The notes beneath the pieces are model-generated. The model searched no databases. It was not told where the DNA came from and worked only from the letters and a program-made list of their open reading frames with translations. From an uncultured Winogradskyella sp. (GTDB lineage Bacteria > Bacteroidota > Bacteroidia > Flavobacteriales > Flavobacteriaceae), in contig CAJXVG010000002.1 of assembly GCA_913061495.1 (NCBI GenBank), positions 1 to 64,000 of the forward strand: a stretch of DNA of 64,000 nt. Reading direction: 5' to 3'. Below, piece after piece: positions 1 through 64,000 of this stretch (positions within the stretch are counted from its first letter, which is position 1; each line of letters starts with the position of its first letter). The translations under genes and the position numbers were made by a program.

Positions 1-29
1 CGGCAGCGTCAGATGTGTATAAGAGACAG
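1..29 (+). other. Residual Nextera/Tn5 sequencing adapter (read-1 transposase adapter, including 19-bp mosaic end at 11-29)
   Basis: Sequence CGGCAGCGTCAGATGTGTATAAGAGACAG matches the 3' 29 nt of the Nextera transposase adapter. Confidence 0.97.
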
Positions 30-144
30 AAATAAAATAAAACGCACCAACTACTATGCTTAACTTAATAAGTACAAAAAAGAATTGTTTAGTTTTGTAT
101 GGCACGTTAAAATGCATGCCACAAATTAAACCAAAAACTCACAG

Positions 145-783
145 ATGCAGCCACATTTAAAACAATACGTTTTATTATTTATCTTTTTTTGTGCATCACA
201 TAATCTAAGTGCACAATTTAGGGAAACAAGCAAATGGAAAGCACTTTTTGCAGTTGGTGTTAATTATCCCACTACCGATGGGTTTGTAAAAGGAACGTAT
301 GCAAAATCCGTTAATTTTCCAACAGTAAATATTGGATTACAACATATGTTTAAGCGTCAATATGGTGCAAAACTCGATTTTGGTTTCAACCGATTTAAAA
401 GCGATGATGGTTCGCCTGAGTTTAAAATTAACTACACACGTGTTAATGCCCAGTTTATTTATGATCCTTCTGAATATATTGGTTTTTTGCCCATGCGCAT
501 GCGAACAGTTTTATATACTGGTCCTGGATTGGCATTTGTAAAACCTTTGGGCAATTTAGCAGAGAACAAACAGAGTTATTTAAACTTTAATGCTGGTTTT
601 GAATTGCATTATGCCATTAACAAAAAGGTTTCCCTTTACACAGACATTGCTTATTTGTATGGTTTTACGTCTTTAGAAGATTACGATCCTGTATTAGAAG
701 GTTTGGGAGCTTTTAATGGCAGTGTTTTAAACGTTACCTTTGGAGTAGCGGTTTCGTTAAGTGGCTGCCAATATTGCGATTGA
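145..783 (+). CDS. Outer-membrane beta-barrel protein (porin family)
   Basis: Signal peptide, alternating aromatic/beta-strand pattern, terminal strand. Confidence 0.65.
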   Translation: MQPHLKQYVLLFIFFCASHNLSAQFRETSKWKALFAVGVNYPTTDGFVKGTYAKSVNFPTVNIGLQHMFKRQYGAKLDFGFNRFKSDDGSPEFKINYTRVNAQFIYDPSEYIGFLPMRMRTVLYTGPGLAFVKPLGNLAENKQSYLNFNAGFELHYAINKKVSLYTDIAYLYGFTSLEDYDPVLEGLGAFNGSVLNVTFGVAVSLSGCQYCD

Positions 784-787
784 TATT

Positions 788-1342
788 ATGAGTGAGGAAA
801 AAATTATTTTAGGCATAGATCCAGGAACCACTATAATGGGCTTTGGACTTATAAAAATAGCGAGCAAAAAAATGCAGTTTATGCAATTAAATGAGCTTCA
901 ACTTAAAAAATATGATGACCACTACCTAAAACTAAAACTAATTTTTGAACGTACCGTAGAATTAATAGACACCTATCACCCAGATGAAATAGCAATTGAA
1001 GCTCCATTCTTTGGAAAAAATGTACAAAGTATGTTAAAGCTAGGAAGAGCGCAAGGTGTTGCTATGGCAGCAGGTTTATCGCGCGAAGTTCCAATTACAG
1101 AATATGCACCAAAAAAAATAAAAATGGCAATTACCGGAAACGGAAATGCCAGTAAAGAACAAGTTGCAAAAATGCTTCAAGGCATGTTAGGTCTAAAAGA
1201 ACTGCCCAAAAACTTAGATTCTATGGACGGTTTGGCAGCAGCAGTTTGTCATTTTTATAATCAAGGTAGAGTTGAGGTTGGAAAAAGTTATTCTGGTTGG
1301 TCAGCTTTTTTGAAAAAGAATGAAAAGCGTGTTAAAAAATAG
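788..1342 (+). CDS. ruvC: Crossover junction endodeoxyribonuclease RuvC
   Basis: ILGIDPGTTIMGFG, EAPFFGKN motifs; ATG at 788 preferred over ORF-track start 761. Confidence 0.95.
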   Translation: MSEEKIILGIDPGTTIMGFGLIKIASKKMQFMQLNELQLKKYDDHYLKLKLIFERTVELIDTYHPDEIAIEAPFFGKNVQSMLKLGRAQGVAMAAGLSREVPITEYAPKKIKMAITGNGNASKEQVAKMLQGMLGLKELPKNLDSMDGLAAAVCHFYNQGRVEVGKSYSGWSAFLKKNEKRVKK

Positions 1343-1380
1343 ACACTTTTTCTCTAATCGTTAGACTATAAAATAATTAA

Positions 1381-2508
1381 ATGAGCGGCATCTACATTCA
1401 CATACCATTCTGTAAACAGGCATGCCATTATTGCGATTTTCATTTTTCTACCTCCTTAAACAAAAAAGATGAACTTATCTCTGCTTTGGCAAAGGAAATT
1501 GAACTCAGAAAACCCGAATTTAAAAACCAAACCGTAGAAACTATTTACTTCGGTGGAGGTACACCAAGTTTACTTTCTAATGCCGAATTACAATTTTTGA
1601 TTGATTCAATTTATAGCAATTATAATGTCTCACAAAACCCTGAAATAACTTTAGAGGCAAACCCAGATGATTTATCAAAAGATAGAATCATTGATTTGTC
1701 AAAAAGCCCAATAAATCGATTATCTATAGGTGTTCAATCTTTTTTTGAAGCCGATTTAAAATTGATGAATCGTGCACACAATGCTAAAGAAGCAAAGTTA
1801 TGTTTGAGTGAGGCAACAAAGTATTTTGATAATATTTCGGTAGATTTAATTTATGGTGTCCAAGGCGCTTCAAACGAGCAATGGTTGAAAAATATAGAAA
1901 TAGCATTGAGTTTCAAAATACCGCATATTTCGAGTTATGCCTTAACGGTTGAGCCAAAAACAGCACTTGCGTCTTTTATAAAAAAAGGAATTATTGAAGA
2001 TGTAAATGACGAGCAAGCCCATGAGCAATTTCATATATTGAAAGAAAAACTAGAAGTGTCAGGATTTATACATTATGAGTTATCAAATTTTGGTAAAGAA
2101 GGCTACTTTAGCAGAAACAACTCGGCTTATTGGCAAGGCAAATCGTATTTGGGAATTGGGCCTTCAGCACATTCATTCAACGGAAAACAACGTGGATGGA
2201 ATGTGAGGAATAATTCAAAATACATTAAAGCTATTCAGAAAAATGAGTTGCCAATTGAGATGGAAACGTTAACCATTACAGATCAATATAACGAGTATGT
2301 AATGACTGGTCTTAGAACTATTTGGGGTGTGTCTTTTGATAAAGTAAAAAAAGATTTTGGCCAATCATATAAAGACTATTTGCTTAAAGAGTCAGAAATT
2401 TTTATAAATCAACATTTGTTGTATATTGAAGAAGGGCATCTACTAACCACTAAAAAAGGACAGTTTTTGAGTGATGGCATTGCTTCAGAATTATTCAAAC
2501 TAAATTAA
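1381..2508 (+). CDS. hemW: Radical SAM heme chaperone HemW-like (coproporphyrinogen III oxidase-like)
   Basis: YIHIPFCKQACHYCDFHF radical SAM motif, FGGGTPSLL, NNSAYWQGKSYLGIGPSAHSF. Confidence 0.93.
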   Translation: MSGIYIHIPFCKQACHYCDFHFSTSLNKKDELISALAKEIELRKPEFKNQTVETIYFGGGTPSLLSNAELQFLIDSIYSNYNVSQNPEITLEANPDDLSKDRIIDLSKSPINRLSIGVQSFFEADLKLMNRAHNAKEAKLCLSEATKYFDNISVDLIYGVQGASNEQWLKNIEIALSFKIPHISSYALTVEPKTALASFIKKGIIEDVNDEQAHEQFHILKEKLEVSGFIHYELSNFGKEGYFSRNNSAYWQGKSYLGIGPSAHSFNGKQRGWNVRNNSKYIKAIQKNELPIEMETLTITDQYNEYVMTGLRTIWGVSFDKVKKDFGQSYKDYLLKESEIFINQHLLYIEEGHLLTTKKGQFLSDGIASELFKLN

Positions 2509-2533
2509 AAATTACAGAAATAAGTTAGTATAC

Positions 2534-3283
2534 ATGATAGCAACTATACAATATAATTCAAAAAAACTAAAAGTAGATTTATCAAAACCATTGGATATTT
2601 CAATTCCTTTAAAAGGTGATAAATCTAATGTAAATGCGTGGTATTTAGACCATCCTACTATTGCGCCAGAGATTTTGGATGATAAAACCATAAGTGTAGA
2701 AAAAGGTGCTTCGGTAAATTTTAATACCATTAATTTTAATCCACATGCGCATGGCACACACACTGAAACTGTTGGTCATATAACAGAAAAATCATATCCC
2801 GTAAATAAACATTTAAAACAGTTTTTCTTTTTGGCTGAGGTGATTACCGTTGCTCCAGAAAAGTATATAAAAGACAATATGATTTCTAAAAAGCAAATTC
2901 AATTTGCTTTAGGGAACAAAAAGCGAGATGCATTGGTAGTACGGACAATGCCAAATATAAAAGACAAAAAATCGAGACAGTATTCACATACCAATTGGAC
3001 GTATTTTAAAAAAGAGGCCATTGAGTTGTTGGTAAAAAAAGGGATAAATCATCTTTTGGTAGATTTACCGAGTATTGATAGGGAAGAAGATGGAGGCGAG
3101 TTAAATTCCCATAAAGCCTTTTGGAATTTTAATGGAAAAATAAGAACAGATGCAACAATTACAGAGTTAATTTATGTGCCTAATAAAGTTAAGGATGGAA
3201 CTTATTTGCTCAACCTTCAAATTGCACCATTCGAGAACGATGCAACTCCCAGTAAACCTGTTTTGTATAGAATAATAGATTAA
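2534..3283 (+). CDS. Cyclase family protein (kynurenine formamidase-like)
   Basis: HAHGTHTETVGHI motif typical of the cyclase/formamidase fold. Confidence 0.8.
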   Translation: MIATIQYNSKKLKVDLSKPLDISIPLKGDKSNVNAWYLDHPTIAPEILDDKTISVEKGASVNFNTINFNPHAHGTHTETVGHITEKSYPVNKHLKQFFFLAEVITVAPEKYIKDNMISKKQIQFALGNKKRDALVVRTMPNIKDKKSRQYSHTNWTYFKKEAIELLVKKGINHLLVDLPSIDREEDGGELNSHKAFWNFNGKIRTDATITELIYVPNKVKDGTYLLNLQIAPFENDATPSKPVLYRIID

Positions 3284-3309
3284 ATGTAATTTTCCTTAAA
3301 ACTTATACA

Positions 3310-3930
3310 TTGGAAACATTTTTTATAATAATCATAAGTATTTTAGTTACACTTGGGTTGGTCACTATTTTCAAACAATGGAAAACCAATAAGAAGACCA
3401 ATGCACAATCGGTTTTACTTTTAGACAAAATTAAACGTGTGTGTAAGTTTATAACTGTTGAGGGTGACTTCGCTGAAATTTACCATTACGAAGATGTAAA
3501 GGCAAAGTTTTTAAAATTGGTTTCTAGCCGAAAAAAAGCACTTGTAGTTATAAATGCAAAGGCTTATGTAGGATTTGATTTGGGTAAAGTTGAAATGCGA
3601 TCTAATCTAAAAACAAAGGTTGTAATGCTGTCACATTTTCCCCAGCCCGAAGTGCTATCGGTAGAAACTAACATTAATTATTATGATAAAAGAGACGGCA
3701 TGTTTAACAAGTTTGAAGCAGCCGATTTAACTGAGCTACAAACAAAAGCAAAACAACATATATTAGATAAAGTTCCGGAAAGCGGATTGTACAATGTGGC
3801 AAAACAAGAAGCTTTAGAGGCTATTCAACTCATTGAAAACTTAGTAGAAACCATTGGGTGGACTTTAGATTATTCTGCTTTAAAAATAGACAATGAGGAT
3901 AAAAAACTTGAAGAAAGGAGGCAATCTTAA
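3310..3930 (+). CDS. DUF4230 domain-containing protein
   Basis: Single N-terminal TM followed by DUF4230-like region; start is TTG in the ORF track. Confidence 0.7.
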   Translation: METFFIIIISILVTLGLVTIFKQWKTNKKTNAQSVLLLDKIKRVCKFITVEGDFAEIYHYEDVKAKFLKLVSSRKKALVVINAKAYVGFDLGKVEMRSNLKTKVVMLSHFPQPEVLSVETNINYYDKRDGMFNKFEAADLTELQTKAKQHILDKVPESGLYNVAKQEALEAIQLIENLVETIGWTLDYSALKIDNEDKKLEERRQS

Positions 3931-3935
3931 GTGCT

Positions 3936-4298
3936 ATGAACATAGAAGAATATAGAAATTATTGCCTCAGCAAAAAAGAGGTTACTGAGCATTTTCCCTT
4001 TGACGAAGACACCCTTGTTTTTAAAGTTTTAGGAAAAATGTTTGCATTAGCCTCGCTTAAAAAGTGGGAAAGCGGTGAAGGTTTTATCAACTTAAAGTGC
4101 GATCCAGGATATGCTCAAGAACTCAGAGCAGATTACAATAGTATTAAACCTGGTTACCATATGCATAAAAAATTATGGAACAGCGTATATATTCACTCGG
4201 GTGAATTGCCAGCTAGTTTAATAACCAAGCTAATTGACCACTCTTATGATATGGTGGTAAAAGGATTACCCAAAAAGTTGAGAGAAACGCTCAATTAA
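3936..4298 (+). CDS. MmcQ/YjbR family DNA-binding protein
   Basis: Small protein with KVLGKMFAL...INLKCDP...YHMHKKLWNSVY pattern. Confidence 0.85.
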   Translation: MNIEEYRNYCLSKKEVTEHFPFDEDTLVFKVLGKMFALASLKKWESGEGFINLKCDPGYAQELRADYNSIKPGYHMHKKLWNSVYIHSGELPASLITKLIDHSYDMVVKGLPKKLRETLN

Positions 4299-4325
4299 TT
4301 CTACATTTACATCTTACAAAATATT

Positions 4326-4901
4326 ATGTCTTTAGAAAGAGAATTACAAAAGCGCAGCAATGCTAAATGCGAACTTTGTGGAAACGAAGAAAACCTATCC
4401 GTCTATACAGTTCCAGATATTAAAGAAAACAGTCTTCAAACTAATTTGTATGCATGTAAAATTTGCATTTTACAAATGGAAGATTCTGAAAAAATAGAAC
4501 CTAACCATTGGCGTTGTTTAAACGAAAGCATGTGGAGTGAGCATGATGCTGTAAAGATAATGGCTTGGAGGATGTTGCATACAATTGATGAAGATTGGAC
4601 ACAAGATTTATTGAATATGATGTATTTAGAAGAGGATGTCTTAGAGCTAGCAAAAGCATCGGGAGATGGTGAAGATGACGAAAACAAATTAATTCATAGA
4701 GATGTAAACGGTGTTATCTTAGAGCATGGAGATTCCGTAATTTTAATAAAGGATTTAAAAGTAAAAGGTTCTAGTATGGTAGCCAAGCAAGGCACTGCTG
4801 TTAGAAATATCCGATTAGATCATGAAAACGAAACCTATATTGAAGGCAAAGTTGATGGGCAACAGATTGTAATTATTACTGAGTATGTAAAGAAACTTTA
4901 A
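4326..4901 (+). CDS. PhnA domain-containing protein (zinc ribbon)
   Basis: CELCG/CKIC N-terminal zinc ribbon, C-terminal GDSVILIKDLKVKGSS PhnA motif. Confidence 0.85.
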   Translation: MSLERELQKRSNAKCELCGNEENLSVYTVPDIKENSLQTNLYACKICILQMEDSEKIEPNHWRCLNESMWSEHDAVKIMAWRMLHTIDEDWTQDLLNMMYLEEDVLELAKASGDGEDDENKLIHRDVNGVILEHGDSVILIKDLKVKGSSMVAKQGTAVRNIRLDHENETYIEGKVDGQQIVIITEYVKKL

Positions 4902-5041
4902 TCTTCTTTATCGTTCTTTTTAAATAAACCCAAACCTAAGGGAAACATAAATACCAAAAACAGATACTTGCCAGTAACTAATCCATAAATGATAATGGCT
5001 GCTAAAACTATCCATAATATTAGTTTATAACTATAGTTCAT
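4898..5041 (-). CDS. Small hypothetical membrane protein
   Basis: 47-aa ORF from internal Met, two hydrophobic segments; overlaps end of preceding gene. Confidence 0.45.
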   Translation of the reverse strand: MNYSYKLILWIVLAAIIIYGLVTGKYLFLVFMFPLGLGLFKKNDKED

Positions 5042-5090
5042 GTTGCAAAAATAATTGTCTGATTTCAAAAGCGAAAAACTTCTCCTTAAT

Positions 5091-5357
5091 ATGTTAGAAA
5101 TTAGACCTACTTGCGAAAACTGTAACAAAAAATTACCTTACAATTCTTCTGAAGCTATGATTTGTACTTTTGAATGCACCTTTTGCCAAGACTGCGTTAC
5201 ATTACTGCAGCAGGTTTGTCCAAATTGTAGAGGTGGTTTTGAAAAGCGACCTATAAGACCAAAACAGCTTTTAAAGAAATATCCTGTTTCAAATGTGGTG
5301 GTTCACAAACCAGTAAATATTTTAAATTATAAAAATAGCCTAAAGACTAAATTTTAG
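5091..5357 (+). CDS. DUF1272 domain-containing protein (RING-like zinc binding)
   Basis: MLEIRPTCENCNKKLP...CTFECTFCQDCV...CPNCRGGFEKRPIRP. Confidence 0.85.
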   Translation: MLEIRPTCENCNKKLPYNSSEAMICTFECTFCQDCVTLLQQVCPNCRGGFEKRPIRPKQLLKKYPVSNVVVHKPVNILNYKNSLKTKF

Positions 5358-5573
5358 TAAAGTATTTACTCACATATTAGTATTCTGAATTTGTGTTGTT
5401 TATCGAAAAAAAAGAACAGTTACTTCTAATTATCTAGTCAATATCACCATTTGTCGATTTTATAACTATACTGCTCTGATAATTAGCATCTTTATGTAGT
5501 CCCTAAGACTGATAGCACCAAATTTACTGATTAATAGCCCTTGAATATTGTCGAACATAAAAAACTATTTATT

Positions 5574-5861
5574 ATGGAATTACAAATTACAAACTACAAC
5601 AACAGCTTTAAAATAAAGGGCACGTTGAACAAATTGAATTTAAGAACCTTCAATTCACATTTCTCAAATATTTTTGAAAAATTAGATGATGTCTTAATCA
5701 ATATCGAAAACGTAGAGAGCATAGATAGAGCAGGTGTAATGGCACTCGCCAGATTGCATAACGAATCTATCAATAAAGCAAAACGATTATCTATAGTTGG
5801 CTTTGGCTGTAAGGAATTATACGACCATTTTAAGACCCAGAATGAAACTGTAGCTGCATAA
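5574..5861 (+). CDS. STAS domain-containing protein
   Basis: Short single-domain protein with DVLINIENVESIDRAGVMAL STAS signature; ATG at 5574. Confidence 0.7.
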   Translation: MELQITNYNNSFKIKGTLNKLNLRTFNSHFSNIFEKLDDVLINIENVESIDRAGVMALARLHNESINKAKRLSIVGFGCKELYDHFKTQNETVAA

Positions 5862-5969
5862 TTAGCTAAAGCTAAAAAAATTCACAAAAAATAAAGTGTT
5901 TCCAATACTTCTATGGTGATAGATAGTAGTATTTAGATTTACTTTATTTTTTTATGTCTGCACGTGAAC

Positions 5970-6440
5970 TTAACACGACATATCTGCAACTATTTTCCAC
6001 TCACCATTAATTTTTTTGAAGATAATAATAAAAACACCATCTGCATTTCCTACTTCTCGTTTTAGATGATATTCACCCATAACCCAATAATTGTCGCCTT
6101 CAATTTTTGAAATATCATTGATTACAAAATTTAGTGTTCCGCTTTCGGCTTTTGTAGGATAGCCTTTTTTATAATTATCTAGTGTATTTTGCCAACCTTT
6201 AGTTAAGCCATTACTGCCGTAAAATTTAAGAGAATCACTTTTCCAGTAGCCATCCATAAAACCTTCAAGATCATGGTTGTTCCATGCAATTTCTTGAGCT
6301 TCCATAACAAGTCTTATTTCTGCTTCAGCACTATTGAAATCTGTATTTCGTTGTTCTAACGATTCTGTATTTACATCGGCTTTAATACTAATACAACCAA
6401 AGCAAAGAAGTGCCAATAAAAAAGAAGAAAAATATTTCAT
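5970..6440 (-). CDS. SnoaL-like/DUF4440 NTF2-fold protein (exported)
   Basis: N-terminal signal; AWNNHDLEGFMDGYW...WKIVAD pattern. Confidence 0.75.
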   Translation of the reverse strand: MKYFSSFLLALLCFGCISIKADVNTESLEQRNTDFNSAEAEIRLVMEAQEIAWNNHDLEGFMDGYWKSDSLKFYGSNGLTKGWQNTLDNYKKGYPTKAESGTLNFVINDISKIEGDNYWVMGEYHLKREVGNADGVFIIIFKKINGEWKIVADMSC

Positions 6441-6557
6441 ATAGAGAAAGTTTAATTTTTTGAACTTAAAGGTAACGAACCTGTTTTAATTATTTTGTGC
6501 GTTGGTTTTTTGGGTATCCAAATGTAAACAAGATTTATCTATTAGGAATACTGCTTC

Positions 6558-7658
6558 CTAAAGCACTCCCTTTTGCTTCTTTAAAAAAGCATCTGCTTGG
6601 TATTGCATTAATTCGCGCGCTTTTTTGCGTTTGTAGTTCATTACGTCTTCTTCATCTGCAATCTCATTGTACACTTTATTGTTAATATCGTTATCCGTTT
6701 TTAACAATAGTTTGCGCTCTGCAACTTGTTGTGCTGTCCAAGTTTTAATGATTGTTTCCTGATCTTGTAAACGAAAATCAAATTCACCTTTTGGAGATAA
6801 TAGTTTCGCAATTATTGGTGAAGTTTCAATTGCTAAAAACAGCAGAAATATAAAGAATGAGGGCAACCATGGTAATTTTCCTAATGCTGTAATTCTGGCC
6901 ATTAAGCCATCAAAATTGTCAATGATAGGTTGGGAATCAGTCACATTAGCTTCATAAGAGCTTTGAAGTGAATTGATCTGGCTTTCAATAGTTGCAATCT
7001 TAGCTTTGTTATCGGTTTTCAACTGTTGCAATTCGGCCAAGGCAGCATCATGCTTCTCTCGTTTCTCTTTATAAACAGGCCCTTTTCCCAATAGTTTGGT
7101 GCCAGCTGTACCTTCAGCCTCAGAAATGTAAGTGCTATAAAGTGCATTGACTTCGGTTTCCTTATTATTTATTTCAGATTGAAGTCCTGAAATTTGATTT
7201 TCAAGCTCTGTTATTTTGGGATTGAATTGTTGTGCAATTTGGTTTTGGTTTGTTAAGGTTAGATCATTTTTTTGTTCTAATAAAACCTGATTAATTTCCT
7301 TTTCAAAAATCTTGAGTTCCAAAGGTTTTGAAATAACAACGGCAATGATTATAGCTAGGAAAATCCGTGGAGTCGCTTGAATAATTTCATCTATAAAATT
7401 ATCTCTTTTTTTAATGGTGGAAACAATGTAACGGTCTAAATTAAAAATAAGCAAACCCCAAATTAAGCCAAAGAAAATAGATGAAATGAGATTGTCAAAA
7501 ACTGTATAAAGGGCATAACTAGCAGCAATTGTTGCCATTGCAGCAGTGAAGAAAACGGTAGCTCCAATACCTGCATACTTGTTTTGCTCACCAATGGAGC
7601 ATTCTTCTAAAATATCGGTATCAGCTCCCGAACAAAGGATAAAAAATTGTTTTAACAT
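6558..7658 (-). CDS. DUF4407 domain-containing membrane protein
   Basis: Multiple TMs, long coiled coil, FNLDRYIVSTIKK motif. Confidence 0.8.
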   Translation of the reverse strand: MLKQFFILCSGADTDILEECSIGEQNKYAGIGATVFFTAAMATIAASYALYTVFDNLISSIFFGLIWGLLIFNLDRYIVSTIKKRDNFIDEIIQATPRIFLAIIIAVVISKPLELKIFEKEINQVLLEQKNDLTLTNQNQIAQQFNPKITELENQISGLQSEINNKETEVNALYSTYISEAEGTAGTKLLGKGPVYKEKREKHDAALAELQQLKTDNKAKIATIESQINSLQSSYEANVTDSQPIIDNFDGLMARITALGKLPWLPSFFIFLLFLAIETSPIIAKLLSPKGEFDFRLQDQETIIKTWTAQQVAERKLLLKTDNDINNKVYNEIADEEDVMNYKRKKARELMQYQADAFLKKQKGVL

Positions 7659-7729
7659 GATTGATTGTTTTTTGATTGACAGTATATTAGAACGCTAAAA
7701 GTTATGTTTTGTTACATTTTTAAACGAAA

Positions 7730-7752
7730 AAAGCCTCGAGTAACGAGGCTTT
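7730..7752 (-). terminator. Intrinsic terminator of BlaR1-like gene
   Basis: Perfect AAAGCCTCG-AGTAA-CGAGGCTTT hairpin with T-tract on minus strand. Confidence 0.8.
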
Positions 7753-7775
7753 AAGTAGAATTTGATTTTTAAACT

Positions 7776-10025
7776 CTAATCTTCAATCCAAAATTTTACA
7801 TATCCTTTTTTATTTTGAATATTAGAGTGGACACTTATTTTTGGATTATCCTTGGTTATTTTGAGAATTTCCTCATAAGAAACTTTTTTGTCTTCAAAAT
7901 AGTATGTTATGTCATTATTCTTTAGATTTTTCACAAATTCATGGGCTGATTTAGGAGTTGGAGGAGGCGGAGGAAGAACCTTACCTTCTTTATCAGTGAT
8001 ATAGCCATCTTTATTATAATATGTTTTTTCCCCTCTGTAAACAGTAAAATAATGACTCTCCCCATTTTCTAACATTTCAAAACCAGACTCAACACCTTTA
8101 GGAGTTTCTTTTATAATTTCATTTAAAGTTTTCTTTTTACCATTCTTGTATTGTGCTGCCTTTGTTGGTGGTGGAGGTGGTGGTGGAACTTCTCCTCCAT
8201 TCTTTTTTGTTTTTGGAACTTCTGGAGCTGGAGGAGGTGGAGGTGGTGGAGGAAGATGAGGCCAAGCTTCAGCATTTTCTCTTTGTTCTTTAGACATTAG
8301 TTCTCTATAGATTCTATAGTACTTATCGTAATCTTTTTGTTTAATTATTGGGTATTGGTTTTTGTCATTATTAGCTTCCGATTTTCTTACTACCTCATTT
8401 ATTTTTTTTGCCCAAGTATTGTATTCTGCAACTTGTTTTGGTGTTGCTTTTTGTTGATTGTTGATTTCGTTTCTTGGTTTATCATATTTTGCTGGTATAG
8501 GTGGTGGCATCAGAATATAATAAGACTTCAATTCTTCCTCTGTAAATTGATTATATAATTTTGTAGCCTGGTTATACAGAATTTTAAGCTCAGTATTATC
8601 TGTTTGTGGCCCATTTATATACTTTTTAATAGCTTTGGAATATGTTTTGGACAATGCTTTATAGTCATTTACAAAAGCTTCTTTATAGAATTTATTAAAG
8701 CCATCTTTAGTGTATAAACTAAATTGAAAGGGTTGAGGAAATTTTTCGCTTAGCGCATTTTTATGAACCTTAGAACCCATGTAATATACAATGTCTTCTG
8801 GCGAGTAATTGTTTAATTTAGTATTTGATATTGATTTTTTATCTAACCAAAGGGCGAATTTGTCTTTGTTTTTCCAAGATTCAAATTGGCTTTTTGAAGG
8901 GGTTTTAGGTTCAACCGAATATAATTTAGGAATTATTTCCTTAAGAAAAGGATGCAATTCAACCGAATTGCGCTGCTGTTCATTCATGAGGTCATAGATA
9001 GCAGCTAAACGCTCGTGTGTACCAACAGGTATAATTATATTTGAAGAACTTTTTAATTTGTCAATCCAATTTCTATACTCTTGCATGAGTTTTTCTGATG
9101 CACCTTCATTCTGCTCCTCGTTTTCAACTTGCAAAACTTGTAACGTTTCTGTCGGTTCTCTTTCAACATATTTTGTTTCAGCAAAACTGTAAAAAAGAAA
9201 TGCAATAATTGGGAGCAACACTAAAGTGCTCAACCAAATTCTGGTTTTTGATGTTTGTGTTTTCATAACTGTAAATCGTTTTTTGATGGATGAATAATTA
9301 ATGGCACTTGCCAATTCATAATGTGGAGTGCTTGATGAAAATTGTAATAATATATTTTGATAGTTTTTAGTGGCAATACCTTGATTTAAAACTGCTTGGT
9401 CTGCCAAAAATTCGTGATTCAGTTTTATGTGATGTTTCAGTATGTAGATCAATGGGTGAAACCAAAATACAATCTGTAGTAGTTCCATGACCAAAATATC
9501 AATACTGTGCAATTGCTTGGCGTGTGTTTCCTCGTGCAGCATCACTTCTTTAGGGATGTTCTGTTTTTCAAATTTTGATTGATTATAAAATATATAGTTG
9601 AAAAATGAATGTGGAATGCGATACTCTTTCAATAATACATAAATAAAAGAACGTTCAACTATAGTTTTACTGCTTGAAATCCGTCGGTACATTTTAGCAA
9701 GATTCACAATAAATCTGATGCAAAAGAGGGAAACTCCAAAACCGTATATGAGCCAAAGGACAGTTTCTAAATCTAAAAATTGAAGTTGACCTTGAGGAGT
9801 TTCTGTTAGCTCCGTTGGAAATGCCATTGGCAGAGTTTCAAAATCAGAAACAACAGGTTCAACATATTCCTTAATGGTTAATTTAGGAATAACCAAAGCC
9901 ACAACCATTGCACCCAATAAATAATAACGCTTTAGGTGGTGAAAACTCTGCTTTTCTAACAACAATACGTAAAGTAACCAAAGCAATAACAAACAACCCG
10001 AAAATTTTAAAAGGTAAGTTTCCAT
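7776..10025 (-). CDS. M56 family metallopeptidase (BlaR1-like) with polyproline-rich C-terminal region
   Basis: HEETHAKQLHSIDI zinc motif, four TMs, pairs with BlaI-like gene. Confidence 0.88.
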   Translation of the reverse strand: METYLLKFSGCLLLLWLLYVLLLEKQSFHHLKRYYLLGAMVVALVIPKLTIKEYVEPVVSDFETLPMAFPTELTETPQGQLQFLDLETVLWLIYGFGVSLFCIRFIVNLAKMYRRISSSKTIVERSFIYVLLKEYRIPHSFFNYIFYNQSKFEKQNIPKEVMLHEETHAKQLHSIDILVMELLQIVFWFHPLIYILKHHIKLNHEFLADQAVLNQGIATKNYQNILLQFSSSTPHYELASAINYSSIKKRFTVMKTQTSKTRIWLSTLVLLPIIAFLFYSFAETKYVEREPTETLQVLQVENEEQNEGASEKLMQEYRNWIDKLKSSSNIIIPVGTHERLAAIYDLMNEQQRNSVELHPFLKEIIPKLYSVEPKTPSKSQFESWKNKDKFALWLDKKSISNTKLNNYSPEDIVYYMGSKVHKNALSEKFPQPFQFSLYTKDGFNKFYKEAFVNDYKALSKTYSKAIKKYINGPQTDNTELKILYNQATKLYNQFTEEELKSYYILMPPPIPAKYDKPRNEINNQQKATPKQVAEYNTWAKKINEVVRKSEANNDKNQYPIIKQKDYDKYYRIYRELMSKEQRENAEAWPHLPPPPPPPPAPEVPKTKKNGGEVPPPPPPPTKAAQYKNGKKKTLNEIIKETPKGVESGFEMLENGESHYFTVYRGEKTYYNKDGYITDKEGKVLPPPPPTPKSAHEFVKNLKNNDITYYFEDKKVSYEEILKITKDNPKISVHSNIQNKKGYVKFWIED

Positions 10026-10027
10026 AA

Positions 10028-10393
10028 CTACTTGTTTTCAATTTCTTTATCAATAATGGCTTTTAATGCTTCTAGTTCCTTTTTTGTAAAATCTGTTTTG
10101 CGTGTAAAAAAGGATGCGAATTGCGATGCACTATCGTTAAAAAAGGTTTTAATAAGGCCGTTTACGTGTTTAGAAAAGTAATCTTCTTTTTTAACCAGAG
10201 GATAATATTCTCTTGATTTCCCGAAGGTTTTATAATCTACGAATCCTTTGCCAATCATGCGTTTCAATAATGTTGCAACCGTTGTGGTTGCAGGTTTTGG
10301 TTCTGGATAAATATCTAGTAGGTCTTTCATAAAAGCTTTTTCGAGCTTCCAGAGGTATTGCATAAGCTGTTCTTCGGTTTTGGACAATTCCAT
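10028..10393 (-). CDS. BlaI/MecI/CopY family transcriptional regulator
   Basis: winged-helix ...ATTTVATLLKRMIGKGFVDYKTFGKSREYYPLV; adjacent to M56 gene. Confidence 0.9.
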   Translation of the reverse strand: MELSKTEEQLMQYLWKLEKAFMKDLLDIYPEPKPATTTVATLLKRMIGKGFVDYKTFGKSREYYPLVKKEDYFSKHVNGLIKTFFNDSASQFASFFTRKTDFTKKELEALKAIIDKEIENK

Positions 10394-10507
10394 GTTCTAC
10401 AAGTTTAGAGTTTACTCTACAAATGTAGAATAAAAATTTGGATTTCAAAATAAATGAATCGAAAATTTAGTAAATCCGTACCTTTGATTTTTTTAAAAGT
10501 CCCTAAA

Positions 10508-11902
10508 ATGATGAACAAATCAATTTTAATAGCCCTTTTTTTCTTCAGCGTTAATGTGTGCTTATCCCAATCTGTTCAGGATATTATTGATCAAGTGAGT
10601 ACAGATAATATTCAACAAAGTGTTGCCGAGCTTTCAGGTGAGCAACCAGCTGTAATTAATGGTTCATCACAAACCATAAGTAGTAGAGTAGAAACTAATA
10701 ACGATTTGGCAGCAACCTATATTGAAGAGCGTTTATCTGCTTTGACAAATTTGGATGTTGAAATTCAGAATTTTAATACCAATGGAAAAAATATAATTGC
10801 AACTCAATTGGGTAAGACCAATGCTGATGATGTTTACATTATCTGCGCACATTACGATTCTGTTACTACATTCTGTGCAGATGATAATGCCACTGGTGTT
10901 TCTGCTGTTTTGGAAATAGCCCGAATTTTATCAACACAGTGTACCGATAAAACAATTGTATATGCACTTTGGGACGAGGAAGAAGTAGGGCTAAGAGGTT
11001 CTAATTTTTATGCGCAACAAGCTGCAGACACTTCAAATGGAAATGCTCGTGATAACATTTTGGGTGTAATAAACATGGATATGATAGGGTATGATGGAGA
11101 TGCTCCAGGAACAGATGGAGATAATGAGTTTGACATTGATGTTCGCAACATTGCAAATTCTATTGCCATAAAAGATGATTTACTTAATCTCTTGAATACG
11201 TATTCTTTTGATTTGAGCGCAATTGTTGTTAACCCTGGAACATCGGCCAGCGATCATTCCCGATTTTGGAATCAGGACTATTCTGCTGTTTTAGTTGGTG
11301 AATCATGGGAAACCGACGACCAAACTCCAGATTATCATTCTTCTGGTGACCGAGCAGAAGATTTAGATTTTCAGTATATGACAGAACTCACAAAATTAGT
11401 AGCTAGTTACATTGCAACTAAAGCAAACTTATTAACTATAGACAACACAATTTCTCAAAATGCTGATAATTTATCGGCAAATGATAATTCAGAAAATTCA
11501 AGTTATCAATGGATTGATTGTAATACCAATAGCGTAATTGATGGTGAAAACAATCGTGTTTTTACTCCTACCTCATCAGGAAACTATTCTGTTTTGGTTA
11601 GTGACAGTACTTGTTCTGAACAAAGTGATTGCCTAGCTTTTACCCTTTTAAATACCAAAGAATTTACAACTTCAGAAATACTGGTGTACCCAAATCCGGT
11701 ATCCTCTGTTTTAAAGGTTGAAAATAATACAGGATTAGACGTGGATATTTTAATAAATGATATTTCAGGAAAAGTGATTCATTCTTCTAAATCAAAAAAT
11801 GCTTCCATAGAAATTGATGTAAAAAATAAAGCAACAGGGATTTATTTTGTTACGATTTCTTCGAACTTAAAATCTTCAACATTTAAAATTTTAAAAGAAT
11901 AA
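10508..11902 (+). CDS. M28 family metallopeptidase with T9SS C-terminal sorting domain
   Basis: HYDSVTTFCADDNATGVSAVLEIARIL, ALWDEEEVGLRGS; C-terminal YPNPV...GIYFVTI...K-ILKE sorting domain; ATG 10508. Confidence 0.88.
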   Translation: MMNKSILIALFFFSVNVCLSQSVQDIIDQVSTDNIQQSVAELSGEQPAVINGSSQTISSRVETNNDLAATYIEERLSALTNLDVEIQNFNTNGKNIIATQLGKTNADDVYIICAHYDSVTTFCADDNATGVSAVLEIARILSTQCTDKTIVYALWDEEEVGLRGSNFYAQQAADTSNGNARDNILGVINMDMIGYDGDAPGTDGDNEFDIDVRNIANSIAIKDDLLNLLNTYSFDLSAIVVNPGTSASDHSRFWNQDYSAVLVGESWETDDQTPDYHSSGDRAEDLDFQYMTELTKLVASYIATKANLLTIDNTISQNADNLSANDNSENSSYQWIDCNTNSVIDGENNRVFTPTSSGNYSVLVSDSTCSEQSDCLAFTLLNTKEFTTSEILVYPNPVSSVLKVENNTGLDVDILINDISGKVIHSSKSKNASIEIDVKNKATGIYFVTISSNLKSSTFKILKE

Positions 11903-13291
11903 TTATTTTTTCATTTCAGTAAAATACTTATAAAACCAAGGAATGGTTTCTATGCCTTTAAGATAATTCCAAACTCCAAAATGTTCGTTTGGAGAATGTA
12001 TAGCGTCACTGTCTAAGCCAAAGCCCATTAAAATGGTTTTGCTCTTTAATTCCTCTTCAAAAAGTGATACAATAGGAATACTGCCTCCACTTCGTTGTGG
12101 TATTGGAGTTTTGCCAAAGGTTTCTTCGTAAGCTTTCGATGCTGCTCTGTACCCAATGCTATCAATTGGTGTAACGTAACCTTGTCCACCGTGATGCGGA
12201 TTTACTTTAACTTTCACACCTTTTGGTGCTATATTTTCAAAATGAGTTTTGAACAATGTTGTGATTTCTTCCCAATCTTGGTTTGGTACTAAACGCATTG
12301 AAATTTTTGCATAAGCTTTACTTGCAATAACAGTTTTTGCTCCTTCTCCAGTATAACCTCCCCAAATTCCGTTGACATCTAAGGTTGGTCTAATTGAGTT
12401 TCGTTCGTTAGTAGTATAGCCTTCTTCTCCATAAACTGCATCAATATCCAAAGCATCTTTATAGTTTTCTAAAGAGAAAGGTGCTTTTGCCATTTCTGAA
12501 CGTTCTGCGTCAGACAGGTTTTCAACCTTATCGTAAAATCCAGGAATGGTGATATGGTTGTTTTCATCATGAAGTGAAGCAATCATTTTAGTTAACACGT
12601 TGATAGGGTTTGCAACAGCACCACCATATAAGCCCGAGTGTAAATCACGATTTGGACCAGTGACTTCAACTTCAACATAGCTTAAACCTCGTAACCCTGT
12701 GGTAATTGAAGGTACATCTTTTGCAATCATACCAGTATCTGAAATCAAAATGACATCATTTTCTAATTTTTCTCTATTTGCGGCAACAAATTTTGAAAGG
12801 TTTACGCTACCAACTTCTTCTTCACCTTCTATCATAAATTTCACATTACACGGCAGCTCATTATTAGCTGTCATATATTCCATGGCTTTAACATGCATGT
12901 ACATTTGCCCTTTATCGTCACAAGCTCCTCTGGCAAAAATAGCACCATCAGGATGGAGCTCTGTGTTTTTAATCACAGGATCAAAAGGTGGTGATAACCA
13001 TAAATCTAAAGGGTCTGGTGGCTGTACGTCGTAATGTCCATAAACCAGAACGGTTGGTAAGCTTTTATCAATTATTTTTTCTCCGTAAACTATTGGATAT
13101 CCATCCGTTTCACATATTTCAACATGTTCGCAACCTGCTTTCTCTAAACTAAGTTTTATGACTTTGGCAGTTTCTAAAACATCAGCTTTATAAGCTGAAT
13201 CTGCACTGATTGAAGGAATTTTTAAAATAGCAATGAGTTCATCTAAAAAACGTTGTTTGTGTTCTTTTATATAGGAATTAATGTTTTGCAT
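11903..13291 (-). CDS. M20 family dipeptidase
   Basis: YGHYDVQPPDPLDLW, ARGACDDKGQ, EGEEEVGS motifs. Confidence 0.92.
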   Translation of the reverse strand: MQNINSYIKEHKQRFLDELIAILKIPSISADSAYKADVLETAKVIKLSLEKAGCEHVEICETDGYPIVYGEKIIDKSLPTVLVYGHYDVQPPDPLDLWLSPPFDPVIKNTELHPDGAIFARGACDDKGQMYMHVKAMEYMTANNELPCNVKFMIEGEEEVGSVNLSKFVAANREKLENDVILISDTGMIAKDVPSITTGLRGLSYVEVEVTGPNRDLHSGLYGGAVANPINVLTKMIASLHDENNHITIPGFYDKVENLSDAERSEMAKAPFSLENYKDALDIDAVYGEEGYTTNERNSIRPTLDVNGIWGGYTGEGAKTVIASKAYAKISMRLVPNQDWEEITTLFKTHFENIAPKGVKVKVNPHHGGQGYVTPIDSIGYRAASKAYEETFGKTPIPQRSGGSIPIVSLFEEELKSKTILMGFGLDSDAIHSPNEHFGVWNYLKGIETIPWFYKYFTEMKK

Positions 13292-13356
13292 AAGATTATT
13301 TGGTTTCTAACAAAAATAAGAAAAACAATCTCTAAATATTTCTTCTTTAAATGCTA

Positions 13357-13386
13357 TTTGAATATTGAAACTATTGTTTATATTTG
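13357..13386 (+). promoter_or_regulatory. Bacteroidota-type promoter for tRNA-Leu transcript (TTTG-N18-TATATTTG)
   Basis: TTTG at 13357-13360 and TATATTTG at 13379-13386 match the -33/-7 (TAnnTTTG) flavobacterial consensus. Confidence 0.6.
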
Positions 13387-13411
13387 CATCCCGTTTTTAC
13401 GGGAACTTATT

Positions 13412-13454
13412 GCGGGCGTGGTGGAATTGGTAGACACGCTAGACTTAGGATTTA
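13412..13454 (+). pseudogene. Truncated tRNA-Leu (5' half to just beyond anticodon loop)
   Basis: GCGGGCGTGGTGGAATTGGTAGACACGCTAGACTTAGGATTTA aligns to tRNA-Leu 5' half; variable arm, T arm and 3' acceptor missing. Confidence 0.75.
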
Positions 13455-13485
13455 ACCTAAGAAAAAGTGTTAAAATATTTAAAAT

Positions 13486-13567
13486 GCGGATGTGGTGGAA
13501 CTGGTAGACACGTCAGACTTAGGATCTGATGCCGCGAGGTGTGCAGGTTCGATTCCTGTCATCCGCA
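13486..13567 (+). tRNA. tRNA-Leu (anticodon TAG)
   Basis: Acceptor GCGGATG/CATCCGC, anticodon loop CTTAGGA, long variable arm, GGTTCGATTCC T-arm. Confidence 0.95.
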
Positions 13568-13568
13568 C

Positions 13569-13596
13569 AAAAGCCGAAGAGAAATCTTCGGCTTTT
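13569..13596 (+). terminator. Intrinsic terminator downstream of tRNA-Leu
   Basis: Perfect 12-bp stem AAAAGCCGAAGA-GAAA-TCTTCGGCTTTT followed by T. Confidence 0.9.
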
Positions 13597-13638
13597 TCAT
13601 TTTAAAAAATGGGATTTTCTTCACGATTTTTGACCTTG

Positions 13639-13659
13639 GGTACAACATAGGTACAACAT
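13639..13659. repeat. Short tandem direct repeat GGTACAACAT x2 (possible recombinase arm site)
   Basis: GGTACAACAT at 13639-13648 and 13650-13659. Confidence 0.5.
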
Positions 13660-13810
13660 TTTACCTTTTTTCAGAACTGAATTGGCTTTAGTACTATATC
13701 CATTCATTTGATAACAAATCCTATTTTCTGTATTGAGGATTAATAAATTTTAGGTTATCTCAACCTCTGTTCTTCGTTTGAGGGGTTTATTATCATACAA
13801 TATACACGCA

Positions 13811-13950
13811 AGGTAAACTCGTAAAATACTTCCATCAAAAGACTACGGCATAAAACCAACGCTTAAGCCCCTACTCATTTATTCCGTTTCCTTTTGAGCC
13901 AAGATTTTATCTTCCGTTTGGTTTCTGCTCAAATATTGTTTAATCAAAAA
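13811..13950 (+). repeat. Leader repeat copy 1, upstream of parB-like gene
   Basis: ~140 bp imperfect direct repeat with 15862-16000; shared AGGTAAACTCGTAAAATAC, CATCAAAAGACTACGGCATAAA, ATTCCGTTTCCTTTTGAGC, GCTCAAATATTGTTTAATCAAAAA. Confidence 0.9.
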
Positions 13951-13960
13951 TTTGAGTATT

Positions 13961-15748
13961 ATGACAACAAAAGCGAGTACCAAAATGAAGCGCAGTAGAG
14001 CGAAATCTACTGCCAAGAAAGAAGTAAACGGAAAGAAATCCGAAGTACTTCAAATTCAGAACTTACCATTGGGTAAAATCAAGCCTGACCTTGAACAGCC
14101 CAGAAAAACTTTTAATGATGATGCCTTGCAGCAGCTTTCTGAGAGTATCGAAAAGCACGGTGTGTTGCAGCCAATCACGGTAAGGCAACTAAATGGCCAT
14201 TATATCATCGTGATGGGCGAACGCCGATATCGTGCGAGCAAGCTTGCAGGAAAAAAGACCGTACCCTGTATCGTAAGAACTTATGAGAACAATGATGTTC
14301 TGGAAGTTCAAATCATCGAAAACCTGCAAAGACAGGATGTTGAACCGACCGAAGAAGCCGATGCGATTGCTTACCTAAGTGAGAAGTATTCACCTACCGA
14401 AATTGCGAAGCGATTGGGTAGAACGGATAACTTCATCAGACAGCGTTTGAAACTGGCCGGATTAATTGATGGTTTCAAGCATTTTGTACGCAATGGCGAA
14501 ATGACCATTTCCTTGGGCGTAGGCGTGGCACTTTTTGAACCGGAAGAGCAACAGATGATGTTGGAAACGATGGGCGAGGATTTTAATGCACATCAGATAA
14601 ACAGGATGATTAAAGACCAGACATACTATTTGGAAAAAGCATCTTTTGATGTAGCCGATAAAAAATTGGTCCCAAAAGCTGGGTCTTGTGTTGAATGTCC
14701 TTTCAATGCCGCAAATCAAGGCAATCTGTTCGGCGAAGGAAAGATGGTCTGTACGAAAGCAGCCTGTTTTGAAACGAAGAAAAGCAAATCGCTCTTGAAC
14801 CTGATTGAAAAATCCAAGAAAGAGAATATCCTTCTAATTCCTGAAATACGACAGTATTGGGCAGATGACGAAAACAATAAGCTCATTATATCCCAATTGG
14901 TAAAGAACGGATTGAAAGTTTATTTACTGGACGATGTTGAAATTATAGAGAATCCGATTGAGCCAACAATCGAAGCTATTCAGAAAGAATATCAACATTA
15001 CGATTATTCTGAAGATGAATTAAAGGCAGAATTGGATGAAGCAATGCAAAATTATAAAGAAGCATTGGAAAAATTCAGTTCAGCAAAAGAAGAAGGATTT
15101 AAAAACGGTATTGTGTTCCATCCCGATTCATTCCAGCACAAGGAAATTTTTGTAAAGATTGTTGAAAAATCAAAGAACGATTCTACGGAATATTCGGCAC
15201 CATTGGCGAACAGAAAAATGGCAGATTGTACGCCTGAAGAACAAATCGTAAAAATTAACGAAAGGGAAATCCGTAAGAAGCAAATTGAGAATAACAAGCA
15301 GTTTGAAGAAGTGGTTCAGATGATTCGTGAAACGAAATACGTTGATACAAAGAAAACACTTTCAACAGATGAAATGGTGGCATTCTCGATATCGCTATTT
15401 GAGAACAATGTGGACTATATGAGCCAACAAAAGTATTTCTCAAAGTTCTTGGGCGACACTTTAAAGATGACCAAAGTTGAAATGGTCGAGAATTTCAAGA
15501 AGAAATTCAAAAAGGAAATCTTCCATAAGCTGATACGGTATATGCTCACGAAACAAGTTCATTTTGGCGAAAGCAATCACGTCAATAATCTGACAAACAT
15601 TTCATTCTACAGCGCAATGCAAGGATATTACAAATCCAAGATTGCCGGCATAGAAAAGGAATATGCCGAAAAACGAGACAAGCGTGAAGCACGTTTGAAA
15701 GAGCGTATCACAGTTCTTGAAAAGCAAATTAAGGAACTCAACGATTAG
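13961..15748 (+). CDS. ParB/RepB/Spo0J family partition-like protein
   Basis: QPRKTFNDDALQQLSESIEKHGVLQPITVRQ, GERRYRASKLAGKKTVPCIV, ENLQRQDVEPTEEADA. Confidence 0.9.
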   Translation: MTTKASTKMKRSRAKSTAKKEVNGKKSEVLQIQNLPLGKIKPDLEQPRKTFNDDALQQLSESIEKHGVLQPITVRQLNGHYIIVMGERRYRASKLAGKKTVPCIVRTYENNDVLEVQIIENLQRQDVEPTEEADAIAYLSEKYSPTEIAKRLGRTDNFIRQRLKLAGLIDGFKHFVRNGEMTISLGVGVALFEPEEQQMMLETMGEDFNAHQINRMIKDQTYYLEKASFDVADKKLVPKAGSCVECPFNAANQGNLFGEGKMVCTKAACFETKKSKSLLNLIEKSKKENILLIPEIRQYWADDENNKLIISQLVKNGLKVYLLDDVEIIENPIEPTIEAIQKEYQHYDYSEDELKAELDEAMQNYKEALEKFSSAKEEGFKNGIVFHPDSFQHKEIFVKIVEKSKNDSTEYSAPLANRKMADCTPEEQIVKINEREIRKKQIENNKQFEEVVQMIRETKYVDTKKTLSTDEMVAFSISLFENNVDYMSQQKYFSKFLGDTLKMTKVEMVENFKKKFKKEIFHKLIRYMLTKQVHFGESNHVNNLTNISFYSAMQGYYKSKIAGIEKEYAEKRDKREARLKERITVLEKQIKELND

Positions 15749-15764
15749 CTTTTGTTGTTTGGAG

Positions 15765-15795
15765 AAGGGTCGGCATTCGTGCTGGCCCTTTTTCT
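15765..15795 (+). terminator. Intrinsic terminator of parB-like gene
   Basis: 11-bp stem AAGGGTCGGCA/TGCTGGCCCTT (with wobbles), TTCG loop, T-tract. Confidence 0.85.
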
Positions 15796-15861
15796 TTTTT
15801 ATGATAGTGTTTTGAAAGTTGGGTTCATAAGGAAGGGGTTATCAATCAATAGTTAGTGCAA

Positions 15862-16000
15862 AGGTAAACTCGTAAAATACACCCATCAAAAGACTACGGC
15901 ATAAAGCCCACGCAACACCCTACGCTTATTTATTCCGTTTCCTTTTGAGCTGAGATTTTAGCTTCCGTTTGGGTACTGCTCAAATATTGTTTAATCAAAA
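15862..16000 (+). repeat. Leader repeat copy 2
   Basis: Second copy of the 13811-13950 leader; ends 9 nt before ATG of 53-aa ORF. Confidence 0.9.
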
Positions 16001-16009
16001 AATTTCATT

Positions 16010-16171
16010 ATGAAACGAACATTCGAACATCCTAAAATTTCGCTACAAGAAGCTGAAATACATTATCAACAAAGTAGTGAAAATTACAGCATTGATAGTG
16101 CTGAAAGTCATATGGCGTATTACAGGGACAAGCATCCCAGCCATTACAAAGTATTGTTAGAAAATGTTTAA
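16010..16171 (+). CDS. Small hypothetical protein (53 aa)
   Basis: MKRTFEHPKISLQEAEIHYQQSSENYSIDSAESHMAYYRDKHPSHYKVLLENV; preceded by leader repeat; absent from the supplied ORF track. Confidence 0.6.
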   Translation: MKRTFEHPKISLQEAEIHYQQSSENYSIDSAESHMAYYRDKHPSHYKVLLENV

Positions 16172-16186
16172 TTAAAAATCAAAATT

Positions 16187-16483
16187 ATGAAATGTAAAAA
16201 TTGCAAATCCTCGGAAGCGCTAATCGATAGCGACTCAATGTATAGTAGTCATCTCTGTCTTGACTGCGGATACTATTACAAGGAAGATGGCCAAGAAGAA
16301 ATTGAAATTTTGCCTTTCTGCTTATTGGTAATAGACGACGTGCTATATCAGCCAATTGCAGCAATGAAAGCGTTGTTGAACATACTTAGAACTTACCGAG
16401 CGAAGAAAGAGCGGAATAAGATTGTCCTTAGAAAATTCTTTACTGAAACATCGACATTCAAGGAAAAAACATTTTTTCTGTAA
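16187..16483 (+). CDS. Hypothetical protein with two CxxC motifs (zinc-ribbon-like)
   Basis: MKCKNCKSSE...HLCLDCGYYYKEDG; immediately follows the 53-aa ORF. Confidence 0.6.
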   Translation: MKCKNCKSSEALIDSDSMYSSHLCLDCGYYYKEDGQEEIEILPFCLLVIDDVLYQPIAAMKALLNILRTYRAKKERNKIVLRKFFTETSTFKEKTFFL

Positions 16484-16560
16484 GGTCGAATCCAAATGAT
16501 AAAAAATGAGGTCAGTCTCTAAAATCGGCCTCTATAATGTCTAATTAAAAATCAAATATT

Positions 16561-17397
16561 ATGTATTTAAAAAATCTGCAACAGGATGAAATCTTTGTTC
16601 CATCAGAAATGAAATCCTTAAAAAGTCTGACACAGATGGAATCTCGAAGAGGGCTTGAAAATGCCATTATTTCAAATGGCAAAATCGTCAATGTGGTCTC
16701 GAACAGTTATGGCCATATTCCAAACCAACTGTTCTTCAAGAAAGCCGAGGAGATGTTAACCGATGCACAACTGAATTTCCACAAACGCACCATAAACAAG
16801 AATGATAGGTCGTTCATTACTGACTTTATTATCGATGACAAAAGCCAGTTTACTGTCAAGAACGATAAAGATTTGATACTTCCGATGCTTCGGTTCAAAA
16901 ACTCGTATGACGGAAGTGAAAAGACCTCTGGTCACTTTGGGTTTTATAGAGAAGTGTGCTCAAATGGTCTGCACGTTTCACAGGCTGAAATCGAGTTTTC
17001 CATAAAGCACAGTAAGAACAATACGCACTTAATTATGCCGAGGTTGAACAATCTTTTCGATAAATTTCTGGACAACGAATTCTACACCATTACCAAGAAA
17101 TTCGACAAGATGAAGGAATTTAAAATCATCGACACACAAGAATTTGTGAAAGCGATTCTTGACAGAACGAAATTGTTCAGATATGAATGTAGCGACAAGA
17201 ATAGCGACCCTTCAAAAAAGTCTCGTGAGGTCATAGAAATCTTGAACTACGAAGCCTTGCTACTGAATGAAGAACCAAATCTGTGGTTAGGTTACAATGC
17301 ATTCAATTCAGTACTTCATAACGTTTTGAAGAAAAGCTTCGGCCAACAAGAACGGTTAGATAAAAAGCTGTTTGATGAAGTCTATGCTATGGCATAA
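16561..17397 (+). CDS. DUF932 domain-containing protein
   Basis: RGLENAIISNGKIVNVVSNSYGHIPNQLFFKKAEEML, SGHFGFYREVCSNGLHV typical of mobile-element DUF932 proteins. Confidence 0.8.
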   Translation: MYLKNLQQDEIFVPSEMKSLKSLTQMESRRGLENAIISNGKIVNVVSNSYGHIPNQLFFKKAEEMLTDAQLNFHKRTINKNDRSFITDFIIDDKSQFTVKNDKDLILPMLRFKNSYDGSEKTSGHFGFYREVCSNGLHVSQAEIEFSIKHSKNNTHLIMPRLNNLFDKFLDNEFYTITKKFDKMKEFKIIDTQEFVKAILDRTKLFRYECSDKNSDPSKKSREVIEILNYEALLLNEEPNLWLGYNAFNSVLHNVLKKSFGQQERLDKKLFDEVYAMA

Positions 17398-17491
17398 AGT
17401 TAATATAGGTTTGTCCAGTACCTCAAACTGGATTTTTTCTGCCTTACCATTTTGCAACACAGTTGCACCAAAATATTTTTATCTTTGCATT

Positions 17492-17800
17492 GTGAAAGTT
17501 GTAGCAATCATACTATCGTTTTATTTTTTGGCACTCAATGTAGTGCCTTGTAGCGATGCGACAAATAGTGCCGATGATACCCAAGTTGTTACAGTAATTG
17601 ATATTGATGGCGACCACGACCAAGACTGTGAGTTATGCTCGCCTTTCTGTCAATGTCATTGCTGCCACGTTCATACCATAAATTTTGGGCTTGCTGCTTT
17701 TGAGACGCTACAGCCTGCTATTCCTCAAGAATTCTTTGCCCATTTCGATGACCTTGGCAAAGATATTCCCCATTCCCTTTTTCAGCCACCTCGGGCATAA
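17492..17800 (+). CDS. DUF6660-like small Cys/His-rich protein preceding RND efflux operon
   Basis: VKVVAIILSFYFLALNVVPCSD...DHDQDCELCSPFCQCHCCHVH; GTG start at 17492 preferred over 17372. Confidence 0.6.
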   Translation: MKVVAIILSFYFLALNVVPCSDATNSADDTQVVTVIDIDGDHDQDCELCSPFCQCHCCHVHTINFGLAAFETLQPAIPQEFFAHFDDLGKDIPHSLFQPPRA

Positions 17801-17919
17801 TTCAGTTTTCATAGGATAACTATATCCTTTTTTGAAGTTTTCCTAATGGGAATGCTCAACTATGTTTTTGCTACGCGAAAACGCAAACTCGTTTTTTAAC
17901 TGAATTAATACATTAATCT

Positions 17920-20900
17920 ATGATTAACAGAATCATTGATTTTTCAATCAATAACAAATTCATCATTGGTCTGTTCACGTTGACTCTTATAGGAGTTGGC
18001 ATTTGGTCAATGGCAACAGTAAACCTTGGGTCTGTCCCAGATATTACCAATAATCAGGTGCAGGTCATCACGCAATCGCCCAATCTGGGAACGGAAGATA
18101 TTGAACAGTTCGTAACCTATCCCGTAGAACTATCTATGGGTAATTTACCAGGCGTTACAGAAATAAGATCTATCTCACGCTTTGGCCTTTCCGTAGTTAC
18201 TATCGTTTTTGAAGACGATATGGGAACCTATCTTCCTCGACAGCTGGTACAGGAAAAACTAAACGAACTGGGCGAATCTATCCCTGAAAAATTTGGAAGT
18301 CCATCTATGGGTCCCATCTCTACTGGTTTAGGTCAAATCTATGAATACACTATAAAGCCAGAGGAGGGTTTTGAAAACAAGTATTCGCCTATGGAACTGC
18401 GCACCGTGCAAGATTGGGTTATCAAGCGACAACTCACATTACTGGAAGGCGTGGTAGAGGTCAACTCTTATGGAGGCAGTATTAAACAGTACGAGGTCGC
18501 TGTCAACCCAGATAAGTTGAATAGTTTGGGTATTAGTATTTCACAAGTGTATGAGGCTCTCGCTCGGAACAATGTGAATACAGGCGGTGCTTACATAGAA
18601 AAAAATAAAATGTCAAATTTCATAAGAGGTGAAGGTCTTATTCGCTCTTTGGAAGACATCAAGAATATCTCGATTATCAACGAAGGCAACATTCCCGTAA
18701 CTATTGGAGATGTTGCAACACGCGTCCATTTTGGGAATCAGGTACGTTATGGTGCTTTTACGCAAGACGGTAAGGAAGCCGTGGGAGGAATAATAATGAT
18801 GCTAAAAGGTTCAAACCCTAATGCGGTTATTCAAAATGTTAAGAATCGTATGGCAGAAATTGAAAAATCCCTGCCAGAAGGTCTCACTATCGCCCCTATC
18901 ATTGATCGTAGTGAGCTAATTGCCAGAACGACCGATACCGTTAAAACCAATTTACTGGAAGGCGCCCTAATCGTGATATTTGCCCTTGTTTTATTGTTGG
19001 GTAGTTTAAGAGGTGGCATCATAACGGCCACGACCATACCGTTGTCCTTGCTTTTTGCCTTTATATTAATGAAGCAATTTAATGTATGGGCAAACTTAAT
19101 GAGCTTGGGAGCTATTGATTTTGGGATTATCATAGATGGTGCGGTAATTATTATAGAAGGAACGGTTTATGAGATCCAAAAACGGATTAGGTCTGGCAAG
19201 CTAAAATTCAATCAAGGCGTGATGGATAAAGTGGCTTATGATGCAGGAAGCACGATGATGGGTTCCGCTTTTTTTGGACAGATAATTATCCTCATCGTTT
19301 TTACGCCTATACTTTTTCTAACTGGTGTAGAAGGTAAAATGTTTAAACCTATGGCATACACCTTTGGGTTTGCAATGATAGGTGCCATCATCTTGTGTCT
19401 CACGTATGTGCCTATGATGGCAGCGCTTTTTATGAAACCAGTACAAAATACCAAAAACTGGTTCGGCAGGTTTGAGCGCTGGCTCGAAAAAATAAGTGAT
19501 AAAATTATAGGTGCTATTCATAGTGCATATATGCCATTATTAAAGGGAGCCCTTAAACTAAAACTTATTGTTTTATCAGCTGCTGCCGTATTACTTCTTA
19601 TTGCTGGTTTTATCTTTTCTAATATGGGTGGAGAATTTGTGCCCCAGCTTGATGAAGGAGATCTAGCAATGCAAGCGCTCATTAGACCAGGAAGTTCATT
19701 ATCCGAATCTATTGAAGTTTCCAAGAAAATAGAAACTATCCTATTAGAAAGTTTCCCTGAAATCAAGACGGTAACTGCTCGTATAGGTGTTGCAGATATT
19801 CCTACCGATCCTATGCCTATGGATATTGCAGATATGTACATCATCCTAAACAAGGATATGGACGAGTGGACAACAGCTTCTACTAAAGAAGGTTTGATAG
19901 ATGCTATAAGAGATAAACTGGATGATGAACTCGTGGGTGTAAATTTAGTTTTTACCCAACCAGTAGAGTTACGATTTAACGAGCTGTTAGAAGGCGTAAG
20001 AGAAGATATTGCTGTAAAGCTGTATGGCGAAGATTTAGATGTGTTATCACAAAAGGTTCAGGAAATGGCAGCGATTATACAGACCGTTCCTGGCGCTGGT
20101 GATGTGAGTGCAGAACGAACTGCAGGATTACCACAGATGACCGTAAAATATAAGCGTGATAAAATGGCGCAATATGGACTGGATATTCAAAAAGTAAATG
20201 ATTACATAAGTACCGCATTCGCTGGCGGAACCGCAGGAGTAATTTTTGAAGGCGAGAAACGATTTGATCTCGTGGTACGATTTGATGAAAGCCATAGAAA
20301 AAGTATCGATGACCTACGCAATATGTATATCGATCTTAAGGATGGCAATCAGATACCCATTATCGAAATAGCCGAAATTGAATACGTCCCTGGACCTATG
20401 CAAATTTCACGTGACAATACGTATAGAAGAACCTACGTAGGTGTAAATGCAAGAGGCAGGGATGTGGAGTCTGTAGTAAAAGATATTCAGCAAAAATTAG
20501 ATGAAGAACTGGACTTGCCATCAGGCTATTATATTACCTATGGTGGCGAGTTTGAAAATCTACAAAGCGCAAAGGATCGTTTGATAATCGTTGTACCCAT
20601 CGCCCTGTTTTTAATATTTATACTGCTGTACTTTGCCTTAAAATCCTTTTCACAATCGCTAATGATTTACATAGCGATTCCCTTGGCGGCCATCGGTGGT
20701 GTGTTTGCCCTATGGTTGCGGGATATGCCATTTAGTATTTCGGCAGGTGTCGGCTTTATTGTGCTATTTGGTGTTGCAGTTCTTAACGGACTGGTACTTA
20801 TAAACCGATTTAATTCTTTAAAAGAAGAAGGTGTGATAAGTATAAAGGATAGAATATTTCAAGGGACTAAAGAACGTATTCGTCCCATTATGCTCACGGC

Positions 20901-22365
20901 CACCACTGATATTTTCGGCTTTTTACCTATGGCATTTTCCACATCGGCCGGTGCAGAAGTCCAACAGCCGCTCGCTACGGTAGTTATCGGTGGAATGCTT
21001 ACAGCTACGCTGCTCACGTTGGTCGTGCTTCCCGTACTATATACCTTTATAGAAAAGAGACGCGAGCGCAAAGAGCAGAATAAGATTGGTTCGTTTAATC
21101 CGCAAGGCTTGACTACGATTTTGATAGTTGGTTTTATGTTAGGTGGCACCGCTTTCGCGCCTGCCCAGAGCGCAGTCGAAGGGAGAGCGCAACAATCACA
21201 AGCACCTGTGCAAGATCTCATTGCTAAGGACAGCATCACGCCCATCACATTATCACGAGCTGTAGAAATTGCCAAAGAAAATTATCCTGTACTCAAAGCA
21301 AGCCAACTCGAAATCGAAAGACAGAATGCACTCTCAGGCAATGCCTACGACTTCGGTAGTACACAGATCTTTACGGGTGGCGAAGAAGTGGCCGATGGTC
21401 AAGGTATTTATACCTTGATAGGTATCGGTCAACAAAATATTGATCTATTGGGAATAGGTGCCAAAAAACGCTTGCAACAACAACGCATCCAGTTAGCCGA
21501 AACAGCTTTTGACCTATCTGAAATCCAGATAGAACTGGAAGTCAAAAAAGCCTGGTCAGAAGCTTTTCAGGCAAAGAAGAAATTTGTTCTTTATCGAGAA
21601 CTGGACAGCATTTATGGTCAATTTGCACAATCTGTAGAACTCAATTTTGAAGTCGAAGCCATTTCGAGACTGGAATATGCTGCTGCGCGCAATCAAGCGT
21701 TACAGATAACCAACAGGTTTCAGCAGGCAGAAACAGATTATTTAATCGCATTACAACAACTCAATCTTTGGTTGACACCAGATACGATGTACACCGTTGC
21801 TGATGAATTGGAAGCTACTGAAATTTCAATTTTAAAGACTGATAATACATTAAATAATCATCCCGAGTTATCGCTTTCGCGAAAGCGTATAGACGAAGCA
21901 CAAGCAAGCTATGACGCAGCAAGGGCAAGTTTACTGCCCCAGTTTAATCTGCAAGGTGGCCTGCAACGTGTCAATGGCGAAAGTGGTTTTTATACCTATC
22001 AAGCTGGGATTTCCATACCACTGTTTTCTGGACCTGTCCGTAGTCGTGCAAAAGCGGCAAAACTCAATGCACAGATTGCAGAAACCAATGCCGTTTTCAA
22101 ACAACGCGAGCTAAAATCGCAATTCGTACAGGCACAGCAAAATTATGCACGATGGCGGGATACCTGGTTTTTCTATAAAACCGAAGCTTTGCCACTTGCC
22201 ATAGACCAGCGCAAAGGTGCATTGCTGGCATACAAAGAAGGAGCGCTGGATTATGCAGCATTCACGCAAATAATACGTGATGCCATACAGACCGAAATGG
22301 ACGCGCTGGACGCACTTGATAAATATTTAGAAGCCCTGTTTGATTTACAATATTTCCAAAACTAA
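17920..22365 (+). CDS. CusA/CzcA-family heavy-metal RND transporter fused to C-terminal TolC-like outer-membrane factor
   Basis: RND signatures to ~residue 1040; then internal signal-like LIVGFMLGGTAFAPAQS and a TolC/OMF domain to residue 1481, one uninterrupted ORF. Confidence 0.9.
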   Translation: MINRIIDFSINNKFIIGLFTLTLIGVGIWSMATVNLGSVPDITNNQVQVITQSPNLGTEDIEQFVTYPVELSMGNLPGVTEIRSISRFGLSVVTIVFEDDMGTYLPRQLVQEKLNELGESIPEKFGSPSMGPISTGLGQIYEYTIKPEEGFENKYSPMELRTVQDWVIKRQLTLLEGVVEVNSYGGSIKQYEVAVNPDKLNSLGISISQVYEALARNNVNTGGAYIEKNKMSNFIRGEGLIRSLEDIKNISIINEGNIPVTIGDVATRVHFGNQVRYGAFTQDGKEAVGGIIMMLKGSNPNAVIQNVKNRMAEIEKSLPEGLTIAPIIDRSELIARTTDTVKTNLLEGALIVIFALVLLLGSLRGGIITATTIPLSLLFAFILMKQFNVWANLMSLGAIDFGIIIDGAVIIIEGTVYEIQKRIRSGKLKFNQGVMDKVAYDAGSTMMGSAFFGQIIILIVFTPILFLTGVEGKMFKPMAYTFGFAMIGAIILCLTYVPMMAALFMKPVQNTKNWFGRFERWLEKISDKIIGAIHSAYMPLLKGALKLKLIVLSAAAVLLLIAGFIFSNMGGEFVPQLDEGDLAMQALIRPGSSLSESIEVSKKIETILLESFPEIKTVTARIGVADIPTDPMPMDIADMYIILNKDMDEWTTASTKEGLIDAIRDKLDDELVGVNLVFTQPVELRFNELLEGVREDIAVKLYGEDLDVLSQKVQEMAAIIQTVPGAGDVSAERTAGLPQMTVKYKRDKMAQYGLDIQKVNDYISTAFAGGTAGVIFEGEKRFDLVVRFDESHRKSIDDLRNMYIDLKDGNQIPIIEIAEIEYVPGPMQISRDNTYRRTYVGVNARGRDVESVVKDIQQKLDEELDLPSGYYITYGGEFENLQSAKDRLIIVVPIALFLIFILLYFALKSFSQSLMIYIAIPLAAIGGVFALWLRDMPFSISAGVGFIVLFGVAVLNGLVLINRFNSLKEEGVISIKDRIFQGTKERIRPIMLTATTDIFGFLPMAFSTSAGAEVQQPLATVVIGGMLTATLLTLVVLPVLYTFIEKRRERKEQNKIGSFNPQGLTTILIVGFMLGGTAFAPAQSAVEGRAQQSQAPVQDLIAKDSITPITLSRAVEIAKENYPVLKASQLEIERQNALSGNAYDFGSTQIFTGGEEVADGQGIYTLIGIGQQNIDLLGIGAKKRLQQQRIQLAETAFDLSEIQIELEVKKAWSEAFQAKKKFVLYRELDSIYGQFAQSVELNFEVEAISRLEYAAARNQALQITNRFQQAETDYLIALQQLNLWLTPDTMYTVADELEATEISILKTDNTLNNHPELSLSRKRIDEAQASYDAARASLLPQFNLQGGLQRVNGESGFYTYQAGISIPLFSGPVRSRAKAAKLNAQIAETNAVFKQRELKSQFVQAQQNYARWRDTWFFYKTEALPLAIDQRKGALLAYKEGALDYAAFTQIIRDAIQTEMDALDALDKYLEALFDLQYFQN

Positions 22366-22371
22366 AAAAAG

Positions 22372-23598
22372 ATGAAAAAATTAAAATATATACCGATTAC
22401 CGCAATGCTTTTTGCATTGACATTATTCAGCTGTGGCGACTCAAAAACTGAAGATGGCCACGATGAAGCCACCCATTCTGAAACGGAAGAAAACAATTCT
22501 GAAGGTGAGACCGGTCAAGGAAACCTTAACGAAGGTGAAGCTGAGGAAGTAATGCTCACGGCACAGCAGTTTGAAGCCTTACAAATGGAAATTGATACGC
22601 TCGCGCAACGCAATATGAGTGGTTATGTAGAAGCAAACGGCACGCTGGAAGTACCACCCCAAAACGAAGCAAATATTACCGCGCTTGCAGGAGCAAATGT
22701 GGCATCCATAGAGGTTATAGAAGGAGACGAAGTCAAAAAGAATCAAGCGGTGGCTTATTTATCACATCCCAGCATCATCCAGATTCAATCAGATTATTTA
22801 AACGCTTACAGCAATAGTAAATTTCTGAAACAGGAATATGAACGTCAAAAAAGACTTTATGAAGCTGGTGTAGCATCTGGAATGAATTTCCAAAAAGCAA
22901 CGGCAGACTATCAGTCATCTACCGCAATGGTAAATGGTCTTGAAGCGCAATTGCGACAGTACAACATCAATGCAAGTGGTGTGCGCAATGGTACTATCTA
23001 TCAGCGTGTTGCATTACGCAGTCCCATTTCAGGTGTTGTAGAAAAGGTTTTCATAAAAACTGGTCAATATGTAGAACCACAAACCAACTTAATGGAAATA
23101 GTAGATACAGACCACGTACACGCAGATTTAATGGTTTTTGAAAAAGATGTGGACAAAGTGAGGAAAGGCCAAAAGATACGTTTCAATATTCAATCGCGTC
23201 CAGGGAAAGAACTGGAAGCCGTGATTTATTCGGTTAGCCAAACCTTTGAACAAGATCCAAAAGCAGTGCACGTTCACGCTGAAATTGAGAATAAAGAAGG
23301 TGGTCTTATCCCAGGAATGTACATTAAAGGTAAAATTGAAGTTGACAATCAGCAGACAACCGCATTACCTGAAAGTGCCGTAGTTACAGAAGCTGGAAAG
23401 AATTATGTGTTTACAGCGCAAAGAGAAGGCGATGCGTGGAGTTTTACACCAGTAGAGGTTACAACCGGCGAGAAAGATGGCGACTGGATAGCCATACGCT
23501 TTTTTGAAACCCCAGATCCTAACACGCGTTTTGCATTCAACAATGTCTATTACCTGATGGGAGAAATGAAAAAGGGAGAAACTGAACACGAACATTAA
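22372..23598 (+). CDS. Efflux RND transporter periplasmic adaptor subunit (CusB/CzcB-like lipoprotein)
   Basis: Lipobox LTLFSC, barrel-sandwich motifs (LRSPISGVVEKVFIKTGQYV), His/Glu-rich N-terminus. Confidence 0.92.
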   Translation: MKKLKYIPITAMLFALTLFSCGDSKTEDGHDEATHSETEENNSEGETGQGNLNEGEAEEVMLTAQQFEALQMEIDTLAQRNMSGYVEANGTLEVPPQNEANITALAGANVASIEVIEGDEVKKNQAVAYLSHPSIIQIQSDYLNAYSNSKFLKQEYERQKRLYEAGVASGMNFQKATADYQSSTAMVNGLEAQLRQYNINASGVRNGTIYQRVALRSPISGVVEKVFIKTGQYVEPQTNLMEIVDTDHVHADLMVFEKDVDKVRKGQKIRFNIQSRPGKELEAVIYSVSQTFEQDPKAVHVHAEIENKEGGLIPGMYIKGKIEVDNQQTTALPESAVVTEAGKNYVFTAQREGDAWSFTPVEVTTGEKDGDWIAIRFFETPDPNTRFAFNNVYYLMGEMKKGETEHEH

Positions 23599-23603
23599 TT
23601 ACT

Positions 23604-24245
23604 ATGGATAAGACAAGAAGAAATAATCTTAAACAAGCCAGAACACTACAGATTTGGAACGTTGTTTATGATGTTATTGAAGTAGTGGTCTCGCTTATAG
23701 CAGGATTTACGGCCAATAGTTCGGCATTGATTGGTTGGGGATTAGACAGCACGATTGAAGTCGTAAGTGCGGGAACATTAGGCTGGCGACTACACGGCGA
23801 GATTAAAGGTATCGATGAAGAAAAAGTAAAGCGAAGGCAAAAAATCACGTTAAACGTAATTGCAATTTCCTTTATGCTCATCTGCGTTTTCATTTCGTAT
23901 GACTCACTTACAAAACTCATCAATCAAGAAACGGCAAACTGGAGTACGATGGGACTGATTATATTATTGGTTTCCCTGGTTGTAAATCCTATCCTGATCT
24001 ATTTCAAAAGAAAGTATGGAAAGAAATTAGACAGTCCAGCCTTGCTGGCTGATGCTAAAGACACCTTTATTTGCTTATACCAAACCGTGGTCGTACTTAT
24101 AGGATTGCTATTGGTCAACTGGTTAGGCTGGTGGTGGGCAGATCCTGTGGCGGCATTACTTATCGTTCCGTACGCTGCAAAAGAAGGCTATGAAGCCTAC
24201 AATAAAGCTAAAAATATCAATTATAACACCGCACAAAATGACTGA
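23604..24245 (+). CDS. Cation transporter (CDF-related)
   Basis: ALIGWGLDSTIEVVSAGTLGWRL; multiple TMs. Confidence 0.75.
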   Translation: MDKTRRNNLKQARTLQIWNVVYDVIEVVVSLIAGFTANSSALIGWGLDSTIEVVSAGTLGWRLHGEIKGIDEEKVKRRQKITLNVIAISFMLICVFISYDSLTKLINQETANWSTMGLIILLVSLVVNPILIYFKRKYGKKLDSPALLADAKDTFICLYQTVVVLIGLLLVNWLGWWWADPVAALLIVPYAAKEGYEAYNKAKNINYNTAQND

Positions 24246-24660
24246 AATTGAAAAAACATTAAATGACCATAACGTGCGTCCCACCGCAATGCGCATCTTG
24301 ATTTATAAGTATATGGCCGATAGGGATGCCGCCATCGCCCTGACTGATATTGAGAATGCTTTCGCAAAAGCGGATAGAACCACATTGTACCGAACCCTAA
24401 AAACGTTTGAAGAAAAAAACGTGGTGCATCACATAGATGACGGAACTGGAATCTCTAAATACGCACTTTGTGAAGAAGGCTGTAATTGTGAAATAGAACA
24501 GGATTTGCATTTACATTTTCATTGCACTAACTGTGACGAAACAGTTTGTTTAACGGAACAAAAAATCCCGCATATCAATTTGCCAGATGGATATTTGGCA
24601 GAGGATGTTAATCTCGTGGTTACGGGAATATGCGAAAAATGCAGCAGTAATTTACTTTAA
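24238..24660 (+). CDS. Fur family transcriptional regulator
   Basis: VRPTAMRILIYKYM, DRTTLYRTLKTFEEKNVVHHIDDGTG, HFHCTNCDETVCL; ATG overlaps preceding stop. Confidence 0.92.
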   Translation: MTEIEKTLNDHNVRPTAMRILIYKYMADRDAAIALTDIENAFAKADRTTLYRTLKTFEEKNVVHHIDDGTGISKYALCEEGCNCEIEQDLHLHFHCTNCDETVCLTEQKIPHINLPDGYLAEDVNLVVTGICEKCSSNLL

Positions 24661-24681
24661 TAAACAAACGAACAAATTAGA

Positions 24682-25479
24682 TTGATTTTGAAAAAAAGCA
24701 CTTTTATAATAACTAAAATGGACTGCCCTTCAGAAGAGCAGATGATTCGGATGAAGTTAGAGTCTTATGCTCAAGTAAAACACTTGGATTTTGATATTCC
24801 AAACAGAAAATTGGAAGTATATCACGTGGACGACGTCAAGGCGATAAAAACGTCTATAGCCAGCTTAAAACTTGGGGATTCCTTAGAAGGAACCACAGAA
24901 GCCGAACCACCCGTAATGGAAGACCAATCCAAACAAAAAAGAATCCTATGGTGGGTCTTGGGCATCAACTTTGGCTTTTTCGTTATCGAAATGACCACCG
25001 GTTGGATTTCTTCTTCGATGGGTCTTGTGGCAGACTCATTAGATATGCTGGCAGATTCCATCGTATATGCATTAAGCCTATTTGCGGTAGGCGGTGCCAT
25101 TTCAAGAAAAAAGAAGGTTGCGAAATACAGCGGATACTTTCAGATGGCATTGGCAACACTTGGGTTTGCAGAGGTCTTGAGAAGGTTTTTTAGCAATACC
25201 GAAACACCCTTGTTTCAATGGATGATTATCGTTTCAATTTTCGCATTGGCAGGTAATTTGATATCGCTCTGGCTCATCAACAAGGCAAAGAGTCAAGAGG
25301 CTCATATGCAGGCAAGTGCCATTTTTACATCCAATGATATTATTGTTAATGGTGGTGTTATAGTAGCTGGGGTGCTGGTTTATTTTCTGAATAGTAAATG
25401 GCCCGATTTAGTGATTGGCGGCATCGTTTTCACTTTTGTAATGCGCGGTGCATTGAGAATATTGAAATTATCGAAGTAG
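24682..25479 (+). CDS. Cation transporter with N-terminal heavy-metal-associated-like domain (CDF family)
   Basis: TKMDCPSEEQMIRMKL and CDF core GLVADSLDMLADSIVYALSL; probable TTG start. Confidence 0.85.
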   Translation: MILKKSTFIITKMDCPSEEQMIRMKLESYAQVKHLDFDIPNRKLEVYHVDDVKAIKTSIASLKLGDSLEGTTEAEPPVMEDQSKQKRILWWVLGINFGFFVIEMTTGWISSSMGLVADSLDMLADSIVYALSLFAVGGAISRKKKVAKYSGYFQMALATLGFAEVLRRFFSNTETPLFQWMIIVSIFALAGNLISLWLINKAKSQEAHMQASAIFTSNDIIVNGGVIVAGVLVYFLNSKWPDLVIGGIVFTFVMRGALRILKLSK

Positions 25480-25512
25480 TTTTTAAAATGATATCAAACT
25501 TGATTAGAACAT

Positions 25513-27477
25513 ATGAAAAAGAAAAAAATAAACTTACGTGACTTAGAACCAAAAAAACAACAAGGCGAGCACAGTCACGACGATGGCCATAACCATAGCA
25601 GCCCTGAAGAAATTTCAAATTTTAGAACCTATCTACCGGCTATTTTCAGCTTTGTGATGTTGATAGCCGGAATCGCTATTGATTACTTTGATGCGTTTCC
25701 TTTCTTCAAAGGATGGATTCGCGTAGTATGGTACACGGTAGCCTATATCCCTGTAGGTTTTCCGGTGATAAGAGAAGGCTGGAAAAGTATTAAAAATGGT
25801 GATTTTTTTACGGAATTCTTCTTAATGTCCATAGCCACTTTAGGTGCATTTGCCATTGGCGAATATCCCGAAGGTGTTGCCGTAATGCTGTTTTATGCTG
25901 TGGGCGAACTCTTCCAAAATGCGGCCGTTAACCGTGCGAAAGGAAATATAAAAGCCTTACTCGATGTAAGACCCAATGAAGCTTTGGTTTATCGTGATGG
26001 CGACTTTGTTTCAGTAAATCCCGAGACTGTTGAAATTGGCGAAAAGATACAGGTACGTGTAGGCGAAAAAGTTCCGCTTGATGGTATTCTGCTTTCTGAA
26101 AAGGGTTCTTTTAATACTGCTGCCTTGACAGGCGAAAGCAAACCTGATACGATTGCTAAAGGCAATACTGTTTTTGCCGGAAGCATTAATCTTGATGGCG
26201 TAATCGAAATCGAGACGACCAAGGAATTCAAGGATAGTTCCATTGCACGAATTCTGGATATGGTGCAGAATGCAACCGCCAAAAAATCAAAGACCGAACT
26301 GTTCATTAGAAAATTTGCAAGGATTTATACGCCTATCGTTGTATTCCTTGCCATCGGACTGACGTTTCTACCTTACTTTTTTGTAGATGATTATGTGTTT
26401 AGGGATTGGCTCTATCGAGCATTGATATTCCTCGTGATTTCGTGTCCTTGTGCGTTGGTCATCTCTATTCCTCTCGGCTATTTTGGCGGTTTGGGTGCGG
26501 CATCGCGCAATGGTATTCTTTTTAAAGGTGCATCCTTTTTGGATGCAATGACTCAAGTGAACACAGTCGTAATGGACAAAACAGGAACTGTTACCAAAGG
26601 GGTTTTTAAAATCAAGGAAATCAATTCCATCACATTTGAGGAAGTCAAATTTATGAAGTATTTGATGGCGATGGAAGAACAATCTACCCATCCCATTGCA
26701 AAGGCAATACTGGAATATAAAGCGGACGGGGCGGATTATGAGGCAACCGATGTTTCAGAAATTGCAGGAAAAGGTTTAAAAGGAACAGTCAACGGAAAAA
26801 CGGTGTTGGTAGGTAACAAAGCTTTGATGACCTCAAACAGCATAGAAGTCCCTTCGGAAACGGATGGCATTGTAGAATCAATAGTTATGGTGTCCATTGA
26901 TGGGAAATTTGCAGGTTATGTAACCATTGCAGATGAACTAAAGGATGATGCGCACCAAGCCATTAAAAGAATTCGAGATTCAGGAATTTCAAAAATCATA
27001 ATGCTATCAGGTGATAAGGATTCAATAACTCAACAAGTTTCAAAAGAATTAAATATCGATTGGGCAAAAGGTGGGTTGTTACCTGAAGATAAACTGAATG
27101 AGGTTGAAAAGCTTAAAAAGCAACCTGAAACGAAAGTCGCATTTATCGGCGATGGCATTAACGATGCACCCGTATTGGCAGCGAGTGGTGTGGGTATTGC
27201 GATGGGCGGTTTAGGAAGCGATGTCGCCATTGAAACGGCAGATGTCATCATCCAGACCGACCAACCGAGCAAGATTGCAAGAGCTATTAAAATTGGTCGT
27301 TCAACCCGTAGGATTGTCTGGCAAAATATTGGGCTTGCCTTTGGGGTTAAGGTCATTGTACTAATTCTCGGTGCAGGTGGATTAGCGACAATGTGGGAAG
27401 CCGTTTTTGCTGATGTTGGTGTTGCTTTATTGGCTATTCTCAATGCTGTTCGATTGCAGAAAATGAAGTGGAACTAA
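25513..27477 (+). CDS. Heavy-metal-translocating P-type ATPase (Zn/Cd type)
   Basis: SCPCALVISIPLGYFGG, DKTGTVTKG, GDGINDAPVLA. Confidence 0.93.
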   Translation: MKKKKINLRDLEPKKQQGEHSHDDGHNHSSPEEISNFRTYLPAIFSFVMLIAGIAIDYFDAFPFFKGWIRVVWYTVAYIPVGFPVIREGWKSIKNGDFFTEFFLMSIATLGAFAIGEYPEGVAVMLFYAVGELFQNAAVNRAKGNIKALLDVRPNEALVYRDGDFVSVNPETVEIGEKIQVRVGEKVPLDGILLSEKGSFNTAALTGESKPDTIAKGNTVFAGSINLDGVIEIETTKEFKDSSIARILDMVQNATAKKSKTELFIRKFARIYTPIVVFLAIGLTFLPYFFVDDYVFRDWLYRALIFLVISCPCALVISIPLGYFGGLGAASRNGILFKGASFLDAMTQVNTVVMDKTGTVTKGVFKIKEINSITFEEVKFMKYLMAMEEQSTHPIAKAILEYKADGADYEATDVSEIAGKGLKGTVNGKTVLVGNKALMTSNSIEVPSETDGIVESIVMVSIDGKFAGYVTIADELKDDAHQAIKRIRDSGISKIIMLSGDKDSITQQVSKELNIDWAKGGLLPEDKLNEVEKLKKQPETKVAFIGDGINDAPVLAASGVGIAMGGLGSDVAIETADVIIQTDQPSKIARAIKIGRSTRRIVWQNIGLAFGVKVIVLILGAGGLATMWEAVFADVGVALLAILNAVRLQKMKWN

Positions 27478-27554
27478 TTATTGTCCAAGTTATATTTTGA
27501 TTTCAAGTCTTAAAACTCTAAAAATATACTCAAATTTCATTAGTTTTGTATTTG

Positions 27555-27995
27555 ATGCAAAAACCAAATAAAATAGCGGCATTTTTCTTTTTAGGCTTGT
27601 TTAGCCTATTGATGTTGCATCAGGCTTTTCCACATTTGCATCATCAGCACGAGGAAACGCATTCCCATTCAGATATTGCCCATACTGGCGAACATCATCA
27701 TCACGATGACAGTTCTCACGAAAAGAAAGAATCACCATACGGTTTCTTTGGATTTTTTATGGATATGCACGTCCATTCCACGGTGTCCAGCGACGTTGTT
27801 GTACTTAAAAGGAATACTGTTGAGCGGCAAACTATCGTAGATGACAATGTCGTAAAACTTACTTCTGATTTTCAAGAATTTTATGTCGTTGATAATAGGC
27901 AAAACGATAAACCGCCAATTTATCATCCGCCCAATAGGCATTTTAATCCTTACCTCTCATCCCTCGATTTACGGGGCCCACCATCTTTAGGTTAA
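27555..27995 (+). CDS. His-rich hypothetical protein
   Basis: HLHHQHEETHSHSDIAHTGEHHHHDDSSH after N-terminal hydrophobic segment; ATG 27555. Confidence 0.65.
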   Translation: MQKPNKIAAFFFLGLFSLLMLHQAFPHLHHQHEETHSHSDIAHTGEHHHHDDSSHEKKESPYGFFGFFMDMHVHSTVSSDVVVLKRNTVERQTIVDDNVVKLTSDFQEFYVVDNRQNDKPPIYHPPNRHFNPYLSSLDLRGPPSLG

Positions 27996-28066
27996 TCGTT
28001 TAGGAATACCTACCGCTACGGCAGGAATCCTCTTATACTTTAAGATTAAACCTAAAACTTCAAACA

Positions 28067-29251
28067 ATGAATAAATACATCGTATCCGCGATTTGCGGAT
28101 GCCTGTTCTTCGTTAATGGTTTCTCACAGGATAAAAACATTGGGGAACTGCTAAACGTAATAGAACAGAACAATACTGAGTTAAAAGGCTATCAATCTTT
28201 CATTGAAAGCCAACAGCTCGAAAACAAGAGCACCAATAATTTACCCGACCCACAGCTTTCAGGCTATTATTTGCCCTTTGGCGATAACGTATCGGGAAAT
28301 TACACCGAATATGAAATATCGCAATCCTTCGAATTTCCGACGGTTTACGGTTCACGCAGTAAATGGAACGACTTAAAGGCGATACAACTGCAAACGTCCT
28401 ATGCCAAAAAGCGGCAGGAAGTTTTATTGGAAGCAAAATCGGTATTGATTGAACTCGCTTTCCTTCGAAAGCAGAAAGCTATTGAATCCGAAAGGCGAAC
28501 CCAGAGCAAACAGGTTTTCGACCAGGTTCAAGAGCTGTATGATAAGGAACAAGTCGGGATTTTGGATTTGAACAAGGCGAAAATCGCTTGGATTCAAGAG
28601 CAATTCGTTGTTCAACAGATTGAAAGCGAAATCCAAATTGTACTGTCCAACCTCAGAACATTGAATGGCGGGAATGCCATTGATGGCTTTACAGCAGGTA
28701 TCGATTTGCCTATCGAGGTTGCCGAGGTCGAAACGCTTTGGCAAGAAAGATTAACCAGCGACCCTTCGTTACAAGGTTTAAAGGCAGCTGAAACGGCTTC
28801 GCTTCAAAAAGTAAAACTGGAAAAAAACAAGGTCTTGCCAAATTTGGCACTTGGTTACAATTATCAGGGTGTTAGCGGCAGTAATTTTTCGGGTTTTTAC
28901 GGTGGTCTTTCCATTCCGTTGTGGAACAGCAAGAACAAAGTTAAAGCGGCCGAAGCCGATTATGAGTATCAGCAATCGAATACGCAAGTCATTACCGCTT
29001 CGCTCTATGCCCAATTTCAAGAAACATACAATCGATACGAATTGATGCTCGAAAAATACAATAAGTATCAAACCACAATGGGCAACTTAAACAGCGAACA
29101 ACTGCTCTTTAAGGCCTATATGTTGGGCGAATATTCGTTTATGGATTACTATGTAGAGCTTCAGTTTTACCGCAATGCATCTGACAGAATGTTGCAGATG
29201 GAAAAAGAAATACAATTACTTCAGGCACAATTATTAAAACATACATTATAA
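28067..29251 (+). CDS. TolC family outer-membrane efflux protein
   Basis: Signal peptide, two OMF repeats, VLPNLALGYNYQGVSGSNFSGFYGGLSIPLW. Confidence 0.9.
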   Translation: MNKYIVSAICGCLFFVNGFSQDKNIGELLNVIEQNNTELKGYQSFIESQQLENKSTNNLPDPQLSGYYLPFGDNVSGNYTEYEISQSFEFPTVYGSRSKWNDLKAIQLQTSYAKKRQEVLLEAKSVLIELAFLRKQKAIESERRTQSKQVFDQVQELYDKEQVGILDLNKAKIAWIQEQFVVQQIESEIQIVLSNLRTLNGGNAIDGFTAGIDLPIEVAEVETLWQERLTSDPSLQGLKAAETASLQKVKLEKNKVLPNLALGYNYQGVSGSNFSGFYGGLSIPLWNSKNKVKAAEADYEYQQSNTQVITASLYAQFQETYNRYELMLEKYNKYQTTMGNLNSEQLLFKAYMLGEYSFMDYYVELQFYRNASDRMLQMEKEIQLLQAQLLKHTL

Positions 29252-29269
29252 ACCTTTAAAACAAAGATT

Positions 29270-29560
29270 ATGAAAATTTCAAAAATAATATTTGCAATAG
29301 CAATCGCATCAACATTTTTGGTAAGCTCTTGCAGGGAAACAAAAAAAGAGAGTACAGATGACCACGGTCACGAACACAATGAAGACGGAAGCCATATGCA
29401 CGAGGAAGACATAGAACAAGAAGAATTTGAAGTAGGAAAAGATTCTATGGAAACGAAGACAAATGACCACGGGCACGACCACGATGCAGACGGTAACCAT
29501 TCAGATGACGGTTCTGATACCCACAAACACGATGATGGTTCTGAACACCACGACCATTAA
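29270..29560 (+). CDS. His/Asp-rich putative lipoprotein (metal-binding)
   Basis: Lipobox LVSSC; repeated DHGHEHNEDGSH/DHGHDHDADGNH. Confidence 0.7.
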   Translation: MKISKIIFAIAIASTFLVSSCRETKKESTDDHGHEHNEDGSHMHEEDIEQEEFEVGKDSMETKTNDHGHDHDADGNHSDDGSDTHKHDDGSEHHDH

Positions 29561-29580
29561 AACTCAAATACATTCAAAAG

Positions 29581-31083
29581 ATGAAATATATAATAATTGT
29601 GCTTGCCTTTTTGGCAATGTCCTGTAATAACAAGGCAGAAGATGCACACGCACATAATGCAGATGGAAGTCACGTGGGCGAAGAAATTCCACGATTGAAC
29701 CATACTATCTGGACAGATAAAACAGAACTCTTTGTTGAGTTTCCTGCGCTTATAGTGGGCAACGGCAGCAAATTCGCAGCCCACTTTACGGTTTTGGATA
29801 AACACCAACCCGTTCGGGAAGGTTCTGTAACGGTAAGTTTGATAAAAGATGGTAAAGGAATCAGAAATAAGGCAGATGCACCGTCATCACCAGGTATTTT
29901 TTCGCCTGCTATACAACCAAAAGAAGCTGGGAACTATCAATTGGTTTTTGAATTGACGACACCAGAGTATTCAGATAAAATTTCCATTGATGATGTAATG
30001 GTATATGCCACTACGGATGAGGCCATAAAAGCTTTGGGTAAGGAAGAAGACGATGGAAGTATTTCGTTCTTAAAGGAGCAGGCTTGGAAAATCGATTTTC
30101 AGACCGCACCTGTTGTTTCTGGTAAAATCTACGATGTCATCAACACATCAGGTGTTTGGATGCCATCGCCAGGTTCAACAAAGTCCTTGGCGGCAAAATC
30201 CAATGGTGTGGTGGATTTTAAAATGGATAACCTTACAGAAGGTACAGCGGTAAAACAAGGCCAGCTGTTAATGAGCTTGAACAGTCAAGGTTTAGCTTCG
30301 AACAATTTGAGTACGGATATCGCTTCCGCGAAAGCGAAATTCCAACAAGCCAAATCGGAATATGAACGGAAGAAAGAGCTATACGAGTCTAAAATTGTCC
30401 CAAAATCTGAATTTGAGAAAGTGGAAAGCAGTTTTGAGATAGCCAGAGCTAACTATCAATCCTTGGTATCCGGTGTTTCGGGCGGAAGCAAACAAATCCG
30501 CGCCCCTTTTGATGGGTTTATCAAATCCATAACCGTTTCAAATGGCGATTATGTAGCACAAGGCGTTGCGCTGGTAAGCGTTGGAACACATCAATCCAAG
30601 GTTTTAAAAACCCAATTGGCACCCGACTACGGACTTACGATGGACAATGCACAGGGCATTTGGTATCAGGATAATGACGGCCAATGGAAGGACGTAACCG
30701 ATGCAGAGGGCAAAATCCTTTCTATTGGTAAAGACGTAGAACGTGAAAACCCATTGATTTCTGTTTTCGCACAAGTAAACGCAGAGGTCGAAATGCCAGA
30801 AGGTAGCTTAACGCCCGTACAGATTGCGATGGGAAATGCTACCCAAAACACAATGATTCCCGTGAATGCTCTTTTGGAGGACTATGGCAGCTATTCCGTT
30901 ATCGTTCAGCTTTCGGGCGAAAGTTTTGAAAGACGACCTGTAAAGATTGGAAAACGCAATGGCGAAAATGTAGAGATACTGGAAGGTCTGCAAGTGGGCG
31001 AAGTGGTCGTGACAACGGGAGCGTATCAAGTTAAAATGGCTTCAATGTCCGGTTCTACACCGGCACACGGTCACGAACATTAA
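29581..31083 (+). CDS. Efflux RND transporter periplasmic adaptor subunit with His-rich termini
   Basis: Lipobox LAMSC, IRAPFDGFIKSITVSNGDYVAQG, GLQVGEVVVTTGAYQV, C-terminal HGHEH. Confidence 0.92.
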   Translation: MKYIIIVLAFLAMSCNNKAEDAHAHNADGSHVGEEIPRLNHTIWTDKTELFVEFPALIVGNGSKFAAHFTVLDKHQPVREGSVTVSLIKDGKGIRNKADAPSSPGIFSPAIQPKEAGNYQLVFELTTPEYSDKISIDDVMVYATTDEAIKALGKEEDDGSISFLKEQAWKIDFQTAPVVSGKIYDVINTSGVWMPSPGSTKSLAAKSNGVVDFKMDNLTEGTAVKQGQLLMSLNSQGLASNNLSTDIASAKAKFQQAKSEYERKKELYESKIVPKSEFEKVESSFEIARANYQSLVSGVSGGSKQIRAPFDGFIKSITVSNGDYVAQGVALVSVGTHQSKVLKTQLAPDYGLTMDNAQGIWYQDNDGQWKDVTDAEGKILSIGKDVERENPLISVFAQVNAEVEMPEGSLTPVQIAMGNATQNTMIPVNALLEDYGSYSVIVQLSGESFERRPVKIGKRNGENVEILEGLQVGEVVVTTGAYQVKMASMSGSTPAHGHEH

Positions 31084-31095
31084 AAACGAAGAGAA

Positions 31096-34000
31096 ATGTT
31101 AAATAAAATATTATCAATTTCACTTCAAAACAGATTGCTCATTCTATTGGGAGCGGTTGCATTGAGCGTGTTGGGCATCTATTATGCCCGTACGATGAAC
31201 GTGGATGTATTCCCAGACCTAACGGCACCTACGGTAACCATTCTTACCGAAGCGCACGGAATGGAATCTGAAGAAGTCGAAAAATTAGTAACCTATCAAT
31301 TGGAAACTGCCTTGAACGGTTCGCCCAACGTGAGACGAATCCGTTCGTCATCGGCAGCAGGTATTTCCATTGTTTGGGTAGAATTTGAATGGGGAACCGA
31401 TATTTACCGTGCACGCCAAATTGTAAGCGAACGCATCCCAATGGTACGAGAGAACCTACCCGAAGGAATCGGTGCGCCTACAATGGCACCTATATCTTCC
31501 ATTATGGGCGAAATAATGCTCTTGGGCGTGACATCGGATAGTCTTTCGCCAATGGAATTGCGAACCTTGTCCGACTGGACCATCAGGCCTCGTATAAAAG
31601 CCATTGGCGGTATTGCAAATGTGGTGGTCATTGGTGGAGATTACAAGCAGTACCAAGTATTTGCCAATCCCGAAAAGATGAAGTATTACGACGTAAGCCT
31701 ATCAGAATTGGTAGAACACGTTAGGGAGGCTAACGAAAATGCCCCTGGCGGTATTATAAACCAATATGGCAATCAATACATCATTAAAGGAAGCGGTAGA
31801 GCCTATGTGCTGGAAGACTTGCAGGAAGCGGTTCTAAAGCAAGTAAACGGCCAGACCATAAAGATTAAGGATGTGGCCACGGTACAAGTAGGAGCTGCCG
31901 ATAAAATTGGCGATGGCTCGTTAAACGCAAATCCCGCTGTGATTCTGACCATTTCTAAACAGCCCGATGTAAACACCTTGGAGCTGACAGACCGCTTGGA
32001 TGAAGCGATTGCTGATTTAGAATCCTCATTGCCAAACGGGGTCAACATCAAAAGTCAAATCTTTAGACAATCCGATTTTATTGATGCTTCTATTAGTAAT
32101 CTAAATATGACCCTTTTAGAAGATGCATTTTTTGTAATGATTATCCTTTTCATCTTTCTGATGAACTGGAGAACTACCGTTATTTCCTTGCTGGCTATTC
32201 CTATTTCATTATTGGTTTCCATCATCATATTAAAATGGTTGGGTTACACCATAAATACAATGAGTTTGGGTGGTATGGCCATTGCTATAGGTGCGCTGGT
32301 AGATGATGCCATCATCGATGTGGAAAATGTGTATAAACGCTTGCGCGAAAATATCAGAAAACCGAAAACAGAGCGGGAATCGACCATAAAAGTAGTACGT
32401 GATGCTTCGGTAGAGATACGAAGTTCCATTATCATCGCTACCTTAATTATTATTGTATCATTTGTGCCCTTGTTCTTTTTAAGCGGAATGGAAGGTCGCT
32501 TGTTGCAACCGCTGGGAATAGCCTTTGTAACATCAGTATTGACCTCATTGGTAGTTGCCGTGACGGTCACGCCTATTCTGTGTTCCTATTTATTGAACAA
32601 TGAAAAGCTTTTGAACAAGCAGGCTGAAGGTACACGCGTGGAGCGATGGCTACAAAGACGGTATGGAGCTCTTTTGGAACGTGTAACCAGAATACCCAAA
32701 ACCATTATAGGCGTAACCGTGATTGCCTTTCTGTTAAGTCTGTTGGTTGTCACACAATTAGGGCGGAGTTTTCTTCCTGAATTCAACGAAGGCTCTTTGG
32801 TAATTAGTGTTGTCGGTCCCCCGGGAATGTCTTTGGAAGAAAGCAACAAGACAGGTAAATTAATCGAGACTATACTATTGGATATGCCCGAAGTAGAGGT
32901 CGTTACCCGAAGACAAGGCCGTGCCGAACTGGACGAACACGCGCAAGGTGTCAATGCTTCTGAAATTGATGTGCCTTTTGTCCTTGAGGACAAAACAAAA
33001 GAAGAGTTCTTTGAGGAAGTCCGAAACAAATTGAGCGTTGCACCAGGTGTCAATATTACCTTGGGACAACCCATCGCCCACCGTATTGACCATATGCTTT
33101 CCGGAACACGCGCCAATATTGCCATCAAGATATTTGGTTCAGATTTACAACAACTATTTGAAGTAGGCAAAAGCGTGGAACAGAACATCAAGGACATTGA
33201 TGGATTGGCAGATGTTGCGGTTGACCAACAAATTGAAGTACCGCAAATACGCATCAAACCCAAACGCCAGATTTTGTCGGCTTATGGAATGACGGTGGGT
33301 AATCTTATGGAACAAGTGGATATCGCTTTTGCGGGAGAAGAAGCGGGCGAGATTTATGAAGGACAGCAATATTTTGATTTGGTGGTCCGTTACGAAAAAC
33401 CGTTTCGCGACAATATTGAGAACATCAATAAGACCTTGATCAGTTTACCGAATAGAGGACAGACCACGTTAGGCGAATTGGCTACGGTACAATCCGTGAG
33501 TAGTCCAAATACCATCAATCGGGAAGATGTGCAACGAAAGATTGTGGTAGCCGCCAATGTACAGGGCAGGGATTTGCGTGGTGCGGTAAACGAAATAAAG
33601 GAAGTTGTGGCCAATAACGTGAATATGCCAGAAGGCTACCGTGTGCAATATGGTGGACAGTTTGAAAGTGAATCCAAAGCATCACAGCTTCTCTTGATAA
33701 CGGCCATCATCGCCATAGCTGTCATTTTCTTGTTATTGTATTATGAATTCAAGGACGTAAAACTGGCGTTCGTAGTGTTGATTAATTTACCTCTGGCATT
33801 AATTGGCGGCATCTTAATTGTCTATTTCACATCAGGCATCATCAGCATAGCTGCGACCATTGGATTTATTAGTCTTTTTGGGATAGCAACACGTAACGGT
33901 ATTTTATTGGTTTCTCGTTATGAAGATTTGCGAAAAGAAGGAATCCAAGGATTTCAATTGATAAAAAAAGGTGCATTGGATAGATTGAATCCCATATTAA

Positions 34001-34179
34001 TGACTGCCTTTACCACAGGTCTGGCTTTGATACCATTGGCCTTAAAAGGTGGCGAACCTGGTAGTGAGATACAAAGTCCTATGGCAGTTGTTATTTTAGG
34101 AGGATTGTTATCGGCTACTATTTTGAACTTGGTGGTAATTCCTTGTGTATATCAGTTGGTTCTGAAAAGGGAAAAATAG
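31096..34179 (+). CDS. CusA/CzcA family heavy-metal efflux RND transporter
   Basis: NVDVFPDLTAPTVTILTEAHGMESEEVE, GALVDDAIIDVENVYKRLR, 1027 aa. Confidence 0.95.
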   Translation: MLNKILSISLQNRLLILLGAVALSVLGIYYARTMNVDVFPDLTAPTVTILTEAHGMESEEVEKLVTYQLETALNGSPNVRRIRSSSAAGISIVWVEFEWGTDIYRARQIVSERIPMVRENLPEGIGAPTMAPISSIMGEIMLLGVTSDSLSPMELRTLSDWTIRPRIKAIGGIANVVVIGGDYKQYQVFANPEKMKYYDVSLSELVEHVREANENAPGGIINQYGNQYIIKGSGRAYVLEDLQEAVLKQVNGQTIKIKDVATVQVGAADKIGDGSLNANPAVILTISKQPDVNTLELTDRLDEAIADLESSLPNGVNIKSQIFRQSDFIDASISNLNMTLLEDAFFVMIILFIFLMNWRTTVISLLAIPISLLVSIIILKWLGYTINTMSLGGMAIAIGALVDDAIIDVENVYKRLRENIRKPKTERESTIKVVRDASVEIRSSIIIATLIIIVSFVPLFFLSGMEGRLLQPLGIAFVTSVLTSLVVAVTVTPILCSYLLNNEKLLNKQAEGTRVERWLQRRYGALLERVTRIPKTIIGVTVIAFLLSLLVVTQLGRSFLPEFNEGSLVISVVGPPGMSLEESNKTGKLIETILLDMPEVEVVTRRQGRAELDEHAQGVNASEIDVPFVLEDKTKEEFFEEVRNKLSVAPGVNITLGQPIAHRIDHMLSGTRANIAIKIFGSDLQQLFEVGKSVEQNIKDIDGLADVAVDQQIEVPQIRIKPKRQILSAYGMTVGNLMEQVDIAFAGEEAGEIYEGQQYFDLVVRYEKPFRDNIENINKTLISLPNRGQTTLGELATVQSVSSPNTINREDVQRKIVVAANVQGRDLRGAVNEIKEVVANNVNMPEGYRVQYGGQFESESKASQLLLITAIIAIAVIFLLLYYEFKDVKLAFVVLINLPLALIGGILIVYFTSGIISIAATIGFISLFGIATRNGILLVSRYEDLRKEGIQGFQLIKKGALDRLNPILMTAFTTGLALIPLALKGGEPGSEIQSPMAVVILGGLLSATILNLVVIPCVYQLVLKREK

Positions 34180-34195
34180 CAAACGAATTACAATT

Positions 34196-34230
34196 AAAAA
34201 CCTTCTTACTATGGTAGGAAGGTTTTTTTA
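34196..34230 (+). terminator. Intrinsic terminator of RND operon
   Basis: AAACCTTC...GGAAGGTTT stem followed by T7. Confidence 0.8.
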
Positions 34231-34242
34231 TGCATTAATTTT

Positions 34243-34415
34243 ATAATCCCACTCAGCACATTCCCCTACATTCCGTGAAAAGAGCTTCATTACAAAGGTC
34301 TTGGACACAATCCCCAATTTCAGTTTTCCATTCCGTTAACCCTTCCCGTCCCGAAACTTCGGGACTGGGAAGGAACACTACATTTCCGTACCAAAATCGT
34401 GAATTAATTTCGCTT
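34243..34415 (+). repeat. Islet-flanking repeat, copy A (contains bulged hairpin 34341-34373)
   Basis: Imperfect direct repeat with 40802-41003: ACTCAGCACATTCCCCT, ACAAAGGTCTTGGACACAAT, CAATTTCAG, AACCCTTCCC...GGGAAGGAACAC, AATCGTGAATTAA. Confidence 0.92.
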
Positions 34416-34487
34416 GAAACCCGTCTTATTTTTCACAAAGTCTATTTGTTTTTTAATTCAGTTATATTGTGTGAAAATTTAGCTTAA

Positions 34488-34898
34488 ATGGAAAAACTAA
34501 CGGAAAATAAAACCATTGAATTACTGATGCCTCATTTGGTTCAACAAGGCTATGAGATAGAGAGTTATTGCTTGGGCCAAACGAGAGGATATGATATTGT
34601 AGCTGTAAAGAATGGCCAAAAATTATTAATTGAGGTAAAAGGTGCAAAAGCACATAAGGATTTGCCTACGAAGCGACGAGATTATTTCAACTCTGGACAG
34701 ATTAAAACTCATTTGGGTAAAGCAATTATTAAATGCTTAGAAACCAAAGTTGCGTTCCCAAATGCAAAAATTGCCATTGCACATCCTGAGGATGAACAAA
34801 TAAGAAAAGCAATAGCCAGTATTATTCCAGAGCTCAATAAGATAGGTATACAACATTATTGGGTTAATGCTAATGGAACGGTAACCCTTGAAAAATAA
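34488..34898 (+). CDS. PD-(D/E)XK-like nuclease-fold protein (restriction-endonuclease-like)
   Basis: RGYDIVAVKNGQKLLIEVKGAKAHKD: D-x(n)-(I)EVKG arrangement. Confidence 0.6.
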   Translation: MEKLTENKTIELLMPHLVQQGYEIESYCLGQTRGYDIVAVKNGQKLLIEVKGAKAHKDLPTKRRDYFNSGQIKTHLGKAIIKCLETKVAFPNAKIAIAHPEDEQIRKAIASIIPELNKIGIQHYWVNANGTVTLEK

Positions 34899-34916
34899 TT
34901 GATTTTGAATACAACA

Positions 34917-35660
34917 ATGAATTCCAAATTATTTTCTTTATTTCATTTCTTGAATGAGAACAGATATCATAATAAAAGGGTCCAATCAAATTCTTATTAC
35001 CGGTTTTTAGCGCCGTTCGATTCACTCGAAGATAAATTGTATTCAGTTCTTCATCACGTAGCGAATACACAAAGCCAACCTAAAATTGATTTACTCGCAC
35101 CTTTTTTTCAGAAAGTATATTCGAATAAATCGCAGCTTCATAGTTTTAAGACATTCATCGATTTTCTAACAGATAAAAAAAATGGTGCCTATAATTATGA
35201 ATCCCTTTACAATGGTATGTTGAGACAAAAAGGTTGGGGCAACAAAACATCTGCCTTATTTACCAAAACCATTTATCACTTACATAATGTTAAGTATGAA
35301 TTTCAAAATTCAATATGGGACGATGCACCCAAACTCATAGACGTGAACGAGAAATTTTTCTCGCCAGTTGATGCTGTGATTGAAGCAATTTTCCATCGTA
35401 TTGACCCAACAACTAAATGGAATTTCCATAAAATAAATAAACTGCTACTGCATAATTATTCTTCTGAAGAAATGGAAGTTTGGGATGACCTTTGGTTTTG
35501 GGGGTTTATAAATCAACGCGGTTCTGGTCTAACAAGAGAATTTGTTTGGAACGAATCCAAATATTGGGCATTACTTGAGACTGAAAAGAATAATGCTGTG
35601 ATTGAAGAGATAAAATTGAAATCGTTGCAATTCCTTTCCATATTGAACCCAAAACAGTAA
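34917..35660 (+). CDS. Hypothetical protein, possible HhH-like segment; partner of upstream nuclease-like gene
   Basis: 18-nt spacing from upstream stop to ATG; RQKGWGNKTSALFTKTIYHLH resembles a helix-hairpin-helix motif. Confidence 0.5.
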   Translation: MNSKLFSLFHFLNENRYHNKRVQSNSYYRFLAPFDSLEDKLYSVLHHVANTQSQPKIDLLAPFFQKVYSNKSQLHSFKTFIDFLTDKKNGAYNYESLYNGMLRQKGWGNKTSALFTKTIYHLHNVKYEFQNSIWDDAPKLIDVNEKFFSPVDAVIEAIFHRIDPTTKWNFHKINKLLLHNYSSEEMEVWDDLWFWGFINQRGSGLTREFVWNESKYWALLETEKNNAVIEEIKLKSLQFLSILNPKQ

Positions 35661-35743
35661 CATATGTATTTGCTATTATCATATTCTAAGTTTGTCTGAA
35701 TTTAGATAGATTTAATTTCCAATTATTACCACTTAATCTATAT

Positions 35744-35777
35744 AGTGGCGAAAATTTGTTTTCAAATATTCGCCACT
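35744..35777. promoter_or_regulatory. Near-perfect inverted repeat upstream of AbiE-like operon (candidate operator)
   Basis: AGTGGCGAA-AATTTG-TTTT-CAAATA-TTCGCCACT; followed by TATTTTTG (-7-like) at 35784-35791 and ATG at 35813. Confidence 0.75.
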
Positions 35778-35812
35778 TTTTTGTATTTTTGGCAAAGTTT
35801 TGATTTTTAACT

Positions 35813-36580
35813 ATGCCAAAGATTATTGAAAATAAACTGATACAAGCTTTCAAAGACCGTAGTTCTTTTGATAGGGATGCGCTATATAACTTCTATCTGG
35901 ATTTCGAACCAGACCTAAAAGAAAGTACATTTAGTTGGCGAATTTATGACCTGAAGAAAAAGGACATAATTAAAACCATTGGTCGTGGACTTTATGTTAT
36001 TTCCTATAAACCTAAATATAAACCTCTTCTATCTGATAGTGTGTTCAAAATAGCCCGTAAAACCAATGAGCGTTTTGAAGATATAAAATATGCCATTTGG
36101 GAAACCCAATGGCTCAATGAGTTTTCTCAGCACCAGACGTCAAATCAAATGATTGTCGTCGAAGTAGAAAAAGAGTTTGTAGACTCACTCTATTACTACC
36201 TAAATGATAATCTAAGAATGGATTTTTTCCTAAATCCAGATGAAAAGGAAATTCAATTCTATATTTCAGAAAGTAACGTGCCAGTTATCATTAAACGTTT
36301 GGTGACAAGGGCACCCATACAAAAAATAAAAAATAAAAAAGCGGTAGTGCCCATTGCAACACTTGAAAAGATTATGGTGGACCTGTTTGCAGATGAAAAT
36401 CTGCTACATTTTTACCAAGGTTCTGAAATGGTAAACATCTACGAGAAAATAATTGATAGATATAGCATCAATTTTACAAAGTTGTTCAGCTATGCCAAGC
36501 GACGAAAAAAAGAACAGGAAATAAAGCAGTTTATAAGCAACAACATTCCAAATTTCTTAGAAGATATTAAATATGATTAA
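35813..36580 (+). CDS. AbiEi-like antitoxin/regulator (type IV TA; DUF6577-like)
   Basis: N-terminal winged-helix-like segment (STFSWRIYDLKKKDIIKTIGRGLYVIS), genetically coupled to AbiEii gene. Confidence 0.7.
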   Translation: MPKIIENKLIQAFKDRSSFDRDALYNFYLDFEPDLKESTFSWRIYDLKKKDIIKTIGRGLYVISYKPKYKPLLSDSVFKIARKTNERFEDIKYAIWETQWLNEFSQHQTSNQMIVVEVEKEFVDSLYYYLNDNLRMDFFLNPDEKEIQFYISESNVPVIIKRLVTRAPIQKIKNKKAVVPIATLEKIMVDLFADENLLHFYQGSEMVNIYEKIIDRYSINFTKLFSYAKRRKKEQEIKQFISNNIPNFLEDIKYD

Positions 36581-37676
36581 TAACAAAAGTTTTGAAAAGG
36601 AATGGCTGAATGGCTTCCGTGCAAAAAAGGAACATAAGGGTATCGATGTAACTATATTGGAAAAAATGGTTCACGCACTATCATTACTCGAACATTTAAA
36701 AGTTTTAGGACTTGATTTTGTTTTCAAAGGTGGAACATCACTTGTGCTTTTGCTAAAAGAAGGGAACCGATTTTCTATTGATATCGATATTATTTCCAGC
36801 GTTGAGCGTGATAAATTAGAAGAAATTTTGGATGCAGTTGTAGCCAATTCACATTTCAAAAAGCACGTGCTTAATGAGCATAGAAGTTATAAGGAAGGTG
36901 TTCCAAAGGCACATTACACCTTTGAGTTCGAGTCGGTATATAATCCAAACGTTCCTGGAACCATTCTATTGGATATCCTTTTTGACAGTCCGCACTATCC
37001 AGAACTTATAGAATCGCCCATTGAAACACCTTGGCTTTCCATTGATGGAACTGCTACAACAATTACTACGCCTTCGGTAAACGCTATTTGTGGCGATAAG
37101 CTAACAGCTTTTGCACCAGATACCATAGGCATACCATACTACAAAGGCGACCAGTTATTTGCAATGGAAATCTGCAAGCAATTGTTCGACTTGGGAAAAC
37201 TTTTTGAAAATATTTCTGATGTAGCAATGGTAAAGAAAAGTTTTTCAGCTTTCGCGAAAGCAGAACTATCCTATCGAAGTTCGGACAAGGATTTTAGTAA
37301 AAGGAAACTCAATGAAAAGGATGTGCTATGGGATTCCATAAATACCTGTGCTATTATGGCAAGACGAGAACGTAACCCAACCGCTGAAAAGAAAAAGAAA
37401 TTTGCAGATTTAAGCTCTGGCATACGAAGCTTTGGTAGCGCATTTTTAATGACAGGGAACTTTAGGATTGAAGAAGCATTGGCAGCTTCGGCCAAAGTAG
37501 CTTATTTGAATGCTATTATTCTACAAAAAGAGGATGTTGAAATAGAATATTATGAGAATCAGGATACAAAGGAATTGGTTATTAAAAATCCGGATTGGGC
37601 CTTTTTGAACAGATTAAAACGCCAACCCGATAAATCTATATTTTATTATTGGAACAAGGCGGTAGAACTATTGTAA
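36573..37676 (+). CDS. Nucleotidyl transferase AbiEii/AbiGii toxin family protein
   Basis: FVFKGGTSLVLLLKEGNRFSIDIDIIS nucleotidyltransferase motif; overlaps upstream stop by 8 nt. Confidence 0.9.
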   Translation: MINNKSFEKEWLNGFRAKKEHKGIDVTILEKMVHALSLLEHLKVLGLDFVFKGGTSLVLLLKEGNRFSIDIDIISSVERDKLEEILDAVVANSHFKKHVLNEHRSYKEGVPKAHYTFEFESVYNPNVPGTILLDILFDSPHYPELIESPIETPWLSIDGTATTITTPSVNAICGDKLTAFAPDTIGIPYYKGDQLFAMEICKQLFDLGKLFENISDVAMVKKSFSAFAKAELSYRSSDKDFSKRKLNEKDVLWDSINTCAIMARRERNPTAEKKKKFADLSSGIRSFGSAFLMTGNFRIEEALAASAKVAYLNAIILQKEDVEIEYYENQDTKELVIKNPDWAFLNRLKRQPDKSIFYYWNKAVELL

Positions 37677-37686
37677 ATTAATGTGA

Positions 37687-39105
37687 ATGGAATTAAAGTA
37701 TATTATAGAAATCTGTGTCGCTATCGACATCGCAATTTTGGGTATAGCATATCCTATTATCGTGGATAAAATATCCAATATAGGTCACAAGTTTTCATCA
37801 AACTATCTGGCTAATGCTTTTGAAAATGAATTTCCGCAGATAAAACTTTTTGGGATAATTCCCGGAAGGTCAAGAAGAATAACAGTATTTGAATGGGTTT
37901 TGTTCTTTACAATCGGCTCTTTTATATTCTTAATATTAGACCGTGAACCTTTTTTTTGGAAGGATAGTTGGATGATGCAAAACTCAGCAAAACTTCTAAC
38001 GCTATTCTTAACAATATCATTGGTTGTTATTTTTATTATTTGGTTAGATAAGGTTTCGCTGTACAATGGCAAGTCCACACGTTTGCTTACCTATATAATT
38101 TCCGAATACCGAAAGCTAAAAAAAGATCAAGATGATAAATACCATTTTAAGATTATCAATGAACTTGCAATATTTGCCATTAGGACACAGGATAAAGGTT
38201 TAGAAGAAACATTGGTTAATTTCTACACGGAAGAATTCAATAATTACCGTGCTAACTTCATTAGACCAAGAGAGGAAGAAAAACCAGATGGATTTGAAAA
38301 CTTTAAAGTTGAGTTTAATCACGAGTTCCACTATGGTATCAGGGAAATCATTAGAGAAGTTGCCAAAGGTAGAAATGAAGACTTGCAAAGTCTCGAATAT
38401 TTTGTTGTAAGTGGCGTATGGTTAATGGGACAAGGTATTTTTGAAACACCCATCTCAAATGACACCTATAAAGAACTTTGGCGCAATGTTGTGCTCATAT
38501 CAAACAATCCCAAATTTATAGGTAACTATTGGGGTACGGCACATCAATATTTTAATTTTGGATTGCAACGAGTCTATGGCACAGATTACAATTTTGAGAC
38601 TAAAAAATATGATAACCAGTCATTAATAGATAAAAGAGACAACGAAAGAAAACGTTTTTTTGAGTTTCACTTGGCCTTAGGAGGCTTATTGATATACCAG
38701 AAAAACTATGAAGCACTTAAAACGCTGTTTACATACACACAACACCAGCCACCTAAATATGTTCTGCTTCCTAATAATATGACCGAGATTTTTACGTGGT
38801 TCAGTAGCTTTAAAGACGAGTTTGGGAGAGGTTATTACCCTATTGATTTATCATACCCTTTCCCAGGATTGGATAATTTAGGGAACAGAAGGCGCGTTAC
38901 ATTCTACATCTGTCAGTATTTGACATTGCTTTTTTTAAGACAGTTTAAACTGCCAGAACACAATACCTACGATAACTTCACAAGACAACCTACTTTACCA
39001 CAAACCGAAGTGTTAGAACTATTACGATGGCAAGAATCCATAAATTATTTCAGGTTTTGTTTAAAAAAGGTGTTGAAAGATGAAAATCTCTTAAATACAA
39101 TATGA
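37687..39105 (+). CDS. Hypothetical membrane protein (N-terminal TMs, large cytosolic domain)
   Basis: About three N-terminal hydrophobic segments; first gene of three-gene run. Confidence 0.6.
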   Translation: MELKYIIEICVAIDIAILGIAYPIIVDKISNIGHKFSSNYLANAFENEFPQIKLFGIIPGRSRRITVFEWVLFFTIGSFIFLILDREPFFWKDSWMMQNSAKLLTLFLTISLVVIFIIWLDKVSLYNGKSTRLLTYIISEYRKLKKDQDDKYHFKIINELAIFAIRTQDKGLEETLVNFYTEEFNNYRANFIRPREEEKPDGFENFKVEFNHEFHYGIREIIREVAKGRNEDLQSLEYFVVSGVWLMGQGIFETPISNDTYKELWRNVVLISNNPKFIGNYWGTAHQYFNFGLQRVYGTDYNFETKKYDNQSLIDKRDNERKRFFEFHLALGGLLIYQKNYEALKTLFTYTQHQPPKYVLLPNNMTEIFTWFSSFKDEFGRGYYPIDLSYPFPGLDNLGNRRRVTFYICQYLTLLFLRQFKLPEHNTYDNFTRQPTLPQTEVLELLRWQESINYFRFCLKKVLKDENLLNTI

Positions 39106-39106
39106 T

Positions 39107-40018
39107 ATGAAAAAGAAGGAGATAAAGAAGCTAAAAAAGAAGTCATCAAAATTTATTGATGTTCTCGAGTCATCAATTGAAGAGGCTATTGAAGCTGCAA
39201 GATTAAATGCGGATATTGACTACGAAAAAGAATGGGAATTCTATGAAAAATCTAAAGATGCGATTGTTGGAGCATTAGAAAAGTTTGATAGTATTCAAAA
39301 TTCAGAGAAGGATTTTGAAGGAGAGCCTACTATATCTTTCGGTGTAAACGGTACAATGAATTTATTTCAAAAATCTGCATTTACAACTGGAGATATTCCA
39401 CATCTAAATGCAGACACGATATTATCCCAGCAGATAGTTTACCAGAACATCAATTATTATATTCCCAATGCGTTTTTATCGGCACGGAAAAAGAGGTATC
39501 TTCTTCGCAAAGAAGATTTGGTAAAAGGGATAGAAAAATTAGGATTTGATGTGGACAGAGATATTATGGTAGCAATGAATCTCAATATATATGGCATCGA
39601 TGATTTCCAGAACATTGAGGAACATATAACACGAGTTCCATCTACAGGACTCAAAAATGTACTATTCGTTTTACCGAAAGCCGATTTGCCTATCCTAAAA
39701 CATAAAGAACTTGAGGATAGTGAACAGCAAGAACATCAATTGGGCATATTAGATGATGATAGAAAAATCTATGGTTCTTTAATCGACCTAACACAAGATG
39801 CCAATGCGGGACATAGAGAAAAATGGAAAAATTCAAACGTTGATTTTGCGACCGATTTAAAAGTACAGCTAACTATAGCTTTTATTACTGAAGTTGTTTG
39901 GAAAGCCAATGCCAATGTAGTTCAAATTAATATTGAAACTTCATTAAAGGAACAAGGCATCGTAAATGAGCTGTCTGATATAGAGAAGTTGGTGCCAAAA
40001 AAGGAAACTAATGATTGA
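39107..40018 (+). CDS. Hypothetical protein
   Basis: Starts immediately after the preceding stop; overlaps next gene by 8 nt. Confidence 0.6.
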   Translation: MKKKEIKKLKKKSSKFIDVLESSIEEAIEAARLNADIDYEKEWEFYEKSKDAIVGALEKFDSIQNSEKDFEGEPTISFGVNGTMNLFQKSAFTTGDIPHLNADTILSQQIVYQNINYYIPNAFLSARKKRYLLRKEDLVKGIEKLGFDVDRDIMVAMNLNIYGIDDFQNIEEHITRVPSTGLKNVLFVLPKADLPILKHKELEDSEQQEHQLGILDDDRKIYGSLIDLTQDANAGHREKWKNSNVDFATDLKVQLTIAFITEVVWKANANVVQINIETSLKEQGIVNELSDIEKLVPKKETND

Positions 40019-40802
40019 GTTCAGAAACCCTCATCACATAGAACCACCAGGCGTTTTGAGACAAATTCTATCTCATCCTGCAAATGACACAGAAGTTATT
40101 GAACTTGCAGTTTTTCAAGAACATCGTTACGCATTTTTCTATTGGAACAAATGGATGCAAGACAACAAATCTAAGATTCCACCTTGTTTGGTTTCATTGG
40201 ATTGGCATCAGGATTTATGCCATCCGTGTGAAACAGAAAGAGAATGGCTTGATAAATTGGATTTGACAAGCGATGCTGAAGTCGCTTTGTTTTCTTGGGC
40301 CAAATTAGCTGGAAATAACGATGGGCATATTCTGTGTGCGGCATATCTTAACTTGATTGGCGATATTTATGTGCATTGTAGGCAAGAAATGGGACCAAAT
40401 ACTTGGCAAGATGAAGAATTGATAGACACCTATGGCAACAAACACACCATCAAAAAATTCAAAACTTATGAAGGTCTTCAAGATGCGCTTCTGAAGGCGT
40501 CAAAGTCGTCCGTATTTTTTGATATTGATTTGGATTTCTTTTCAGTAAATAACGGCCTGAGTGATGGCTCGTTCGAATTCACGTATCTTCAAGAAGAAGA
40601 AATAAGAACGATGTTGGATAAAGACCATCCGCTAATAAGTTGGATTTTTGAGCGGATAAAAGGGTTTACTATTGCAACAGAACCTGAACATTGTGGTGGG
40701 CTTTTAAAAAGCAACAAATTTCTTGACCTAATTAGTGACATTTATTTCAACCCAGAGTTATTTGCCCCAAAATGCAATTGGAAATGGAAACCAAAGTATT
40801 AA
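40011..40802 (+). CDS. UPF0489-like protein (arginase/deacetylase-like motifs)
   Basis: PCLVSLDWHQDLCHP and VFFDIDLDFFSV metal-ligand-like motifs. Confidence 0.65.
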   Translation: MIEFRNPHHIEPPGVLRQILSHPANDTEVIELAVFQEHRYAFFYWNKWMQDNKSKIPPCLVSLDWHQDLCHPCETEREWLDKLDLTSDAEVALFSWAKLAGNNDGHILCAAYLNLIGDIYVHCRQEMGPNTWQDEELIDTYGNKHTIKKFKTYEGLQDALLKASKSSVFFDIDLDFFSVNNGLSDGSFEFTYLQEEEIRTMLDKDHPLISWIFERIKGFTIATEPEHCGGLLKSNKFLDLISDIYFNPELFAPKCNWKWKPKY

Positions 40803-41003
40803 TAATCCACTCAGCACATTCCCCTGCATTTCACGCTCGCCTGCTGAAAAAGCAGGCAACCACTTCACTTCGGGAAAAGAGCTTCACTACAAAGGTCTTG
40901 GACACAATTCCCAATTTCAGCTTTCCATTCCGCTAACCCTTCCCGCTATGCTGGGAAGGAACACTTCATTCCAGAGCCGAAATCGTGAATTAAGTCCGCT
41001 TTT
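40802..41003 (+). repeat. Islet-flanking repeat, copy B (hairpins 40839-40857 and 40938-40959)
   Basis: See copy A; contains extra segment with GCCTGCT-GAAAA-AGCAGGC hairpin. Confidence 0.92.
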
Positions 41004-41037
41004 CTAATCGGAAAGCCATCGCTTTGATTTTCTTGAC

Positions 41038-41383
41038 AGGATTTTCGGCGCGGTCTTCTTGAGCCCTCACTCGAAAATCCTTAAAAACCAAACCGCTGTC
41101 TTACACATTTTAAGGGGTTTATAATGGATAAAGCCTTTGTTGTTTTTCGGGTCATCGAAAAACAGGCACGACATAACCAATTCTAACTTAACCACAGTTG
41201 CTTATCTCGCTTAACTGTCGGTACGCTCAAACGCAACTGCGTTTAAAAGAATTGCTAATGCCCTTATGGAACTTGTCAAGACTGTACGAGTTTTAGGGAA
41301 AAATAAGGCTTCTACTTCCTTGAAAATCCGAGGATTTTACTACGTCGCAAACACACCTGATTTTACCCTAAAAGTCTTGACAA
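41038..41383. other. Hairpin-rich noncoding region (candidate replication/transfer origin or structured RNA)
   Basis: AGGATTTTCG/CGAAAATCCT (41038-41081), GTTTTTCG/CGAAAAAC (41142-41163), AAACGC/GCGTTT (41229-41244), TTGTCAAGAC+TTTTAGGG / CCCTAAAA+GTCTTGACAA (41273-41383) enclosing AAAATCC/GGATTTT (41323-41338). Confidence 0.8.
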
Positions 41384-41511
41384 AACCCACTCTATCCATT
41401 GTGCGGTGCACGAAAGAAAAGAACAAACACCCCTTAAAATTTAATTCAGTTTAAAACAAATAGGGGAAATATAAACCAGTCTGTAACAAAGCAGACACAA
41501 ATCTTTTTATT

Positions 41512-41856
41512 ATGAGTACTATTAGAAATCACGTACAATTGATTGGAAACGTTGGACAAGAGCCAACCATTACGAACCTTGAAAGCGGTAAAAAAGTAGC
41601 CCGTTTTTCATTAGCCACAAATGAGTATTACAAAGACAGCAAAGGCGAAAAGCAAACGGACACCAACTGGCATACCGTAGTGGCTTGGGGCAAGACGGCT
41701 GAAATCGTTGAAAAATTTGTCGAAAAAGGCAAAGAAGTAGGAATTACAGGGAAGCTAAAGACCCGAACCTACACTACCGATGATGGCAACCAACGCTATG
41801 TAACGGAAGTTGTAGCCGATGAAATCCTATTACTTGGAAGCAAAAACGACAAGTAA
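41512..41856 (+). CDS. ssb: Single-stranded DNA-binding protein
   Basis: RNHVQLIGNVGQEPTITNLESGKKVARFSLATNE, TNWHTVVAWGKTAE. Confidence 0.95.
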   Translation: MSTIRNHVQLIGNVGQEPTITNLESGKKVARFSLATNEYYKDSKGEKQTDTNWHTVVAWGKTAEIVEKFVEKGKEVGITGKLKTRTYTTDDGNQRYVTEVVADEILLLGSKNDK

Positions 41857-41867
41857 TCTTCAAAATT

Positions 41868-41903
41868 AAAGAGGGCGTTCCTCTGGAAAGTTGCGCCCTC
41901 TTT
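41868..41903 (+). terminator. Intrinsic terminator of ssb with nested hairpin
   Basis: AAAGAGGGCG/CGCCCTCTTT stem, T-tract; loop holds TTCC/GGAA. Confidence 0.9.
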
Positions 41904-41934
41904 TTCATTATCCATTAATTAAAATTAGATAACA

Positions 41935-42384
41935 ATGAAAGCACAAGTTAACGAAATAAAAATAAGCTACAAAGGAGGGTTAAAATCCTCTGAGTGGCAA
42001 AAAATAAGTAGTTCACAAGATGCGGCTGAACTGCTCTTTGAGGATTGGGATAAAGATAGAATCGCCATACAGGAAACTTTCAAAGTTGTATTGTTGAATA
42101 ACAGTAACAAAGTGAAAGGTGTCTATCAATTGTCACAAGGCGGAATTACAAGCACATTAATCGACCTGCGGATTTTGTTTGCTGTCATATTGAAATCCCT
42201 ATCTGTAGCTATAATTCTAACGCATAATCACCCAAGCGGAAAATTGATGCCAAGTGAGGCAGATAAAAACCTTACAAGCAAAATAAAAAAGGCAGCACAA
42301 TTATTCGATATTACCATTCTGGACCATTTGATATTTGCACCTGATGGGAATTATTATAGCTTTTCTGATAATGGACTTTTATAA
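41935..42384 (+). CDS. JAB domain-containing protein (RadC-like)
   Basis: LTHNHPSGKLMPSEADKNLTSKI JAMM motif. Confidence 0.92.
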   Translation: MKAQVNEIKISYKGGLKSSEWQKISSSQDAAELLFEDWDKDRIAIQETFKVVLLNNSNKVKGVYQLSQGGITSTLIDLRILFAVILKSLSVAIILTHNHPSGKLMPSEADKNLTSKIKKAAQLFDITILDHLIFAPDGNYYSFSDNGLL

Positions 42385-42395
42385 ATTAGAAAGCT

Positions 42396-42593
42396 ATGAT
42401 TTATTTGAATTTTACCGATTTGAGCGAGGAAACACAAGAGCGATTACTTGCCAATTCTAAGGAAGATGTAAAGGAAAAATATGGCAAGGATATTATGGAT
42501 TATGCAACCAAGCATAATACCAATTTGGACAAGATGTTGGACGAAGAAGCGTTGCGAAATTTATATTCCTACACCTATATATTCAATATCTGA
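42396..42593 (+). CDS. Small hypothetical protein
   Basis: 65-aa ORF directly downstream of JAB gene and before a terminator. Confidence 0.55.
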   Translation: MIYLNFTDLSEETQERLLANSKEDVKEKYGKDIMDYATKHNTNLDKMLDEEALRNLYSYTYIFNI

Positions 42594-42614
42594 TTTACAA
42601 GAATTTAAAAGAAG

Positions 42615-42640
42615 CACCTCTAAAAATTTAGAGGTGTTTT
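42615..42640 (+). terminator. Intrinsic terminator
   Basis: Perfect CACCTCTAAA-AA-TTTAGAGGTG followed by TTTTTG. Confidence 0.88.
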
Positions 42641-42713
42641 TGTATGTAATTAATATATAATCAAGAAAAAAACGTATCTTTATTTCGCTGAAATTCAGCA
42701 TTCAAATTTAAGT

Positions 42714-42905
42714 AGGGTTATCCAATTTTCGACTTTCGCCGATAACCCTGCACATCGAATAATAACATATCGGAAAATCATTTTCCCTGAAAATGGCAAT
42801 CGGCTTTTTAGCCAGATTGTATGGATTTTTGTCACGCTTGCGCGTGACGAAAAGGAATAGCAAGAGGGTAACGGGCTGCGCCGCGTTACATATTCCATTT
42901 TCGTT
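42714..42905. other. Candidate oriT region
   Basis: AGGGTTATC/GATAACCCT (42714-42749), GTCACGC-TTGC-GCGTGAC (42831-42848), GTAACG/CGTTAC (42868-42889) inside outer stem CGAAAAGGAATA/TATTCCATTTTCG; upstream of mobilization genes. Confidence 0.55.
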
Positions 42906-42959
42906 TTAATCTATTGACTTTTAAGCACTTAAAAATAAAGTAGATATAAAAAACCCATC

Positions 42960-43015
42960 GATTTGCGTCAAATGGTCTTGAAACACTAGTAAACAGGGAT
43001 GGATTTACGTCAAAT
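42960..43015 (+). repeat. Paired iterons GATTTRCGTCAAAT spaced 42 bp
   Basis: GATTTGCGTCAAAT 42960-42973 and GATTTACGTCAAAT 43002-43015, just upstream of BtgA/BfmA-like gene. Confidence 0.75.
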
Positions 43016-43035
43016 CTTTAAAAAAGCGAAAGAAA

Positions 43036-43416
43036 ATGGACTCATTCATCACAATTAGGTTCAAACGGAAAACTGCCAAAAGGTTTCAGGAATTTTCTAA
43101 GAAGCACTTCAAAACGCACACCGAAGCGATGGAAAATATCCTTGATTTTTTCCTTTACAATGAGATATCGCCAAAGGAAAAATTGGGGCCAACTGGACGT
43201 ACCATCGAAGCTAAGTTACTCAAAAGAATCAATGCGGTTATTGCCATAATGCGTGATGTGGAAAAGACCCAAACCAAACCTACGGTTGCAATGTTGCAAT
43301 CCCTTTTTGTAATGGACGAACCCAAAAAGAAACCACTCATTTTGGAAAAAAAATATGCTGAGGAAAAGAAAGAAGTACGCTTTCGCGAAAAGCGAAACAC
43401 CAACAATAAACTTTAA
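43036..43416 (+). CDS. BfmA/BtgA family mobilization accessory protein
   Basis: FITIRFKRKTAKRFQEFSKKHFKTHTEAMENILDFF, RHH-like; precedes relaxase. Confidence 0.75.
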   Translation: MDSFITIRFKRKTAKRFQEFSKKHFKTHTEAMENILDFFLYNEISPKEKLGPTGRTIEAKLLKRINAVIAIMRDVEKTQTKPTVAMLQSLFVMDEPKKKPLILEKKYAEEKKEVRFREKRNTNNKL

Positions 43417-43427
43417 AAAGTTAGCTT

Positions 43428-44447
43428 ATGTACATCACAATCACAGCTCAAAAAATGGGCGGTAACTTTTCCAAAAGTTCAGCAGATTTTGTGGGCTATT
43501 TAGAGAAGGAAAATCAAGGATTGGAACATCAGGATATGGAACATTTTTTCAATCAATATGGCGATGAGATTTCTGCGCAAGAAGTAGTCAAAGAGATAGA
43601 TGGTAATACCGCAAAATTAGAAAAACACGAACCAAGATTCTATTCAATTACCGTGAGCCCTTCAAAATATGAATTGCGAAAACTTCAGAACAGTAGCGAA
43701 GATTTAAAAAGATATACTCGCGAGCTGATGAAGGATTATGTGGCTTCATTTAATAGAGAAATTAAAGGGCGACCTGTCAGTATCGACGACATAAAATATT
43801 ATGCGAAAATTGAACATCAACGCACATTTAAGGGGACGGATTTTCAGGTAAAGGAAAACCAACCCTTTGCCACAAAAATACTTCAGTTAAAAACGGATAT
43901 CCGAAATATTCAAGAAGGGCGAGCTGAAGGAAATATCAAAAAGATGAAAAATGAAATTGCCAAACTGGAACGTCAAGCACCACATCAACAAAATGGAAAA
44001 CGGATTGTCCAGGGAATGGCGAAAGATGGAAACCAAAGTCATATCCATATCATCGTGAGCCGAAAGGATGCATCAAACAGATTTAGTTTGTCACCCGGAA
44101 GCAAATACAAAGCTTCCGATGTGAAGTTGAATGGGGAAACCGTAAAACGTGGTTTTGACCGAGACAAGTTTTTTGAGAAAGCTGAAAAGACGTTTGACTA
44201 TAAACGCAATTTTGCCGAGACCTACAAAGCACGAAAGGATTTTGTAAAAAATCCCAATCTATATTTCGCAGCCTTGATGAAATTACCAGCAAATGAAAAG
44301 GCATTGGCTTTCAAAATGATTACAAAAACGGGATTGCCGATAGTGCCAAGTATTCCAGTAAGTCAAACGCAAATTGCACTTCGGGTTTTGAAACGGTTAA
44401 GACGTGGTGCTGAAGTGGCCATCAAATCAAGTTCAATAGGAATTTAG
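43428..44447 (+). CDS. Mobilization relaxase (DUF5712/BtgB-like)
   Basis: GNQSHIHIIVSRKDASN histidine motif, N-terminal YITITAQKMGGNFSKSSADFVGYLEKE. Confidence 0.8.
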   Translation: MYITITAQKMGGNFSKSSADFVGYLEKENQGLEHQDMEHFFNQYGDEISAQEVVKEIDGNTAKLEKHEPRFYSITVSPSKYELRKLQNSSEDLKRYTRELMKDYVASFNREIKGRPVSIDDIKYYAKIEHQRTFKGTDFQVKENQPFATKILQLKTDIRNIQEGRAEGNIKKMKNEIAKLERQAPHQQNGKRIVQGMAKDGNQSHIHIIVSRKDASNRFSLSPGSKYKASDVKLNGETVKRGFDRDKFFEKAEKTFDYKRNFAETYKARKDFVKNPNLYFAALMKLPANEKALAFKMITKTGLPIVPSIPVSQTQIALRVLKRLRRGAEVAIKSSSIGI

Positions 44448-44450
44448 GGT

Positions 44451-46031
44451 ATGGAAATAGACAATCTCATAACAATACTTTCAATTATTGGTGTGGCCAG
44501 TATCGTTTTTTATGTGATGTTTCGAGTGAGCAAGTATGCGCTTTTCTTGAATTTTATAATGCTTTCGTGCTTGGTTTTCTATTTAATTGAAGTGAACGAA
44601 TTGGTATCGATATTGCTATATCTGGTATGCCCTCTAATGCTAATTAATATAGGATTGTATGTTTTTCTGCATAAAACTGAAAATGCACAAAATAGCGATA
44701 GAAAATATCAAGTCAATTTTGCTACTACCAAGGGAAATTTCAAATTGGATAATATCAAAAGAGGCGCATCCATAATCGGTTCTGCCGGAAGTGGAAAAAC
44801 CGAAAGTGTAGTGTATGGCTTTTTGAAACATTTCCGGAAAGAGCACTTTTGTGGAATAATCCACGACTACAAGGATTTTGAGCTTACCGAAATGGCATAT
44901 CCGCTTTTTAAGGATAGCGATATCCCGTTTAAGGTCATTTCCTTCGATAAAATAATCCATAGGGTAAATCCTATTGCGCCACGCTACTTAGAGAACGAGG
45001 AAAGCGTAAACGAAGTCTCACGTGTATTAATAGAAAACCTTTTGGAACAAAGAGAAAGCGGAACTACTGGAACTACAAAATTCTTTAACGACGCGGCGGA
45101 AGGTTTGATTGGTGGATTGATTTGGAAACTGAAAACCGACTATTCCAACTACTGTACGCTTCCACATTTGATAGCGATTTATCAAATGCTCGATACCGAT
45201 AGCCTTATCCAGTTTTTGGAAACCAACACCACATCGAGAGCAATGGCAGATGCTTTTATTAGTGGTAAGGATTCCGATAGACAGACAGCTGGCGTAAAAA
45301 GCACCTTGGCAAATGCGCTGAAACGAATCAGTACACAGCGGATTTTTATGACACTATCCGCAGACGAAGTCCCATTGAATATCAATAGCGAGGAAAATCC
45401 TGCAATTATTTCCGTGGTCAATAACCCAAAATATGAAACGTCTTATTCGCCCGTTATTGCAACCATAATACATACGATTACCAAGCAAATGAGCGTGAGC
45501 GGTCAAAGACCGTCTTTTCTTTTGATGGAAGAAGCGCCGACTATTCGCTTATTGAATATGCACCGAATTCCGGCAACGCTCAGAAGTTATGACATCGCTA
45601 CTATTTATGTGATGCAGGACAAAATCCAAAATGATATGATGTATGGCGATAAGGCAAGTAAGGCTATTTTAAGCAATCTATCCTATCAGTTTTTTGGCAA
45701 GGTCAACGACCCAGATACTGCCAAATATTACGAGCGCTTTTTTGAAATCATCAAAGACCCAACGAAAAGCATCAGTCGTGGACATAACTTGGATTTTGAT
45801 ACACGAATCACAACAGGCGAAAAGGAAATCCCTAAAATTAGAGCAGATGTGTTCTTTAGATTGAAACAGGGCGAGTTTATTACCTATGCTGATGGAAAGG
45901 ATAAGAAAGTGCAGTTTAAGTTATCAAGAATCCAAAGGCAGCTTCCTGAAGAATCGAAGCAGTTTTCTCAGGCTGATTTAGCAACTAATTTTACGAAGAT
46001 ATATAGAGATGTAAAAACGATATTTAGTTAA
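44451..46031 (+). CDS. VirD4/TraG-like type IV coupling ATPase (BfmC-like)
   Basis: Walker A GSAGSGKTES, Walker B-like FLLMEEAPT, N-terminal TMs. Confidence 0.88.
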   Translation: MEIDNLITILSIIGVASIVFYVMFRVSKYALFLNFIMLSCLVFYLIEVNELVSILLYLVCPLMLINIGLYVFLHKTENAQNSDRKYQVNFATTKGNFKLDNIKRGASIIGSAGSGKTESVVYGFLKHFRKEHFCGIIHDYKDFELTEMAYPLFKDSDIPFKVISFDKIIHRVNPIAPRYLENEESVNEVSRVLIENLLEQRESGTTGTTKFFNDAAEGLIGGLIWKLKTDYSNYCTLPHLIAIYQMLDTDSLIQFLETNTTSRAMADAFISGKDSDRQTAGVKSTLANALKRISTQRIFMTLSADEVPLNINSEENPAIISVVNNPKYETSYSPVIATIIHTITKQMSVSGQRPSFLLMEEAPTIRLLNMHRIPATLRSYDIATIYVMQDKIQNDMMYGDKASKAILSNLSYQFFGKVNDPDTAKYYERFFEIIKDPTKSISRGHNLDFDTRITTGEKEIPKIRADVFFRLKQGEFITYADGKDKKVQFKLSRIQRQLPEESKQFSQADLATNFTKIYRDVKTIFS

Positions 46032-46184
46032 CCAATTATGGTTATTATTGATAAATATTATGATTTCACTATTTTGATAGGATAATATAATTTTCTAAAA
46101 TTGTTTGAATAAGTTTATGCACAATAGATTTGGGGCTTATTGGTTAGATTATTTTTTTAAGAATTTGTAATAATTCATTATTCT

Positions 46185-47402
46185 TTAAATAGGTGGTTTT
46201 TTTAGAAAAATGAGAAAACCAATAGCAACTAAAATAATGCTTCCTGCAATTAGAAATGGATAATAAAAACCACCGGTAACCAACCAAGTTCCTAAAATGG
46301 GACCTAAAATCTGACCAACGCTGTTTGTTGAACTTTGTATTGAAATATTTCGCCCTGTATTTGTTTTGGATAACAAGGATACCGCAGACAACAAATTAGG
46401 TGTAACCATAGCACCACCAGCAGCAAACACCACAATTAAACCGTACACAACAAATTCATTTTTGAAAAAAGGAAAGGCAATTAATGAAATTCCTGAAATG
46501 AATAACCCAAAGCCAATTTGCTTTTTAGTAGATAGAATCTTTTCCCCATAACTGGCAAATACAGGCTGCAAAACAGCCATTATTGTACCACACAGCATAA
46601 AACCAATACCAACCTGGTTGCTGTTAAACCCTAATTCGTCTTTACCGTAGATTGAAAAAACAGTTTCAAACAAAGTCACCACAAATTGGATGACAAATGA
46701 TAGCGCCAATAGGACAAGGAAATATTGGCTGAACGAGAACCGAAAAGTGAATTTTTGAGTTGTAAATTTATGGATGCGAACAGAATTTTTTAGCCATTTT
46801 ACAACAATGACTAAAACAATAGAACCTAATAATGCAGCGAATAAAAAAGGTGTGGAAAATCGACCCAAATGTAGTTGACCAATTGCATACTCAAAATGAA
46901 GGTCTGATTGCGAAAGAAAGCCACCGATAACGGGTCCAAAAATAACCCCTGAACTAATGGCTACACCAGACCAGGCCATTATCTTCGTTCTACGTTTTTC
47001 AGAGGTAATATCACTTAAATATGCGTTGCTTACAGGAATAACGGAAGAAGTGAAAACACCACCAAAAATCCGAGCGATATATAGCATAGTAAGTGATGTT
47101 GCAAGCCCAGTTAGCAATTGCATTATTACAAAGCCAATCAAACCAATAATAATGACGGGTTTACGACCATATCTGTCAGATAACTTTCCCCAAACGATAA
47201 CAAAAATTAATTGAAATAGAGGATAAATACTGGTAAGCAACCCAATATGGAAGTTGATTAAATCGGTGTCGAGATTGTCTTTTAAAGCTAATCTTTCGGT
47301 ATAGTAGGGAAGGGTTGGCAATAAAATACCATAACCCAACATCACTACAAATAAACTCAACAGGATTAAAGATATCCTGTTGAGTTTTTCTTTTTTGTCC
47401 AT
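46185..47402 (-). CDS. MFS transporter
   Basis: 12 TM pattern, GKLSDRYGRKPVIIIG motif. Confidence 0.92.
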   Translation of the reverse strand: MDKKEKLNRISLILLSLFVVMLGYGILLPTLPYYTERLALKDNLDTDLINFHIGLLTSIYPLFQLIFVIVWGKLSDRYGRKPVIIIGLIGFVIMQLLTGLATSLTMLYIARIFGGVFTSSVIPVSNAYLSDITSEKRRTKIMAWSGVAISSGVIFGPVIGGFLSQSDLHFEYAIGQLHLGRFSTPFLFAALLGSIVLVIVVKWLKNSVRIHKFTTQKFTFRFSFSQYFLVLLALSFVIQFVVTLFETVFSIYGKDELGFNSNQVGIGFMLCGTIMAVLQPVFASYGEKILSTKKQIGFGLFISGISLIAFPFFKNEFVVYGLIVVFAAGGAMVTPNLLSAVSLLSKTNTGRNISIQSSTNSVGQILGPILGTWLVTGGFYYPFLIAGSIILVAIGFLIFLKKPPI

Positions 47403-49505
47403 TTATTTTTTACCGATTTTTCGCTTTAATAATTGCGCATTAATAGCTACTATAATAGTACTTAAGCTCATAAATACCGCACCAACCGCAGGACCTAAAA
47501 CAAAACCTGAAGAATATAATACACCGGCTGCTAAAGGAATAGCCACGACATTATATCCTGTAGCCCAAATCAAATTCTGAATCATTTTATTGTAGGTGGC
47601 TTTCCCAAAGAGAATTAAATTGGCAATATCCTGTGGATTACTGTTGACCAGAATAATATCGGCAGTTTCAGCTGCTACATCTGTACCTGAGCCTACTGCA
47701 ATTCCTACATCGGCTTTTGCGAGAGCGGGCGCATCATTAACACCATCACCCGTCATAGCTACAAAATCACCTTTGTTCTGTAACTCTTCTACAATTTCAA
47801 CTTTTTGATGTGGCAATACCTCGGCGTAGTAACCATCCAATCCAAGTTTTTCACTCACAGCCTTAGCGGTTTTTTCATTATCGCCAGTTGCCATTAGAAC
47901 TTTAATGTTATTCTTTTTAAATATTTTGATTGCCTCGGCAGATTCCGGTCTTATTTCATCAGCAAGCGCAATGTAACCTGCCAGTTTCCCATCAATTAAT
48001 ACAAACACGACAGTTTCAGCGGCATCACTATAAGCGTCTTTTGGGATGTCTATTTTTTCATCTCTTAAATAGCCAGGACTTACTACCTTAACTTCTTTGC
48101 CTTCAACATTTGCCTCTACACCCTTACCTGTAATTGCATTAAAGTTTTCAGGTTTTGGAATGGTTATGTTATCTTCTTTTACTTTTTTAATAATCCCAAC
48201 AGCTATTGGATGTTCAGAACTTTGTTCCAATGCACTTGAAAGTCTTAAAATTTCCTCTGTTGAATAAGTCTCGTTAACAGACTCGATTCGAGTGACACCA
48301 AAATCACCTTTGGTTAGTGTTCCTGTTTTATCAAAAAGCAAAGCTGAAATTTTTCTGGACTCTTCAAACGCAGTTCTATTTCGAATAAGCAATCCATTTT
48401 GAGCAGATACTGCCGTAGAAATCGCAACCACCAATGGAATAGCAAGCCCTAATGCGTGTGGACAAGCAATAACCATAACGGTAACCATTCTTTCTAAAGC
48501 ATAGACAAACGGAAAGCCTAAAATCAACCATACTGCTAATGTTCCAAAACCAATAGCCAAAGCGATATAGGTTAGCCATTTTGCAGCTCTATCTGAAAGG
48601 TTTTGCATTTTAGATTTAGTTTTTTGCGCTTCTTCAACCATTTTGATAACCTTGTTGAGATAGCTGTCTTTTCCAGTATGTTCAACTTTTACTTTTAAGG
48701 TGCTATTGCCATTTACCGAACCACCAATAACCTTATCGCCTTCATCTTTTTTTACAGGTTTAGATTCGCCTGTGAGCATAGATTCATTTAGGTAACTGGT
48801 TCCGTCTACTATTATTCCGTCAGCTGGAACTTTTTCACCTGGTTTTACCAAAATCACATCATCTTTTAGTAAATCTTCCAGAGGAATGTCTTCTATGGTG
48901 TCGCCTTTTACCCTGTGCGCTTCCGCAGGCATCATACTCACCAACAACTGTAGGGCTTTTGATGCACCTAACACACTTTTCATTTCTATCCAATGGCCAA
49001 GCAACATTATGGCTATAAGTGTTGATAGTTCCCAGAAAAAGTCTTCACCTCTTAAGCCAAAAACCGTAGCAGTACTATAAAAATAAGCTACAGAAATTGC
49101 CATAGAAATCAAGGTCATCATTCCTGGTGCACCTTTTTTGACTTCAGACCAAAACCCTTTTAAAAATGGCCAACCACCATAAAAATATACAACAGTGGAA
49201 AGTGCAAAAAGGATGTATGGATTTCCTGGAAGTAAAAATTCATAACCAAAAAATTCTTGAATCATTGGTGAGAAGAACAATATGGGGATGGTAAGCACGA
49301 GTGTTACCCAAAACCGTTTTCTAAAGTCTGCAATCATCATTTTATGATGGTCGTGACCCATTTGACCGTGACCCGGATTGTGACCCGAATGGTCCCCACC
49401 TTTGTGGTTCATTTTAGAATGGTCTTCTTTTTTGTGTTTCATCTTCGAATGGTCCATTTTAGAATGGTCCATTTCTTCGTGATTGTGGTGTTCGTGATTT
49501 TCCAT
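47403..49505 (-). CDS. Copper-translocating P-type ATPase, CopB-type (CPH), His/Met-rich N-terminus
   Basis: VIACPHALGLAIP, DKTGTLTKG, GDGVNDAPALA; DHSKM repeats in N-terminus. Confidence 0.93.
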   Translation of the reverse strand: MENHEHHNHEEMDHSKMDHSKMKHKKEDHSKMNHKGGDHSGHNPGHGQMGHDHHKMMIADFRKRFWVTLVLTIPILFFSPMIQEFFGYEFLLPGNPYILFALSTVVYFYGGWPFLKGFWSEVKKGAPGMMTLISMAISVAYFYSTATVFGLRGEDFFWELSTLIAIMLLGHWIEMKSVLGASKALQLLVSMMPAEAHRVKGDTIEDIPLEDLLKDDVILVKPGEKVPADGIIVDGTSYLNESMLTGESKPVKKDEGDKVIGGSVNGNSTLKVKVEHTGKDSYLNKVIKMVEEAQKTKSKMQNLSDRAAKWLTYIALAIGFGTLAVWLILGFPFVYALERMVTVMVIACPHALGLAIPLVVAISTAVSAQNGLLIRNRTAFEESRKISALLFDKTGTLTKGDFGVTRIESVNETYSTEEILRLSSALEQSSEHPIAVGIIKKVKEDNITIPKPENFNAITGKGVEANVEGKEVKVVSPGYLRDEKIDIPKDAYSDAAETVVFVLIDGKLAGYIALADEIRPESAEAIKIFKKNNIKVLMATGDNEKTAKAVSEKLGLDGYYAEVLPHQKVEIVEELQNKGDFVAMTGDGVNDAPALAKADVGIAVGSGTDVAAETADIILVNSNPQDIANLILFGKATYNKMIQNLIWATGYNVVAIPLAAGVLYSSGFVLGPAVGAVFMSLSTIIVAINAQLLKRKIGKK

Positions 49506-49523
49506 TATTGTCTTGTTTAAGTG

Positions 49524-49817
49524 TTATCGTAATTTTTTTCTCATAGCTTCCGAAATGTTTTCGGCATAGACGCCATAGGCATCTACCAAAAGTCCTTTAA
49601 TCCCATTTTTTGATGAAATAGCATAAAGCACACTGTTATCGTCGGTACTGCTCATACCCTCAAAACGATGCATCTCGTCAACATTAAAATCTTCTGGGTG
49701 TATTTCAATTTTTAGTGAGGCACACTCCAAACATTCTGGTTTTAGGTTAAAATCATATGTATAGCCTTTTCCCTGTAAATCGTTTATTGCTTCTGAAAGT
49801 GTGTGGTAGTTGTTCAT
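49524..49817 (-). CDS. Conserved hypothetical ~97-aa protein (family often labelled 'phosphoribosylpyrophosphate synthetase')
   Basis: KGYTYDFNLKPECLECASLKIEIHPEDFNVDEMHRFEGMSS pattern. Confidence 0.6.
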   Translation of the reverse strand: MNNYHTLSEAINDLQGKGYTYDFNLKPECLECASLKIEIHPEDFNVDEMHRFEGMSSTDDNSVLYAISSKNGIKGLLVDAYGVYAENISEAMRKKLR

Positions 49818-49824
49818 TTTCGTT

Positions 49825-50469
49825 CTATTTATAAGTCATTGTAAAATAACTATTATCTTCTTCTGTAAATTTCTGAAAGGTCAATAAACCATTCCCGTTT
49901 AATTTTTCGTTGACGGTATAGTTGAGTTGCTTAATGCGAATGCCCCACGCATAGGCCTTAATATTTATTTTTGAATTAATGTTGGTTTTATTGTCCTTCA
50001 ATGTTCGGTCGTAAATCTTTATGATGCTTTTTGAACCAAAAAAATCCAACAGTCCTGAATCAAAAGTCATTTCTAATTCTATATCTTCAAGGTTGTCCAA
50101 ATCGTAGAGCTCTTTAAATTTTTTAGAGGTGGTATTAATTTCGGTCTCCTTTGATTTTGGGTTTGAAAACGGAAAAGCCATTACCATTACACTTGCCTCA
50201 TCAGGCTTACAGCGATAGGTTGTGGTGTATTTATCGGTCGATTTTTTGTCTTTATCAAACAATTCCGTAACCACCTTAATTTCATAGTATCCATTTTTCT
50301 CTATTGTTTTACCAGCTTCAAAAGTTTGTTTATTGAGAAAAGCACCTTTTTCATCAAAATTCTCACGAATGACCAATCTGCCTGAAATCTGCCCAATAAG
50401 CATTTCAGTTTGTCCAGTCATTGTGATGCTGAATAAAATAATCAGTACTATGAAGATTCGACTTCTCAT
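49825..50469 (-). CDS. Hypothetical exported protein
   Basis: Signal peptide; 4-nt overlap with downstream-labelled prs start. Confidence 0.55.
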   Translation of the reverse strand: MRSRIFIVLIILFSITMTGQTEMLIGQISGRLVIRENFDEKGAFLNKQTFEAGKTIEKNGYYEIKVVTELFDKDKKSTDKYTTTYRCKPDEASVMVMAFPFSNPKSKETEINTTSKKFKELYDLDNLEDIELEMTFDSGLLDFFGSKSIIKIYDRTLKDNKTNINSKINIKAYAWGIRIKQLNYTVNEKLNGNGLLTFQKFTEEDNSYFTMTYK

Positions 50470-51359
50470 ATATGGAGCATTAATTTCTTTACCTCTTTTG
50501 CCAGTATATCGCTTAAATCTATGCCATTGGACGGATGCGGAATGGTATTGCAGGTCACTATCTTTTCTACTCCGGAATCCAACAAATCTTGATAGGCATT
50601 ACCTGAAAAAACGGCGTGAATACCAACACATATAGGTGGTCTCATCCCTGCTTTTTTCAAATGCACCACGGTTTCAATCATCGTTCGCGCCGTAGAAATA
50701 ATATCATCTACCAAAATAGGTGTAGCATCTTTATATTTATCCACATCGGGGACAGAGACTTCTACATCACGGTCACCGTGACGCACCTTTTGTAATACTG
50801 TAAATGGTGCTCCTGCATTTTTGGCGACTTCTGAAACCCATTGTTCACTTTCAGAATCGGGACCGATAAGTACTGGGTTTTCGATGTTTTCCTTTATCCA
50901 ATCTGAAATAGCATCGGCAGCGTGAATTACTTTATTTGGAATTTGATACACTTCTCCTAATGAACTAATTCTGTGTAAGTGAGGGTCAACCGTGGTAATG
51001 CTATCGGCAAAACCTGAAATCAATTTTCCGAAGAAACCAGAAGTTACCCCTTCGCCTTCATTAAATACTTTGTCCTGCCTCATATATGCCAAATAGGGCG
51101 CTACCAAACAGGTGCACATTGCCCCTAATGATTTGGCAGTATGACTTAAAAAATAAAGGGGCAACAGTTTTTCATCCGGTTCGTGCAAGGTGCATACCAG
51201 TACCACACATTTATCTTTAACATCAGATAAGATGCGTGTGTACGATTCCCCGTCAGGGAATTTACGCAAAATGGCTTTGCCCACTTCAGCATCCATTTTT
51301 GTAGCCATTAGTTCTGTGAGTTCTTCATTTCCGGGAAGACAGAATAATATTGTTTTCAT
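50466..51359 (-). CDS. prs: Ribose-phosphate pyrophosphokinase (PRPP synthetase)
   Basis: DGESYTRI, YLAYMRQDKVFNEGE, VDDIISTARTMIETV PRPP-binding motif. Confidence 0.9.
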   Translation of the reverse strand: MKTILFCLPGNEELTELMATKMDAEVGKAILRKFPDGESYTRILSDVKDKCVVLVCTLHEPDEKLLPLYFLSHTAKSLGAMCTCLVAPYLAYMRQDKVFNEGEGVTSGFFGKLISGFADSITTVDPHLHRISSLGEVYQIPNKVIHAADAISDWIKENIENPVLIGPDSESEQWVSEVAKNAGAPFTVLQKVRHGDRDVEVSVPDVDKYKDATPILVDDIISTARTMIETVVHLKKAGMRPPICVGIHAVFSGNAYQDLLDSGVEKIVTCNTIPHPSNGIDLSDILAKEVKKLMLHI

Positions 51360-51365
51360 AGTTTT

Positions 51366-52868
51366 TTAAATTATAGTTATGATGTCGTTATGGTTGTTTT
51401 TATATTCCAGAGCATAGTTGAGTTCGCCTTTGGATTCAGCATATATGGTATATAATAATTGGTCTATTTCAATTTTTTCATTTAAATGGACATTCAAAAG
51501 AATCCCTGCCGATTTAGACTGCGGTGCGCCGGAAAGCTTGGCGAGTTTTGCTATCTTTCTATTATCTATGTGCTTTAAAACCCCAGAGTTTTCTGCTCTA
51601 ATTTCGGTTTTATAGGGTGCTAAAACAGGTTTTGAAAAGCGACCTTGCGCATTACAAATAGCAAGGAATTTTTTATAAGCCTGACCAGATTTGAGAATTT
51701 CACGTGCGGTTTCCAGTCCCTTTCCTTTTTCTACTTTTCCAGAAAGTTCTAATAGTTCAGTAGCTAAAAGCAATGCTCTTTCTGTTAAGTCTTTAGGTGC
51801 ATCTTCCTCATTTTTCAAAACTTTTAATATATCTATGGCTTCTAATGTAGGACCGATACCCCTTCCAACAGGCTGCGTGCCATCCGTAACTACAACTTTT
51901 ACATTCAAGTCAACAGATGTCCCAACGGTTTCCATATGATTTTTTAGTTTTTGAGCCATTTCGGTACTGCGAACCTTGGCGGTTTCACCCACGGGAATAT
52001 CAATGACCACGTGAGTGGAACCAGCTGCTGCTTTTTTAGAGAGTACCGAAGCAATGAGCTGCCCTTCACTATCAATATCCAAGGCTTTTTCAATTTTGAT
52101 GAGCACATCATCGGCAGGACTTAACTGCGCCGTGCCTCCCCAAACAAAACATCCGCCTTCTTTTTCTACTACAGTCTTTATTTCCTCGGAAGAGAGCGTA
52201 ACATTGGTCAATACTTCCATTGTATCTGCTGTGCCTGCTGGCGAAGTGATTGCCCGTGAGGATGTTTTTGGCATAGTAAGACCATACGCGGCAACAATGG
52301 CAACGACCAATGGTGTTGTTCTATTGCCAGGCAATCCACCAATGCAATGCTTGTCGACCACGATATCCTTGTTCCAGTTCAGTTGCTTTCCGGAAGCAAT
52401 CATTGCTTTAGTAAGGTCACTTATTTCATCAATATCCATTCGGTCGCCAGCACAGGCAGTAATAAATGCCGAAAGGTGGATGTTGGAATAATCGCCTTCC
52501 ACGATATCGGTTATGATGTTGTTATAGGCCTTATAATCCAGTTTTTTGTTATAGATTTTTGCCCTGACGTGGCTTAAGGATTCTATAGGTTCTAAATGGG
52601 AAACATACAATGTATCGTTTTGGGACACATTGAGTTTTTTCGCAGCAGCATCTGATAGTCCGATTTCATTGGGCAACAAGATATCAGAATTCAAAACATT
52701 AAGACTTGCCACGATTGATGTACTTGCGTTGGATATTCTTATTCGGGTAAGTGCCTCAAACCCTTCTGAAATACAGACGTGGCAATCTTCGCGCATATAC
52801 ACTACATTTTCGTTTTGGGTATAGATTCCGAGATGTTTATATTTTAATATGTTTGAGTGTGTGTCCAT
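51366..52868 (-). CDS. Thymidine phosphorylase family protein / AMP phosphorylase-like (500 aa)
   Basis: Archaeal-type N-terminal extension; HCIGGLPGNRTTPLVVAIVAAYGLTMPKTSSRAITSPAGTADTMEVLT. Confidence 0.88.
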   Translation of the reverse strand: MDTHSNILKYKHLGIYTQNENVVYMREDCHVCISEGFEALTRIRISNASTSIVASLNVLNSDILLPNEIGLSDAAAKKLNVSQNDTLYVSHLEPIESLSHVRAKIYNKKLDYKAYNNIITDIVEGDYSNIHLSAFITACAGDRMDIDEISDLTKAMIASGKQLNWNKDIVVDKHCIGGLPGNRTTPLVVAIVAAYGLTMPKTSSRAITSPAGTADTMEVLTNVTLSSEEIKTVVEKEGGCFVWGGTAQLSPADDVLIKIEKALDIDSEGQLIASVLSKKAAAGSTHVVIDIPVGETAKVRSTEMAQKLKNHMETVGTSVDLNVKVVVTDGTQPVGRGIGPTLEAIDILKVLKNEEDAPKDLTERALLLATELLELSGKVEKGKGLETAREILKSGQAYKKFLAICNAQGRFSKPVLAPYKTEIRAENSGVLKHIDNRKIAKLAKLSGAPQSKSAGILLNVHLNEKIEIDQLLYTIYAESKGELNYALEYKNNHNDIITII

Positions 52869-52896
52869 ATTTTATTGGTTGTTGTGATTTTTCGAT

Positions 52897-54273
52897 TTAT
52901 TCTATTTCTTCGATGGTGTATAATTGCGGAATTTCTGCATCCCACCCATAGGTTTCCTTGATGCCTTTTTGCAATGCTTCTGCACTCTCTTTTTCACCGT
53001 GTACAATGAAAATACGTTCGGGTTTGTTTTTTATCTTATCCATCCAGTCCATAAGTTCTGCGTGGTCTGCGTGTGCCGAAAGCCCTTCAATTTCTGCGAC
53101 CTGCATTTTAAACGGCACCCATTTTCCATATACTTTTAGTTCTTTTTCACCTTCCAATAATTTTCTGCCACGAGTGCCTTCAGCTTGATAGCCTACAAAA
53201 AGTAAGGTGTTATTTGGATTTTGTGCCTGTGTTTCAAGATAGTTAAGCATTCTTCCGCCTGTGAGCATTCCGCTTCCTGCAATCACGATTTTGGGTTTGT
53301 TATCTGTTCTTAATTCCATTGTTTCACGATAGCTGCTAACAACCGTAAAGTGCGAGCACATTTCGTCACATTCATTGTCTTCCAATCTGTGCCAATCCCG
53401 AGTTCTATGAAACAGTTCCAATACGTTGGCACCCATCGGACTGTCCATAATCATTTGTACTCTGGGGATTTTCTTTTCTTTCAATAATTTCCAAAAGATG
53501 AGCATCATTAGCTGGGCACGTTCTACCGAAAAACTTGGGACAAATAAGCTGCCACCTCTGTTGATGGTGTCATTGACCAATTTTTCAATTTGTGGAAGTG
53601 CTTCTACTTCATCGGGATGAAGCCTTCCTCCGTAGGTGGATTCAATAAATAACACATCCGCTTTCTTTGGCTTTAAGGGTGGAAACAGTAACAAATCATT
53701 TGTTCTGCCTATATCGCCAGAAAACACGAAACGTTTTCCGCGTATATCTAACTCAATGTATGTGGCACCAAGGATGTGTCCGTTGTATTGAAACCTCGCT
53801 TTCACATCTTTGAGAATGGGTAGCCATTGCGAGGGTGGTACTCCTTTGAAGTAAGGGATTGTTTTTTCTACATCATTTAAATCGTAAAGTGGTTCCGCAG
53901 GACTGTGTTTGGAATAGCCCTCTTTATTGGCACGTTCGGCATCCTGTTCTTGTATTTTGGCACTATCATTCAATATGATTTTTGCGATGTCCAAGGTGGG
54001 ATTGGTACCATAGATGGGGCCATTAAAGCCTTGCTTTACCAATCTCGGCAGATAACCTGTATGGTCCATATGGCCGTGGGTAAGCAAAACGGCATCAATA
54101 TCAGCAACATTAACAGGTGGGTACTCCCAGTTTTTAAGGCGTAATTCCTTCAATCCCTGAAAAAGTCCGCAGTCTATCAGTATCTTTCTATCTCCTGTAT
54201 CAACCAGATATTTTGAACCGGTTACTGTGCCTGCCGCTCCTAAAAAATGGATGTTTATTTTGTTGTTTTTCAT
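52897..54273 (-). CDS. MBL fold metallo-hydrolase, beta-CASP RNA-specificity domain
   Basis: LTHGHMDHTGYLPRL, ESTYGGRLH, SGMLTGGRMLNYL, HADHAELMDW. Confidence 0.92.
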   Translation of the reverse strand: MKNNKINIHFLGAAGTVTGSKYLVDTGDRKILIDCGLFQGLKELRLKNWEYPPVNVADIDAVLLTHGHMDHTGYLPRLVKQGFNGPIYGTNPTLDIAKIILNDSAKIQEQDAERANKEGYSKHSPAEPLYDLNDVEKTIPYFKGVPPSQWLPILKDVKARFQYNGHILGATYIELDIRGKRFVFSGDIGRTNDLLLFPPLKPKKADVLFIESTYGGRLHPDEVEALPQIEKLVNDTINRGGSLFVPSFSVERAQLMMLIFWKLLKEKKIPRVQMIMDSPMGANVLELFHRTRDWHRLEDNECDEMCSHFTVVSSYRETMELRTDNKPKIVIAGSGMLTGGRMLNYLETQAQNPNNTLLFVGYQAEGTRGRKLLEGEKELKVYGKWVPFKMQVAEIEGLSAHADHAELMDWMDKIKNKPERIFIVHGEKESAEALQKGIKETYGWDAEIPQLYTIEEIE

Positions 54274-54288
54274 CTTTATGGTATTTAT

Positions 54289-54543
54289 TTAGAGTCCTCC
54301 ACAGCAGGACGGTGTATTGCTTTGGTTTTGGCTCGATTTATATAATTTTGTTATCTCATTATATAGATTTCGTGAATCCTCTTTGATATAAAGTGCTACC
54401 TTCTTAATAGAGTTAGTTTCTAACTCAACCATATCCAATAGAATTTCTATGGCCTCGTCAAGCAATTTCGGGTCGTCTTCGAGAGCTTCGTAAAACGGCT
54501 CAAAATCTAATTGGTTCTGTTGTTGTGAATTTTCTTTTTTCAT
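54289..54543 (-). CDS. Small hypothetical protein (C-terminal CCGGL)
   Basis: 84-aa ORF in co-directional cluster. Confidence 0.55.
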   Translation of the reverse strand: MKKENSQQQNQLDFEPFYEALEDDPKLLDEAIEILLDMVELETNSIKKVALYIKEDSRNLYNEITKLYKSSQNQSNTPSCCGGL

Positions 54544-54583
54544 TTGACTTTTTATTTAGAAATATTGATTGTTGCATTGTTTT

Positions 54584-55429
54584 TTATTGATGGACTGAAC
54601 ATAATTTTTCTGAATCTTCAAGAATCTTTTTATGTCTTTTTTTATCAATTCCTATTTTTTCCAAGAGCTTCGGACTTTCGTGAAGCTCTTTACAGAGTAC
54701 GATGCCTTCATCTAATAATTTTGTTTTTTCAGCTTTAGTAAGCGTTGTTAAAGCGGTTAAGGGATGTAGCCCAGATTTATCTATTCTGTCCTTGAGACCA
54801 TTTCCTCTTGGATAATCCCAACTGCTTAAAAGCATTCCAACACATTTCCCGTACTGAATGGCATCGGTTGTGAAACGCGTATTGGTGTACACAGCTCCTT
54901 TATGAAGTTTAGCCTCGTGACCTTTTTGGTGTTCCCATTGCTTTTCTACGTCCAAAAACCGTGAATGGATATATAATGGGATTTTTACATTACAAAACCT
55001 GCCTTGGTCGCTATGGTATTTGCATTCAATCATATAGTGTTTGTTTTCTTTTTGGGCGATAACATCAACTTCGTGCTGTACACAATTACCTTGAACAATA
55101 ACTCCCACCTTTGTGCTAAAGCCTTCCATCTCTAAAATCTTACCGACAAATTTTTCAAAAGGAAATCCTGATGGCCCTAATTCCATTATCGCTTTTTTTA
55201 GCTTGTATTTTGAGGCACTTACGCGAGATTTACGCTTAAGCATTTTAAATGCCATCTGATAGATTTTTTTTGTGGTAATTCCATCATAGAGTTGGCCTTC
55301 GACTTGTTCAACTATTTGCTGAATTAATTCTTCGCTCGCTTGTGAACGCCTTAAGGAATTGATAAGCTTATCTACATCAAAGGCTACCACATCACCAGAA
55401 TACTTCACTATGTTGATTGGATTTTTCAT
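54584..55429 (-). CDS. ATP-cone domain fused to restriction-endonuclease-like domain
   Basis: N-terminal VKYSGDVVAFDVDKLINSLRRSQAS (ATP cone); C-terminal HEVDVIAQKENKHYMIECKYH (PD-(D/E)XK). Confidence 0.85.
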   Translation of the reverse strand: MKNPINIVKYSGDVVAFDVDKLINSLRRSQASEELIQQIVEQVEGQLYDGITTKKIYQMAFKMLKRKSRVSASKYKLKKAIMELGPSGFPFEKFVGKILEMEGFSTKVGVIVQGNCVQHEVDVIAQKENKHYMIECKYHSDQGRFCNVKIPLYIHSRFLDVEKQWEHQKGHEAKLHKGAVYTNTRFTTDAIQYGKCVGMLLSSWDYPRGNGLKDRIDKSGLHPLTALTTLTKAEKTKLLDEGIVLCKELHESPKLLEKIGIDKKRHKKILEDSEKLCSVHQ

Positions 55430-56262
55430 TTTTTAATATGTATGGTCATTACTGGAAGCACGGAATGATTTGTAACGCCTTCGGCAATACTTTTTGAAAA
55501 TAGGCTCAAAAATCCCGTTTTTCCGTGAGTGCTCATTGCAATTAAATCTGCGGGCTGATGTTTTAAAAATGTATTGATGCCTGCTTCTACGGAAGACTCA
55601 TTATGGACGCTCATTGAGAAGTTTTTTAGATTGGGGAATTTTTCAAGAAATTCCTTTACAGGATTTAAACCAAGCTCTATGCTATTAAAGTCAGTTTCTG
55701 TGTTTACTCGTAACAAATGGATTTTAGCATCGCATTTTTTGGCTATTGACAATACTTCTTGAAATGGATGCGTGACATCCTCTTCAAAAGAAGAAACAAA
55801 TAGAATGTCCTTGAAGGGAAATGTGACATCCTCTTCTTTGACAACGATAATGGGCGCATTGGCTTTTCGAACTATTTTTTCAACATTACTACCAGTAATT
55901 TCTCTAATGACACCTTTGGTTCCACTACTGCCGGTAACGATGAAATCGTGATGGAAATGACCAGAATGTTCTAAAATATCTTTCTGTCCCGAATCAAATT
56001 GAAGAAAAGTTCGACATTTAAGACCTTCGTGCTCAGCCTTTTTTTCCAGTTCCCGCAATTTTGATTTAACGACTCCAATTTCCTTTAAAGTTTCGGGATA
56101 CCTTTTTTCTTTATGTTTATCCAGTTTTACCCAATCAACAGGGGTAGTCATTTGATGTAAAAAGTGTATCTCTGCATCGTATAGTTTGGCTATTTCGATA
56201 CCAAGATTTGCTGCTTTAGTGCAGTTTTTCGAGAAATCGGTAGGTACGAGTATGTTTTTCAT
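55426..56262 (-). CDS. Universal stress protein (two UspA domains)
   Basis: MKNILVPTDFSKNC, VTGSSGTKGVIREITGSNVEKIVRKANAPIIVV, AMSTHGKTG; ATG at 56262 preferred. Confidence 0.92.
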   Translation of the reverse strand: MKNILVPTDFSKNCTKAANLGIEIAKLYDAEIHFLHQMTTPVDWVKLDKHKEKRYPETLKEIGVVKSKLRELEKKAEHEGLKCRTFLQFDSGQKDILEHSGHFHHDFIVTGSSGTKGVIREITGSNVEKIVRKANAPIIVVKEEDVTFPFKDILFVSSFEEDVTHPFQEVLSIAKKCDAKIHLLRVNTETDFNSIELGLNPVKEFLEKFPNLKNFSMSVHNESSVEAGINTFLKHQPADLIAMSTHGKTGFLSLFSKSIAEGVTNHSVLPVMTIHIKK

Positions 56263-56284
56263 AATTTTAGTTTTATTGTTTTTC

Positions 56285-57058
56285 TTATTGGGCGGTATAG
56301 CCACCATCGATAACCAGTTCGGAACCGGTCATAAATTTGGATTCATCAGAGGCCAGATATACAACTCCGTACCCTATATCGTCAGGTTCTCCCAAATGAC
56401 CAATTGGATGTAAACTTTCCAGTTGTTTTTTGCCTTCTTCTACGTCACCTTGAGCCTTGAGAAAATTCTCTACCATTGGGGTCCAGATATAAGCAGGATG
56501 GATAGAATTGATACGGATGCCATAGCCTTGTTTAGTACAATGTAGAGCGGCAGATTTAGTGAAAATGGTAACGCCGCCTTTACTTGCGTTATACGCAGGT
56601 AAATTGGGATCACCGATAAGTCCTTCAATGGAAGAGAAGTTGATGATGGAACCACCTTCATCTGTTTTCCTCATACCTTTTATCCCATATTTCGTGCCTA
56701 AAAAAGTGCCATTTAGGTTTATATCTATGAGGTTTTTCCAATCTTCAAGGGTTACATCTTCAACGGTTCCTCCGAGTCCTATTCCAGCAGAATTTGCTAA
56801 AATGTGTAATTTTCCATAAGTTTCAAGTGTAGTTTCAATAACGTTTTTCCATTCATCTTCTTTGGCAACATCTTGTTTAATGAATATGGCCTCACCACCG
56901 TCTTCTTTTATTTGTTGAACTACTTTTTTACCACCTTCTTCGTCTATATCTGACACGACTATTTTTGCTCCTTCTCGTGCCAATAGTTTAGCACTTGATT
57001 TTCCCAAACCAGATGCTCCTCCTGTGACAATGGCTACTTTATTTTTTACTCGTTTCAT
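56285..57058 (-). CDS. SDR family oxidoreductase
   Basis: AIVTGGASGLGKSSAKLL, YNASKGG, C-terminal VIDGGYTAQ. Confidence 0.93.
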   Translation of the reverse strand: MKRVKNKVAIVTGGASGLGKSSAKLLAREGAKIVVSDIDEEGGKKVVQQIKEDGGEAIFIKQDVAKEDEWKNVIETTLETYGKLHILANSAGIGLGGTVEDVTLEDWKNLIDINLNGTFLGTKYGIKGMRKTDEGGSIINFSSIEGLIGDPNLPAYNASKGGVTIFTKSAALHCTKQGYGIRINSIHPAYIWTPMVENFLKAQGDVEEGKKQLESLHPIGHLGEPDDIGYGVVYLASDESKFMTGSELVIDGGYTAQ

Positions 57059-57105
57059 AATTTTAAACTTTAAGATTAAACGATTAATTATTAAGTTTTT
57101 TTTGT

Positions 57106-58095
57106 TCAGGGAATCTCATTTCCTGAAACTTTTCCTTTTTCAAAACAATCCAGATTATAGATTGTAGTTTCTGCAATATTGGTCAATGCTGTTTCGGTCA
57201 AAAAGGCTTGATGACTTGTAATTAGTACATTATTGAAAGTCATTAACCGTGCAATTACATCGTCCTGTAATATATCTTCGGAATGGTCTTCAAAAAACAA
57301 CCCTTCTTCCTCCTCATACACATCGATGCCGAAATAGCCAATTTTTTTAGACTTTAAGCCTTCGATAACCGCTTTGGTGTCGACCAGTCCTCCACGACTT
57401 GTATTGATAAGCATTACCCCTTGTTTCATCAATGAAATATGCTTTGCATCAATCAAATGTTTAGTTGAAGCTGTAAGTGGAACGTGAAGACTTATGATAT
57501 CGGACTGTTTGCAAATGGTCTCGCAATCTGTGTAGCGAACACCATATAAATTGATAAGGTTTTCATCTTCAACTATATCGTGTACAAGGATATTACAGCC
57601 AAAACCGTGTAGAATTTTAACCAATACAGCGCCTATTTTCCCTGTTCCTATTACACCTACAGTTTTTCCGTTTAAGTCGAAACCTGTAAGTCCGTTTAAA
57701 GAAAAATTTTGGTCGCGTACCCTATTGTGTGCTTTAATCAGTTTTCGGTTAAGTGCGAGTATTAAAGCCATTGTATGCTCTGCAATGGCATAAGGGGAAT
57801 AGGCAGGAACACGTGCCACTTTGATTCCAAGTTCTGATGCTTTTTTTAAATCAACGTGATTGAAACCTGCCGAACGTAATGCGATAAATTTTATGCCCAG
57901 TTTGTGTAAAATAACCAAAACTTCCGAAGAGGCATCGTCACTTGAGAAAAGTGCTATGGCCTTTGAACCTTTTGCCAATAAAGCGGTTTCCTTTGTTAGC
58001 CGAAATTCCAGAAAATTCAATTGATGTTTTCCTTTATTAGCGTTTTCAATGGAAGGCTTATCGAATTTATGTGTGCTGTATATTATTGTTTTCAT
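57106..58095 (-). CDS. 2-hydroxyacid dehydrogenase (D-lactate dehydrogenase-like)
   Basis: RSAGFNHVDLKKASELGIKVARVPAYSPYAIAEHTMALIL, VGVIGTGKIG. Confidence 0.92.
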   Translation of the reverse strand: MKTIIYSTHKFDKPSIENANKGKHQLNFLEFRLTKETALLAKGSKAIALFSSDDASSEVLVILHKLGIKFIALRSAGFNHVDLKKASELGIKVARVPAYSPYAIAEHTMALILALNRKLIKAHNRVRDQNFSLNGLTGFDLNGKTVGVIGTGKIGAVLVKILHGFGCNILVHDIVEDENLINLYGVRYTDCETICKQSDIISLHVPLTASTKHLIDAKHISLMKQGVMLINTSRGGLVDTKAVIEGLKSKKIGYFGIDVYEEEEGLFFEDHSEDILQDDVIARLMTFNNVLITSHQAFLTETALTNIAETTIYNLDCFEKGKVSGNEIP

Positions 58096-58098
58096 AAT

Positions 58099-59070
58099 TT
58101 ATGTTCCAAATAGTTCTAAGAGTTCGTGCAGTTCTTTATTGACCTGATGTTGTTTAACCACTTCACTAAAAGGGGTTAAGTGCAATTGATTGTTTAAAAT
58201 CCCAACCATTACATTCTTTTTACTTTGTAAAAGTGATTTTACGGCTTCCACCCCAAGCCTAATACCCAACATTCTATCTAAAGCTGACGGATTTCCACCT
58301 CGCTGTATATGGCCAAGCTTTGTTATGCGTAAATCGACATTGGGATTGACTTCCTTTATTTTTGAAGAAACAAGTTCGGCACCAATTTCGTCACCTTCAG
58401 AAACTACGATTAGAAAAGCATCCTCGCTATTGTAATTTTTCACTTTATTCAATAGGTTAATAAAGTCCTTACCGCTCTCTGGAATTAAAATGGCGTCCGC
58501 ACCAACCGTCAAACCAGAATGAATGCCAATATAACCCGAATCCCTTCCCATTACTTCCACGATAAATACCCGATTGTGAGATTCGGCAGTATCCCTTATT
58601 TTATCAATATTTTCAATGGCTGTGTTAACTGCGGAATCAAAACCAAGGGTGTAATCCGTACCCGAAATATCGTTGTCAATAGTTCCGGGAATCCCTATGA
58701 ATGGGATATCGCATATCTCTGAAAAAGCAAGTAATCCCTTAAATGTACCATCGCCACCAATGGCAATCAACGCGTCTATTTTGTTTGCATTTAGGGTTTG
58801 CGAGGCTTTTTTTCGACCGTCAAGTTCCAGAAAACGTTTGCTTCGCGCCGTCTTAAGAATAGTGCCACCCTTTTGGGTCAGTTTTTGTAATTCGTGTGAT
58901 TTTAATTGAACCAAGTCACCGTCTATCAATCCTTCATATCCTTTTCTAAAACCACTAACTTTTATACCAGTTGCTTCAGCCGTTTTTGCAATGGCGTACA
59001 AGGCTGAATTCATCCCTGGACTATCACCTCCAGAGGTAAATACACCTATATGTTTTATAGTATTATCCAT
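58099..59070 (-). CDS. pfkA: 6-phosphofructokinase
   Basis: TSGGDSPGMNSAL, GGDGTFKG, PGTIDNDISGTDYTLGFDSAVNT, GHIQRGGNPSALDR. Confidence 0.95.
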   Translation of the reverse strand: MDNTIKHIGVFTSGGDSPGMNSALYAIAKTAEATGIKVSGFRKGYEGLIDGDLVQLKSHELQKLTQKGGTILKTARSKRFLELDGRKKASQTLNANKIDALIAIGGDGTFKGLLAFSEICDIPFIGIPGTIDNDISGTDYTLGFDSAVNTAIENIDKIRDTAESHNRVFIVEVMGRDSGYIGIHSGLTVGADAILIPESGKDFINLLNKVKNYNSEDAFLIVVSEGDEIGAELVSSKIKEVNPNVDLRITKLGHIQRGGNPSALDRMLGIRLGVEAVKSLLQSKKNVMVGILNNQLHLTPFSEVVKQHQVNKELHELLELFGT

Positions 59071-59072
59071 AG

Positions 59073-60413
59073 TTATAAAGCTTCTTTTTTAAGAATTTCA
59101 GTCTTTTTTATACCATACAGTCTATTAAAAACCATACAAGCTGTGAGGTCACCCGTTACGTTTACAGCTGTTCTGAACATTCCCAATAGTCTTTCTACAC
59201 CAATGATAATGATGATGCCTTCGGCTGGTATACCGACACTTCCCAAAACAGAAGCGAGTATCACCACACCACCTCCGGGAATTGCAGGTGTGCCAATGGA
59301 AGCAGCAACGATGGTTACGATGACCACAATAATATTGAGCAAACTCATTTCCAAGCCATAGGCTTGGGCTATGAATAGCGTAGTTATGGTTTGATAGAGT
59401 GCAGTGCCATCCATATTGACGGTTGCACCTATGGGGATGATAAAATTGCTAATGGTCTTGTCAACCTTCAATTCTTCTTCGGCTGTTTGAAGGGAAAGTG
59501 GCATCACGGCTGCAGAGCTTGTGGTTGAAAAGGCCAATAATTGAACGTCCCTTATTTTTTTTAGGAAATGCATAGGGTTTGCTTTTCCAAGAAGCACAAT
59601 TAGTCCTAAATAGAAAATTACCAAAAGTAACAGACCGAGCAGGACGACACCAACATAATAGGTGAGACCAGAAAGAGAACTTAAACCAACACTAGAGGTA
59701 AGCTGCGCCATAAGACCGAAAACAGCAATAGGCACTAGAAGCATTGACCATTTTACTACTGTCATACAGACTTCCTGAATGGCACTTAGAAGTAGCTTTA
59801 CTGGGCGCAGTAAGGCATTTTCTAGTGATAGCACAGCTACACCAATAATGATTGTGAAAATCACGATACTCAACATTTCACCGCTAACCATAGACGCCAA
59901 GGGGTTTTCGGGAAGCAGGTTTGAGATGGCATCAGGAATTGTTTCAATTCCGAAGGAAAGCTCGGGTTCATCAGTTGAAACTGCCATAATTTCATTATGC
60001 TCTTTTAGTGATTGTTGATGAAGAAAACGACCCGGTCTAAAAATTTGGGATAGTATCGTACCTATGCTAACCGAAACTATTGTTGTGCCCAAAAAATACA
60101 GTAAAACACCACCGCCAAGTTTTTTTAGACTATCCTTATCGTTACTTACGATTCCTGTGATGATAGAAGCCACAATCAACGGAATCATAATCATTTGAAC
60201 CAGTTTCAGAAATAGTACACCAGGCAATGCCAGCCAATTCCCCGCGATATCTGCGGTTTCTTTAGAAATCCATCCATTTTGTGGGCTTAACAACAAACCA
60301 AATCCGACACCTAAAAACAAGGCAATGATTACCTTAAGCCATAAGCGACTTTCTACCAGTTTGAGAAGGTAGTGGTTAAGTGATTTTAATGATTTTATCT
60401 CAGTGTCAAACAT
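59073..60413 (-). CDS. Dicarboxylate/amino acid:cation symporter
   Basis: FSTTSSAAVMPLSLQTAEE, PIGATVNMDGTALYQ, GIPAEGIIIIIGVERLLGMFRTAVNVTGD. Confidence 0.94.
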   Translation of the reverse strand: MFDTEIKSLKSLNHYLLKLVESRLWLKVIIALFLGVGFGLLLSPQNGWISKETADIAGNWLALPGVLFLKLVQMIMIPLIVASIITGIVSNDKDSLKKLGGGVLLYFLGTTIVSVSIGTILSQIFRPGRFLHQQSLKEHNEIMAVSTDEPELSFGIETIPDAISNLLPENPLASMVSGEMLSIVIFTIIIGVAVLSLENALLRPVKLLLSAIQEVCMTVVKWSMLLVPIAVFGLMAQLTSSVGLSSLSGLTYYVGVVLLGLLLLVIFYLGLIVLLGKANPMHFLKKIRDVQLLAFSTTSSAAVMPLSLQTAEEELKVDKTISNFIIPIGATVNMDGTALYQTITTLFIAQAYGLEMSLLNIIVVIVTIVAASIGTPAIPGGGVVILASVLGSVGIPAEGIIIIIGVERLLGMFRTAVNVTGDLTACMVFNRLYGIKKTEILKKEAL

Positions 60414-60421
60414 TCTGTTGA

Positions 60422-61483
60422 TTATGCTATATTAATTTTATTATCCAGATACACTTCCTGAACAGATTGTAATATTTTCACGCCTTCACCGAAGGGCTTT
60501 TGAAATGCTTTCCTTCCCATTATCAGCCCAGAGCCGCCAGCCCTTTTATTGATAACGGCAGTTGTTACAGCTTCAACCAAATCAGACTCACCTTTGGACC
60601 CACCTCCTGAGTTAATCAGTCCTATTTTACCCATATAGCAATTAGCAACTTGTAATCGGCAAAGGTCTATGGGATGGTCTGTGGTTAGGATTTTATACAT
60701 TTCACCATCATATTTTCCAAATCCTATCTCTTTGAAACCAAAATTATTGGTGGGTAATTTTTGTTTGATGATGTCTGCTTGAATAGTAACACCCAAATGG
60801 TTTGCCTGCCCAGTTACATCGGCAGCTGCGTGATAATCTTCCTTGTTGGTTTTAAATGCCTCGTTCCGTGTATAGCACCATAAGATGGTGGCCATTCCCA
60901 GATTATGGGCTTCTTCAAAAGCTTCAGCTATTTCTTTTAGCTGTCTGTTGCTTTCTGCTGAACCGAAATAAATCGTAGCTCCTACGGCAATTGCTCCCAT
61001 ATCCCAAGCGGTTTTTACATTACCAAAGAGCGTTTGGTCATATTTATTGGGATAGGTGAGTAACTCATTATGGTTAATCTTAACGATAAAAGGGATTTTA
61101 TGGGCATACTTTCGAGCGTTCAAGCCCAATACTCCAAACGTAGATGCCACACCATTACAACCCGCTTCGATAGCAAGTTTTATAATGTTCTCAGGGTCAA
61201 AATAATCCGGGTTCTTGTAGAATGAAAAGGTTGCGCTATGCTCAATGCCTTGGTCTACTGGAAGAATACTCAAATAGCCTGTGCCACCAAGATTGCCGTG
61301 GTTGTATAATTGGTTAAGGCTTCTTATTACCTGTGGATTTCTGTTGCTATTGACAAATACTTTTTCAAGACTATTTTTACTTGGTGTCTGCAATTCATCT
61401 TTTGTGATTCTTTCACAAACGTGATTCAAGTAGAAATCAGCTTTGTCTCCTAAAAGCTCTGTGATATTTATATCTGTTTTCAT
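60422..61483 (-). CDS. Class I fructose-bisphosphate aldolase (archaeal-type, DhnA/FbaB family)
   Basis: [51 protein letters not shown]. Confidence 0.92.
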
Positions 61484-61494
61484 TTAAAAGAGGA

Positions 61495-62508
61495 TTAATG
61501 AATTCCTAAGCTTTCATTGGTTTTGGCGATGGATTTCCCCCCATCTGTTTCAATTCCAGTTAATGCCCTAATAGCATCGATAGTTTCTGGTATTACAATG
61601 GCTTGGTTATCGACTACATAGGCATAAAAAAGTTCGTCTCCCTGCACCTTTAACATATCTTTCCATAGCGCAACTTCGTACATATCGCCCCAAGGTCTTC
61701 CCATATCTAAGAACATTTCCTTGATGGTATTGTTAGAAACCAGACCTTGGTCATATTGAATTAGTTTAATACGACTTGAAGTTTTAAAGGCATTTAGCAC
61801 TTCTTGCTTTGTCGACTGCTTTTTCAATTTCACATTCCAGTAGTGCATATGGCTTAAGGTTTGCGGTACTTTTACTGCTGCGGTGATGACATCCAATTCT
61901 GGGTCAACACTTTTAGCATCCGGACCTTGATGGCTTGGAATATCTTTTTCGGGAACCATCGTATTCATAATACCACCTAAATGACTTTCCCAAGGGTCTG
62001 TAGCTCTTCTTAAAAGTGTACCTCTGGCATAATCCAATAAATCGGCTCTTTTTAAAGCGGTCAAGGTTCTTAAAATAGACGTAGTATTACAGGAAACTAC
62101 TCTTGTTGCATTCAAGTTTAGAGCGGATTTGTAATTATTTTCTGCACTAAAGGAATGCCCTGTAGTTTCGTGTTTTTCGCCACCGTGTAGAATAAATTTG
62201 ATGTTTTGCTCCTTGTAGATAACGACATTCTGAGCGGCAATTTTTTTTGGCGTACAGTCCACAACAAGGTCTGATTTCTTTAAAAGTTCCTGCATATTGC
62301 CTTTAACAGAAATCCCTTCAGATTTCATATTATCAGCTGCATCTTGAGTTGCTGCGTATATGTTGTAATTCTTTCTTACTGCATTTTGAATGCGCCAATC
62401 GCTGATGATATCGCAAACGCCCGAAAGCTTCATATCATCTTGTAAATTGATGGCATCTGCCACCCTTTTTCCTATGACTCCGTATCCTATAACTCCTACT
62501 TTTTTCAT
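61495..62508 (-). CDS. Type II (archaeal-type) glyceraldehyde-3-phosphate dehydrogenase
   Basis: VGVIGYGVIGKRVADAI, VVSCNTTSILRTLTAL, DVITAAVKVPQTLSHMHYWNVKLKK. Confidence 0.93.
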   Translation of the reverse strand: MKKVGVIGYGVIGKRVADAINLQDDMKLSGVCDIISDWRIQNAVRKNYNIYAATQDAADNMKSEGISVKGNMQELLKKSDLVVDCTPKKIAAQNVVIYKEQNIKFILHGGEKHETTGHSFSAENNYKSALNLNATRVVSCNTTSILRTLTALKRADLLDYARGTLLRRATDPWESHLGGIMNTMVPEKDIPSHQGPDAKSVDPELDVITAAVKVPQTLSHMHYWNVKLKKQSTKQEVLNAFKTSSRIKLIQYDQGLVSNNTIKEMFLDMGRPWGDMYEVALWKDMLKVQGDELFYAYVVDNQAIVIPETIDAIRALTGIETDGGKSIAKTNESLGIH

Positions 62509-62528
62509 ATAAATTTTGTTTTAATTAG

Positions 62529-63884
62529 TTATTCTTCTGTGTTGTCGACTAATGATTTGGGTTTGAAATTTCGAATAATTAGGCGGTTGCTTTTTTCATA
62601 AGTGAAATAGCTAACCGCCCAATTAAAACCAACCATCAATCTATTTCTAAATCCACTTATAGATAACAAGTGTACAATTGACCATAGCAACCAAGCGAAA
62701 TAACCAGCAAATTTGAATTTGCCTAAATCGGCAACAGCCTTTCGTTTTCCTACTGTGGCCAATGAACCTTTGTCTTTGTATTCAAAAGGTTTTACGCCTT
62801 CATCCTTAATAATTTTCAATAATACATTACCTAAATATTTGCCTTGCTGGATTGCTGTTTGGGCTACTTGTGGATGCCCTTTGGGTGTGTCTGTAGTAAT
62901 CATTGCCGCTATATCTCCCACGGCAAAAATATTTTTGTAGCCTTCTACCATTAAAAACGAGTCAGTTTTTAAGCGGTTACCCCAAACCAGGTGTTTTTCA
63001 TCTATACCTTTGGGGAATTGTCCTTTTACACCTGCCGTCCAGATGAGGTTTCTTGCTAAAATTTTCTTTCCGCTTTTCGTAGTAACCTCTGAACCGTCAT
63101 AATCACTTACCGACTCGTTGAATAGTACTTTTACATTTAAGTCTTTCAGATACTTTAAAGTTTTTGATGATGCTTTGTCTGACATTGTGCTTAACAACTC
63201 GTCAATAGCTTCTATCAAATAAATGTTCATTATGGAAGCAGGGTATTCTGGGTAATCCTTCGGTAGAATGTATTTGCAAAATTCAGCCAAAGCTCCTGCC
63301 ATTTCTACACCAGCGGGACCACCTCCAACAATAACGAAATTTGTTAGGGAATCACGTTCATCATCATCGCAGGTAATGGCTGCTTGTTCTAAGTTTTGCA
63401 GCATCATATGGCGAATGTTGAGGGAATCACGAATATCCTTCATCCCTAAGCTGTTTTGGGCTACGGAATCCATTCCGAAAAAATTTGTGGTCGTACCCGT
63501 TGCCAATACGAGATAGTCGTAGTGGACTTTTCCTTTGGTAGTTGTTAATGTATTTGATGAGGGTTGAATTTCCTCGACTTCCGCCAAGCGGAACACTACA
63601 TTTTTATATCCCTTAAATTGTTTTCTAAATGGAAACACAATGCTGTCTGGCTCCAAAGCACTTGTTGCCACTTGATAGAATAAAGGTTGAAATTGATGGA
63701 AGTTGTTTTTATCGAACAATACAACTTGTACTTCTTTATGTTTCAATTTTTCTACCAATGCCAGACCAGCAAAACCACCACCAATGATAACTACGCGAGG
63801 TAGGTCAGAATCTGGAAGGCAGATATCATCCGTTACCTTGCAAGCAGATGACATTATTTTCTTATGTTGGTGGCTATCTTTCAT
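62529..63884 (-). CDS. NAD(P)/FAD-dependent oxidoreductase (NDH-2)
   Basis: VVIIGGGFAGLALVEKL, FVIVGGGPAGVEMAGALAE, NIFAVGDIA. Confidence 0.93.
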   Translation of the reverse strand: MKDSHQHKKIMSSACKVTDDICLPDSDLPRVVIIGGGFAGLALVEKLKHKEVQVVLFDKNNFHQFQPLFYQVATSALEPDSIVFPFRKQFKGYKNVVFRLAEVEEIQPSSNTLTTTKGKVHYDYLVLATGTTTNFFGMDSVAQNSLGMKDIRDSLNIRHMMLQNLEQAAITCDDDERDSLTNFVIVGGGPAGVEMAGALAEFCKYILPKDYPEYPASIMNIYLIEAIDELLSTMSDKASSKTLKYLKDLNVKVLFNESVSDYDGSEVTTKSGKKILARNLIWTAGVKGQFPKGIDEKHLVWGNRLKTDSFLMVEGYKNIFAVGDIAAMITTDTPKGHPQVAQTAIQQGKYLGNVLLKIIKDEGVKPFEYKDKGSLATVGKRKAVADLGKFKFAGYFAWLLWSIVHLLSISGFRNRLMVGFNWAVSYFTYEKSNRLIIRNFKPKSLVDNTEE

Positions 63885-63906
63885 TTGTTAGTTGTTCATA
63901 TTTCAT

Positions 63907-64000
63907 TCACCCTTCATCTTTACCTCTTGCAATAAGTACCGAGCACTTGGCGTGGGTGGCTAAATATTGGGAAACAGAGCCTAAAAGTAAGCGCGACAAC
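63907..64000 (-). CDS. Universal stress protein, C-terminal fragment (truncated by window edge)
   Basis: Reverse strand reads LSRLLLGSVSQYLATHAKCSVLIARGKDEG*. Confidence 0.75.
   Translation of the reverse strand, partial: LSRLLLGSVSQYLATHAKCSVLIARGKDEG

Follow-up and report, generated by a model that had tools for sequence, protein, structure and literature searches.

Two direct repeats share a long imperfect palindrome

What is the role of the two direct repeats that lie on either side of a seven-gene block in the window, i.e., the whole 64,000-nt stretch of DNA from an uncultured Winogradskyella sp. that was analyzed here? The repeats, each about 173 nt long, occupy positions 34249 to 34415 (copy A) and 40807 to 41001 (copy B, the resident copy 5' of ssb) on the plus strand, with boundaries set by profile; copies gathered by profile search gave a consensus of 173 nt. 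A and B align in three blocks: 34249 to 34272 with 40807 to 40830 (24 nt, 96%), 34263 to 34348 with 40860 to 40945 (86 nt, 90% identity), and 34365 to 34415 with 40951 to 41001 (51 nt, 84%). With identities of 84 to 96%, they bear out the first-pass annotation, which described imperfect direct repeats around nuclease-like, AbiE, and three-gene modules. Its description of a stem CCTTCCC/GGGAAGG with an unpaired T and two different, paired tips also agreed with the sequence and the folds. However, it overlooked that this short hairpin is merely the tip of an imperfect palindrome of about 107 nt.

This palindrome, TCTTGGAC...GTCCGCTT, forms the right half of the repeat. A lower stem is followed by a roughly symmetric internal loop with conserved sequence and then by the short hairpin. 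In copy A, the left half spans 34249 to 34297 and the palindrome 34298 to 34417; its lower stem is partly decayed, and the 3' base reads ATTTCGCTT where GTCCGCTT is expected. The palindrome of copy B (40895 to 41003) folds best on the minus strand, and the left half of this copy carries an additional small hairpin (GCCTGCTGAAAAAGCAGGC). Several CATTCC motifs are present in the left half of the repeat (2.93 per whole copy versus 0.08 in shuffles). GGAATG was considered as a Chi-like motif and rejected, as it showed no excess window-wide (43 versus 35.3 ± 6.0). An Rfam scan at gathering score matched tRNA alone and not the repeat, and a search of a plasmid collection gave no match. The genome to which the window belongs contains two copies only, A and B, and no scattered insertions.

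The repeats separate modules that are gained and lost

The block between A and B, encoded on the plus strand, starts with a nuclease-like pair, a 136-aa ORF (34488 to 34898) with a weak NOV_C match (Pfam PF13020, E 5e-5) and its 253-aa partner (34899 to 35660), which has no family. They are followed by AbiEi (35813 to 36580; PADLOC E 2.7e-94), the AbiEii toxin, a nucleotidyltransferase (36573 to 37676; Pfam PF08843 E 2e-21, PADLOC E 3.5e-129), and three genes of unknown function, for proteins of 472 aa (37687 to 39105), 303 aa (39107 to 40018), and 263 aa (40011 to 40802). The 263-aa protein, which shares an operon with the two family-less proteins, is weakly similar to UPF0489/peptide arginase, below both cut-offs; the peptide arginase model is that of FlmR/OhkR. 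To the left, an RND efflux module (27545 to 34179, plus strand) ends in copy A and is a block shared with loci L031, L110, and L080. Farther left, a 1,481-aa ORF (17920 to 22362) matches, within a single frame, the domains of an RND pump (ACR_tran) and of outer-membrane efflux (OEP), and a tRNA-Leu (13486 to 13568), followed by a 598-aa ParB-like gene (13952 to 15748), could mark an element end.

The first-pass annotation had proposed that the repeats are module boundaries and that the islet is gained and lost, and it called for an islet-free locus with a single repeat copy. Indeed, L110 is such an empty site with exactly one copy: it matches the window at 27545 to 34415 and 40807 to 41961 with one shared repeat, leaving one repeat between the RND module and the backbone described below. 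L081 has the RND module, two tandem repeats, and the backbone, and many loci have tandem copies separated by about 37 nt. Furthermore, a GTDB scan with the 472-aa protein yielded 14 loci in named records, all 14 with at least one repeat copy nearby; the relatives include Winogradskyella, Marinirhabdus, Luteirhabdus, Altibacter, Leeuwenhoekiella, Nonlabens, and others. The seven-gene block recurs with different neighbors in other arrays, at 97% (G038) and 93% (G033). The 136-aa/253-aa pair is also a module in L090 and is rearranged in L136 to L139, where, compared with window positions 34476 to 40803, the nuclease-like pair and the AbiE/three-gene part abut in swapped order with no repeat between them.

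Inside the arrays, 120 genes run along the repeat and 20 against it (12 of these 20 belong to L092 and L106, both lacking the ssb/mob anchor); upstream of the arrays, 297 run along and 160 against. Pfam sampling and PADLOC detected metal efflux, MFS, AraC-type regulator, sigma factor, methyltransferase, and ParB/DUF932 genes in the modules. In revision of the former label "cargo/defence", the modules hold metal efflux, MFS, regulator, and leading-region genes as well as defense genes.

The repeat typically precedes ssb in the ssb-mob backbone of MobB-type ICEs

Right of copy B lies a conserved backbone on the plus strand, composed of ssb (41512 to 41856; Pfam PF00436, E 2.8e-34), a radC-like gene (41935 to 42384; Pfam PF04002, E 6.4e-35), a 65-aa ORF belonging to the shared backbone (p65, 42396 to 42593), an oriT-like element, a 126-aa ORF without Pfam match, named by its mobA position (43036 to 43416), a MobB family relaxase gene (43428 to 44447; NF041495, 395 bits at a cut-off of 200), and a gene for a MobC/VirD4-like coupling protein (44451 to 46031; NF041326, E 2.8e-47, under its cut-off). 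We compared 76 loci, consisting of the window and sets of 15, 40, and 20 stretches that were picked from listed matches with preference for multi-copy places. The ssb-mob backbone was present in 67 of them, and all 128 copies there were oriented like ssb/mob. The nearest copy ended at a median of 493 bp before ssb and was located less than 1 kb upstream in 65 of the 67 anchored loci. Thirty anchored loci had one copy, 36 had two or more, and one had none of full length. These numbers led us to revise the view that the repeat chiefly brackets cargo: it typically precedes ssb, and often does so as a single copy.

L041 has no intact copy at ssb, and in L164 the copy sits between radC and mobA. 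The nine loci without anchor were L045, L092, L106, L115, L142, L145, L147, L155, and L158; among them, the oriT-like element is partly retained in L045, L147, and L155. In the genome of the window, a second MobB relaxase gene was detected (G000, contig C223, 2128 to 2934), and therefore this genome probably harbors a second ICE.

The search with a covariance model across Bacteroidota, which had been suggested earlier, was run, with samples of more than 40 genomes scored under stricter filters. In another search, 13 of 99 genomes, including that of the window, matched the repeat, all of the same genus. The covariance model matched 91 of 397 Flavobacteriaceae genomes and 76 of 237 genera. In an order sample, 10 of 296 genomes matched, all within the family; in a phylum sample, 8 of 296 did, with a single genome outside the family (G869) showing the same ssb-mob context. 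The repeat is common, and its presence in named cultured marine strains, together with the model that defines it, makes the question of its role testable there.

Linkage to MobB was also evident from the genomes: MobB was detected in 52 of 199, and 39 of these 52 were in the match list of the covariance model (overall, 91 of 397). From 10 of the other 13 MobB genomes, 12 loci were fetched, of which two contained clear diverged copies and two partial ones; in the other eight, the covariance model with filters off gave weak matches only. L168, a MobB ICE without the repeat, has an unrelated, near-perfect, and very strong hairpin of about 150 nt just 5' of ssb (7034 to 7184), a possible functional replacement of the repeat.

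The palindrome is constrained to fold, with a bias toward the minus strand

Copy B (202 nt) folds beyond chance, with single-stranded DNA (ssDNA) z scores of −3.4/−3.5 on either strand and an RNA z score of −3.9. Copy A folds more weakly (minus-strand ssDNA z score of −1.5, with 15 of 200 shuffles equally good; plus-strand RNA z score of −2.8). Across 24 aligned cores, 93.9% of the cells pair, and 12 of 28 pairs are altered on both sides. Cells changed on both sides numbered 42, versus 11.6 ± 2.8 in shuffles that ignore relatedness, and none of 500 shuffles reached the observed number; when the partners were slid by 1 to 3 columns as a control, 5 to 12 such cells were counted. The unpaired blocks of the repeat are conserved as well. 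We conclude that the structure of the repeat is under constraint, as the first-pass annotation had supposed for the hairpin.

It is rather improbable that the repeat is merely a recombination substrate or a MITE-like ICE parasite whose fold is a by-product. Internal deletions are tolerated and some copies are not near mob genes, as would fit such a reading, but it is at odds with the compensatory changes, the conserved unpaired blocks, the position of a copy before ssb at 65 of the 67 anchored loci, and a genome without scattered insertions.

Which strand folds? In a first run, RNAalifold found almost no structure on the plus strand (−1.3 kcal/mol), and structure was obtained on the minus strand with ribosum scoring; alifold energies were −51.4 for the minus and −33.1 for the plus strand. 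With DNA parameters, the minimum free energy was lower for the minus than for the plus strand in 117 of the 123 distinct cores, and with RNA parameters in all 123. Composition-controlled z scores of the same cores, minus versus plus, were −2.44 versus −1.85 and −3.71 versus −2.60. In line with this, the minus-fold structure contained 111 G-T versus 8 A-C cells. Each strand's own best structure favors G-T on that strand, as seen in 123 rows with G-T to A-C ratios of 526 to 61 for the minus strand (32 pairs) and 286 to 118 for the plus strand (25 pairs), and the strand bias is therefore partly self-selecting. A second long hairpin on the minus strand lies directly after copy B in the ssb leader (41002 to 41112; −28.1 for minus versus −15.5 for plus in the window). 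At its offset, the minus strand was lower in 46 of 49 loci, though the sequence varies among lineages.

Since the strand bias favors the minus strand, plus-strand RNA is unlikely to be what folds; from the earlier proposal of a folded-DNA or RNA constraint, the constraint stands and this form of RNA probably does not. An antisense or small RNA from the minus strand is very unlikely to do the folding, too. The bias is even stronger with RNA parameters, as such an RNA would predict, but a minus-strand promoter signal within the repeat was found in only 3 of 124 copies versus 12.6 in shuffles (scored against a Bacteroidota promoter consensus), the Rfam scan gave no match for the repeat, and transferred DNA explains the fixed orientation to ssb/mob better.

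Repeat copies are chimeric

Copies with a common left neighbor but different right neighbors resembled each other more in the left half, and the similarity of their hairpins was close to baseline; copies with a common right neighbor were alike in the hairpin half. At the family level, the 124 distinct copies gave sets of 16 and 186 comparisons. In the 16 comparisons, the switch points fell at columns 17 to 111 of 173 (12 of them at 17 to 79), several being weakly supported, and 9 were located left of the hairpin. Among the 186 same-right comparisons, a changepoint was clear in just 35, where it fell at columns 10 to 67. A sharp single crossover at TCTTGGAC, suggested by 23 pairs, was not upheld at the family level in either set. 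When repeat similarity was regressed on the similarity of the flanks for all pairs, the result was not informative. Because the switch points vary, we read the module exchange as homologous recombination and not as the use of one crossover site; cassette exchange at one structured site, as envisaged earlier, found no support.

In L031, L084, L130, and L033, inner copies are found whose hairpin has disappeared through an internal deletion, with the modules retained. Given these copies and L041 with no intact copy at ssb, extra copies are dispensable.

We consider an integron-like system unlikely, in which modules would move as single-strand cassettes and a tyrosine recombinase or the relaxase would cut the folded minus strand as a recombination site. 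The same-orientation arrays, the minus-strand folding, the tandem empty copies, and the exact presence or absence of modules fit this model, as did the initial indication of one switch point and a truncated copy in L033 (3099 to 3191) that stops at GTCTT. However, the switch points proved scattered, truncated copies or half-sites are few, and the integron integrase model TIGR02249 was over its cut-off in none of 20 genomes. Moreover, the hairpin heads the module, while in integrons it is found at the tail.

A separate oriT-like element points to a role in the leading region

The oriT-like element (42816 to 42889) is 74 nt long and lies between p65 and mobA; in an alignment of 48 loci, it has a near-invariant core, AAAAGGAATAGCAAGAGGGTAAC, surrounded by two inverted repeats that covary. 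It is also present in MobB loci where the repeat was not found, and it seems to be where transfer of this MobB ICE family originates. That the repeat itself is the oriT and that the relaxase recombines its copies is hardly credible: its hairpin adjoins a conserved box, it is linked to MobB, and its orientation is fixed, but the place beside the relaxosome genes, directly 5' of mobA, is filled by this other element. We rejected the repeat as an oriT candidate for this reason.

In PMC11541004, relaxases are described as usually lying in the lagging region and the ssb genes of the leading region as encoded on the T-strand side. By this rule, ssb, the repeats, and the modules would enter the recipient first, with the minus strand as the transferred strand. 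With a separate oriT-like element at 42816 to 42889, the repeat should lie in the leading region and its folding strand should be the transferred one.

We slightly favor the reading that the repeat is a leading-region element of MobB-type ICEs that acts as folded ssDNA, its extra copies serving module exchange. It would probably help newly transferred ssDNA to get started in the recipient and double as a swapping point. After nicking at oriT by the relaxase, the minus strand would enter the recipient via p65, radC, and ssb, followed by the repeat, which would fold into its long hairpin and offer a start for RNA polymerase or primase. Then, ssb and the following genes could be transcribed or made double-stranded early, as with Frpo/ssi and sso, and further modules would be headed by the extra copies. 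Since all copies are homologous and co-oriented, recombination between them, presumably of the RecA type and mostly left of the hairpin, could insert, remove, or swap modules, and the hairpin would remain with the genes behind it.

Against this reading, no promoter is conserved: an exact TAnnTTTG on the plus strand was present in just 1 of 124 copies, and a looser TTG plus a near −7 site on that strand in 25 of 124 versus 4.0 in shuffles (both scored against a Bacteroidota promoter consensus). The decayed base of copy A, the inner copies without hairpin, L041, the partly self-selecting strand bias, the nine loci without anchor, and the position of the copy in L164 also speak against it.

Comparison with known systems

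In integrons, the bottom strand of attC folds, and the hairpin is located at the tail of the cassette. The arrays described here resemble integron cassettes in that same-orientation modules are split by structured repeats. They differ from them by the position of the hairpin at the module head, multi-gene modules, scattered switch points, and no IntI over the cut-off, and they are not assigned to integrons.

Frpo/ssi of F-like and IncI plasmids are ssDNA promoters that precede ssb in the leading region, and one element often has several of them (PMC11541004). The repeat is likewise a strand-specific element with a conserved ssDNA fold 5' of ssb, in a region that the position of the relaxase suggests to be the leading one. 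In contrast to Frpo/ssi, it has no conserved promoter boxes in the stem (compared with a Bacteroidota promoter consensus), belongs to Bacteroidota ICEs, and also occurs at module joints, and its initiation activity is a proposed one. The sso regions of rolling-circle plasmids contain RSB, a recombination site between plasmids (PMC5703833, in part), and sso1 functions in ICEBs1 (PMC4595007, in part). These elements are folded, of similar size, and have one working strand; a fixed palindrome orientation relative to transfer functions was also found here, in 128 of 128 copies at 67 anchored loci. They differ in that their hosts are Firmicutes and that the corresponding function of the repeat is a proposed one. 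Because no conserved promoter boxes were found, we suggest that the repeat works like Frpo/ssi or sso and do not claim membership in either. In the DSO-qacC-SSO model of staphylococcal plasmids, a gene and single-strand replication elements move together through homologous recombination (PMC5037232, in part). Cargo that moves together with single-strand elements by this route is what the arrays have in common with it, but there one gene lies between two unlike origins, and here arrays of one repeat are carried on an ICE.

In the open-licence PMC literature, we found no paper that deals with leading regions or single-strand origins of Bacteroidota ICEs, and none on Winogradskyella and ICEs that describes the repeat; the consulted parts of PMC11104534 mention neither repeats nor leading regions. 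First expression and second-strand synthesis of transferred ssDNA have been described for a few elements of enterobacteria and Firmicutes. The repeat would offer ICEs a way of loading and unloading cargo, including defense and metal resistance, without a dedicated recombinase. Tentatively, and with somewhat less than even confidence, we propose that it represents an undescribed single-strand initiation family of Bacteroidota ICEs, with no sequence relationship to Frpo or sso, which may turn the leading region into an open-ended array where each cargo module has its own transferred-strand hairpin as a head and recombination at the repeats proceeds integrase-free.

Follow-up and report, generated by a model that had tools for sequence, protein, structure and literature searches.

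The 64,000-nt window analysed here, from a contig of an uncultured Winogradskyella sp., contains a non-coding segment at 41004-41511, between a UPF0489-like cargo gene (stop at 40802) and the ssb gene (start at 41512). The features of the segment and its neighborhood are as follows.

34249-34415, related copy of a repeat of about 200 bp, with its hairpin at about 34296-34412
40803-41003, the repeat of about 200 bp, which flanks the cargo block and precedes the structure
40900-40999, minus strand, repeat hairpin GGACACAATTCC...AATTAAGTCC of about 100 nt, directly before the core
41038-41081, minus strand, hairpin AGGATTTTCG/CGAAAATCCT, standing apart from the core on the side away from ssb
41107-41440, minus strand, core multibranched single-strand structure, termed type A (DNA fold z -8.3; consensus fold from 31 homologues)
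41107-41118/41429-41440, closing stem of the core, a perfect 12 bp that joins all arms into one multibranched structure
41133-41167, minus strand, third arm, GCC+GTTTTTCG/CGAAAAAC+GGC, almost invariant (consensus helices 13 and 14)
41172-41260 (41172-41201 with 41233-41260), minus strand, second arm (consensus helix 10; inverted repeats I3 and I4)
41265-41389, minus strand, long arm, containing a nested 111-nt structure at 41273-41383 (consensus helices 5, 6 and 8)
41401-41411, minus strand, small hairpin GTGC-GGT-GCAC, invariant (consensus helix 2)
41512-41856, plus strand, ssb (Pfam SSB, 2.8e-34), which adjoins the structure in the compared loci having ssb
41935-42384, plus strand, radC, a RadC-like JAB-domain gene
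42396-42593, plus strand, orf65, a small ORF of 65 aa between radC and oriT, conserved in most loci
42830-42890, minus strand, predicted oriT, with the hairpin GTAACGGGC/GCCGCGTTAC next to an invariant core AGCAAGAGGGTA (42859) and a second hairpin GTCACGC/GCGTGAC
43036-44447, plus strand, mobA (BfmA family) and the mobB relaxase gene (DUF5712) (NCBIfam NF041200 and NF041495)

The cargo block includes an AbiEi/AbiEii-type gene pair at 35813-37676 (PADLOC AbiEi, 2.7e-94; AbiEii, 3.5e-129), whose neighbors are a NOV_C-domain gene and genes without a Pfam match (37687-40018); the UPF0489-like gene (40011-40802) weakly resembles a peptide arginase model (5.7e-10, below the cut-off). No NCBIfam model matched orf65, which is possibly a relaxosome or leading-region protein.

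A sequence-only reading of the window had described a hairpin-rich non-coding region of about 500 bp before ssb, and dinucleotide shuffling confirms that the segment is structured far above chance. Folded as RNA it gave z -4.6 for the plus strand and -6.9 for the minus strand, and folded as DNA -4.3 and -8.3; on each strand none of 100 shuffles reached the real energy, under either set of parameters. In twelve control stretches from other parts of the window z ranged from +1.8 to -3.1, except at 42450-42930, which covers the predicted oriT (z about -4.6). The individual stems that had been named were mostly found as described: AGGATTTTCG/CGAAAATCCT at 41038-41047/41072-41081, GTTTTTCG/CGAAAAAC at 41142-41149/41156-41163, and the 111-nt nested structure at 41273-41383, built from TTGTCAAGACT/AGTCTTGACAA plus TTTTAGGG/CCCTAAAA around AAAATCC-GA-GGATTTT. 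The conserved pairing is not the further named stem AAACGC/GCGTTT, which is lost in homologues, but the alternative helix 41172-41201/41233-41260, which they keep and covary. The 12-bp closing stem (41107-41118/41429-41440) had been missed. The same reading saw no convincing ORF, and rightly so: the 62-aa ORF at 41266 is not conserved, and in 21 homologues the longest ATG ORF within 520 nt ranges in length from 31 to 65 aa. We rejected a protein-coding gene on the ground that longest-ORF length is not conserved.

Other Winogradskyella species have the segment at 91-95% identity. A search with the mobB relaxase found relatives (54-95% identity) in many Flavobacteriaceae genera, and the directly annotated loci share the order repeat-structure-ssb-(radC)-orf65-oriT-mobA-mobB-mobC. 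Of 80 further loci, 76 have ssb together with the structure, and the other four end near mobA at a contig edge. The main structure is present in a single copy in the genome, and in relatives it lies at ssb. The region before ssb in these relatives takes one of two forms. The segment in the window belongs to the multibranched class, type A. Type B is an extended, imperfectly paired rod of about 310 nt, seen for example in loci L054-L063 apart from L055 and L059. Both types lie directly before ssb and are structured as strongly as the segment in the window. Shared ancestry of the two types was considered and rejected, the similarity of their consensus sequences not being significant (37 of 200 shuffles score as high). 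Type B is also carried by one class-level relative outside the family. The distant DUF5712 relaxases of other families that we examined had neither ssb nor the structure alongside, and a plasmid collection searched with the DNA gave no match. As separate observations, three loci (L124, L126 and L130) have a tandem ssb pair with a type A structure before the first copy, and locus L055 (G000 contig C223) is a second mobB module, 81% identical, in the same genome, on a 4.4-kb contig.

Conservation of the fold itself, as distinct from that of the letters, was measured by compensatory change. The type A alignment has 31 non-redundant sequences and a strand-neutral consensus structure of 96 pairs, in which 97.4% of cells are paired; 17 pairs (66 cells) show changes on both sides, against shuffled means of 6.3 pairs and 18.1 cells; slid-pair controls gave 3-6 and 3-12, respectively. 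The helix covarying most strongly is the tip hairpin of the long arm at 41322-41338, with compensatory AU, UA and CG pairs; in helix 10, the second arm, six of the 11 pairs have changes on both sides. The type B alignment (15 sequences, 73 pairs) is 94.7% paired, a percentage that leans toward the minus strand because the structure was derived from that strand with wobbles allowed; changes on both sides occur in 21 pairs and 73 cells, against shuffled means of 11.5 and 26.0. None of 500 shuffles reached the observed value in any covariation measure, for either type.

Two lines of evidence identify the strand that folds. First, of 82 distinct regions upstream of ssb, 79 fold more stably on the minus strand. 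The remaining three come from loci with two tandem ssb genes, where the type A sequence stands before the first copy; they depart from the rule because the 480 nt taken there were mostly the first ssb. Second, we counted wobble pairs in a strand-neutral manner: the fold was made without wobble pairs, and helix cells departing from Watson-Crick pairing were scored as G.T on the minus strand or as A.C, which is a wobble on the plus strand. Type A helices have 68 G.T cells against 11 A.C, where composition alone predicts a ratio of 1.5, and type B helices 67 against 19, where it predicts 1.9; with 1x1 mismatches inside helices counted, the G.T:A.C figures become 108:11 and 94:19. These cells are not independent events, the sequences being related, and we therefore give the counts by columns alongside, which are 23 versus 10 for type A and 32 versus 14 for type B. 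From the stability and the wobble bias together we conclude that the structure kept by selection is on the strand complementary to the ssb mRNA, not on the mRNA leader. A structured 5' leader of the ssb mRNA, acting in autoregulation or in a riboswitch-like manner, would explain the location directly upstream of ssb, and the plus strand does also beat its shuffles; against the 79 of 82 regions and the G.T excesses of 68:11 and 67:19 on the opposite strand, we regard such a leader as very improbable.

A structured non-coding RNA transcribed from the minus strand, antisense to the ssb leader and controlling for example ssb or transfer, fits the covariation and the wobble bias equally well, since sequence cannot tell folding of single-stranded DNA from folding of an RNA of the same strand. 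However, a scan with Bacteroidota promoter motifs found no conserved promoter upstream of its 5' end, and its 3' end has no terminator-like site. The Rfam 15 covariance models gave no match at gathering or relaxed thresholds, one search returning matches far below the gathering scores. Moreover, type B and the repeat hairpin share the strand preference, which fits a property of a transferred strand (T-strand) better than it fits three unrelated RNAs, and the Frpo elements of the F plasmid behave alike. We consider the antisense RNA unlikely.

The repeat hairpin at 40900-40999 is a second element with the same signature. In 53 non-redundant copies its helix cells have 76 G.T against 17 A.C, with 12 covarying columns, again favoring the minus strand. 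Copies of the repeat recur between cargo genes in relatives, and the gene that follows a copy is on the plus strand in 81 of 83 cases, many of these being ssb. The repeat hairpin may be a second, smaller element active in single-stranded DNA, or a cassette boundary. In a further reading the main structure is a folded, attC-like recombination or attachment site and the neighboring repeats mark cargo cassettes. The hairpins around the cargo block (40900-40999 and about 34296-34412) and their recurrence between cargo genes speak for it, but the main structure occurs once in the genome and in relatives is invariably found at ssb, and inspection of the repeat by eye showed no integron-type core motif. 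The near-uniform orientation of the following gene also tells against it, though that gene is in many cases simply ssb; we think an attC-like site improbable.

The relation of the structure to transfer depends on the predicted oriT. The 12-mer core AGCAAGAGGGTA occurs exactly once in the spacer before mobA in 96 of 102 loci, and both hairpins flanking it have compensatory variants. The oriT-like site at 42830-42890 is apparently also a good single marker for this element family. On the minus strand, the hairpin GTAAC...GTTAC ends directly before CCCTCTTGCTATTCC, touching the core on its 5' side. The usual oriT layout is a hairpin followed by the nick (PMC4652767), and that layout predicts that the minus strand is transferred, with orf65, radC, ssb and the structure entering first; from this layout and the gene order, the minus strand is the predicted T-strand. 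The position of the site at about 42.8-42.9 kb, before mobA and mobB, would accordingly mean that the leading region includes ssb, radC and the structure. Gene content speaks for this polarity: the commonest gene to the left of the structure encodes DUF932 (15 loci), which is also found in the leading region of F, and among ORFs in the 4 kb adjoining the structure, 158 of 203 read toward oriT, the ssb direction. The other 45 read the opposite way, and we count it against our model that only 78% of the ORFs left of the structure take the ssb direction.

Among known mobilization modules, the MobB/BfmA-type ones of Bacteroides (CTn341, Tn4555 and relatives) come close, as they too have mobA-mobB-mobC with an oriT upstream (NF041495, NF041200). 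The difference is that neither ssb nor the structure turned up next to the distant DUF5712 relaxases that we examined.

In the F plasmid, early expression of ssbF in recipients depends on the single-stranded DNA promoter Frpo2, located upstream of that gene (PMC9849209), and Frpo elements stand directly upstream of ssb in leading-region islands (PMC11541004). As controls we folded the Frpo1 region and, for Frpo2, the 480 nt that precede ssbF: both are rods of about 330 nt, with T-strand z values of -7.3 and -7.8, respectively, and the T-strand is more stable than its complement. The Frpo of F and the ssi of ColIb-P9 resemble the present element in lying in the leading region upstream of an ssb that reads toward oriT, in size (about 300-480 nt), and in having a T-strand, as predicted here, that folds more stably than its complement; they differ in that type A is multibranched rather than a rod, in their -35/-10 elements, of which none was identified here, and in that our hosts are Bacteroidota with chromosomal integrative and conjugative elements (ICEs). 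By the BLAST criterion of about 1e-6 used for Frpo/ssi similarity by Samuel et al. 2024, sequence kinship to Frpo was rejected: in a comparison with Frpo1 and Frpo2, only chance matches appeared (E >= 2.3). As position, polarity, size and strand preference match and sequence does not, we view the resemblance as functional and architectural, not one of descent.

The sequence-only reading had suggested either a single-strand or replication origin or a structured non-coding RNA, an interpretation that is partly supported. Its single-strand part gains support, because compensatory changes have preserved a fold in each of two unrelated classes, on one strand only, next to ssb and close to the predicted oriT; an RNA in the ssb sense is disfavored by the strand test. 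The closest functional match is Frpo rather than a plain replication origin. We propose, with a probability of roughly 0.55, that the segment serves a Bacteroidota ICE as a control element of the leading region, active while the DNA is single-stranded. In marine flavobacterial conjugative elements, the segment of about 350-450 bases before ssb probably works like Frpo, and it may turn on ssb before the incoming DNA has become double-stranded.

Under this proposal, transfer probably starts at oriT near 42.86 kb and the minus strand would enter the recipient with its 5' end first, so that orf65, radC, ssb and then the structured segment would arrive early; if the T-strand is indeed the minus one, the separate hairpin at 41038-41081 would follow the core into the recipient. 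In the recipient the minus strand would fold into the conserved structure, whose paired arms could offer double-stranded DNA to the recipient RNA polymerase. The polymerase would then transcribe out of the structure toward ssb with the incoming strand as template, and its RNA product may double as a primer for the second strand. Once the DNA became duplex, the structure would melt and be turned off, as for Frpo. A scan for the Bacteroidota -33/-7 promoter (TTTG/TAnnTTTG) found none conserved where polymerase would run toward ssb, and a weak match in the 3' arm of type B (TTATG-N23-TTRTTTTG) is suggestive only; since no promoter pair toward ssb is conserved, we infer RNA polymerase entry at the structure, as we do T-strand identity, early ssb expression and priming.

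A close rival, which need not exclude the promoter role, is that the structure provides a primer site for making the second strand. As a single-strand origin of the sso/ssi kind, the folded T-strand would recruit primase or RNA polymerase to make a primer for the complementary strand, after transfer or in rolling-circle replication, and the place beside ssb would be a matter of operon layout. Such an origin would have the same strand and geometry. In ICEBs1, the stem-loop region sso1, which resembles the pBAA1 sso in sequence and fold, is needed for stable acquisition (PMC4595007); the present element is likewise a stem-loop element on the (predicted) transferred strand of an ICE, but it is larger, tied to ssb, and unrelated in sequence as far as compared through Rfam and Frpo. 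Frpo itself is both a promoter and a site of primer RNA, according to the title of Masai and Arai 1997 as cited in PMC11541004, and conserved unpaired T-rich stretches in types A and B could be priming sites. On the other hand, the structure always stands directly before an ssb, and before the first copy in tandem loci, which a pure origin would not require. We judge a pure origin a real but lesser possibility, and continue to prefer the single-stranded DNA promoter.

Searches of the literature available to us found no earlier description of the element. Single-stranded DNA promoters have been demonstrated mainly in F-like plasmids, and little is known of how ICEs of Bacteroidota become established in a recipient. 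We give even odds to a broader view, that Bacteroidota ICEs carry their own, independently evolved single-stranded DNA promoters, with at least two unrelated fold classes before ssb that elements can interchange, together with a family of T-strand hairpins of about 100 nt that precede the main structure and cargo genes. With dozens of flavobacterial genomes carrying such an element at one set position before ssb, conserved in its fold, on one strand and in two unrelated forms, the question is open to direct test, and the strand-specific signature of wobble and covariation, which shows the working strand, offers a route to elements active in single-stranded DNA by comparative genomics. If the broader view is right, expressing leading genes from DNA that arrives single-stranded would be a convergent strategy outside the Proteobacteria.
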